Notes under the pieces: model-generated
Databases searched by the model: none
What the model saw: only the letters and a program-made list of their open reading frames with translations
What the model was told of the DNA's origin: nothing
Assembly: GCA_027486585.1 (NCBI GenBank)
Contig: JAIXOU010000007.1
Span: forward strand, 1 to 38,949
Reading direction: 5' to 3'
Length of the DNA: 38,949 nucleotides
DNA from: Verrucomicrobiaceae bacterium
GTDB lineage: Bacteria; Verrucomicrobiota; Verrucomicrobiia; Verrucomicrobiales; Verrucomicrobiaceae
Made by a program: the position numbers and the translations under genes
Part shown: positions 1 through 38,949 of the stretch, piece after piece
Layout: each line of letters opens with the position of its first letter
How positions within the stretch are numbered: the first letter of the stretch is position 1

Positions 1-281
1 GCTTTCTTCACTTCTGCGAGCCGCCGCTGCGCGAGCGGTCCACCCGCCGACTGCCAATGACCGATGTCGCCATTGGTCACAGACACAAGCTTCACGTGGT
101 GGCCGAGTTTGATCCACTTAGAAGCTGTGCCGCCTGAAGTGTATTGAGCATCATCAGGATGCGCGCCGAAGACAATGATGCGCAACTTGCCATCGTCGCC
201 CTCGGCTCGGGCGATGGCGGGAAGCATGAGATTGAGCGACAGGAGCGCGGTGACGCAGCTAAGTAATGAACTGATTTTCAT
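1..281 (-). CDS. PIG-L family deacetylase, N-terminal part (cut by left window edge)
   Basis: Only the first 93 codons are inside the window. The ATG at 281-279 opens a signal peptide (MKISSLLSCVTALLSL, ending near ARA at residue 26). After it comes a beta strand and the zinc-binding motif AHPDD at residues 40-44, followed by a GGTASKW segment and a VTNGDIGHW segment, both typical of the LmbE/PIG-L fold. Family members are metal-dependent deacetylases that remove acetyl groups from N-acetylglucosamine-like sugars; the second half with the HxxH metal ligand is not visible. It starts 44 bases after the stop of the SGNH/sialidase-like gene and probably shares its transcript. The family call is firm; the substrate is unknown. 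Confidence 0.88.
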   Translation of the reverse strand, partial: MKISSLLSCVTALLSLNLMLPAIARAEGDDGKLRIIVFGAHPDDAQYTSGGTASKWIKLGHHVKLVSVTNGDIGHWQSAGGPLAQRRLAEVKK

Positions 282-325
282 CGTGTGTGTTTTGTGGAGG
301 GTGATGGTGTGCTGTGGCCTACCAT

Positions 326-2131
326 TCATCGGCCGACATTCTCTATTAAGGCCGACACCGAAATGCGGAGGTGTCGGGCACGGGGGAAGTTCCAGCCCTT
401 GGGCACGTTGTGGTAACCGATCCAGAGTTCGCCGGGCTCGATCTCGATGACGAACGGGTAAGTGGCTCCTCCGGGGGTGCCTTTGGCCACGTTCAGGGAG
501 GGCGTCCAGGTTTTGCCTTCGTCGGCGGACAAGGCGAGGTGCAGTTCGGTCCGCTTCTTTTCAGCGCGATTCCACACGAGTGCGATGCGCCCATCAGAGA
601 TTCGCGTGAGATGTCCAGGGGCGGAAGTGGCGTCGATGGTGGTCGCCTTGGCCTCGGACCAGGTCTTGCCGCCATCGGTGGAAAAGGATTCCCAGAAGAA
701 CTTGCGCGAGGTGCGGATGAGCATCCACACGCGACCGTCTTTTAACTCGATCACGCAGGGCTCCAGGGCACCTTCGTGGTCGCCCGCACCGCCGATGTCG
801 ATGTCATTGCTGAGGCTCCACGACTTGCCACCATCGGTGGACACAGAGGTTTGATTCACGAGCCGGCCGGGGTCGTTCACATAGTGCGAATACGGCACGA
901 TGAGATGCCCGTCGCGCGTCTCGATGGCTCCGTTGCTCGCGCCGGTGTAACCTTTGAAAATCATTTGCGGCTCACTCCAGGTCACGCCGTTGTCGCTACT
1001 GCGCGTGGTCCATAGATCGCTCTGCGTTTCTGCCGCAGGATTCACACCTTGCCATTTCCACGTCTTGAAGCCGAGGTAGAACACATGGAGCACGCCATCG
1101 CGCGTGGTGAGCACGGAGGGATGTGATGGCTGACAGTCCGGATGCCGCGCAATCACGCTCTCGGACGACCACATCTTGCCACCGTCCTTGGTCAAGCGAC
1201 CCGCGATCCAGGTCTTGCCAGGCTTGCTGTAATAGCCCGTCGGCGTGGAATACACTGCGATTACCGCTCCGTCCTTCATACGTGCGAGTCCGCAGCCGAG
1301 CACGGCGGGATTGGGCGAGCCGTGTGTGATGTCAGTGCAAAGAGGATGGATCGTCACGAACTCGCCACTGGCTTTCCATAGAGGGCCTTCGGTGATGGGG
1401 AGGCTGTGGGTTTTTGCCAACACAAGGATGCGCTCGCGCAAAAGGTCGGCCTCGGTGCGATGGCCGTCATCATTGGGGTGCATGCCATCGGAGAGCAGCG
1501 AGTCCACAGTCACGCCGCGCTTCTGCGCCTGTTCGACAAACGCCTGCTGCATATCCAACAACTCCGCACCTTCATCAAGCGCGACGCGACGAGCAGCTTC
1601 GCAATACGGCGCGAGTGGGGCGTTGAATCCCTCCACGTTCTCAGGCTGATAGGGAGGCTTGCCATACATTTCCTTCAGCTTCGGCGTCCAACGCAGCGGA
1701 TTGGAAGTCATCAGCACCACTCGTGTGTTCTTGGATTTCAATGTCTGAACGAAATACCGCAGGTTCGCCTCATAGCGTTCCAGAGAAACCCTCGGCTCTA
1801 TAGCGGGCAGCGACTTCCACACATCCACCGCTGCGTCATTGATGCCAAACTGGATGATCGCGATCTGCGGATGATGCGTCATCACGTCCTGCTCGAAACG
1901 CTTGCGGGCCATCTCCGTCGTGTTGCCGGGCACACCCGCATTGATGACTCGGACATTGCGCAATTCTTCTTGCAACACCGAAGCATAAACCGTCGTGGAA
2001 CCCCGTACCGCAGTGGTCGAGTCTCCAAAGGCCACGATGGTGACGGGCTCGGCCAACGGCGCATCGGCGGCAGGCAGCAGGGCGAGAGGTGCGTGCAGTA
2101 TTGCGGCGATGAGTATGATGGTGTGTTTCAC
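326..2131 (-). CDS. SGNH/GDSL esterase fused to a sialidase-like BNR beta-propeller
   Basis: Two enzyme domains share one secreted chain of 601 residues. The start is a GTG at 2131, chosen because it opens a signal peptide (KHTIILIAAILHAPLALL) 28 bases after the previous stop; the frame runs further upstream, but only through the end of the preceding gene. Residues about 30-240 form an SGNH hydrolase with block I FGDSTT (Ser38), block II NAGVPGN (64-70), block III FGIND (95-99) and block V DGMH (Asp215, His218). Residues about 255-600 are a sialidase-type propeller with five Asp-box motifs near 313, 378, 430, 483 and 534 (for example STDGGKSW). SGNH enzymes often remove acetyl groups from sugars, so a de-acetylating plus glycan-cleaving pair is a reasonable inference. 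Whether the propeller is a true sialidase is not settled. Confidence 0.87.
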   Translation of the reverse strand: MKHTIILIAAILHAPLALLPAADAPLAEPVTIVAFGDSTTAVRGSTTVYASVLQEELRNVRVINAGVPGNTTEMARKRFEQDVMTHHPQIAIIQFGINDAAVDVWKSLPAIEPRVSLERYEANLRYFVQTLKSKNTRVVLMTSNPLRWTPKLKEMYGKPPYQPENVEGFNAPLAPYCEAARRVALDEGAELLDMQQAFVEQAQKRGVTVDSLLSDGMHPNDDGHRTEADLLRERILVLAKTHSLPITEGPLWKASGEFVTIHPLCTDITHGSPNPAVLGCGLARMKDGAVIAVYSTPTGYYSKPGKTWIAGRLTKDGGKMWSSESVIARHPDCQPSHPSVLTTRDGVLHVFYLGFKTWKWQGVNPAAETQSDLWTTRSSDNGVTWSEPQMIFKGYTGASNGAIETRDGHLIVPYSHYVNDPGRLVNQTSVSTDGGKSWSLSNDIDIGGAGDHEGALEPCVIELKDGRVWMLIRTSRKFFWESFSTDGGKTWSEAKATTIDATSAPGHLTRISDGRIALVWNRAEKKRTELHLALSADEGKTWTPSLNVAKGTPGGATYPFVIEIEPGELWIGYHNVPKGWNFPRARHLRISVSALIENVGR

Positions 2132-2159
2132 GGCCGAAATATGAGAGGCGAAAAATGGT

Positions 2160-3131
2160 TCATTGGTCTTTGGCGTAGGCGCGGAAAATCGCGTCCAGCG
2201 CCTCGGTCGTCGGCTGGCCTTTGGCGAAGTAGAAGCGATACCGCAGCGTGAGACTGTCGCCTTTTTTGATCGTGTAGTCACCAGCGCCCACAGGCTTGTC
2301 GGGCTCGAAGTCGTGCAGGCCAAAGGGATTCACGGCGAAGAGTCCGTAGTCGCGCGCATGCCAAGTGGTGGGCGAGCGGAGGTTGCTCGGGTGGCTGAAG
2401 ATGACGACAGCGACGGGATTCCCTTTTGGATCGGGGCCATGGTAGCAGACCCAGTTCGCGTGCTTGCCCCAGATATCGCGATCACTGACGCCGTTGCTGT
2501 TGAAGGCTTGTCCGGTGGATGGGCCGGTGCTCACGCCGCTCTTGCTGCTGTTCAGGCTGAGTGATGGGCAGAGGCGCAGGGCCATGGTGCCTTCTTTGGT
2601 ATCGCCGATAAGGACATCGCCCTCACTGGCCTTCAGTGTGATGTCGAAATCGAGCGTCTTCTCGCCTTCGGGAAGCGCGGTGATGGAGATGCGGCGCTCA
2701 TCGGTCATGACAATCTTTTTGTCGGGTCCAATCCACTGCGTCGATGCCGTGAAGTGCCCTTGATTGCTTACCGCATGCACATCCGTGAAGCCGGAGTGAA
2801 CTTGTTTACCAAACACCTGATACTCAGCCCAAAAGTTGATCTCATTGATCCGCGAATGCCCAAACCAAAGTGAACGATGATGCGGATGATCCATAAACAT
2901 CGCCTCGCTCGGCACATCCTTTTTCATCGGAAACTCCCGCGACACATTGACGCCGCCCGCACCGATGAGCGGATACATATAAGGCCGCGCCACCTCTTGG
3001 GTGATATACTCGGTGAAAAGCAGCCCATCGATCCCGACGCTCATGCCTGCATCGCTGGTTTTCAGTGAGACGGTTTGAGCATGAGCGAGCAGAGGCAATG
3101 CGAGAAGGGTGGTGATGAGTGTGCGCTTCAT
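2160..3131 (-). CDS. DUF6807 (PmoA-like) secreted protein
   Basis: The protein has 323 residues. The ATG at 3131 is preferred over in-frame starts further up because it opens a clean signal peptide (MKRTLITTLLALPLLAHA) 13 bases after the previous stop. The hallmark of this family is visible at residues 81-92, a histidine-rich DHPHHRSLWFGH segment, preceded by the RPYMYPL segment at residues 49-55. The family is often labelled methane oxygenase PmoA in databases, but that name is misleading: members are soluble secreted proteins found in carbohydrate loci of Verrucomicrobiota, Planctomycetota and Bacteroidota, with no agreed reaction. It sits in a four- or five-gene run with SGNH and sialidase-like genes, so a role in glycan breakdown is likely but unproven. 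Confidence 0.85.
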   Translation of the reverse strand: MKRTLITTLLALPLLAHAQTVSLKTSDAGMSVGIDGLLFTEYITQEVARPYMYPLIGAGGVNVSREFPMKKDVPSEAMFMDHPHHRSLWFGHSRINEINFWAEYQVFGKQVHSGFTDVHAVSNQGHFTASTQWIGPDKKIVMTDERRISITALPEGEKTLDFDITLKASEGDVLIGDTKEGTMALRLCPSLSLNSSKSGVSTGPSTGQAFNSNGVSDRDIWGKHANWVCYHGPDPKGNPVAVVIFSHPSNLRSPTTWHARDYGLFAVNPFGLHDFEPDKPVGAGDYTIKKGDSLTLRYRFYFAKGQPTTEALDAIFRAYAKDQ

Positions 3132-3144
3132 GCAATGAGTGTGT

Positions 3145-4278
3145 TCATCTATTTTGCTGTAACCACGACTTGAGCCATGAGTAAAAACTCGCGCCAATCT
3201 GTGCGTAGCCGCTGGGGTTGGGATGGACGCCATTATTGACTGGGTAGCCATCGAAAGGGTCGATGTTCAACTCGACAGGCACAAGATGGATGCCATCCCG
3301 CTCGCGTCCGCCAAAACGCGAGATCATTCTTTGCACCAGGCGATGCTGAATGCGCTTCCAGCCCCAGCGATGGTAGTTGCCATGGTAGTTGGCCTCAAAG
3401 CCGGACTCCCGTGCGTTCGGTGCAGCAGTCAACCCGACAGCAAGGGCCGCATGCGGAGCCGCTTCATGAAACGCAGCGAGGAGCTTGTCCGCATGGTCGA
3501 GTGCCCCATCGATGTGTTTGAGCATCGCTGTCGGATCATCGGGCTTCGCCCCAAAGCAATCATTGATACCGAGCAGGAAGATCACCACATCAGGCGGTTG
3601 GTTGTCACAGGACTCCCGAAAGTAGCGCGACAGATCGAAGCCTCCTTTGCCCGACTCATCGGCAAAGATAAACGGGCTGGTACTCTTGCGAGCGAGCGGA
3701 CCTGCGGTCACGCCTGCGGTCTTTGGGTCGAACTTCTTCAGAAAGTTCGCCCATGTCCATCCGCCATAGCCTTCATGCGCGACGCCGGATTTCGCCGCGA
3801 CAGGTTTGTGGGTACCTAGCATCGTCCACTGCGGATTACCTAGCTCACCGAGCAGCCGTGCGATTTCATTTGGGTAAAGCGTAGCGTGAGTGAGGCTGTC
3901 ACCGACGATGAGCATTCGCAGGCGGCGATTCGCACCTGCCGAGCGCGCGGCCACCGCCAGCACGGTCTTCGCCTGTTGCAGCACGTTACCTGTGTCGTCC
4001 TTGACCGTGACTGTCATCGCGTGGTCGCCGACATCGCCATCCGTGGGTGTGACCGTCCAGCGTCTCGCCTCTATCTTGCCAATGTCGCACCTCACCTCAT
4101 AGCGATAGCTCTCCGGCGTCTCGGTGAGCACTACATTGTCGAAATACAAGCTCATGGGCACACCTGGCGTGGCATACCAGCGCGGAGGCAGGGTGAGTGC
4201 CAAGGAGGATTCACCGGCAATGAGCGCAGTCAGCGGAGCAAGCAGCAGGGCACTGATCAGTATTAATGCCGGGTTCAT
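3145..4278 (-). CDS. Secreted SGNH/GDSL-type esterase
   Basis: A 377-residue protein with signal peptide (MNPALILISALLLAPLTALI). Residues about 25-115 form an N-terminal beta-rich region, followed by the SGNH hydrolase domain: block I VGDSLTH with nucleophile Ser128, a glycine-rich EGYGGWTW segment at 169-176, block III LGINDCF (Gly237, Asn239) and block V NNGVHPNPSGY with His352. The usual Asp three residues before that His is Asn349 here, so the triad may be a dyad or use another acid. Such enzymes commonly deacetylate polysaccharides. It starts 21 bases after the amidohydrolase stop and ends 13 bases before the DUF6807 gene. Secretion and family are clear; the substrate is not. Confidence 0.87.
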   Translation of the reverse strand: MNPALILISALLLAPLTALIAGESSLALTLPPRWYATPGVPMSLYFDNVVLTETPESYRYEVRCDIGKIEARRWTVTPTDGDVGDHAMTVTVKDDTGNVLQQAKTVLAVAARSAGANRRLRMLIVGDSLTHATLYPNEIARLLGELGNPQWTMLGTHKPVAAKSGVAHEGYGGWTWANFLKKFDPKTAGVTAGPLARKSTSPFIFADESGKGGFDLSRYFRESCDNQPPDVVIFLLGINDCFGAKPDDPTAMLKHIDGALDHADKLLAAFHEAAPHAALAVGLTAAPNARESGFEANYHGNYHRWGWKRIQHRLVQRMISRFGGRERDGIHLVPVELNIDPFDGYPVNNGVHPNPSGYAQIGASFYSWLKSWLQQNR

Positions 4279-4299
4279 AGCAGTAAGTAGATAGACGGG

Positions 4300-6036
4300 T
4301 TACTTGCTCGTCTCAGCGGCCCAAATCGGCTTTCCGTCCAGCCACGTCCCGTACACTTGGGTGGTCTTGAGATCATCGAGCGGACAGGTGAGCACGTCGC
4401 GGTCGAGGATGATGAAGTCGGCGCGTTTGCCGACTTCGAGGGAACCGAGTTCTTTTTCGAGGAACAGGACTTTGGCGTTGTTGATCGTGTAGAGCCGAAT
4501 CGCTTCTTCGCGTGTCAGGCCGCCTTCGAGATGAAGCGGCTCGTCGAGGTAGCGGCATTCTCTAGAAACAGCAATCCACATGCCGAGCCAAGGATTGTAG
4601 GGATTGATGGAGCGCAGGCTGCCGATCTTCTGCATGTGATCGCTGCCGCCGCCGACGGCTACTTTGGCATCAAACAGGGCGCGCAGTGGCTGGAAGCGGC
4701 TCATGCGTTCATTGCCAAATTGCTTCAACAGGGTGGCACCGTCGAGGTGGAACCAAATCGGCTGCATGTCGATCACTGCACCGAGCCGAGCGGCATGCGC
4801 GATGCTTTCCGGCGTCATGAAATTGCAGTGCGTGATGCATGGGCGCGATTCGCGGATCGACGTGTCTTTATTCACCTCATCATAGGTATCGAGCAGCAGT
4901 TTCACCGCTCCATCACCGACGCTATGCGCGGTGAACTGCAACCCAGCGCTTGCGACCTTGCGCACCATCTTCGCCAGATGCTGGCTCGGGGTGCGCTGAA
5001 CACCGCGGTAGTCCTTATCCGTGATGCCATAGATGCGGCTCACTCCCCACGGTTCCTGCATCAGCGCACTGCCAGTGAGCATACCTCCATCGAGCCAGAT
5101 CTTGGTGCCGATGATTTGCAGCATCGGGTCAGGCTTGGTCAGTGGGTGCTTGATGATTTCATCAATGGCCTGCTCTGTGGTGCGCCACAAGCTACCAGTG
5201 GAAAATGTGTGCGACAAGCGAAGTCGAACGGTCAACGTATGCGTGTCGCGGAGTGACTGATACACTTCAATGTTGCCCCGACTCGCACCGCGATCCGCGA
5301 TGGTGGTGAAGCCGACGCTGTTATAGTCGGAGAAGAGTTTCTTCACGAGATCGCGTGTTTGCGTTGCGTCCGGCTTTTTGCTAAGCGCCTTTGCGTCGAT
5401 CTTCGGACTGAACGCATGCATCAGCCCTGTCGGCTCGCCTTTCTCATCGAACACGACGATGCCTGTAGAACCCGCAGGCACTTTAAAGTTACGATCAATG
5501 CCCGCTAGTTTAAGCGCGAGTGAGTTCAGCATCGAATCCGGCCCGGTGCTGAACTGCACAGGATGCTTCGGGGCCACGCGATCCAGTTCTTCCCTTGTGG
5601 GGTAGCGCTGCTCCTTCAGACGCGTGATGAATACCTGCGCAATGCCAATCAGTGAACCTTCAGGCAAGGCCTTCGCTCGGCTAGCAATGTAATCGAGCAG
5701 TTGCGGAATGTCTTCGATATCAGGCACCGGATGATCGAACTCCATCGTCGCCGCGCCGACTGGATGCGAATGAGAATCCATCAGCCCCGGCAGGACCATG
5801 CGCCCACCGAGATCCACGCGCTTTACCTCCTCATGTTCTGTTGCCAGTGCCTTTGCCTTATCTCCCAGAGCAACGATGCGTTCACCCTCCACAGCCATGG
5901 CATCGGTGATGGTGAAAGCCTCGTCCACCATGACAATCTTGCCGTTGGTGAAAATCGTGAGCGACTCGGCGTGGAGGGTGACCAGTGATGTGATCAGCAA
6001 GGCTGCCGTGAATTGGAAAAAAGTTCTGGTGGGCAT
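4300..6036 (-). CDS. Secreted family-3 amidohydrolase (YtcJ-like)
   Basis: The ATG at 6036 gives 578 residues and a signal peptide (MPTRTFFQFTAALLITSL); an in-frame TTG four codons upstream is less likely. The metal-dependent hydrolase fold is shown by the HxH motif in MDSHSHP (His89, His91), a possible bridging lysine in GTKIWLDGG (Lys312), His371 in TAHSVGDGA, His403 in ITHCNF and Asp466 in GGGSDHM, with the usual small C-terminal strand segment VGKRADFIILD. Members hydrolyse C-N bonds in amides and cyclic amides; YtcJ-type enzymes have broad or unknown substrates. It is the first gene after a gap of about 170 bases and likely begins the transcript that includes the SGNH, DUF6807 and sialidase-like genes. 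Its place in a glycan locus suggests an N-acyl sugar or amide substrate, which is inference. Confidence 0.88.
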   Translation of the reverse strand: MPTRTFFQFTAALLITSLVTLHAESLTIFTNGKIVMVDEAFTITDAMAVEGERIVALGDKAKALATEHEEVKRVDLGGRMVLPGLMDSHSHPVGAATMEFDHPVPDIEDIPQLLDYIASRAKALPEGSLIGIAQVFITRLKEQRYPTREELDRVAPKHPVQFSTGPDSMLNSLALKLAGIDRNFKVPAGSTGIVVFDEKGEPTGLMHAFSPKIDAKALSKKPDATQTRDLVKKLFSDYNSVGFTTIADRGASRGNIEVYQSLRDTHTLTVRLRLSHTFSTGSLWRTTEQAIDEIIKHPLTKPDPMLQIIGTKIWLDGGMLTGSALMQEPWGVSRIYGITDKDYRGVQRTPSQHLAKMVRKVASAGLQFTAHSVGDGAVKLLLDTYDEVNKDTSIRESRPCITHCNFMTPESIAHAARLGAVIDMQPIWFHLDGATLLKQFGNERMSRFQPLRALFDAKVAVGGGSDHMQKIGSLRSINPYNPWLGMWIAVSRECRYLDEPLHLEGGLTREEAIRLYTINNAKVLFLEKELGSLEVGKRADFIILDRDVLTCPLDDLKTTQVYGTWLDGKPIWAAETSK

Positions 6037-6206
6037 GATTGGAATCAAAAAAAAGTGAATGAGCCCTCATCCGATGAACCCAAAGAGAATGATGACTATT
6101 GATAAGAGAATGACCAAAAAACAAAACCGTCCATCTCGGCAAATAATCTTTTTATGACCTATTCACGCTATTCTCAAACCCAGGCCTCAGCGCTTCGAAC
6201 AAAAAG

Positions 6207-7730
6207 CTAGTCCGGCTTTTGAATCAATCCAAGGCTGACAAGAAAGGCTGCTGTGTCGGTCTTGGTCTTAGCGAAGGCTTCTTTACCGGAGGCTCCGAAG
6301 CTGCTGGAGTAGTAGGAGTGGCCGAGACCTTCAAAGGTGACGAGTTCGCAGCGATTGCCGGCAGCGATGAGTTTGTCTCGAAGGGCTGTCGAGTTGGCAT
6401 AGGGTACGATTTTGTCAGCAGTGGCGTGGAAGATGATCGTTGGAGGCATCTTCTTGGACATTTGATCGGGCACAGAGGCGGCGAGGGCACGTTCGGGTTT
6501 GTTACCGAAACGTGCGGGGCCACCGTAGCCGCCTAGTTTGGTATCGGACACCGGATTGATCAAGACGAGTGCTGCGGGTAACATACTGAGAGCAGGGTCA
6601 TCTTTGCCTGGACCTGCTCTAGGAATGGCGGTCCATCCAGCCACGTGACCACCAGCGGAAGCACCAACGGCGACAAGTTTGGTAGCATCGATACCAAGTT
6701 CGACTGAATGCTCAGCAATCCAGCGCATGGCCGCGCGACCATCGGCAATGCAATCCTCGGGGGTCGTGTCGAAACGTTTACGGGTGCGATAATCCGGCGC
6801 AATGCCCACCATTCCCTGCTCTGCTGCCCATGTGGCCCAGCCAATGCTTTTCTCCGGTGTGCCAGTAGCCCAACCGCCACCGAAATAACTGACTAAACAG
6901 GGACGATGATCGTCTTTGCTCCAGCCTTTGGGTTTAACAACATGCAGGCGCAATTCGACATCGCCGATCTTGCGAAACACAAAGGGCTCGCTGCCTTTGA
7001 TGCTTCGTGGTGTGACTTCTTGTTTGTCGGACAACTTTTCAGCATTCGACGCCGATGAGATCGCAGTTGATGGTTTCCAAATTTCCGTGAGAATAGGCTT
7101 CAAGACGGAAGTCATGCGGCGATAACCTTCAGGTGTGAGGTGTAGCTTATCGGAGACATAGCACTCCATCACGGGCTCACCGTCTGCGGTTTCCAACGCA
7201 GGATTCACATCGGCAAACAAGACGCCGGGAGTTGATTTGACCAACTCGATGAGGGCCTTGTTCGTCGCATCCAATTCTGCCAGCACACCTTTCTCACGCT
7301 TCTGAGGAGAGCGAATGACACTGACGATCAAAATGGTTACTCTTGGTAACGCAGCCTGCGTTTTGACAATCCATTCCTTGGTATTCTTGAGGATATCATC
7401 CGGTGTGCGCGAAGCATTGAGGTCATTGCTGCCGCAATACCACATCACGAGCGATGCTTGTGATGACGGGACGATCTTATCGAAGAAGAACAATTGATCG
7501 TCGGTTTTTGAGCCACCGAAGCCGCGATTCGTCAGCGGTAGCGGTGATAGATCATTCGCAGCGGTCGTCCATTTGCGAAATATGCTGCTGCCCACCATCA
7601 AGATGCCACCCGGTGCCGGAGTAGGCGCGGCTGCCAACTTAGCGACATCCTTCGTGTATTTGCGCTCAGAGGCATAGAGGCCTGATTGGGCTAGCGCGAG
7701 GAGTGTCAGGAAGGCAAAGAAACGGGTCAT
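6207..7730 (-). CDS. Dual esterase: SGNH hydrolase fused to alpha/beta hydrolase
   Basis: A secreted 507-residue protein (signal peptide MTRFFAFLTLLALAQSGLYA) with two unrelated hydrolase folds. Residues about 35-220 are SGNH type: block I reads VGSSIF rather than GDS (nucleophile Ser49), block II NRGFGGS (68-74), block III CGSNDLN (Gly100, Asn102) and block V DKLH (Asp194, His197). Residues about 245-505 are an alpha/beta hydrolase of the esterase/lipase type: oxyanion segment YFGGGW (282-287), nucleophile elbow GASAGG (Ser358), Asp439 in ATADKIVP and His471 in GLGHSYY. Both triads look complete, so the enzyme could remove two kinds of ester from one glycan. It lies 84 bases after the EF-hand sulfatase stop. 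Confidence 0.88.
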   Translation of the reverse strand: MTRFFAFLTLLALAQSGLYASERKYTKDVAKLAAAPTPAPGGILMVGSSIFRKWTTAANDLSPLPLTNRGFGGSKTDDQLFFFDKIVPSSQASLVMWYCGSNDLNASRTPDDILKNTKEWIVKTQAALPRVTILIVSVIRSPQKREKGVLAELDATNKALIELVKSTPGVLFADVNPALETADGEPVMECYVSDKLHLTPEGYRRMTSVLKPILTEIWKPSTAISSASNAEKLSDKQEVTPRSIKGSEPFVFRKIGDVELRLHVVKPKGWSKDDHRPCLVSYFGGGWATGTPEKSIGWATWAAEQGMVGIAPDYRTRKRFDTTPEDCIADGRAAMRWIAEHSVELGIDATKLVAVGASAGGHVAGWTAIPRAGPGKDDPALSMLPAALVLINPVSDTKLGGYGGPARFGNKPERALAASVPDQMSKKMPPTIIFHATADKIVPYANSTALRDKLIAAGNRCELVTFEGLGHSYYSSSFGASGKEAFAKTKTDTAAFLVSLGLIQKPD

Positions 7731-7779
7731 TTTTTTGATGCTTTAGACAGAAAATAACTGACAAGAAAAAACGGGGAAG

Positions 7780-7801
7780 TAAAAAGTGACATTCGGCCAC
7801 T
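7780..7801 (-). terminator. Weak candidate intrinsic terminator after the EF-hand sulfatase
   Basis: Reading the minus strand, a short stem (AGTG pairing with CACT, 7798-7801 and 7785-7788, plus one wobble pair) is followed directly by five T residues. It lies 14 bases past the sulfatase stop at 7815. The stem is only four to five pairs, so this is a weak call that could be chance. Confidence 0.25.
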
Positions 7802-7814
7802 CCTATTCCACTGC

Positions 7815-9356
7815 CTACTTGTTGGACTTCTTTCCTTTGAAGATATACTCGTCACGGCTCAAGAAGGCGTCTTTGTCAGTGTCATATTTGTTAAAGCGTT
7901 CACCGGCTGCCACGGCATCGGATTGATGGGTAGTGTAGTATTCGCGAGTCAATTGACCAGCTTTGTCTTTGTCGAGTTTGTCGAACTTGGCTGCCCGCTC
8001 CTGCTCTTCGGCGCTCATTGTGTTAGCAGGTGGCATCTCGGTGCTTTTGGACTTCATTTCGGGCTTCTTGGCGTCCCCTTCCTTCTTTTTCTTTTCCTTG
8101 TTCGCATGACGACCGGTGCCATCACCACTATCGGGAATGCCCCCGGCTGGATTGAGTTGGGCGAGAACCGCAGCTAGTTTATTACGGGCGGGATGATCAC
8201 CTGTAACGAGCTTTTCGGTGAATGGTGCATCGCTCATATCAAAGAGTTCGCCCTTCTCATTGAGCTTCCAATTAGCATCACGCACATACCACATGGCGGC
8301 GAGTTGGTTAAAGACCCACTCGCGTGGAGCACCAGCTTCACCACGAAGTTGTGGCGCGATGCTCTTTCCGTCAAAAACTGTTTCTTTCGGTAAAGTGCCG
8401 CCTGCAAGTTCTGCGAAGGTGGGCAGTAAGTCGGTGGAGTCGATCAAATCAGCGCTCACTTTGCCCTTGGGCATTTTGGCAGGCCAATTAGCGATCATTG
8501 GCACGAGACCACCACATTCAAGCATCGTGCCCTTCATGCCGGAGAGCACCTTTCCACTGATGGTGGCACGTTCAGCTTGTCCTTTGCCTGTGCCGTTGTC
8601 GCCCATGAAGATGATCAACGTGTTTTCGCGAAGCTTGAGTGCTTCGAGTTCTGCGACAAGCTTGCCGACAAGCTTGTCCATGTAGGCGATGTTGTCAGCC
8701 ATGAGATCTTGGCTGTTTGGGGCACCGTCAGGAGTGGGCAGCAGATCACCGTGCACGCTCGACATAGGATAATAAACAAAGAACGGCTGATCCTTGTGTT
8801 TTTTGATGAAGTTCATCATGTGCTCATGCATGAGGTCCGGCATGTATTCGTTGTCTGCGAGCTTCAACTCTTTGCCATTGACGAGATACTCTTCGGCTTT
8901 GCCCTCTTTCTTGTTTCGATAAACGCCGCTGCCGTTGAATCGAAGGTAGTCATCGAAACCTGATTCATCTGGATCACCCGGCAACTGGCCCCACTTGCCA
9001 ATGGAGGTCGTTTTATAGCCTGCACTCTGAAACACACGACCCAGTTGCAGCTCCTTATTTGGCATGACCATGCACGCGTCCTGATTGCTCGATCCATTAC
9101 GAAAAGCATAGCGCCCTGTCATGATCATCGCACGAGATGGACCACAAAGCGCCGCCGTAAAGCAATGCGTGAAGCGTGTGCCCTCCTCTGCCAACTTATC
9201 GATGACCGGAGTCTTATAGTTGTCCGCGCCATAACAACCAACATTCCCGATGCCGAGATCATCCGCGAGGATGAAGATGACATTAGGCTTGTCTGCAGCT
9301 TTTGTTTCCCCGAGAAGAACTACTAGAGTTGCGAAGAGAATGAGGAATCGTTTCAT
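7815..9356 (-). CDS. Type I sulfatase with C-terminal EF-hand pair
   Basis: A 513-residue secreted sulfatase (signal peptide MKRFLILFATLVVLLGETKA). The N-terminal metal motif ADDLG is at 31-35, and the formylglycine site is Cys71 in LCGPSR, the Cys type that needs oxidation by a maturase. A GDNGTG motif supplies the later metal ligands. After the catalytic domain comes a lysine-rich linker (about 420-437, KEKKKKEGDAKK) and then two EF-hand-like loops near 458-470 (DKLDKDKAGQLT) and 491-502 (DTDKDAFLSRDE). EF-hands bind calcium and are common add-ons in this superphylum. It begins 20 bases after the GH2/lyase gene stop, so both are likely cotranscribed. Which sulfate ester it removes is unknown. 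Confidence 0.92.
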   Translation of the reverse strand: MKRFLILFATLVVLLGETKAADKPNVIFILADDLGIGNVGCYGADNYKTPVIDKLAEEGTRFTHCFTAALCGPSRAMIMTGRYAFRNGSSNQDACMVMPNKELQLGRVFQSAGYKTTSIGKWGQLPGDPDESGFDDYLRFNGSGVYRNKKEGKAEEYLVNGKELKLADNEYMPDLMHEHMMNFIKKHKDQPFFVYYPMSSVHGDLLPTPDGAPNSQDLMADNIAYMDKLVGKLVAELEALKLRENTLIIFMGDNGTGKGQAERATISGKVLSGMKGTMLECGGLVPMIANWPAKMPKGKVSADLIDSTDLLPTFAELAGGTLPKETVFDGKSIAPQLRGEAGAPREWVFNQLAAMWYVRDANWKLNEKGELFDMSDAPFTEKLVTGDHPARNKLAAVLAQLNPAGGIPDSGDGTGRHANKEKKKKEGDAKKPEMKSKSTEMPPANTMSAEEQERAAKFDKLDKDKAGQLTREYYTTHQSDAVAAGERFNKYDTDKDAFLSRDEYIFKGKKSNK

Positions 9357-9376
9357 GGTTGTTCAATGTTGAGAAG

Positions 9377-12300
9377 TTATTTGATCCAAAGCAACGGTTG
9401 CGTGATGCCGATGTTGCGCTGCACTTCGGGGTCGGTGGGGTCAGCGGGGAGTTTTTGCCAGAGATCGAGATACTTTTGTTCGCCGAGCATGAGACCGCCG
9501 AAGACGAGGTTCGGTTGTCGGGCAGGCCAGCCTTCCCAGGCATTAACATCGGGGGGAAGCGTCCACTTCGATTTGTCGGCTAGGAAGGGATACAGAAAGG
9601 CAATGGCCTTGGCAATGCTTTTGCCGTCCTTGGTTTCGTAGGTCCAGAGGTTGTCTTCCGTGGTGCTCAGGACGTTGCAGAGCATGGCCATGTTATCGAG
9701 TTGGAAGATGGAGTAGCCGTAGGGTTTGGTGCGGGCGAGCTCAAGCGGGAAACCGCCGTCTTCGGCCATCTGCTTGGCCACGAAGACTTCTTTGAACTTG
9801 GTCCGGCAGAGCCCAAGTTTTTCCTGATCACCAATGAAGTCGGCAAAGACGGCTAATTGAAGATGGAAAGCGACGGCGTGGTTGTTTTTCGCGTTGGCTT
9901 CTTCATTGCCGTTCTTGCTGGTGCTCATCCACTCGGCAAGTTCGCGGAACCATTGACGCAAGTCTTTGCCCATGTCGGCTGGGAAGGCTTTGGATTTTTC
10001 CATCGCTTTCACCGCAGCGGGAATCTCGATGATATGCAGCGTGTCGATGATGCCAATGCCGCGTCCTGGGGACACTCCAGGGACGGCCTGAGCGAAGTTG
10101 AGACTCGGGTTCATGCGGGTCTTTGCATCAAGAAAAAAGACCTTCAGCAACTCTGCAGCCTTGATCACATACTTGTCTTCACCCGTGATTTTGTAGGCTG
10201 CAGCGAGTGCAGCCACAGAGTCGCGCAGAGCTTTAACCGCCATGCGATGCGCGACAAAGTTCTCGGGGTTCGTCTCGCCATCGCGCTTGATGTATGGCAG
10301 TCCGTTGGGCTTTGAGGAATCGGGCCACCAGTAGTCACCGTTGGAATAAAAGTCGTTAGGACCGCCTTCGCTGAGTTTCGCGGGAGTTGTAGTGATGGAG
10401 ACAGGTTTCTGCTCCAAAGCAGCAGTTGAGGCCCTCAAAATGCGTTCGCGGTCAATCGCGGCAACATCAAGCGTTAGCTTAGGAGATGGCGATTTGGCCT
10501 CTGAAGTTGTTTTTAGTACTGCTTTTGGCTTTTCACCGCCAGGGGCTGGTGCACGAGCATCGGTAACGTATTTAAACTGCGGTTTGCGACCTTCGGATGA
10601 GACGGAGACACAGATTTTGTAGTTGGTAATCTCGCACTGAATGGTAGCACGACCGTTGTAAAGTTGCACAACGCGTGAAGCGGTTGAGGTGCCTAAATTA
10701 TCGATCAATCGACCATCACCCGCCAAGCCAAAGCGCACAATATTGGAGCAGTCGAGACACGGCACATCGTTGGTGTCGAGCATGCGCACTTCCAAGGTCG
10801 CGATACCGTCTTTCTGCGCGATCTCCTCAAGCTTGAGTTTCGCAGGCTTGCTCCATTTCTTCGTTTGATAACCGACGGTAAGGTCATCACTCACGCCCTT
10901 ACCAACGGCGCGGAGTTGATTTTGCCCCTCATTGAGCTTCACCATCCAATGCAGACCTGCAGCCGGATAATCGCTAACGTTGCGCTTCTTCACGCCGACC
11001 GATTTGCCGTTCACAAAAAGCTCCACCTCTGCGCAGTTGGAGTAAACTTTCACTTCTTTTTCTTCGCCCTCCTCACCCCAGCGCACGGGCCAACCGTGAC
11101 CGAAGATGTGGATCATGGGCTTCTCCGCCCAGTAGCTCTGGAAGATGTAATAGGTCTCCTTCGGTGTGCCATCACGCTCGACCACGCCCTTCTGATTCAC
11201 GCGCGGCACCGGGTTCTCAGGGCGCAGCGGTGTCGCAAAATCTTTGAAAATCCACGCCGCGCTGCCGGTGAGCCAAGGCATGTCTTCCTGCTCTTTAAGA
11301 TGCCAGTCAAAGAGATTGCACATGTAGCTCTCTGACCAGTCACCATCTTTCGACATGCGAACCTTGCCGCCAGTCCCCTTGTAGGCCTTACCCTTCTCGG
11401 CCGTGCCTTTGCCCGTCTCGACTTTCGTCACCATCTTCTCAGGATCTTCGGCAAATCGATGAGCATGGCTGTCGCCGCCCCACTCGGCGTGAAAGAAGTG
11501 CTTGGTGTCTTTGAGCGCCTTCTCAGCAGCGGCTTTGTATTCGGTATAGCGACCAGAATACCAGCCTGCCCAGATGCTTGGCGAGTAAATGTCCACGATG
11601 TCCTTGCAGAAGTCGCAGCGGCGAATGCAAGTCGGACGCGAAGGGTCAAGTTCACGCGAGAGGTTATTCAACTCCGTCATCAGCGCACGAATCTTATCTT
11701 TATCGAAGACCTCGAAATCGCCCGGCCAATCATTCTCATTGCCCATGCCCCACATGATAATCGAGGCATGATTGCGATGCTGATCAATCATCGCGCGCAA
11801 CATGTCCTTCGCCTGCCTCTGATAAGCCTCACCACCGATGCCACCACGGCACCAAGGCACCTCTTCCCACACGAGCAGCCCAAGTTCGTCACACAGATCA
11901 AGCACCAACGGAGCCTGTTGATAATGCCCAAGGCGCACGAAATTCGCGCCCATGTCTTTAATCATCGTCAGCGTCTTTCGCACCACATCATCCGGCACTG
12001 CTGCGGCGACTCCGGCATGGTCTTCGTGGTAGTGTGTGCCTTTAAGGAGCAAACGCTCGCCGTTAAGCTTGAAGGGTCCGTTGTCCACCCATTCGGTGCT
12101 GCGAATGCCGAAGCGCTCGGTGATCGTTTGCTCGCCATGCTTGGACTTGAGAGTGACTACACAGCGATACAGTGACGGTGACTTGGGTGACCAGAGCACC
12201 GGCTTAGAAAGATCAAATGAGAATAATCTTGCCTCACCAGTCCAGGGCTGGGTCGTTGGAGCTGCCACATCAATAGACATTGGCTGACCAGATGGATCAA

Positions 12301-12985
12301 TGATAGTCAGACCAATACTGACTTTGTCTTCAGCGTTTGTTGGGTTCAATAACCTTACCTCGACACTCACATTCGAGCTGTTGCCATTCAACACTGGCCT
12401 GACATGTACCCGCTCCAACGAAATCGTAGGCACATAAACCAAGCTAACGTGACGATACAATCCGCCGTAGCGATTGAAGTCGCTGAGGTCAGAGGGAATG
12501 CTCTCCGCATCACGTGAGTTATCGCACAGCACCGCGATGGGAATCTCGCCTTTGAGGGCCTCGTTCTTCATCGCCTTTGCCGCAGCGTCTGTGATGTCCA
12601 CCGTCCACTCATCATAGCCACCGACGTGCTCACCGACCTTCTCAGTGAAAACAAACACCTGCGACTTCTGCCCTGCGCCTTCAAAGTGCAGCAACGTGCG
12701 GCCAGCAGGATAAGGATTCTCAATCTTTAGCTTGGTGCGATACCAGCCTGGGCCTTGATAATACTTCACATCGGGATCCACCGCATCACGTCCATTGAAA
12801 CAATGCGGCAACGTCACTTTCGACCACGCCACATTGTCGCTCGCCGCATCACCACGCCAAACTTCCCACGTGCTGCCAAGCGTGCCCTGATAATACTCCC
12901 AGCCCTCGCTGAGACGTTGCGTTGTTTCGGCAGCGATGAGATTTGCACAGGTAAAAGCAAACAGAAAAAGAAGAAGTCGGACCAT
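9377..12985 (-). CDS. GH2 glycosidase fused to alginate-lyase-like domain
   Basis: A 1202-residue secreted protein; the ATG at 12985 is chosen over a TTG two codons upstream and opens the signal peptide MVRLLLFLFAFTCANLIA. Residues about 25-190 form the GH2 sugar-binding domain (PGWYRTKL, RYGGLYRHV), then an immunoglobulin-like domain, then the TIM barrel with acid/base Glu417 in GMGNEND and probable nucleophile Glu501 in HAEWGGD, followed by further beta domains to about 810. A proline-rich joint leads to residues about 840-1202, which match the alginate lyase fold (Pfam Alginate_lyase, PL5/PL38-like): FYSNGDYWWP (879-888), the NNH motif (1034-1036) and a YGYSIF segment with candidate catalytic Tyr (1089/1091). 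GH2 includes beta-glucuronidases and beta-galactosidases; with a uronate lyase attached, a uronic-acid glycan is the likely target (inference). Confidence 0.9.
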   Translation of the reverse strand: MVRLLLFLFAFTCANLIAAETTQRLSEGWEYYQGTLGSTWEVWRGDAASDNVAWSKVTLPHCFNGRDAVDPDVKYYQGPGWYRTKLKIENPYPAGRTLLHFEGAGQKSQVFVFTEKVGEHVGGYDEWTVDITDAAAKAMKNEALKGEIPIAVLCDNSRDAESIPSDLSDFNRYGGLYRHVSLVYVPTISLERVHVRPVLNGNSSNVSVEVRLLNPTNAEDKVSIGLTIIDPSGQPMSIDVAAPTTQPWTGEARLFSFDLSKPVLWSPKSPSLYRCVVTLKSKHGEQTITERFGIRSTEWVDNGPFKLNGERLLLKGTHYHEDHAGVAAAVPDDVVRKTLTMIKDMGANFVRLGHYQQAPLVLDLCDELGLLVWEEVPWCRGGIGGEAYQRQAKDMLRAMIDQHRNHASIIMWGMGNENDWPGDFEVFDKDKIRALMTELNNLSRELDPSRPTCIRRCDFCKDIVDIYSPSIWAGWYSGRYTEYKAAAEKALKDTKHFFHAEWGGDSHAHRFAEDPEKMVTKVETGKGTAEKGKAYKGTGGKVRMSKDGDWSESYMCNLFDWHLKEQEDMPWLTGSAAWIFKDFATPLRPENPVPRVNQKGVVERDGTPKETYYIFQSYWAEKPMIHIFGHGWPVRWGEEGEEKEVKVYSNCAEVELFVNGKSVGVKKRNVSDYPAAGLHWMVKLNEGQNQLRAVGKGVSDDLTVGYQTKKWSKPAKLKLEEIAQKDGIATLEVRMLDTNDVPCLDCSNIVRFGLAGDGRLIDNLGTSTASRVVQLYNGRATIQCEITNYKICVSVSSEGRKPQFKYVTDARAPAPGGEKPKAVLKTTSEAKSPSPKLTLDVAAIDRERILRASTAALEQKPVSITTTPAKLSEGGPNDFYSNGDYWWPDSSKPNGLPYIKRDGETNPENFVAHRMAVKALRDSVAALAAAYKITGEDKYVIKAAELLKVFFLDAKTRMNPSLNFAQAVPGVSPGRGIGIIDTLHIIEIPAAVKAMEKSKAFPADMGKDLRQWFRELAEWMSTSKNGNEEANAKNNHAVAFHLQLAVFADFIGDQEKLGLCRTKFKEVFVAKQMAEDGGFPLELARTKPYGYSIFQLDNMAMLCNVLSTTEDNLWTYETKDGKSIAKAIAFLYPFLADKSKWTLPPDVNAWEGWPARQPNLVFGGLMLGEQKYLDLWQKLPADPTDPEVQRNIGITQPLLWIK

Positions 12986-13032
12986 AGTCAAAGGATTAAG
13001 CTCACAAACTGCCCAGATTTATTCAATGGGCC

Positions 13033-13050
13033 ATTGGCCAGGTGGCCAAT
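13033..13050 (-). promoter_or_regulatory. Perfect 7-bp palindrome upstream of the GH2/lyase gene
   Basis: ATTGGCC (13033-13039) and GGCCAAT (13044-13050) form a perfect inverted repeat around a 4-base centre, about 48 bases before the GH2/lyase start at 12985. No T-run follows on either strand, so it is not a good terminator. The position and symmetry fit a protein-binding operator, but no repeat of the same sequence was noticed elsewhere in the window. Confidence 0.3.
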
Positions 13051-13089
13051 ACCTAGATCATTCAATAGATCCAGCGCACTTATTTATCG

Positions 13090-13118
13090 GTCGGAAGGAC
13101 ATAAAGAGCACTTCCGAC
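13090..13118. repeat. 8-bp inverted repeat in the gap before the GH2/lyase gene
   Basis: GTCGGAAG (13090-13097) and CTTCCGAC (13111-13118) are perfect reverse complements separated by 13 bases. The stem would form about 10 bases after the stop of the small open frame ending at 13128, so it may belong to that remnant. It is not followed by a T-run. A 10-bp direct repeat, GGTGGTCACG, also lies nearby at 13154-13163 and 13179-13188. Confidence 0.35.
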
Positions 13119-13127
13119 ACAGAAAAA

Positions 13128-13277
13128 CTAGGCAGTTTGAGCCAGCACCAAAAGGTGGTCACGGAGCCTAAGAAAGATGGTGGTCACGTGATAGCTGACG
13201 GCTAAGTCATCGCCGATCTCTTGCACATTTGTAGAAACAAGTTCGTTCAAATCGGCCTGCGCCTCACTTCGCTTATT
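13128..13277 (-). pseudogene. Short protein-like open frame, probable gene remnant
   Basis: In the gap after the GH99-like gene, the minus strand is open for 49 codons, ending at TAG 13130-13128. It has no ATG; a TTG at 13250 and a GTG at 13226 are the only usual alternative starts. The translation has ordinary protein composition (for example EAQADLNELV and VTTIFLRLRDHLLVL) and reads like the end of a gene whose beginning is gone. I do not recognise the family; a decayed mobile-element protein or an intergenic repeat unit are possibilities. It overlaps the stop codon of the GH99-like gene by a few bases in another frame. Confidence 0.3.
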
Positions 13278-15168
13278 TCACCGCCTCTTCCACAAACTTC
13301 AACAGTAGCGGAAAGGCAGGTTCGGGCATCTTGCCATGGTCGAAGCCATCAAGCTCATGCATTGTCGTATGTTGGTGACCCGCGATTTTCATCATGCGCC
13401 AGAAGTACGCACACTCTTCGTAGCGGCCCATGTGCTCCTTTTCGCGGTCGCCAGTGACAAGCAAGATGGGCGGGGCGTTTTTGCGAACGTGAAACAGCGG
13501 CGCGAGATCATCAATGATTGGCTGTGTTTCCTCGATACCTCGCTCGTCTCGGATCGTGAAATGCGTGATCACCTGGGGGCTGAGAGGGATGAGTCCAGCA
13601 ATATTGTCTGCATCGACACCATGTTTGCCAAGCCAATGCTTATCGAGTCCGCACATGAGAGTAAGGTAGGCTCCAGCGCTGTGACCGCTGACAAAGATGC
13701 GCTTGGGATCACCGCCAAACTCAGCAATGTGTTTGAAGGTCCACGCGATGGCTGCGGCGGCATCCTCAATGAAAACGGGTGACTTCACGTCGGGACTGAG
13801 TCGGTAGTTCGCGCTGACGACGGCGACCCCTTGATTGCGTAGCGGCATTGGGATGGAGCGCTCGCCCTGAGTCAATCCGCCGCCGTGAAACCAGATGACC
13901 GTAGAGAAAGGCTTTTTTGTAGCGGGCGCGTAAACATCAAGACGACAACGCTGGTTTTGTTGGGCTGTGATCCCTTTCTCGTCGCGGTAGAGCAATTCGC
14001 GAGTGAGGTAATAGCCTTCGTCGATGATTTGATGACCGAGTTCGCGACTCACACTGGCAAGGAGAGCTTCGGCTTCGGTGAACTTTGAATCAAACATCAA
14101 TGTGGAAGCTTGATCGAGCTTCGTGGCATCACCGCCTCGTTTGCGGAGTTGATAAAGCATGACTGGCAGGCGCAGATCAGCCGGATTGCCACAGCGGGGA
14201 AGCTTTTCAAGAAGGCGGAAACCATTGCTGCGTGTCGGCTCGATCATCGTTCCCTCGCCATAGTCATTCCAAGTGGCAATCTGAATGAGCGGTGCTTTGC
14301 TTGCGCGAGCTTGAGCAAGTGATTCAGACAGCGTAAGCCCATTCCGCGAGGCGATACTGCCGTAACTGGCATGCAAACCAGCCTGTTGATAGATATCTTT
14401 AAAACCAGGAAAAGCGGTGGCGATAAAGGGCGTCTTTTCCGAGTAGATGAGATCGAGTTCCTTCTTCCACTGATCTGGTTTGAGCGATTTGCCACCCCTA
14501 ACTGGAGGCCAAGCAAAAGCACCATCAAGTCCGTTTGACTTCACCAGATGCGGAAGACCAAACACGAACGGTTGACTCCTCAGATCAAACTTCCACTGCA
14601 AATGCTGCGGCCCGAAGACCAGCAACAGCGGCCGGTCATCTTGCCGCAAGTAGCTCGGATCGGTGAAGAAGTGCTCCTCAGCCCAATGGAGATCTTGGGC
14701 CGCCTGCTTCAGGTCTTCGCCGCTTTTGAGAGACTTCACCGACTGATCCTCGTAGCACACAGCGAAGCTCAAGCCGGCTTTTTTGAGCCATGGAATGAAC
14801 TTCTGAGTGTTGCGATGATTCATTGCATGATCATTAAGATCACTCGTGCCATACCAGTCGATGATGACACCATGAAGACCAGCGATTTTCATTAGCAAGG
14901 CGTGACATTCCAGCGCGTGATCATCACCCGAGTCATACGGCCCGATCAGCGGGTAATCATGCGCGGCGATCTTCCGCTGATCATCCCATTTCGTCTGTTC
15001 CGGATCAAAGTGATTCAGGGTCCAATGCCAGCCCCACTCGCCGCTCACAGTCTTCGTAGCATACCATGGCATGTAATGAACGAGCAGACGCGGCTCTTCT
15101 GAAAAAGCGAATATAAATGGGCCCAGAGCTAGGAGGATGAGAAGACAGCGCATAAACGGGACGTCCAT
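13273..15168 (-). CDS. GH99/GH71-like glycoside hydrolase fused to alpha/beta hydrolase esterase
   Basis: A 631-residue protein. An ATG at 15168 opens the frame; the ATG at 15153 (MRCLLILLALGPFIFAF) would give a tidier signal peptide and may be the true start. Residues about 27-345 resemble the GH99/GH71/WbsX-like barrel: HYMPWYAT (31-38), GVIIDWYGTSD (100-110) and TWNDYGEGTMIEP (299-311), where acidic residues would be catalytic. Residues about 385-631 are an esterase-type alpha/beta hydrolase with HGGG (428-431), GHSAG with Ser497, Asp574 in VTGDRE and His611 in GFDHG. Known GH99 enzymes cut alpha-mannosides and GH71 alpha-1,3-glucans, but most relatives in this superphylum are uncharacterised. 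The pairing suggests cleavage and deacylation of the same glycan. Confidence 0.85.
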   Translation of the reverse strand: MDVPFMRCLLILLALGPFIFAFSEEPRLLVHYMPWYATKTVSGEWGWHWTLNHFDPEQTKWDDQRKIAAHDYPLIGPYDSGDDHALECHALLMKIAGLHGVIIDWYGTSDLNDHAMNHRNTQKFIPWLKKAGLSFAVCYEDQSVKSLKSGEDLKQAAQDLHWAEEHFFTDPSYLRQDDRPLLLVFGPQHLQWKFDLRSQPFVFGLPHLVKSNGLDGAFAWPPVRGGKSLKPDQWKKELDLIYSEKTPFIATAFPGFKDIYQQAGLHASYGSIASRNGLTLSESLAQARASKAPLIQIATWNDYGEGTMIEPTRSNGFRLLEKLPRCGNPADLRLPVMLYQLRKRGGDATKLDQASTLMFDSKFTEAEALLASVSRELGHQIIDEGYYLTRELLYRDEKGITAQQNQRCRLDVYAPATKKPFSTVIWFHGGGLTQGERSIPMPLRNQGVAVVSANYRLSPDVKSPVFIEDAAAAIAWTFKHIAEFGGDPKRIFVSGHSAGAYLTLMCGLDKHWLGKHGVDADNIAGLIPLSPQVITHFTIRDERGIEETQPIIDDLAPLFHVRKNAPPILLVTGDREKEHMGRYEECAYFWRMMKIAGHQHTTMHELDGFDHGKMPEPAFPLLLKFVEEAVK

Positions 15169-15282
15169 GGTGGCGCACAGTATACTCTCACGCCACCATC
15201 AAATACACCTGCACGGCGTGCCGCTAGTTGCTTACACGATGCTGCCCCCCGATTGGATCGCGTTGGCGGAACACTATTTAGA

Positions 15283-15324
15283 TCACGAAAAAAGGAAGGT
15301 GAGGAGAAGAATCAGGGGTTTCAT
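15283..15324 (-). pseudogene. Thirteen-codon signal-peptide-like frame, possible scar of a lost gene
   Basis: An ATG at 15324, 31 bases after the LamG gene stop, encodes [13 protein letters not shown] and then a TGA at 15285-15283. This looks like the first part of a lipoprotein or Sec signal peptide and closely resembles the start of the sulfatase at 28599 ([12 protein letters not shown]). The spacing is what a next gene in the operon would have, but no coding frame continues. It may be the beginning of a deleted gene, or chance. The same stretch also has an open plus-strand frame with a basic, helical-looking end, so the reading is not certain. Confidence 0.25.
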
Positions 15325-15355
15325 GAAGACTAATCAATAGGCGAATCGAAGACTA

Positions 15356-18300
15356 TCACTGAATCAAACGAAACCGATGTGGCTTTGCATCATCGAAATG
15401 GACATTAAAAGTCTGGCTCCAGGTCTTGGTTTCAGCATCATAGTTAGTCTGCCAGAAGTCTTTGCCATGAATGCTTTGATCAAGCGGCTTATCGTCGACG
15501 AACAAGGTCAAACCACGGCAACTGGTGAGGCTATTGAAAGTAACAGGCACGTAACCGAGACTACCCGTGAGGATAAACTCGGCATTATTGCGATGAGTGC
15601 TCACCCTAATCGCTGGCCAAGTGCGTTCTAACTTGCCTTGAATCATGTGGATATGGCGACCGTTGCCCAGAGCCTCACGCTGAATCATCCGCCAAGTGTT
15701 TCCTTCTTTGATCAAGGCAGACCGCAAAGCCTCATTGGGACCATAATAATCCGCATGGGATTGAGGAATGACGATGTGCTCAATCGTGGCTTCAAGAAAG
15801 TCCCCAGCTTCAAATCTTGTCAGTCCAAAGGGTGACACCAAATCAAGGGTAGAGGCATCTTGATTGTGTCTAGTCACACCGTGCTCGGCAATCCATGGGG
15901 CTGCATCCTTGCCACCGAGTCGGGCTTTCCATGAGCGGATGACGATACCTCGATTGGCTCCTGCGCCGCCTTTTTCAGCATGTCGAAGTTCGCCTTCGTG
16001 CAGAGAGATCCATGGAAGACGTCCGGTGCATTCGAGAGGCTCAGTGCGGTAAGTGTTGCCGCCCCATTGAGTATTCCACTCTTTGATGAGACCGGTTTCG
16101 TTGCCGAATGCCATCTTCCGCTCGCTACTAGAAGTGTAGGTATCCGCACCGATTTGAAAAACGACGAAGCGTGAGAAGTCGGTAGCCTTTTGAACATCGA
16201 ATCGCACCTGATAAACGCCACGTACAATGTCATCGGTACGGGCCAAGCTGACAGTCGTGGAATGCGTGATACCTTTGCCGATGCGACCTGCATAAGTGAC
16301 TTCGGTGAGACATGGACCTTGCTTGTGATACGTGGTGCGCATGGCGCTGTGCGGCACGCGCCCGCCAGTGGCATCAAAGAAGCGGAGGAAATCGCCACCA
16401 CCGACGTTGTTCGTCCAACCAAAAGGTTTTCCATCGCCCATGGATCGGACCATGAAGGCCCTCACATCGGTGATGCTGCAGTTGGCTTGGGCTTGATCTG
16501 GCTCGTAGCAAATTGTCTCTCCAAAGGAGCCAAGTGCGCATTGATCCCAAAGTTGGTTGCTCCCCCAACCGATGAGACAAAGCTGAGCGTGAGATGCGGC
16601 AGCTACGCCACCCCAGTGGCCATAGGCGAGCGTGAGTTCGAGTTCGACGTCCGCTTTGGCTGGCAGGCGCACTTGTGAGTCACCGTGGAACCATTGCCCC
16701 GCGTACACGCCATTCTCGGGTTCGTTGTGCCAATTCTTACTCAGTTGCACGGGGATGCCGGTGGGATTGCCATCTGCATCACGAAAAATGGCCGAGATGC
16801 CCGTAATTGCCGTACCAATACGCTGACGAATACCGCGCTCGCTTTTCTCAAACATCAGGCGCGCTATCTGCTCGGTGTCGGTGGGATTCGAAAGAGCTAC
16901 CTTCACGCGCTCAACGGCATCATTGCTCGGATTGATGCCGCCGGGAGGAGCGATGGGTTCGATGCCATCAAGATTGACGCGATGCCTACTGAGCGCAGGT
17001 TCATAAATGACGGGCCGCACTTCGCTGGTTGCCTTCTCAGTCGCTATGACGATAACCGGACTCATTCTTTCAGATGCTTTGCCAGTCACAGGATCAAGCA
17101 CAAGCGACACTTCATTTTCACGACCATCGGTCCATAGTTGATCCGCTGGCACGTCCACGTGTTGCTGCAGTTTGCTCTTGTCCGTCGTAAGGCAGATGTC
17201 CATGGCGACGTGTTTCCACTCTTCGCGCAGCTTGGTCATGGAAGCTTTGCCTTGGCCATTGAACGTCCACTCCATTAACGGTTTCATACTCGGCTTTGGC
17301 ACCTCTGGATGCATCCAACGCTCCCGCAATTCTTCCAATTTCAGCGCTCGATCATAGAAGCGGATCTCATCCACCACGCCGCGAAAGTAGTAGCCATCGC
17401 CTGTGCCATCGTTCCGTCGACCAAAGGCGAGCCCGCCCTTTCCTGGCAGGCGCTTCTTACCAATCTTTGTCTCAGCTTCGAGGCTACCGTTGACATAAAG
17501 CCGAAGCTTGTCGCTATCGAAGCTCATGGCCAGATGATTCCACGAATCGATCTTCAATGAATTGCGCTGCTCAGGCTTCGCTACCAGCGCATTCGCCGCA
17601 CCACCGCCGATGTTCATGAGCGCTCTCGGCTGACCGTTGGCGATCATGAAACCGATATTGCCATTGACCGCCTCGTTGTAGCCCGCGCACATGAGCCATG
17701 GAGAGTGAAGCCCAGCCTGATAGTCCTGAGGAACGAAGACCCACAACTCCATCGTGAACTGCTCAGCAGCGAGCGATGCGCTTTCAGAAATCTCCAAATG
17801 ATTTTTGCCATTGAGCCCGAACCCACCGCCCACGCGCCCAAACGAAGACTCCCCTTCCCGAATCGGAAGCAACCCAGGACGCGCTGCGAGGATCAGCCCC
17901 AGTCGATCCGGCCACGCAGCTGTCTCAAAGCGAGCCTCGATATTCAAAAGCGAACCATCATCTGACCTAAACTCCAAGTTCGTCACATCCGCACGCTGGA
18001 AAAAGTGCCCTGACTCAATCAAGCGTGGGCCCGTGAACCTCGCCCATTTACCACCTGCTTTGCAACGATAACTCTTGCCATCGACGGTCATGTTCAAAGC
18101 CAACTCTGCCGCAGGAAGATTGTGCCAATCATCCTTTAATCCGCCCACAGAACCGAAATGCGGAATGCTCAGTGTCTCTGTGTTCAGTGCCATCGCATAG
18201 CGTCCTGTTTGCACAACGCGTAGCCAGGGTGCTGTAGGAATGGTCCCCGGAAAACCTTCAGCCCAGTACATCTGCGTTTGGTCTTCGACATGAGGCATCA

Positions 18301-18379
18301 GAGGTGAAACATCCATCGCATGCAGAGTTGCAATTGAACAGACGGCAAAGACACAAAGGAAAGAAAGAAGGCGAAGCAT
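15356..18379 (-). CDS. Large secreted protein with LamG-like domain, function unknown
   Basis: A 1007-residue protein with signal peptide (MLRLLSFLCVFAVCSIATLHA). Residues about 180-350 form a LamG/concanavalin-A-like jelly roll: FTMELWVFVP (208-217), WNHLAMSFDSDKLRLYVNGS (280-299) and a GVVDEIRFYDRAL segment (334-346), the classic signature of this carbohydrate-binding fold. The rest, before and after, is beta-rich (for example SFGETICYEPDQAQ, GFGLNGKNHLEIS) and matches no family I know. Such proteins sit in verrucomicrobial glycan loci and may be binding proteins or unrecognised hydrolases. It lies about 190 bases after the response regulator stop, a gap wide enough for its own promoter. 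Confidence 0.82.
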   Translation of the reverse strand: MLRLLSFLCVFAVCSIATLHAMDVSPLMPHVEDQTQMYWAEGFPGTIPTAPWLRVVQTGRYAMALNTETLSIPHFGSVGGLKDDWHNLPAAELALNMTVDGKSYRCKAGGKWARFTGPRLIESGHFFQRADVTNLEFRSDDGSLLNIEARFETAAWPDRLGLILAARPGLLPIREGESSFGRVGGGFGLNGKNHLEISESASLAAEQFTMELWVFVPQDYQAGLHSPWLMCAGYNEAVNGNIGFMIANGQPRALMNIGGGAANALVAKPEQRNSLKIDSWNHLAMSFDSDKLRLYVNGSLEAETKIGKKRLPGKGGLAFGRRNDGTGDGYYFRGVVDEIRFYDRALKLEELRERWMHPEVPKPSMKPLMEWTFNGQGKASMTKLREEWKHVAMDICLTTDKSKLQQHVDVPADQLWTDGRENEVSLVLDPVTGKASERMSPVIVIATEKATSEVRPVIYEPALSRHRVNLDGIEPIAPPGGINPSNDAVERVKVALSNPTDTEQIARLMFEKSERGIRQRIGTAITGISAIFRDADGNPTGIPVQLSKNWHNEPENGVYAGQWFHGDSQVRLPAKADVELELTLAYGHWGGVAAASHAQLCLIGWGSNQLWDQCALGSFGETICYEPDQAQANCSITDVRAFMVRSMGDGKPFGWTNNVGGGDFLRFFDATGGRVPHSAMRTTYHKQGPCLTEVTYAGRIGKGITHSTTVSLARTDDIVRGVYQVRFDVQKATDFSRFVVFQIGADTYTSSSERKMAFGNETGLIKEWNTQWGGNTYRTEPLECTGRLPWISLHEGELRHAEKGGAGANRGIVIRSWKARLGGKDAAPWIAEHGVTRHNQDASTLDLVSPFGLTRFEAGDFLEATIEHIVIPQSHADYYGPNEALRSALIKEGNTWRMIQREALGNGRHIHMIQGKLERTWPAIRVSTHRNNAEFILTGSLGYVPVTFNSLTSCRGLTLFVDDKPLDQSIHGKDFWQTNYDAETKTWSQTFNVHFDDAKPHRFRLIQ

Positions 18380-18440
18380 AAGAAGGATCTATTTCGTAGA
18401 ATAGTCGATCGAGAAAGCCTTAAAGGAGATCCAATCAGGA

Positions 18441-18474
18441 AAATTCAGCCATGTAAGCGAGTCACAGTGAATTT
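18441..18474. promoter_or_regulatory. Inverted repeat upstream of the LamG gene, candidate operator
   Basis: AAATTCA (18441-18447) and TGAATTT (18468-18474) are perfect reverse complements with 20 bases between them. They lie 62-95 bases before the LamG gene start, in the gap just downstream of the response regulator gene. Half-sites about 27 bases centre to centre fit two-turn binding by a dimer, but a 7-bp AT-rich repeat can arise by chance. Confidence 0.22.
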
Positions 18475-18571
18475 CATCTCACACAAACTAAGTCAGCAAC
18501 CTTAGCGACACCGATAAAGATCAAAAGCGAAAGGCTAAGATTATTGCATGCATGACAAGCCCTGAAGAAAA

Positions 18572-19195
18572 TCACAGCTTTAACAAACCTCGTTCAAAGG
18601 CTGAAGCCACGGCTTCAGTGCGATCAGCAACCCCCATTTTGTCCAGAATAGCTGCAACGTGGGCTTTAGCTGTGCGCGGTGTGATACCAAGCAGACGACC
18701 GATATCTGGATTTGTTAGACCTTTGCGCAAAAGATGCAGAACTTCAATTTCACGAAGCGTCAATGTCGGAGACGAAACATGCTCGGCGATGCGGCTTTCA
18801 ATGGCGGCGCTAACGACACGTTTGCCAGCCTGGGCATCTTGGATAGCAGTGGTGAGTTCTGCTGGTCTCGCTGATTTAGAAACGTAGCCACAGGCTCCGG
18901 CTTCAAGAGCTTGCACAATGTCTTCCTCGGCATCTGACGAACTGAGAATGAGAACCCGAGCTGTGGGATATTCCGCCCGTATTGCTAGCAGGCACTCAAT
19001 ACCGCTCATGCCTGGCATGGAGACATCCAATAACGTCACATCAGGTTTGTGCTGACGATGGAGCGCAAGACCACTATGTCCATCATCAGCACCGGCCACG
19101 ACTTTGAAGTTACTATTAGCGTTTAGCATATTCGCCAAACCCGCACGCATGACAGCGTGATCATCGATGAGAAGGAGTCGGATAGGCGTAGACAT
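18572..19195 (-). CDS. Response regulator, NarL/LuxR family
   Basis: A 207-residue cytoplasmic regulator. The receiver domain spans residues 4-120, with the acidic pair Asp11-Asp12, phosphate acceptor Asp57 in TLLDVSMPG, Ser85-Ser86 in LILSSSD and Lys107 in YVSKSARP. A LuxR-type helix-turn-helix fills residues about 140-205 (LTLREIEVLHLLRKGLT, then GITPRTAKAHVAAIL). It would bind DNA as a phosphorylated dimer. Its gene starts 6 bases after the kinase stop, so the two form a pair in one transcript. Placed between the sulfatase run and the lyase genes, it is the most likely local regulator, though its targets are not shown by the sequence. Confidence 0.95.
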   Translation of the reverse strand: MSTPIRLLLIDDHAVMRAGLANMLNANSNFKVVAGADDGHSGLALHRQHKPDVTLLDVSMPGMSGIECLLAIRAEYPTARVLILSSSDAEEDIVQALEAGACGYVSKSARPAELTTAIQDAQAGKRVVSAAIESRIAEHVSSPTLTLREIEVLHLLRKGLTNPDIGRLLGITPRTAKAHVAAILDKMGVADRTEAVASAFERGLLKL

Positions 19196-19201
19196 GAGAT
19201 T

Positions 19202-21391
19202 TCAAATAAGATCGTGATCAAAAGAGCGCAGCGGCACTTCAATCTGCAATGTGGTTCCACTGCCTAGCGTGCTATTCAACTCCAGTTTGCCGCCCAGTCG
19301 CTCGGCACGCTCCCTCATGCCCTCGAGACCGAAGTGACCCGAACTCGCACCAGGCTGAGAACCCATCACAAAGCCGCTGCCGTCATCCTGGACAACGACA
19401 ACAAAAGTCGTTGCATCAGCGGATGCCATCAGCGTGATGTGAATCTGCGTAGGCTTGGCGTGCTTCAGGGCGTTGTGAACAGCTTCCTGAACGATGAGCA
19501 AAAGATTACCCGCAATGAAATCGGCAAGCACAGGCAATTCATTGGTTGGCTCAACAATGATCTCTACTTTGTGCCCCGCACTAACTTGCTTAGCCACGCT
19601 GCGAACAGCTTCGGTAAACGTTCGTTCCTTCATCGGCAAAGCTCGAAGCGCCCAGACGGAATTGCGTAAATCCTCCTGTCCTCGCTGCACCATGCGACGT
19701 GCTGTTTCGAGATGATTGGCACGGCGCTCGATCTCGGGAATGGATTCGGCTTCACAAGCTTCAATCTGGTAGGCGATTCCCGTCATGGTCTGCAGCACGG
19801 TGTCATGAAGATTGGCAGCGAGCCGTGAGCGTTCACGCAAGGCCGCCTGAAACTCCACGGCTGCATCACGACGACCACGCATCTCCTGCGCAAGAAGTTT
19901 AGTCTGCCTTGATACGGTGCGCCGCAATAGAGCAGCCCAAGTTAAAGCAATAACCGCCAACAAGGCGACACCACAAAGAGCAAAAAGCGTGCGCCGCATT
20001 GTCCACCATGAGGGAACTTGGAGCACGGTTATATCAGTACGATCACGCAGCAGCACATCTAAACGCATCGGTTCCGCAAAATTCGCCGTTTGACCTGCTG
20101 GCGCATATTGAACCGTTGCAACGCCCGTGGCTCGAAGCTCAGTTCCAGGCTGCAAGCCATCCGAAACTCCACGAGCGAAAAGCGTGGTTACGGCATCACC
20201 GCAATCGAGTTCCAAACGGTGTATTCCATCCGATATGGTGCTTTGCACATTCAGCAACCGACCTTGCACACTCACCAATAAACCATCGCAACCAGGCAGT
20301 CGGGCTTTTTGACCATCACGCATAAGCGCGAATTCTGACTTGATCGAAGTGAGGCTCATCGGCACAGCCGTTGGCGATTCGCCTCGAACGATCTTTCGAA
20401 TCAATGCGCCACTAAGCCCGGCTACATCACGACTCGTATCGATGAAGCCTGTTGCTTCAACCTGATCACCAAGCACGAGTGTTTCAGAATTCAAGGTCTC
20501 CACGCGGACAGCCTGAGATCCTGATTGCATGAACAAGAAGTTCCCTGGCTCGCTATAAGTCACGACACCCTCGATTCGCCGACGATGCAATGGCCGTCCT
20601 TGAGGCGAGAAGGCATCCAAAGCATCGAGCGGCACCTTTTGAGCGGCAAAGGGATCACCTGGGGCTGCCTTGATGATGACCACATCTTCCTCACGACTGA
20701 TGATCAGGCGTGGACAGACAAACTCTGATCGCCAGTTCCGCGACACAGCCGCAACGCCATTCATGCGCACTTCCGCATCCAAGAGACGCGCCGGCTCAAA
20801 AGCTACCGTCTTGGGCAACCGCGCCAAAAAATGCCCCAGACCTGTTTCAACCTTCAAGAGCCATCTCCGCCCCGCCTCATCGGCGATGCTCTGCACGACG
20901 CCAGAGACCTGTACACGCTGCACATCTGCTGCACCATTCATGAGTTGTGATAGCGGCACTTCCTTGACTGGCGGCAGTGTTTGCTGCCCTAAAATACGCA
21001 GGGAACCAGGCAGAATGACCGGAGCAAAGGCACCTTCATCCAACACGCCCTCCATTTCGATCTCCGTTCCCTCTTTGAGCGCAAGCAGCAGGTCCTCTGA
21101 CTGCGTCCATATTTTATCCCTCATCGCCTGTGCCACAGATACCCAGATGCCACCGCTAACATCTTCCATACAAAACGATGAAAGCACCTGCTCTTTCTTT
21201 TTCTCTGCACCTGCCAACCCCTCACCAATAAGCGAAACAACAGCACGAACTCGCACAAAGGGTCTCTTCGCGGCCTCTTTGCGGGGCGTGGACATGAGCG
21301 CACCGATCTGAGAAAGATCGGCATCTTGAGCCACAGCTAAGATGGCAAAACTGCACGCGACGATGGTTAGAATGCAAGAGTGCAGCTTCAT
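19202..21391 (-). CDS. Membrane sensor histidine kinase (HisKA_3 type) with long periplasmic region
   Basis: A 729-residue kinase; the ATG at 21391 (MKLHSCILTIVACSFAILAVA) is chosen over an upstream TTG. Signal peptide, then about 430 periplasmic residues, one transmembrane helix (about 465-490, LFALCGVALLAVIALTWAAL), then a coiled linker and a HisKA_3 dimerisation domain with phosphorylated His529 in ANLHDTVLQ. The ATPase domain shows the N box (QEAVHNALKHA), DDGSG and GLEGMRERAERLGG. The periplasmic part appears to hold about four repeats of an OB-like pattern, a strand followed by GV or GVV (VRAVVSL, VQVSGVV, RRIEGVV, VSVQGRL); no known ligand domain was recognised. It pairs with the response regulator 6 bases downstream and begins 52 bases after the CBM9-like gene. 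Confidence 0.93.
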   Translation of the reverse strand: MKLHSCILTIVACSFAILAVAQDADLSQIGALMSTPRKEAAKRPFVRVRAVVSLIGEGLAGAEKKKEQVLSSFCMEDVSGGIWVSVAQAMRDKIWTQSEDLLLALKEGTEIEMEGVLDEGAFAPVILPGSLRILGQQTLPPVKEVPLSQLMNGAADVQRVQVSGVVQSIADEAGRRWLLKVETGLGHFLARLPKTVAFEPARLLDAEVRMNGVAAVSRNWRSEFVCPRLIISREEDVVIIKAAPGDPFAAQKVPLDALDAFSPQGRPLHRRRIEGVVTYSEPGNFLFMQSGSQAVRVETLNSETLVLGDQVEATGFIDTSRDVAGLSGALIRKIVRGESPTAVPMSLTSIKSEFALMRDGQKARLPGCDGLLVSVQGRLLNVQSTISDGIHRLELDCGDAVTTLFARGVSDGLQPGTELRATGVATVQYAPAGQTANFAEPMRLDVLLRDRTDITVLQVPSWWTMRRTLFALCGVALLAVIALTWAALLRRTVSRQTKLLAQEMRGRRDAAVEFQAALRERSRLAANLHDTVLQTMTGIAYQIEACEAESIPEIERRANHLETARRMVQRGQEDLRNSVWALRALPMKERTFTEAVRSVAKQVSAGHKVEIIVEPTNELPVLADFIAGNLLLIVQEAVHNALKHAKPTQIHITLMASADATTFVVVVQDDGSGFVMGSQPGASSGHFGLEGMRERAERLGGKLELNSTLGSGTTLQIEVPLRSFDHDLI

Positions 21392-21443
21392 AAGGTCAGC
21401 GTGGAAGATGAATTGGCCCAACTAATGAGCACTTCATTAAGAC

Positions 21444-22064
21444 TTACACGGAACCTCCAACAAGATTAAACATCCCGAAGGAGGACGGCACATGAAAGTC
21501 GGGTTTATCCGTTTGTGGATTGACCCAGGGCATCCACCCCGAATGAACGCTGCCGTCCGTGTTATGAGAGAATTCCGCTCGATAGACACCCACCTTAAAA
21601 TCTCGTGAATGAGGCTTCAAAACATTCAGCTCAAAAAGGGTGCTCAGTGGAATACGCCCGCTGACGGTGTAATGATTACCTTGGATCTGCGCCTCTAGAT
21701 GAAGCCCTCGGCAGCTCCAATCCCAATCAATCTCGCGATAAAATTTAGCCTTATAAGCCAAAGCATCCCCACGAGGAGTCATCTCAAGACAGTAGTAAGG
21801 ATTGAGGCTCAGGTCTGGGGCAAAGAAGATCTCGACCCGATCAGAACCCAACGCACGATCTTTGACAGTTGCACCATCTGCCAAGACGAGATCATCGTCT
21901 TGGCAATCGAAGCGAAAATGAAGATCCTGTTGATTCCAAAGAGCACGAAACTCCGTTTTAGGTGTCGGCTTATTTTCCCAAGCAAAGGTGAAATCCGTCA
22001 TAAGCTCAGCCATTGACCAGACTGGCTCGGGCTCGCTGAAGTGGTGGACATGATACTGGTTCAT
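21444..22064 (-). CDS. CBM9-like carbohydrate-binding protein without signal peptide
   Basis: A 206-residue protein resembling the carbohydrate-binding family 9 beta-sandwich (Pfam CBM9-type): FRALWNQQDLHFRF near the start, the GSDRVEIFFAPD segment (73-84), and the YYCLEMTPRGDALAYKAKF strand pair (89-107), ending with a W-rich segment SGWMPWVNP. It fills the whole protein. The N-terminus (MNQYHVHHFSEPEP) is polar, with no signal peptide or lipobox, so it appears cytoplasmic unless exported another way, which is unusual for a sugar-binding module. It lies between the sulfatase run (76 bases upstream) and the kinase gene (52 bases downstream), so a role in sensing or handling imported sugar is possible. 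Confidence 0.8.
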   Translation of the reverse strand: MNQYHVHHFSEPEPVWSMAELMTDFTFAWENKPTPKTEFRALWNQQDLHFRFDCQDDDLVLADGATVKDRALGSDRVEIFFAPDLSLNPYYCLEMTPRGDALAYKAKFYREIDWDWSCRGLHLEAQIQGNHYTVSGRIPLSTLFELNVLKPHSRDFKVGVYRAEFSHNTDGSVHSGWMPWVNPQTDKPDFHVPSSFGMFNLVGGSV

Positions 22065-22140
22065 TTGGCAGAATGGCAGAGAAAGAGATAACGATCAAAG
22101 ACTCTGCATGTTCATCAACTCTAGCCTCGAATCCCCCATC

Positions 22141-23682
22141 TCACTGAGGTAACTCAGGCTTAACAGGAGCACCGCTGGTCAGATCTTTGGGATACGCCGC
22201 TTTTTGCTGTTCTAGCTCTACGATGAGGCTTTTCATCAGACGCTTGAGTTCTTCAGGTTTGGAGGCAGCCAGATCATTTTGCTCAAACGGATCCTCTTTG
22301 AGATGAAAGAGCTGATAGTGACTACCACCAGAGACCTTCGTCGGAAAGTAGTGATAAATCACCTTCCATTCACCATCACGATAGCTGGTCCAATATGAAG
22401 TCCGATGAGGTGAATGCGGATAATGCATCAGGAAGGATTCATTTCGAGAGGCATCTGGTTGCGCTGTGAGAAGACTCTCAAGATTCTTTCCATCCACTGG
22501 GTGTGTAGCTGGTGCTTCTTGACCAACGAGATCTAGGATGGTGGGAAACATATCATACACTGCAGCTTGTTGGCTTTGAATCATGCCAGAGGCAATGGGC
22601 ATGCGTTTTTGATTGGCATTGCCAGAGTCAGGCTTAGCCCAAGCCGCAATGAAGGGTACACGCATGCCGCCTTCATAATGGGAGCCTTTTTTACCACGAA
22701 GCGGAGCAGCACAAGCCACGGCGTGCTCGTTCCCCAGTGGGGCATCACTGCCATTATCGCCAAGAAAAAAGACCAGCGTATTGTCGGCAACTCCAAGCGT
22801 GTCCAAATGGTCCAGCATGTCCCCCAGTGATTTGTCCATACCTTCCACAAGCGTGGCAAAATTCTGCGCCTGCTGCGTTTGACCGCTCTTGGTGTAGTGT
22901 TCTGTAAAACGTGGATCTGACTGGTGCGGACTATGAACCGCATATTGAGCAAAGTAGAGGAAGAACGGTTTATCTGACTTCACGGCATCGCTGAGATGCG
23001 CTTTGGCTTCCAGCGTTAAAGCTTCCGTTAAAAAGATGTCCTGACCATGGTATTTCTCTAACCCTAAAACGGCCGCCCCTGCATTCTTTGCTTTCTTGCC
23101 CTTCCTAACCTCTGGCAGACCACCAAAGTTTTTAGTTCCATAGTAGCTGCCAGGAGCACCGATCGATCCACCGGCGACATTGATATCAAAACCAATGGTT
23201 TGTGGATTAGCCGCCTCAAAGGCACGTGGGGCGAAGTGGCCTTTGCCAACATGAATTGTGCGATAGCCTTTGGCCTGCAATAGACTTGGCAGCGTGACAT
23301 CACCCTTTTTCAAACCTTGCCAGTTCCACTCGGCTGGACCTTGAGTGCCCGCATTGTTGGTATCTGGATTGATCCAATTCGTCGTACGATGACGTGCTGC
23401 ATTCTGCCCAGTCATGATGGAGATACGAGTCGGAGAACACACGCTCATCGCACAGAAGTTATTGAAGCGAATACCGCGAGCAGCCAAACGTTCCATATGC
23501 GGCGTGCGATAGTAATCGTTCAGTGGATAACGCTTGGCCTTGCCATTCGAATCCGTAAGAAAGGGCAAGGAGGTATCCATCACTCCCATGTCATCCACAA
23601 GCATGATGATGATATTGGGTTGAGACGCAGCGGAGGCAAAAGCAGACAGAGCAAGGAGAAGAACAAAAGTGAGTGATTTCAT
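22141..23682 (-). CDS. Type I sulfatase (arylsulfatase A-like)
   Basis: A 513-residue secreted sulfatase (signal peptide MKSLTFVLLLALSAFASA). Metal ligands VDDMG (29-33), formylglycine site Cys82 in VCSPTR, the HVGKGHF segment (144-150) with catalytic Lys/His, HSPH in the central strand and LGDNGSD later on. A basic insertion, RKGKKAK, sits at 193-199. It hydrolyses sulfate esters of sugars after its Cys is converted to formylglycine by an enzyme encoded elsewhere. It is the last of the sulfatase run and begins 19 bases after the previous stop. The precise S1 subfamily and sulfate position cannot be read with confidence. Confidence 0.92.
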   Translation of the reverse strand: MKSLTFVLLLALSAFASAASQPNIIIMLVDDMGVMDTSLPFLTDSNGKAKRYPLNDYYRTPHMERLAARGIRFNNFCAMSVCSPTRISIMTGQNAARHRTTNWINPDTNNAGTQGPAEWNWQGLKKGDVTLPSLLQAKGYRTIHVGKGHFAPRAFEAANPQTIGFDINVAGGSIGAPGSYYGTKNFGGLPEVRKGKKAKNAGAAVLGLEKYHGQDIFLTEALTLEAKAHLSDAVKSDKPFFLYFAQYAVHSPHQSDPRFTEHYTKSGQTQQAQNFATLVEGMDKSLGDMLDHLDTLGVADNTLVFFLGDNGSDAPLGNEHAVACAAPLRGKKGSHYEGGMRVPFIAAWAKPDSGNANQKRMPIASGMIQSQQAAVYDMFPTILDLVGQEAPATHPVDGKNLESLLTAQPDASRNESFLMHYPHSPHRTSYWTSYRDGEWKVIYHYFPTKVSGGSHYQLFHLKEDPFEQNDLAASKPEELKRLMKSLIVELEQQKAAYPKDLTSGAPVKPELPQ

Positions 23683-23701
23683 AGACTAAAGGTAATCAGG
23701 T

Positions 23702-25210
23702 TTATTCAGGAATGGCATCGCCGCGTTTCACGGTCTTCCCTTCCCAGATGGCTTCATCGGTTTTAGGGTCATAAGTGAGGACACGACTGGCACTATTGGG
23801 TGCGGGAGGGAGATCGACTTTAGGTAGCCATTTTTTATGATCGGCAATGATGGACACATACTCGGAATTGCCAGCTAGATTGTGCCATTCGTTGGGATCC
23901 TTCTGCATGTCATAGAGTTCTTCAGAACCGTCCGCGTAATGAATGTAGCGCCAACGTTCGCTGCGAATGCCATGGTTGCCTTGATTATGTGTCGTGATGG
24001 CAGGACGCTCCTTCTTTGACGAGGCGTTTTTGAGTTGCGGCAAAAGACTAACTCCCTCCAAATCATCGCGTCCAGGAAGTCCTGCCAACTCAATGAGAGT
24101 AGGATAGATATCCATGAGTTCGGCAGGCTGAGTGCAACGTTGACTAGGCTTGATACCAGGCCCAGCAAAGATCAGTGGCACCTTAGTGCCGCGATCCCAG
24201 AGCGTATTTTTACCGGTGATGCCCTTTTCACCGAGATGCCAACCATGATCACCCCAAAGAACGATGATGGTATTATCAGCAATTCCAGCTTCATCCAAAG
24301 CGGTCATTAATCGGCCAATTTGAGCATCGACAAAACTCGTGCATGCTAGGTAACTGCGCACCAGATTGCGCCATTGGTTATTTTCTTTGACCCACTTCAG
24401 ACGCGGCTCTGGAAGCTCCCAATGCAGATTCCAGGAAAAGCGCGGTGTGTCGTCTCGATCTGTTTCAAGAACCTTTGGCAAAACGCTGTCATCATCAGGA
24501 TACAGATCAAACCACTTTTGCGTGGCATAGCATGGGACATGCGGCAGAAAGAACCCAGCGGCGAGAAAGAAAGGCTTCTCTTTTGGAGCTGCTTTAATCT
24601 GGTCTACTGTCCAACTAGCGACCTGATAATCACCTTTCCCCGTATCATCATTGTCAAGAGGCCAGACACCCCAGTCCATCAATGGATTGTTGCCCATTGG
24701 AGTTGCAGGAATGAGCTTCTGGGGTGGCTTGCTACCAACACCGCCATAAGGAGCAGTCACTTGAAATTCTGGTGTTTGAGCTTCTTTAGCACGTCCCTTG
24801 CCCTTTCCCTTCCCTGCCCCACTGCCAGTGCCGCCATGATAAATTTTACCCGTTGCAGCGGTGCTGTAACCATGGTTGGCAAAGTGTTGCGGCAAAGCCA
24901 CACGATCTTTCAATGCGGACACGGTGCGAAACCAAGGCGACAGACCATATATTCCTGTCGAAGAGGGTCTCAAACCAAGCAGAAGACTCGTGCGGGATGG
25001 ATTGCATAACGGAGCATTGCAATGGGCATTCAAAAACGTCGTGCCACGTGCTGCAAGTTTATCCAAATGAGGTGTCTTCGCCATCGGATGACCGCCCATG
25101 TGACCGATCCAGTCATTTTGATCATCAATGGCGATGAAAAGGATGTTAGGTTTATCAGCCGCCAAGAGGGGTAGACTGAAGAATGTGAATAAGACCAAGA
25201 GGGATTTCAT
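23702..25210 (-). CDS. Type I sulfatase, iduronate-2-sulfatase-like (S1_7 type)
   Basis: A 502-residue secreted sulfatase; the ATG at 25210 (MKSLLVLFTFFSLPLLAA) is chosen over a TTG seven codons upstream. Features: AIDDQND (27-33), formylglycine Cys69 in LCNPSR, then a GLRPSSTGIYG segment typical of iduronate-2-sulfatase relatives, FFLPHVP in the core, and WGDHGWHLGEKG carrying late metal ligands. A glycine/lysine-rich insertion (about 131-145, GAGKGKGKGRAK) follows GKIYHGG. Members of this group remove sulfate from uronic acids or other sugars in glycosaminoglycans and algal polysaccharides. It begins 27 bases after the preceding sulfatase stop. Another gene of the same type lies at 32692-34212. 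Confidence 0.92.
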   Translation of the reverse strand: MKSLLVLFTFFSLPLLAADKPNILFIAIDDQNDWIGHMGGHPMAKTPHLDKLAARGTTFLNAHCNAPLCNPSRTSLLLGLRPSSTGIYGLSPWFRTVSALKDRVALPQHFANHGYSTAATGKIYHGGTGSGAGKGKGKGRAKEAQTPEFQVTAPYGGVGSKPPQKLIPATPMGNNPLMDWGVWPLDNDDTGKGDYQVASWTVDQIKAAPKEKPFFLAAGFFLPHVPCYATQKWFDLYPDDDSVLPKVLETDRDDTPRFSWNLHWELPEPRLKWVKENNQWRNLVRSYLACTSFVDAQIGRLMTALDEAGIADNTIIVLWGDHGWHLGEKGITGKNTLWDRGTKVPLIFAGPGIKPSQRCTQPAELMDIYPTLIELAGLPGRDDLEGVSLLPQLKNASSKKERPAITTHNQGNHGIRSERWRYIHYADGSEELYDMQKDPNEWHNLAGNSEYVSIIADHKKWLPKVDLPPAPNSASRVLTYDPKTDEAIWEGKTVKRGDAIPE

Positions 25211-25237
25211 CGGTTTCAAAAAAGCAGGCAAGAATGG

Positions 25238-27046
25238 CTAAGGCAAAAGGGTTAATGTCAGACGACGAACGTCCATGACGGAATGACCAGGAATTTCTAG
25301 AGCCTGCAAGGTCAATGGGCCGTGACCTGCAGGCAGCGTCATCTCACCTAGCTTCAAGGTGTGGAAATCCTTCATCTGACTTTCACCATCCGGACGGGGC
25401 AATGTGTCCTGATTCGTGTTTAGGGGAGGATCCCAACCGGGCTGCACTTTGGCCTGTAGTTTGGCATCTAAAAAGCTCAACTCGACGATAGAGCCAGCAT
25501 CCACCAGCTTACACGTATAATCGACGGTCACTTCATATCGACCAGCCGTCTGCACTTTTAGCAACCAGACCATGCAATCTTCCTTCTTTGTCCAATTCAT
25601 AAAATACGAACAATTGGGCGCACTACTACTACGCTTCACTTGACCTCGAGGCTCGCCATCACGCGCGGGTAACATGGTGATAGGAAACTCAGGATAACCC
25701 ACAGGAATCGGTCGCTGATCGACCGCATTCCCTTGCCCCTTCTTTTTGTCACCCTTTGGCTTCCCTTCCGAACGTTCACCTAGAACGTCCGATCTCCAAG
25801 CTTTGACGGCCTGCGTCAATGTTGCAACCAAAACAGGCGCTTGATCATTGATCGCTTGGGTTTGTCCGGGATCAGCCACCATGTCATAAAGCAGGCCTGC
25901 ATGATCGAGTCGATGCGTTTGAGTTCGAACACTCACGGCACCGCCCCAAGTGGAGAAGATCATGCGCTCAGGCCACTCAGTCTTCTTGTTGAAAAGTAGC
26001 GGACTAAGATCACGTCCATCCAAAGGTTTATCACCGACGCGTTTGATTCCCGCCAAAGAGATGAGAGTTGGCATCAAATCAATAGCACCAGCAATTTGAG
26101 TCATGGTATGACCGGCTGGCAACTTATTTGGCCAGCGCACGTAACAGACCGAGCGAACACCCCCTTCATCCGTGGTCGCTTTCTTGCCTTTCATGCCGCC
26201 TGTCCAGCGCATGCTATTGGGACCATTATCAGAGAAATAGACAATGATCGTGTTTTCATTCAAGCCATGATCCTTGAGCTTTGCCAGCACACGACCAACG
26301 TTCATATCCTGATTCTCGATCATGGAAAGCGCACAGCGAGTTTCATCCAGCACTTCCTTCTCAGGATCAGTGCCCCTGAGCTGAATCGGTTTATCTTTAA
26401 ACCGCGCCCAGTTCTCAGCTGGCGATGCCCAAGGAGAATGCGGCGTGGTGAATGGCACATAACAGACGAAAGGTTTATCTTTGTTCTTCTCAATGAAGTT
26501 GAGAGCCCGATCTGTGCAAACATCGACAATGTAACCTTGGGTTCGGATCATGCGACCATTCTCCTCAAGAGGCGCATCAAAGTATTCCCCCCAATGCCCT
26601 GCGCTGTGACCGAAGTATTCATCAAAGCCACGTGCCATCGGATGATAAGGCCACTGACTTCCGTTGTGCCATTTCCCAAAAGCACCTGTGGCATAACCAG
26701 CGGCTTTAAAAGCGTCAGCCAGGGTTTTTTCGTCTAAATTCAAACGTTCTTGTCCAGTCGACACTCCACGCACTCCGCCTCGGGGATAATAGCGTCCCGT
26801 GAGAAATTCAGCCCGAGTTGGAGAGCAAACAGGACACACATAAAAGCGATCCAGCGAAACACCACCTTTCGCAATGGAGTCGATATTTGGCGTGCTCACC
26901 TGGGTATTGCCCGAATGACTGTAATCCCCCCAACCGGCATCATCGGCAAGGAAAATAACAACGTTGGGAGGGGCTGAGCATAAGGGCGCGCTCAACAGGC
27001 CCAAGATAAGTATAAACAATGGAATGGATTGAAACGGAAGCTTCAT
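25238..27046 (-). CDS. Type I sulfatase with C-terminal beta-sandwich
   Basis: A 602-residue secreted sulfatase (signal peptide [20 protein letters not shown]). LADDAGWGD (33-41), formylglycine Cys74 in VCSPTR, FGKWHNG (123-129), TPHSPW (201-206) and FSDNGPNS (271-278) mark a complete catalytic domain. A lysine-rich linker (428-440, [13 protein letters not shown]) joins it to a C-terminal region of about 140 residues that looks like a carbohydrate-binding beta-sandwich ([29 protein letters not shown]). Its start codon overlaps the stop of the gene before it (ATGA, 27043-27046), so the two are translationally coupled. The substrate is unknown. Confidence 0.92.
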
Positions 27047-28599
27047 GGTTGTTGAATGGGTTCTTTCTCGATGTCAGTCGGATTGATCCAGCCTGCCTTG
27101 GGCATTTTGCCGAGCAAATAATTATCGTAGAAACCTTTGTTGTTGGTCGCTGGGTATTCATCAAAGATTTTACCGTTACCACTCATGCGGGGATCGCCTT
27201 GGCCAGCAAGCTCTGCCTCCATGCGTGTCCGAAGATCCTGAATACGCTGCTCATGCACCGACTCGCCCGCTAAGTTATGCGTGCAGCTGGCATCGACACT
27301 GCGATCATAGAATTCCTCCCCAGGTCTCATGCCAAAGCAAAGCTGCCAAAACTTATTCGCTCGATCATGACGCCCCATTTCCAGAATGAGTGTCTTGGAT
27401 GGACTTGAATCGGTGTCAGTGTATCCCGTCTCAGGGTTGCCTGCGGGCCAGCGTGTGGGTTCGTAGTTTTTTAAATACAGATGGGTGTCCGTCACCATCC
27501 CGCGAATCGGATAGCCCCAGTCATTCGGACGACCAACGTCGGTGCGCTCTTTACCAATGAGCGTATGATCACGCTCAGCAATCACGCGACCTGATTTCCC
27601 ACTCTCCAAAATGGGCCGCCAGGTCTTACCCGTAATCGCCATCATGCCGCTGTCTTTTTCAGAAATGCCTGCATAATCGAGGATGGTCGCCGCCAGATCC
27701 GTAAAATTGACAAAGTCGTCGATGACACGACCAGCCTTGTTCACACCACCTGGAAAACGAACGGCCAAAGGCACATGATTGGAGTCCTCATAAGCGTAGC
27801 CCTTGCTTCTTGGAAACGGCATGCCGTGATCGGCAGTGACAATGATGAGCGTATTGTCAAGCTGCCCGCGCTTTTCTAACTCCGCAATCATCAGAGCCAA
27901 ATGACGGTCGGTATGCTCAACTTCAAAGGCATAATCAAGGAGGTCGTTGCGGACAATTTCGTCATCAGGCAGGTAATCTGGAACCTTGGTGATATCGCTG
28001 AGTTTCTTACCACCTTTTTTCACCCCCGATCCATATTCATAACCACGATGAGGCTCGGTGCTACCATACCAAAAGCACCATGGCCCGTCCTTGGGTGATT
28101 CATCAAGGAAGTCGTTAAAATTCGCCGCATAATCAATCTTGCCCATTTCTGAAGTAGGAGCGGGGGCCTTCCTTTTGTCGTAAGCTTTGCCTGTGATTTT
28201 CCTGAGCTTACCACTCACATCCTTGGCAATACCAGGTCCCCAACCTTTTCCAGTAATGCCCATGTGCCAGCCTTTTTCAGTCAGCACCTCCGGCCAACTC
28301 TTGAGCTTGGCTGGAAAGTAGGCCATGTGATTACCGGCTTCTTCATTCTGCCAGGCATGACGCCCAGTGAGCACGATGGCTCGGGAGGGAGCACATTTGG
28401 CGACAGGGGTGTAGGCATGGGTGAAAAGTAAGCCTTCTTTGGCAATACGATCAAAGGCAGGCGTCTTCACCCATGGCGTACCGTAGGCTCCAGCATGCGC
28501 CCCCCAGTCATCAGCGATGGCAAAAAGAATGTTAGGCTTCTGAGGAGCTGCTGCCAAGTTGAGCTGCGCAAGAGCTAGAAGTAAAATCAATGGTTTCAT
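27043..28599 (-). CDS. Type I sulfatase, sulfamidase-like (S1_8 type)
   Basis: A 518-residue secreted sulfatase (signal peptide [18 protein letters not shown]). [13 protein letters not shown] (28-40), formylglycine Cys69 in KCAPSR, the [10 protein letters not shown] segment, [12 protein letters not shown] and [16 protein letters not shown] carry the expected active-site residues. The last motif and the [14 protein letters not shown] run resemble heparan N-sulfatases and related S1_8 enzymes, which cleave N- or O-sulfate from amino sugars or uronates. The C-terminus ends in the Ile-Gln-Gln-Pro codons just before the TGA that overlaps the next start. It begins 16 bases after the preceding sulfatase stop. 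Confidence 0.92.
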
Positions 28600-28615
28600 C
28601 AGAAAGAAAAAGAGT

Positions 28616-30115
28616 TCATTTAGAATCGCTAGTCACACCGGGAATCGTGAGAGGAAATTGAGCATTGGCACTCACTTCTTGGCGTAGCAAAGCTTCTGCC
28701 TTCGTGATCAATGCAGGATGTTCACGAGCGATGTCTTTTGTTTCGCCACGATCCTTGGCCAAATCATAGACTTCCCAGGGACCCGGATTCTTCGTTTTCA
28801 AGTTTTGGCGAACCAATTTAAAGTCACCCAACCTGACAGCGACCTGACCTCCATACTCGGGAAAGACCCAAAGCATGGGCTTGGCACGCGGTTTTTCACT
28901 GGAAGGATCGGTGAGCAATGACCATAAACTATCGCCATCCAATCCTTCAGGCTTCGGAAGAGATGCTGCGTCACAGAGTGTCGGAAACCAATCCGCAAAG
29001 TAGCTCGGTGCATCACTCACTGATCCGCTCGCAATGCGACCCGGCAGACGAGCGATCATCGGCACGCGGATACCGCCCTCATAGACACTGCCTTTGTAAC
29101 CGCGCAGATCAGCCGTGCTGTTAAAGAACTTCGGATCAGCCCCACCAATATGGAAATGTGTACCTTTGGGTCCTTCATGCGTCGCCCCGTTATCGCTCGT
29201 GAAAATGACCAACGTGTGATCCGCCACACCTGCTTTCTCCAGCGCGGACATCACCCGCCCCACATAGCCATCCAGATCAGAAATCATGGCCGCATAGCCC
29301 GCATGAGGCCGAGGATGCGGAAGATAACCACTTTCGCCACGATAAACGTCTGAGTCCCAATCCGCAGGAAATTTTTCCACCGATTCACGCGGCGGATGCA
29401 TGGCCACATGGGGCTCAATAAAAGGCAGATAAAGAAAAAACGGAGCACCGGATTTTTCCGCAATAAACTTTTCCGCCTCAGCTACCATCAGTTTTGGTGC
29501 ATACACCTCACCGATCCAATCTTCGAGTTTTACCTCGCCTTCGGGTTGTTTGGCACCGCCAGGAATAGGCTTAGCGTTAAGTGTTACCTTTTCGGCATTC
29601 CGCCACAGGTGTGCAGGATAAAAGCTGTGAGCCAATGACTGGCAATTATAACCAAAGAATAAATTAAACCCCTTCAGAGCAGGCTCACCAGAACTACCCA
29701 CCGGCCCCAATCCCCACTTCCCCATGGCCCCAGTCGCATATCCAGCTTGTTGAAACAATTGGGCGATCGTGACGGCCTGCTCAGTGAGTGGAAACTGACC
29801 TTCATCAAACTGCGGGAATTTTTTCTTGGCCTGAAGATTGCCCCGAATCTCTGCATGTCCCAGATGCTTGCCCGTCATCAAAACACAGCGAGAAGGCGCG
29901 CAAACCGGAGCTCCACTGTAATGCTGAGTAAAACGGGTTCCCTGTTTGGCTAACAAATCCAGATTGGGCGTCGGAATCTTCTTCTGACCATAACAGCCCA
30001 GATCTGCCCACCCCAAGTCATCGGCAATGATGAAGACGACGTTAAGCTTTGTTTCGGCAGCAAGCTCGAAGGCAAGCGACCAAAAACAAAAAGCAAAAAT
30101 AAGAACTTGTTTCAT
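28616..30115 (-). CDS. Type I sulfatase (arylsulfatase A-like)
   Basis: A 499-residue secreted sulfatase. The ATG at 30115 ([20 protein letters not shown]) is chosen because it opens a signal peptide; the frame extends 44 codons upstream into non-coding-looking sequence. Motifs: [14 protein letters not shown] (30-43), formylglycine Cys72 in [23 protein letters not shown] and [11 protein letters not shown]. The C-terminal region is the usual small four-stranded subdomain ([12 protein letters not shown]). The gap before it is about 134 bases and holds only a 6-bp inverted repeat (30203-30208 with 30217-30222), which may mark a separate promoter. Substrate unknown. Confidence 0.92.
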
Positions 30116-30249
30116 GGGGGATGAGCCAACGATCACGCAGGCACAAATCTTCCTCAAAAAGCATTCAGCCTTATGCCCTCGTGGGACGACCATTCGAGAC
30201 GTTCTCATTCGTAATGATGAGACTTCATTGTGGCGCTTTGATTTCACTT

Positions 30250-31737
30250 CTAGTAATCTGCGCCTGTCAGGCTCTCCAAGGTCGATTTTTGCCAGTCTCG
30301 GAGTTTTAACTTGAGTCTTTCGGCGATGGCTGGCTGCTGCTCGGTGAGGTTGACCTTCTCGGCGGGATCAGACTTGAGATCAAAAAGTTCATACGCTGGC
30401 CCGTCCTTTTTGCGGTCGTGAATGACGAGTTTGAAGGAACCGTCGATGATCGCACGCGCCCCCTGGTAATCCGTCTCAGTGATGCTGGCATGGTGAAAGT
30501 TGGTGAAGTCGCGGGTGGCTTTACCCCCCGATTTTTTCGCGAGTGGAGTGGTGCCTTCTTGCAGTGCTGGATCGATGTAAGGCTTCGATTGATCGACATT
30601 GCGAAAACTGTATTCCCAAAAGTAGAGCGGCTTTGGGCGATCCGTCATTTTACCATCGAGCAATGGGCTGAGATCCACACCATCTATAGGCCTTGATGGA
30701 AGAGCTTGACCCGTGATGGCGCATAGAGTGGGCAGCAGGTCACTCGTAGTAACACGGACGTTGGTGGTTCGCTGTTGTGGGATGCGCGCTGGCCATTCGA
30801 TGAGGCCGGGGACCAGGATGCCACCTTCATACATCTGACCTTTCACGCCGCGATGAGGGAACCCGAGCGCGGCATCGGGTGAGGTGCCATTGTCACCGCA
30901 GTAAAAAACGAGCGTGTTGTCGCGCAGACCTGCAGCGGCCAAATGCCGGCGCAGCGTGCCGATGGCACGGTCCATGGCGGTGATTTCAGCATAACGCTCA
31001 CGCAGGACTTCACCTTGAGACCTCGTGGTCGGCCCACCGGTTTCGTTTGAGGTTAGTTTGACCTTCTTGGTATATTTCGCAGGCAGATCATCATACAGCG
31101 CGAGATCTGCTGGCAGGCCACTGTAGGGCTCATGCGGAGACCCGAACCAAACGATCGTGAAGAATGACTGATCGGCTTTTTGAGCACGGTCGATGAAGCG
31201 TATGGCTTCACGAATCAGGATCTCCGAGCTTTCACCCTGAAAGACGTCAGGCGGACCGCCATTGCGGGAAAGCGATGGATTCAGCTCAAAGAAATTGTCA
31301 TGCGAGAGGCATTCGTGAAAGCCCATTGATAGCGGGCTTACAGGAGACTCTTTTTTCACTGCACCGACATGCCATTTACCGATGTGACTGCATTGATAGC
31401 CTGCTTTGGCGAGAAGGTGCGCACTGGTGATCTCCTCGGGCCGAAACGACCAACCCGGTGCAAAGGTGCCCATGCGGTTTGGGTGTCGCCCCGTGAGAAA
31501 ACTCGCCCGCGTTGGTGAGCAACTTGGATGCGCCGCATAGAAACGGTCCATGCGCAGCCCCGTAGCCGCCATTTCATCCAGCACCGGAGTCTTCACATGA
31601 GGATGCCCATGATAGCCCGTCTCTTCCCATCCATGATCATCGCCCATCATGAGGATGATGTTTGGTGCCTTAGCCGCCGCGCTTAACGGAGGGCTGACTG
31701 CAACAAGGCAAAGAAGGAGGCATAGAGATAGATGCAT
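30250..31737 (-). CDS. Type I sulfatase (N-acetylgalactosamine-6-sulfatase-like)
   Basis: A 495-residue secreted sulfatase (signal peptide MHLSLCLLLCLVAVSPPLSA). MGDDHGWEETGYHG (31-44), formylglycine Cys73 in SCSPTR, IGKWHVGAVKK, GSPHEPYSG and YCGDNGTSPDA give a complete active site. The RHPNRMGTFAPGW stretch after the formylglycine site recalls galactosamine-6-sulfatase relatives, a tentative subfamily call. It begins 55 bases after the alpha/beta hydrolase stop and is likely in the same transcript. Confidence 0.91.
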   Translation of the reverse strand: MHLSLCLLLCLVAVSPPLSAAAKAPNIILMMGDDHGWEETGYHGHPHVKTPVLDEMAATGLRMDRFYAAHPSCSPTRASFLTGRHPNRMGTFAPGWSFRPEEITSAHLLAKAGYQCSHIGKWHVGAVKKESPVSPLSMGFHECLSHDNFFELNPSLSRNGGPPDVFQGESSEILIREAIRFIDRAQKADQSFFTIVWFGSPHEPYSGLPADLALYDDLPAKYTKKVKLTSNETGGPTTRSQGEVLRERYAEITAMDRAIGTLRRHLAAAGLRDNTLVFYCGDNGTSPDAALGFPHRGVKGQMYEGGILVPGLIEWPARIPQQRTTNVRVTTSDLLPTLCAITGQALPSRPIDGVDLSPLLDGKMTDRPKPLYFWEYSFRNVDQSKPYIDPALQEGTTPLAKKSGGKATRDFTNFHHASITETDYQGARAIIDGSFKLVIHDRKKDGPAYELFDLKSDPAEKVNLTEQQPAIAERLKLKLRDWQKSTLESLTGADY

Positions 31738-31792
31738 GGTCAGTGGGTAGGTGGACGAGGCGATTCACGAAAACACATGGTGAAGAAGGCAT

Positions 31793-32695
31793 TCACGGAG
31801 TCGCGATCAACTTCTCGCCACTCGCAGGCATCGTCTTCGTGGGTTCGCCGGTGAGGAGGCCGTGCTTTACGAGGAACTTGTCCGCCGCGATGAGGGTGAC
31901 GGTTTGCCAGGGGCCTTTGTTAAAGAAGCTGTGGGATTGTCCGGGAGCGATGTTGAGTTCGATGGTTTTTGTGCCCAGCGATTTCCATTTTGCATGGGCC
32001 ACATCCCAGCCTTTTTTCCAAGGGTCTTTGTCACCAAAGAAAGCGATGGCAGGCGGGAGTTCGGCCTTCATCTGCTTCAAGATGTCGATCTCCGCGTCTT
32101 GATCGTCATCCGTTGCAAAGGCCGGATTGAACCAAAGGTAGGCGACGACACGGGTGTCGATAGCCTTACTGTCTGCGGGGTCGTTAAGACCAGGATTCAT
32201 CGTGGCCAGCGCACTGATGTGACCACCTGCCGAACCGCCACCCGTGATGATGCGTTGCGGGTCCACGCCTAGTTCACTGGCGTGTTGCTTGAACCAACGG
32301 ATAGCGCTTTTGGCGTCGGTGACGCACACTCGCTTCCGTGTTTCACCCGCAGGCAGTTTGGCGGCATCGGGCTTGCTGAGCATCTGATATTCTGAAGTGG
32401 CACAGACAAGTCCACGACTGGCAAAGTAAGCACAAGCGATGCGAAATTGGCTCAACGAGCCACCCGACCAACTGCCACCATGAAACAGGATCAATCCGGG
32501 CACTTGGCTTTTCGCCGCATCGTGATTTGGTGGAAAGTAGATCTCCATCTGGCGCTCTTTACCAGCAGAGGTTTTGTAGATGTAGGGTTTGCCTGAGGGA
32601 GCATCGGCTCCGAGCCCGCCTTTGGCTTTCATGGGCTTTTCAGCGGCAACCGAGATGCCGCAAAGAGCGATACCGATAAGAGATAGGATTTTCAT
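31793..32695 (-). CDS. Secreted alpha/beta hydrolase, acetyl-esterase-like
   Basis: A 300-residue protein with signal peptide (MKILSLIGIALCGISVAA). The esterase fold is marked by HGGSW (72-76, oxyanion hole), GGGSAGG (nucleophile Ser155), Asp224 in GDKDPW and His255 in GQSHSFF. It is close to the group that includes feruloyl and acetyl xylan esterases and polysaccharide deacylases. Its ATG overlaps the stop of the sulfatase at 32692 (ATGA, 32692-32695), so the two are translated together, which supports joint removal of sulfate and acyl groups from one glycan. The ester it cuts is not known. Confidence 0.9.
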   Translation of the reverse strand: MKILSLIGIALCGISVAAEKPMKAKGGLGADAPSGKPYIYKTSAGKERQMEIYFPPNHDAAKSQVPGLILFHGGSWSGGSLSQFRIACAYFASRGLVCATSEYQMLSKPDAAKLPAGETRKRVCVTDAKSAIRWFKQHASELGVDPQRIITGGGSAGGHISALATMNPGLNDPADSKAIDTRVVAYLWFNPAFATDDDQDAEIDILKQMKAELPPAIAFFGDKDPWKKGWDVAHAKWKSLGTKTIELNIAPGQSHSFFNKGPWQTVTLIAADKFLVKHGLLTGEPTKTMPASGEKLIATP

Positions 32696-34212
32696 GGATT
32701 GGTTAAATTAGGTGCCCAGAGGCCTTCTTTGAGTTCAGGTGTCTTGCCATCGGCAGGAAAGGTCGATTTAGCGGCGGCACGTGTTTGGGCTGATAATTCA
32801 GCCACGATGGCAGCATGCTCAGGGTTTTCGGCGAGGTTGGTGAGTTCTTGCGGATCTGTGTCGTGATCATAGAGCTCGCGACCTTCACTGCCTTCATCCC
32901 ATTCCGTGTAGCGCCAGCGTGGGGTCCGCAGACTGTAGCCAAAGAAGCGTTTGCCCTTATCCCCCTTGGCTGCAGCAGCTCCTTGGCGATTAAAGTTACC
33001 ACCCCGCACGACTTGCGTGAGAGCCCAGCCACGGCCTGCGGCCTTCGGATCTTTGAGCATGGGCACTAGGCTCTGACCTTGCAGGTTTGCTGGGGCTTTG
33101 ATGCCGGCCAGTTCGGCGAGTGTGGGGAAGAGATCCAGATGACTGACCGGAGCTTTCACCACGCTTCCCTTCCCTGCGGTTCCCGGTGCGACAATGAGCA
33201 GTGGCACGCGCGAACTCCCCTCAAAGAGACTCTGCTTCTGCCACAAACCATGCTCGCCCATGTGATAACCATGGTCGCTGGTGAATACGATGATCGTATT
33301 GTCGGCGAGGCCCAATTGATCCAGCGAATCCACCACACGACCGACCTGAGCATCCATGAAGCTGATACTCGCATAATAGGCCTGCAAGCACTGGCGACGA
33401 AGGTCATCGGTTAATTTGTCCTGCTCTGGCTTGTAGCTGCCCAGCGCCGCCGCAGGCACATCGGCTTGATCTTCTTTCACTCCCTGAACCACGGGCATTT
33501 CAGCTTCGGGGTATTGGTCAAAGTATGGTGCCTTGGGCGAGACATAGGGCGTGTGCGGACGAAAGAAACCCACCGCAAGAAAGAACGGACGCTGCTTCTG
33601 CTTCGCACAACGTTCCAGCACCCACTCCGCATCAGCGGCCATCATGGCATCGGTATGATATTCATCACTTTTGGGTGAGGCATACCAGCTCAGAGTGCCA
33701 CCAAACTGCCCCGGAGTGAGCGTCACAATTTTCGATTCCTCCTCCAAACGATCCACCCCAGCAGGATTCAGCTCCAACTCCCAGGAAGCAGGATCGTCAT
33801 GGCCATTCGTGCCGATCGAGTTAGGCACATTGTAGTGATACAACTTGCCGATGCGTGCCGCAAAATACCCCGCTTGCCGAAAGCTCTGCGAGAGACTGAA
33901 CTGTTTGGGAATGGTCTGCCGAAAAATTTGGGCATTGGTGAGAATGCCAGTGCTGTTTGGATACAGGCCAGTAAGCATTGAGTTCCGACTCGGACCACAA
34001 AGCGGGAAGGTGCAGTAAGAGCGCTCAAACTTCACCCCACGTGCTGCCAGCTTGTCGATATTCGGTGTCTTGGCACGCGGATCGCCATAACAGCCAAGGT
34101 AGTTGTTCAAGTCATCCGCCATGAGGAAGAGGACGTTTGGCTGCGCCGAAACGGCTGCAGGAAGCACACTGAACGGAGTGCTCAGGATCGCTAGGAATAA
34201 AAGACTTCTCAT
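32692..34212 (-). CDS. Type I sulfatase, iduronate-2-sulfatase-like (S1_7 type)
   Basis: A 506-residue secreted sulfatase. The ATG at 34212 (MRSLLFLAILSTPFSVLPAAV) is chosen for its signal peptide and lies 7 bases after the previous stop; the frame runs 45 codons further up through the end of that gene. Motifs: MADDLNNYLGCYG (31-43), formylglycine Cys72 in LCGPSR, GLYPNSTGIL, FFRPHTPYVSP and TSDHGYHMGEHGLW. This matches the iduronate-2-sulfatase group like the gene at 23702. A short alanine/lysine-rich loop (AAAAKGDKGKR) sits near residue 430. The gene ends in an ATGA overlap with the esterase. Confidence 0.92.
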   Translation of the reverse strand: MRSLLFLAILSTPFSVLPAAVSAQPNVLFLMADDLNNYLGCYGDPRAKTPNIDKLAARGVKFERSYCTFPLCGPSRNSMLTGLYPNSTGILTNAQIFRQTIPKQFSLSQSFRQAGYFAARIGKLYHYNVPNSIGTNGHDDPASWELELNPAGVDRLEEESKIVTLTPGQFGGTLSWYASPKSDEYHTDAMMAADAEWVLERCAKQKQRPFFLAVGFFRPHTPYVSPKAPYFDQYPEAEMPVVQGVKEDQADVPAAALGSYKPEQDKLTDDLRRQCLQAYYASISFMDAQVGRVVDSLDQLGLADNTIIVFTSDHGYHMGEHGLWQKQSLFEGSSRVPLLIVAPGTAGKGSVVKAPVSHLDLFPTLAELAGIKAPANLQGQSLVPMLKDPKAAGRGWALTQVVRGGNFNRQGAAAAKGDKGKRFFGYSLRTPRWRYTEWDEGSEGRELYDHDTDPQELTNLAENPEHAAIVAELSAQTRAAAKSTFPADGKTPELKEGLWAPNLTNP

Positions 34213-34219
34213 GAGAATG

Positions 34220-36121
34220 CTAGGGAACGGTTGGCTTGTTTTTCTTCTGCTTTTTACCTTTGCCACCAGCGGGCTTGGCTGTCGGGCTGATATTTTGAAT
34301 GAGGCGTGGAACATAGCTTTCGAAGCGCTCATCTGGAGCTGCTCCATTGGGATTCATGGCTCGGATAGCGGCATGCAGTGGCGCTGCCTTTGTCCCGAGA
34401 GCTTCAATCGCCGCCAGAGCCGCCATGGAGGTAAGCACCCCATTGGTTTCAGGAGGAGCCAGTTTTCCAAGCGTCTCCAAGGCCTGAGTCAGAACTGCAG
34501 CATCTCCATACATTCCCAAAGCCTGCGCCGAAGCAATCCTCACGTTAGCTGACTCATCGGAGAGTCCTTTCTTCAAAACGTCGATGTTTTGTTTCACCAC
34601 CTCAGCACCACGCATGTGCAATCCTAAGACACCCCAAAAGCGGACAGCGCTATCTTCATCTCCTATGAGCTTCACCAAAGCCGATACCGCTGCTGGATCC
34701 AAGTTTGAAGCCAACTCCGCAGCTGCTTGGATGCGGTTCAATGGATACTTCGCAGAGTCTCTGGCCATGTCGTAGGGGGAACTGCCTTCAGATCGCTTGT
34801 GCATTTCAAGTTCGGGTAAAAGGGCAACATCTCGCACCTCGTTTAGATGGGCACTAAGCGCGGTACGCAGTTTCTCTAAAATGGCTTGATGCTTGCTGGA
34901 TTGGGCCAGGTTAGTCACCTCATCGCGATCCGTCTGGAGATCATAGAGTTCTTCAGGAGCCTTGGGCACCTGCCAAAAGAGGGACTGAGCAGGCGTGGTC
35001 TTTTTCCCTTCAAACAGAGCATTCCACACGCGCGTCGTGGGCGTCTCAAACTGGTAAGCCACACGCTGTGCTTGAGAGACATGCGGATAAAAATTACGCA
35101 GGTAAACGTAGCGACCATCCGTGACGCTGCGCACGACATCCATTCGCTCGTCCATCCTTCCCCGTTCTCCGTAAATGAAGGCTTGCGGCTCTGTCTGATG
35201 CGGTCCTGCAAAAGCGTGCCCTTGCATCCACTCGGGAGGTTGGATGCCAGCGATGCTCAGCACCGTCGGCGCCAGATCAACGAAACTCACCAGACGATCC
35301 GACTTGCCACCGACACTGTATTCTTTGGGCGCGAGGTGCTGCCACTTCTTGGGGAAGAAGACAACCATCGGCACGTGCAGGCCGGAGTTGGAGGACCAGC
35401 GCTTGCTCCTCGGCATGCCGCTGCCATGATCACCGTAGTAGAAAACGATGGTGTCATCGGCCAGCCCTGCCTCTTCGATGTCCTTCAGGTGCTTGCCCGC
35501 ATCGGCGTCGGCTTCACTGACCTTATCATAGTATTGAGCCCAGTCTTCACGAACTTCGGGGGTGTCCGGGTGGTAAGCTGGAATGCGGACATCCGCAGGC
35601 TGGGTGATCTGGGTATGGGGGCGTGTGCGAATCTGGCTTTCGTGGCTTTTGGTGGAGTTAAACACCGCAAAAAACGGCTGTCCCTCAGCCCGTGCTTTCC
35701 AGCTCGCTTTACCCGAGGACTCATTCCAGAGCGCCTTGGGCTCTTGCAGATTGTAATCGGTCTTGGAGTTGTTGGTGCAGTAGTAACCAGCCTCGCGCAA
35801 AAACTCAGGATACATCTTTTTTCCCACAGGCATGGCGACCATCGAACGCATGTGAATGCCGCCACTGCTGGATGGATAGATGCCGGAGATGATCGTCGTG
35901 CGGGCAGGCGCGCAGACCGGAGCCACGGACCAGGCCTTTTTAAAAATCATGCCCTTGGCTGCCAGAGCATCGACATTGGGAGTGCGCGCCAGCTTGTCCC
36001 CATAGCAGCCCATTTCGGGCCCATGATCCTCGCTGGTGATCCAGAGGATGTTAGGTTTGTCCGCAGCCAGAAGCACTGAGCTCATGGCAACAAGAATGAA
36101 TAGAGAAAGGAATGGCTTCAT
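34220..36121 (-). CDS. Type I sulfatase with C-terminal HEAT-like repeats, sulfamidase-like
   Basis: A 633-residue secreted protein; the ATG at 36121 (MKPFLSLFILVAMSSVLLAA) opens the signal peptide. The catalytic domain has ITSEDHGPEMGCYG (28-41), where the usual first Asp is Glu31, formylglycine Cys70 in a VCAPAR site rather than the common CxPSR, STKSHESQ, and YGDHGSGMPRSKRW. These point to the S1_8/sulfamidase-like group. After residue about 455 comes a helical repeat region (AAAELASNLDPAAVSALVKL, SANVRIASAQALGMYG) with the pattern of HEAT repeats, which usually bind other proteins, and a lysine-rich tail (KGKKQKKNK). It is the first gene of the tight sulfatase run. Confidence 0.9.
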   Translation of the reverse strand: MKPFLSLFILVAMSSVLLAADKPNILWITSEDHGPEMGCYGDKLARTPNVDALAAKGMIFKKAWSVAPVCAPARTTIISGIYPSSSGGIHMRSMVAMPVGKKMYPEFLREAGYYCTNNSKTDYNLQEPKALWNESSGKASWKARAEGQPFFAVFNSTKSHESQIRTRPHTQITQPADVRIPAYHPDTPEVREDWAQYYDKVSEADADAGKHLKDIEEAGLADDTIVFYYGDHGSGMPRSKRWSSNSGLHVPMVVFFPKKWQHLAPKEYSVGGKSDRLVSFVDLAPTVLSIAGIQPPEWMQGHAFAGPHQTEPQAFIYGERGRMDERMDVVRSVTDGRYVYLRNFYPHVSQAQRVAYQFETPTTRVWNALFEGKKTTPAQSLFWQVPKAPEELYDLQTDRDEVTNLAQSSKHQAILEKLRTALSAHLNEVRDVALLPELEMHKRSEGSSPYDMARDSAKYPLNRIQAAAELASNLDPAAVSALVKLIGDEDSAVRFWGVLGLHMRGAEVVKQNIDVLKKGLSDESANVRIASAQALGMYGDAAVLTQALETLGKLAPPETNGVLTSMAALAAIEALGTKAAPLHAAIRAMNPNGAAPDERFESYVPRLIQNISPTAKPAGGKGKKQKKNKPTVP

Positions 36122-36130
36122 GGTTGGAAC

Positions 36131-36162
36131 AAAACGGGTCAGCTGGCGGACGAACGACCCGT
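36131..36162 (-). terminator. Candidate intrinsic terminator downstream of the UGPase gene
   Basis: On the minus strand ACGGGTC (36162-36156) and GACCCGT (36140-36134) form a perfect 7-bp, GC-rich stem with a 15-base loop, and the sequence then runs TTTTG, counting the last base of the stem. It is 67 bases past the UGPase stop and ends about 10 bases before the next start codon. It could end the UGPase transcript or, being so close to the start, act as a leader hairpin. Confidence 0.4.
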
Positions 36163-36228
36163 GAAACGCCCCATGCACTGCCACCTTTCCAGAAAACCTA
36201 TTTCACTGAAGAAACACGACCAACGGAC

Positions 36229-37665
36229 TCAACCAATGCTGATCTGACCTTCATGCACGCCTGATTTTAGCCTGACTCGTGATTGAGTGTGATTGTGAAT
36301 GACCACATCGCCTTTAAAAATAACATCATCAGCACACTCGACCGGTCCGTGGACCAGCAGACTATGGCAATGCAGCAGACTCGGTGTGAACGGGAAGTTT
36401 TCCTCCAGCCCATCCACGATTTTACAGAGCTTCTGATCGAGATGCAGATGCGGTGGCTGGCCGTTGCGGCTAGGGTGCAGGCGCAGACAGAAGTCTTCCG
36501 TCAATTCATAGGCATCGCTACGCACAGAGAGAAGATCACTGGTGGTCTTCACGGGAGCAAACCGAATGCGTGAAACCTCAATGGCTCCTGCGCCCTCAAA
36601 GCACTCGATCGCCGCGCCCATGGCGGTCTCCACCTGAATCACCGCTGGGGATTGAGCATCACGAGGATCCACCGTTTTTCGATTCATGATCGGCGGCAGC
36701 GGAATCAGGCCGTCATTGGCCACGAGGGCCGCTTTTAAGGCCTGCAGATCAATCCAGAGATTGTTGGTGTTAAAGTAGCGGTGCAGGTCAATGTTTTGAA
36801 AATGAGCTTCGTCCTCTTTCGGGCATTGCGCGGACTCACGCAGGAGAAAGCGTCCATCGCGCAGACGCACGGCCAGATGACCACCCTTTTTATCCGATTC
36901 TGTACGCCTCGTGACCTCCATGGCAAAAGGCATGCCGCTATCGACAAACCAGGCCAAGATCGAAGGATCAAGCGTCGCCCCCAGATTGTCTGAGTTGGAC
37001 ACAAAGGCATAACGCACGCCGCTACTGAGCAGTCGCTCTAACCAGCCAGATCCAGCCAGACAGGCATAGATGTCGCCATGTCCAGGCGGGCACCATTCTT
37101 GATCAGGATTCGCAGGCCATTCAGCAGGCTCCAGTGAAGAAGCCAGAACCTTGGGCACCTTGTTTTGCATCAGTTCCCAAGTCTCGCGTCCACCTAATTG
37201 TGGAAACCTGGACTGCAAATGCTCCGCCGTATCCTGGGAAGTGCTGAAGCTATTCATCAGCATGAACAGAGGTACTTCACCACCTGTCTGGCCACGAAGA
37301 CGCAGGATCTGTCTGGCAATCAGATCCAGAAAGGTGTCCTCACCCCGCACCGGCAGGAGCGACTTTGCTTTTTCCAAGCCCATGCCAGTGCCAAGACCAC
37401 CGTTAAGCTTGATCAGCACGGTTTGTTTGAAGAGTTCAGCCGCACGCAGATCGTCAGGCGGAGTTAGTGCCTCCGCACAAGGCAGATCCTTTGCCGCAGC
37501 GATGCTGGCCTCAGGTATCATCCCGGTTTCACCTGCTTGCAGCGCCGTGTAACTTCCACGAAAAGCACGAATCGCCGAGTCGCTCAGACCCGCGGCCAGC
37601 ATTCTCTGGCGGAAAGGGGTAAAGGCAGCTTCGATCGACTCTGGACTCGGTGTGGATGGGCTCAT
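36229..37665 (-). CDS. UTP--glucose-1-phosphate uridylyltransferase, eukaryote-like (UDPGP family)
   Basis: A 478-residue cytoplasmic enzyme. The nucleotide-binding loop LNGGLGTGMG (87-96) followed by LEKAKSLLPV, PPGHGDIYACL, SNSDNLGATLD (with the metal-binding Asp), MEVTRRTESDKKGG and a C-terminal left-handed helix part (VIFKGDVVIHNHT) are the family's features. It makes UDP-glucose from UTP and glucose-1-phosphate, the precursor for glycogen, glucans and cell-surface sugars; some relatives use other sugar phosphates. It is the only clear cytoplasmic metabolic enzyme in the window, lying between two sulfatase genes with a gap of about 90-105 bases on either side, so it may be an independent unit. 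Confidence 0.92.
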   Translation of the reverse strand: MSPSTPSPESIEAAFTPFRQRMLAAGLSDSAIRAFRGSYTALQAGETGMIPEASIAAAKDLPCAEALTPPDDLRAAELFKQTVLIKLNGGLGTGMGLEKAKSLLPVRGEDTFLDLIARQILRLRGQTGGEVPLFMLMNSFSTSQDTAEHLQSRFPQLGGRETWELMQNKVPKVLASSLEPAEWPANPDQEWCPPGHGDIYACLAGSGWLERLLSSGVRYAFVSNSDNLGATLDPSILAWFVDSGMPFAMEVTRRTESDKKGGHLAVRLRDGRFLLRESAQCPKEDEAHFQNIDLHRYFNTNNLWIDLQALKAALVANDGLIPLPPIMNRKTVDPRDAQSPAVIQVETAMGAAIECFEGAGAIEVSRIRFAPVKTTSDLLSVRSDAYELTEDFCLRLHPSRNGQPPHLHLDQKLCKIVDGLEENFPFTPSLLHCHSLLVHGPVECADDVIFKGDVVIHNHTQSRVRLKSGVHEGQISIG

Positions 37666-37670
37666 GTGGG

Positions 37671-37756
37671 CGCAAGGCTAGTAGAACTGGGCGTCTAGGC
37701 AAATGCTGATTTTGATCGGCTGAAAAAGGTTTCCAATTCACCCAACGAGCCTTGCG
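37671..37756 (-). promoter_or_regulatory. Nested inverted repeats forming a possible 5' leader structure before the UGPase gene
   Basis: CGCAAGGCT (37671-37679) and AGCCTTGCG (37748-37756) are perfect 9-bp complements, and inside them CTGGGCG (37687-37693) can pair with CACCCAA (37739-37745) over 7 bases in the transcript, counting two wobble pairs. The structure would fill the whole gap between the sulfatase stop (37759) and the UGPase start, with the outer arm ending 5 bases before the ATG. No T-run follows, so it is not a usual terminator. It might control translation start. Confidence 0.35.
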
Positions 37757-37758
37757 GC

Positions 37759-38949
37759 TTACTGCTTCGCCTTCCGCTTCTTTGGCTGTTCTTGACCGAG
37801 TGCAGGTCCATGATCAGCCGGCAAGGATCGATGCCATTCGAGCAGAGCCTTGGTCATCTTTAACACCATGCCATTCATTGGATCAGCGAGGTTGGTCGTC
37901 TCCGCCTTGTCCTTGGAGAGATCGTAGAGCTGCGGCTGACTGCCATCGTATTCACACAGAAGCTTCCAGTTACCTTCACGCATGGCTAGATCAGGCAGTC
38001 GTTCGGGCAGCTTGTCATTGACGGTTTTTCGATCCGGCGGACGACGCCAAAACAGAGGCGCGCTGTGGGAATCCGTCGTTTGACCCAGCAGAACAGGCGC
38101 TAAATTTTGACCATCAAACTGGATACCCTCGGGTGTGGCCACGTTGGCGATGGACAGTATGGAGGGTACTAAATCAAAGGCAGCGAAAACGGAAGCTTCA
38201 TTGAGGCTTCCCACAGTTGCCTTTTTCATCAAACCAGGTGCCCAAGCAATCAACGGCGAGCGTGTACCACCTTCATAAAGCGTCGTCTTACTGCCACGAA
38301 AGGGCCCGGCACTGCCGGCCCCAGGCTCAGGACCATTGTCGGAGCAAATCAACACAAGCGTGTTGTCACGCAGTTCTGGATTGGAGCGGATGTGATCAAA
38401 GAGTTTGCCAAACTGACGGTCCATTTCTTTCAGCACGGCCAGATACAGTCCACGCTTACCCTCAGCCCATTGATCCACCGGCGGCCACCAGGGCCCATGC
38501 ACATCATCAGGCCAAAGGTTGAGGTAGAAAGGCTTCTTTGCCGCGATGGACTTGTCGATGAATGGCAGGGCTGCATCAATAAAACCCGTGGTGATCTTTG
38601 AGCGCTGCATCCACGTCACCGGCCCGCCCAGACGCTCGGCATCCGCCCAAATTTTGCCCGGCTTTGTGTCGCCAGGTTTCAGGGTCAGCGGCAAGAGTTT
38701 TGGCCCCATGCCCTCAAAGTTCGTGAGCGATTCATCAAAGCCGTAAGCCGTGATCGGCGGTGCCTGATCGACATCACGCTGACCACCGAGATGCCATTTA
38801 CCAAAGTGCCCTGTAGCATAGCCGTTTTTTTGAAGGATCCGAGCCAGCGTCGGTGCCTTGGGATCTAGCCAGTTCGTCACCCCTCTCCGCTCATTGTCCC
38901 TCTGATTGTTTAAGTAGGACGTCACCCGCCAACGCTGCGGATACTGCCC
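37759..38949 (-). CDS. Type I sulfatase, C-terminal part (cut by right window edge)
   Basis: The frame is open to the right edge, where it reads GQYPQRWRV, the segment that follows the formylglycine site in sulfatases, so the signal peptide and the CxPSR site lie outside. An internal GTG at 38925 is not the real start. Visible parts: ATGHFGKWHLGG (catalytic Lys/His), NLWPDDVHGPWW, ICSDNGPEPGAG and SLYDLSKD-like C-terminal strand region (QLYDLSKDKAETTN). The chain ends in a basic tail (PKKRKAKQ). It is the first gene seen in the direction of transcription and precedes the UGPase gene by about 90 bases. Subfamily unknown. Confidence 0.9.
   Translation of the reverse strand, partial: GQYPQRWRVTSYLNNQRDNERRGVTNWLDPKAPTLARILQKNGYATGHFGKWHLGGQRDVDQAPPITAYGFDESLTNFEGMGPKLLPLTLKPGDTKPGKIWADAERLGGPVTWMQRSKITTGFIDAALPFIDKSIAAKKPFYLNLWPDDVHGPWWPPVDQWAEGKRGLYLAVLKEMDRQFGKLFDHIRSNPELRDNTLVLICSDNGPEPGAGSAGPFRGSKTTLYEGGTRSPLIAWAPGLMKKATVGSLNEASVFAAFDLVPSILSIANVATPEGIQFDGQNLAPVLLGQTTDSHSAPLFWRRPPDRKTVNDKLPERLPDLAMREGNWKLLCEYDGSQPQLYDLSKDKAETTNLADPMNGMVLKMTKALLEWHRSLPADHGPALGQEQPKKRKAKQ

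Follow-up and report, generated by a model that had tools for sequence, protein, structure and literature searches.

A gene from a Verrucomicrobiaceae bacterium joins a GH2 β-glucuronidase-type half to a PL38-type lyase half and probably encodes a bifunctional enzyme for a β-glucuronate polymer

The window, meaning the whole 38,949-nucleotide stretch of Verrucomicrobiaceae DNA that was analysed, contains a gene in which a GH2 half and a PL38-type lyase half are read as one protein. The single 1202-residue protein described in an earlier note was confirmed as an uninterrupted open reading frame (ORF); the strand, absent from that note, is minus. Sulfatase and esterase genes lie downstream:

9377..12985, minus strand: GH2–PL38-type fusion gene; ATG start, 1202 amino acids plus stop, single ORF without internal stop
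12929..12985, minus strand: putative signal peptide, residues 1–19, read from sequence alone
10571..12925, minus strand: GH2 β-glucuronidase-type half, residues 21–805 (Pfam and structure alignment)
10490..10546, minus strand: flexible linker, residues 814–832 (pLDDT <50)
9380..10465, minus strand: PL38-type lyase half, residues 841–1202 (Pfam, sequence and fold comparison)
7815..9356, minus strand: S1 sulfatase, 20 bp downstream of the fusion gene
6207..7730, minus strand: GDSL + BD-FAE esterase; 5 of 70 GH2 loci also have the GDSL part

An in-frame TTG at 12991 is an alternative start giving two extra residues. The hydrophobic N-terminus (MVRLLLFLFAFTCANLIAA) is, as a sequence reading, consistent with secretion, and the fusion protein is probably secreted. 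A promoter and terminator scan gave a result at chance level. Phage origin was rejected, as the fusion had no PHROG match at E up to 0.001.

In Pfam the first half matched GH2_N (36.5 bits, cut-off 28), GH2 (57.5, cut-off 23), GH2_C (90.6, cut-off 21) and DUF4982 (54.4, cut-off 23.9), in addition to which it has a segment in common with 6d7j. The second half matched PF05426 (Alginate_lyase) at residues 871–1141 with 264.5 bits (cut-off 22.2). Chance motifs were rejected since the scores of both halves are far above chance. "Alginate" is here a mere domain name and assigns no substrate; PF05426 presumably also takes in polysaccharide lyase family 5. In the predicted structure (pTM 0.65; the model carries no domain-to-domain error and does not fix the relative placement of the halves) the linker is the sole stretch between the halves with pLDDT <50 (model residues 795–813, protein 814–832), and two further such stretches lie within the GH2 half (model 509–513 and 565–573). 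Comparison with 7 relatives gave low dN/dS for both halves, indicating purifying selection, and faster evolution of residues 801–845 around the linker; the ratios are rough as dS exceeded 1 in many pairs.

The GH2 domain is complete, with Glu417 and Glu501 where the earlier note had placed them. It also carries NxK, which we take to be the carboxylate-binding, uronate-recognition motif of GH2:

11735..11737, minus strand: E417 (GNEND), GH2 acid/base; kept in 36/36 GH2 rows, aligned to 6d7j
11483..11485, minus strand: E501 (HAEWGG), GH2 nucleophile; kept in 36/36 GH2 rows, aligned to 6d7j
11189..11197, minus strand: NxK motif N597-Q598-K599; N597 and K599 in 36/36 aligned GH2 rows

The hand-picked alignment set comprised 54 sequences including that of the window, with near-copies, fragments, tandem PLs and the reverse-order L089 omitted. 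A fold search matched the GH2 half to Parabacteroides merdae β-glucuronidase 6dxu_A (Z 42.0, rmsd 1.9, 752 aligned). In structure alignments covering nearly the whole length (~750 residues) it was 53–55% identical to two gut β-glucuronidases, P. merdae GUS (6d7j, 6dxu) and B. uniformis GUS-3 (6d1p), which likewise have both catalytic Glu and NxK. Their chains stop where the linker of the fusion starts and have no lyase domain; a literature search for entry codes 6D7J and 6D1P gave no paper. The NCBIfam equivalog cut-offs for LacZ4 (286 of 950) and GalA (308 of 900) were missed. Based on the NxK motif and the identity to gut β-glucuronidases, the GH2 half is probably of β-glucuronidase type, with glucuronic acid as its target, so that both halves would address one kind of residue. 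The earlier proposal of a hydrolase and a uronate lyase on one chain is supported. The side group it had assigned to the GH2 domain is not supported if taken as unrelated to the lyase's residue.

The C-terminal half has the motifs GDYWWP (883–888), NNH (1034–1036) and YGYSIF (1089–1094), as previously noted, and structure prediction, proposed in the same note, gave it a lyase fold with Z ~37 to its two closest relatives. These are BACOVA_01668 (3nfv, 3nnb; 242 bits, Z 37.4 over ~350 residues, 35–36% identity) and BoPL38 (8bdq; 174 bits, Z 36.8, 343 aligned, 30% identity), to forms of which all 7 distinct sequence matches at E up to 1 belonged. Both are stand-alone chains, unlike the fusion. 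A literature search for BACOVA_01668 and its entry codes gave nothing relevant to that protein. Active-site positions of the alginate-degrading BoPL38, among them Y298 and H243 according to the available part of PMC13169297, correspond to the following residues:

10331..10333, minus strand: Y885 = BoPL38 Y91; kept in 35/36 PL rows
10280..10282, minus strand: D902 = BoPL38 D108; kept in 36/36 PL rows
10088..10090, minus strand: Q966 = BoPL38 Q173; kept in 36/36 PL rows
9878..9883, minus strand: N1035-H1036 = BoPL38 N242-H243; kept in 36/36 PL rows
9713..9718, minus strand: G1090-Y1091 = BoPL38 H297 (changed)-Y298 (kept); Y1091 in 36/36 PL rows

R1085 was also conserved in all 36 PL rows. The H297 position, which is mutated in structure entries as far as their titles tell, was occupied by 25 G, 6 A, 3 S and 2 H, and is Gly in BACOVA_01668 as in the fusion.

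The name of PF05426 and the retention of six of the seven compared BoPL38 positions, including Y298 and H243, would suit an alginate lyase joined to a GH2 domain acting on an unrelated or minor residue. Such an alginate enzyme is nonetheless improbable. H297 is replaced by Gly and His occurs in just two of the 36 rows; BoPL38 is closer to a paralogous branch, PLb (230 bits), than to the fusion-lyase branch (174 bits), the same being true of BACOVA_01668 (298 and 242 bits); the GH2 half carries the glucuronate motif; no PL6, PL7 or PL17 was found among the scanned neighbours, which are part of all neighbours; and relatives lie beside uxaC, GH88 and kduI. The simple alginate reading drawn from the earlier note was rejected on account of the H297 change, the different branch and the glucuronate-enzyme neighbours, and the lyase half is classed from these comparisons as PL38-like, in a separate branch away from BoPL38. 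Fused modules frequently serve binding, and either half might be such a module without catalysis; this is very improbable, as all compared catalytic residues except that at BoPL38 H297 are kept in both halves and dN/dS is low.

The pairing is not unique to the window genome and recurs in many bacteria. In a survey of 80 related loci, many of them from MAGs, GH2 and PL occurred in one ORF at 35, including four named Sphingobacterium strains, and as separate ORFs of one locus at 20. GH2 was without a PL match at 19, counting against a bifunctional enzyme for one polymer, and six loci were PL-only. Fusion carriers span Verrucomicrobiota, Planctomycetota bins, Sphingobacterium and a KSB1 bin. The halves are elsewhere joined in other orders (reversed in L089), sometimes with GH88. 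Same-genus genomes contained three full-length fusions of 82–87% identity without internal stop and three partial ones. A false join of two genes in assembly or reading, which the earlier note had considered near codon 815–840, could be suspected from the number of MAGs and from L045, where the PL part ends after 57 residues. The same-genus copies and the 35 fused loci, the Sphingobacterium strains among them, make its probability negligible, and joining by frameshift or assembly was rejected. Trees (84 rows for PL) came from rapid LG+G4 runs, had long branches and cannot separate gain from loss of the fusion.

Neighbours were counted at 70 loci with a GH2 match of more than 380 bits over 450 residues or more, omitting L024 (a 97% copy of the window), the GH2 fragments L087, L092 and L097, and the six PL-only loci. 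Homologues of the S1 sulfatase with at least 47% identity were found at 16 of the 70, and looser similarity, which includes distant general sulfatases, at 28. For a 1007-residue neighbour the fold search matched the LamG-like part alone, the other parts being barely covered. A GH88-like domain was present at 14 of the 70 loci, in 5 of these within the GH2 ORF; a further stretch at L059 surfaced with another query and would bring the total to 15. In Catenovulum adriaticum adjacent GH2 and PL genes, in which every compared catalytic residue is kept, lie between uxaC/TRAP and kduI, with GH88 farther along. The window's own genome encodes UxaC (666 bits).

Together with the domains and folds, the kept catalytic residues and the purifying selection, the recurrent coupling, including that to GH88, the Catenovulum context and UxaC argue for a secreted bifunctional enzyme with both activities directed at a β-glucuronate polymer, irrespective of its type, a reading to which we assign a probability of roughly 0.7. 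From its observed fold and residues, the PL38-type domain would cut the chain internally by β-elimination at 4-substituted glucuronate, by a syn route, with Y1091 beside N1035/H1036 as acid/base. The GH2 domain, in which the fold, both Glu and NxK are observed, would hydrolyse β-D-glucuronic acid off saturated non-reducing ends, and the flexible linker would hold both active sites on one chain. In some relatives GH88 would remove the unsaturated cap made by the lyase and expose fresh ends for GH2. Sulfatase and esterase neighbours suggest that the polymer in Verrucomicrobia would bear sulfate and acyl groups. Among solved relatives P. merdae GUS is the closest by organism, and its slowness (kcat 0.088 per s on pNPG, as given in the available part of PMC6351562) counts against the bifunctional reading, as do the missed NCBIfam cut-offs and a model that does not fix the placement of the halves.

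That the polymer is a glucuronan-like chain is a tentative assignment, with somewhat less than even odds. According to the available parts of PMC13027841 and PMC11790493, PL38 members cleave glucuronan or GAGs, which also speaks for the bifunctional reading: CUL-I and TpPL38A are glucuronan lyases, RiPL38 is active on HA/CS, and Amuc_0778 with the GH105 Amuc_0863 acts on all tested GAGs except heparin sulfate. These four lyases on β-GlcA polymers are likened to the fusion by description rather than sequence, and none is described in those parts as GH2-fused, unlike the window protein. RiPL38 and Amuc_0778 would fit a variant of the bifunctional reading, covered by the same probability, in which the polymer is GAG-like (hyaluronan/chondroitin type or a bacterial mimic): the lyase would cut at GlcA beside HexNAc and GH2 would take terminal saturated GlcA, while sulfatases and esterases clear the way. 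The ten sulfatases in the window agree with this, as does a GH88-like protein at L098, whose best PDB match is the GH88 protein 3wiw (372 bits), followed by unsaturated glucuronyl and chondroitin disaccharide hydrolases. Against it, no hexosaminidase family was found among the scanned part of all neighbours, and the Catenovulum stretch is without annotated sulfatase in its incomplete gene table. PL8 genes lie near 6 of the 70 GH2 loci (none was found in the own genome), and the one compared was closer to xanthan lyase (525 bits) than to chondroitin AC lyase (314) or hyaluronate lyase (254). The GAG-like variant is rather unlikely. The xanthan lyase similarity would also be in keeping with a side chain instead of a glucuronan backbone, and so counts against the bifunctional reading as well.

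The own genome (97% complete) was searched for downstream enzymes and GH88/GH105 (PF07470; control positive in 3 named genomes), KduI and UxuA were not found, so that the usual enzymes fail to explain the use of unsaturated or free glucuronate, a result that counts against the bifunctional reading. Some GH88-like relatives score just 30–49 bits with PF07470 and a divergent copy could escape; the L098 protein as query gave no match in 56 genomes, in a search run without positive control. GH88/GH105 was likewise not found in the fusion carriers G003, G010, G017 (77% complete) and G022 (52% complete). This would be expected if the GH2 half hydrolysed the 4,5-unsaturated glucuronide made by the PL half, in place of GH88. 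In L076 and L091 the same GH2 is followed C-terminally by a GH88 domain, at the place taken by PL in the window protein. The fusion carriers G024 and G033 nonetheless have a PF07470 match, and GH2s already accompanied by GH88 have the same E417, E501 and NxK. No action of ordinary β-glucuronidases on such unsaturated uronides is known. Such a relay is quite unlikely, and it is still a little less likely that it places the lyase-plus-GH88 step on one secreted chain so that these organisms need no GH88/GH105. If true, this would be a new GH2 activity, and a single protein would carry a lyase–hydrolase tandem that takes a glucuronate polymer down to monomers.

For the bifunctional reading, the GH2–PL unions and the same GH2 with GH88 imply that three steps belong to the pathway of one glucuronate-rich polymer. 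They suggest a testable natural substrate for a β-glucuronidase branch in which the P. merdae enzyme has hardly any action on small glucuronides. They also point to a lyase branch for which the search found no characterised member. GH2 and PL38 are known families; as the earlier note had said of the pairing, no characterised GH2–uronate lyase was found, nor a laboratory test of GH2 with PL38, in literature titles and abstract openings. NF049877, GH2 β-glucuronidase/β-L-arabinofuranosidase, by name also combines a GH2 β-glucuronidase with a second catalytic activity; its partner is another hydrolase rather than a lyase, and the window protein scores 175 of the 1800 cut-off.

The gene at 9377-12985 on the minus strand reads as a single open frame of 1202 codons. 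Pfam places three GH2 domains and DUF4982 at residues 64-695 of its product and Alginate_lyase (PF05426) at residues 871-1141 of the same chain, with 264.5 bits (cut-off 22.2). The catalytic residues and lyase motifs listed in the earlier note were all recovered by translation and alignment. Whether two genes had been joined by error, as that note allowed, was decided by relatives in species genomes: both halves occupy one ORF in 35 of 80 loci (the best 80 of 170 candidate stretches), which makes the fusion genuine. Of these, 34 have the order GH2-PL and one is reversed, some of the ORFs being cut by contig ends (the PL of locus L045 spans 57 residues). In the same 80, GH2 and PL are separate ORFs of one locus in 20, GH2 occurs without PL in 19 and PL without GH2 in 6, the last two counts understating linkage because flanks did not exceed 6 kb and many contigs were short. 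Fused copies occur in four named Sphingobacterium strains, a Phycisphaerae bin and a KSB1 bin; metagenome record names may be wrong, some carrying Akkermansia or Kuenenia labels. The architecture is well supported and widespread, joins known families with solved relatives for both halves, and is apparently uncharacterised. The earlier note knew of no characterised enzyme with this pairing, and no GH2-PL38 protein is named in titles or abstract openings of the open-licence literature on PL38, the alginate lyase BoPL38 or fusions. Locus L085 (3753-7139) carries a different chain, a PL38-type lyase fused to a GH3 enzyme.

Function appears to be retained in both halves, because dN/dS against seven fused relatives was low (GH2 0.058-0.098, PL 0.043-0.112; rough ratios, as dS exceeds 1 in many pairs) while the linker at 801-845 evolves faster (amino-acid identity 0.44-0.75).

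The closest solved relatives of the GH2 half by sequence are 6d7j (P. merdae GUS, 1003 bits) and 6d1p (B. uniformis β-glucuronidase 3, 958 bits). An AlphaFold2 model of the fusion (mean pLDDT 85.9, pTM 0.65) overlays in this half on 6dxu with Z 42.0 and rmsd 1.9 over 752 residues. E417, E501, N597 and K599 are present in 36/36 aligned GH2 rows, the last two forming the NxK motif, which we take to mark glucuronate recognition. PMC6351562, matched to the PDB entry by organism name, describes PmGUS as very slow on pNPG and as bearing a 41-residue insert near the active site, and argues that in non-L1 enzymes of this kind the C-terminal domains direct preference towards larger glucuronide-containing polysaccharides.

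The lyase fold proposed for the C-terminal half was borne out by structure prediction, model residues 820-1183 overlaying on BACOVA_01668 (3nnb, Z 37.4) and BoPL38 (8bdq, Z 36.8). BoPL38 positions were taken from PDB titles (Y91, D108, Q173, N242, H297, Y298) and from PMC13169297, which names Y298 and H243. Counted along the sequence alignment, Y91, D108, Q173 and N242 correspond to Y885, D902, Q966 and N1035, H243 to H1036 and Y298 to Y1091; these six of seven are present in 35 or 36 of 36 PL rows, whereas H297 is replaced by G1090. GlcA and ManA have the same C4/C5 configuration. A tyrosine-driven syn elimination would therefore be expected on GlcA, by analogy with BoPL38 (PMC13169297). PL38 members listed in PMC13027841 comprise a pair of alginate lyases, a pair of glucuronan lyases and RiPL38, active on HA/CS; Amuc_0778 (PL38) and a GH105 are active on GAGs in PMC11790493, where glucuronan and alginate were also assayed.

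A tree of 84 PL domains separated a branch PLa (56), containing all 31 C-terminal fusions, from a branch PLb (28), which contains the reversed fusion L089 and companion lyases; 21 of the latter share a locus with the GH2 gene. The genome itself holds two further PF05426 genes, both on the PLb side. One (L021, contig 130) adjoins a sulfatase and a metallophosphatase, homologues of which adjoin PLb and the fusion in another fusion-carrying genome (G033). BACOVA_01668 and BoPL38 both score higher against L021 (298 and 230 bits) than against the fusion's PLa domain (242 and 174), so their substrate is not simply transferable to the latter. On the trees as drawn, at least 8 fused/unfused changes are needed for GH2 (71 rows) and at least 13 for PL (84). 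PLb-PLa tandem double lyases lie directly 3' of a separate GH2 gene at L064:8538-10694 and similarly in L057, L062, L063, L065, L066 and L069.

A GH88-like domain is found inside 14 of 70 GH2 loci (GH2 match above 380 bits over at least 450 residues). In L076 and L091 it follows the same GH2 on one chain, at the place that PL takes in the fusion at 9377-12985; in L085 and L088 it is joined N-terminal to GH2; in L082 it is joined to PLb, and in L089 it lies within a single PL-GH88-GH2 chain. The nearest solved relative of the L098 copy is the GH88 protein 3wiw (372 bits). At least four domain orders thus bring together lyase, unsaturated-glucuronyl hydrolase and β-glucuronidase, which argues strongly for a shared pathway; it is instructive that three glucuronate enzymes have been joined repeatedly.

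Plasmid neighbourhoods, chosen among 1802 matching records of which most match only part of the query and three cover at least 80%, favour the view that free and unsaturated glucuronate are the products. On a Catenovulum adriaticum plasmid, GH2 and PL genes lie side by side, sharing 38% and 39% identity respectively with the two halves and keeping the catalytic residues; uxaC with a TRAP transporter is on one side and kduI on the other, and GH88 and a TonB receptor are close by. A Hymenobacter plasmid holds SusC/D-type genes, PL, a frame-broken GH2 stretch and GH88, and Asticcacaulis a looser arrangement with two kduI, GH88, GH3 and two PLs. The broken GH2 of Hymenobacter volaticus (L138:16023-19947), between PL and GH88, is missing from the gene table; intact relatives exist.

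Searches of the genome (97% complete) with positive controls returned neither GH88/GH105 nor KduI; UxaC is present and UxuA was not found. Unsaturated products are either left to other organisms or handled by a different enzyme or by the GH2 half, this last being improbable.

The window encodes the following on the minus strand (Pfam):
326-2323 (-), GDSL + BNR repeats, two-domain protein
6207-7730 (-), GDSL + BD-FAE esterase, two-domain protein
13273-15168 (-), GH99/WbsX-like + BD-FAE esterase, two-domain protein
7815, 22141, 23702, 25238, 27043, 28616, 30250, 32692, 34220, 37759 (-), lower coordinates of S1-type sulfatase genes

The ten S1-type sulfatase genes within 39 kb (7815-9356 and 22141-38925, minus strand), six of them back to back, suggest a sulfated polysaccharide as target. 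In Verrucomicrobia the neighbours of the GH2 and PL genes are sulfatases and esterases, a homologue of the sulfatase at 7815-9356 with at least 47% identity occurring in 16/70 GH2 loci. A PL8 gene is present in 6/70 (L028, 9637-13692, with homologues in L027, L031, L034, L037 and L063), sharing loci with the fusion or separate GH2/PL genes; the one examined, from L028, has its best matches among xanthan lyases (525 bits) and bears He_PIG and MBG domains. On account of these neighbours the polymer in Verrucomicrobia probably carries sulfate or acyl groups and may have branches.

At 15356-18379 (minus strand) lies a secreted-looking protein of 1007 residues with LamG (191-351) as its only Pfam domain. 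Long homologues of 48-95% identity are present within the taxonomic order, and conservation is good over the remaining 800 residues, with many invariant Gly, Trp and His across 24 sequences including that of the window. A PDB fold search with its mostly β model (pLDDT 83) matched the LamG-like part only, and the protein may represent an unassigned carbohydrate-active family.
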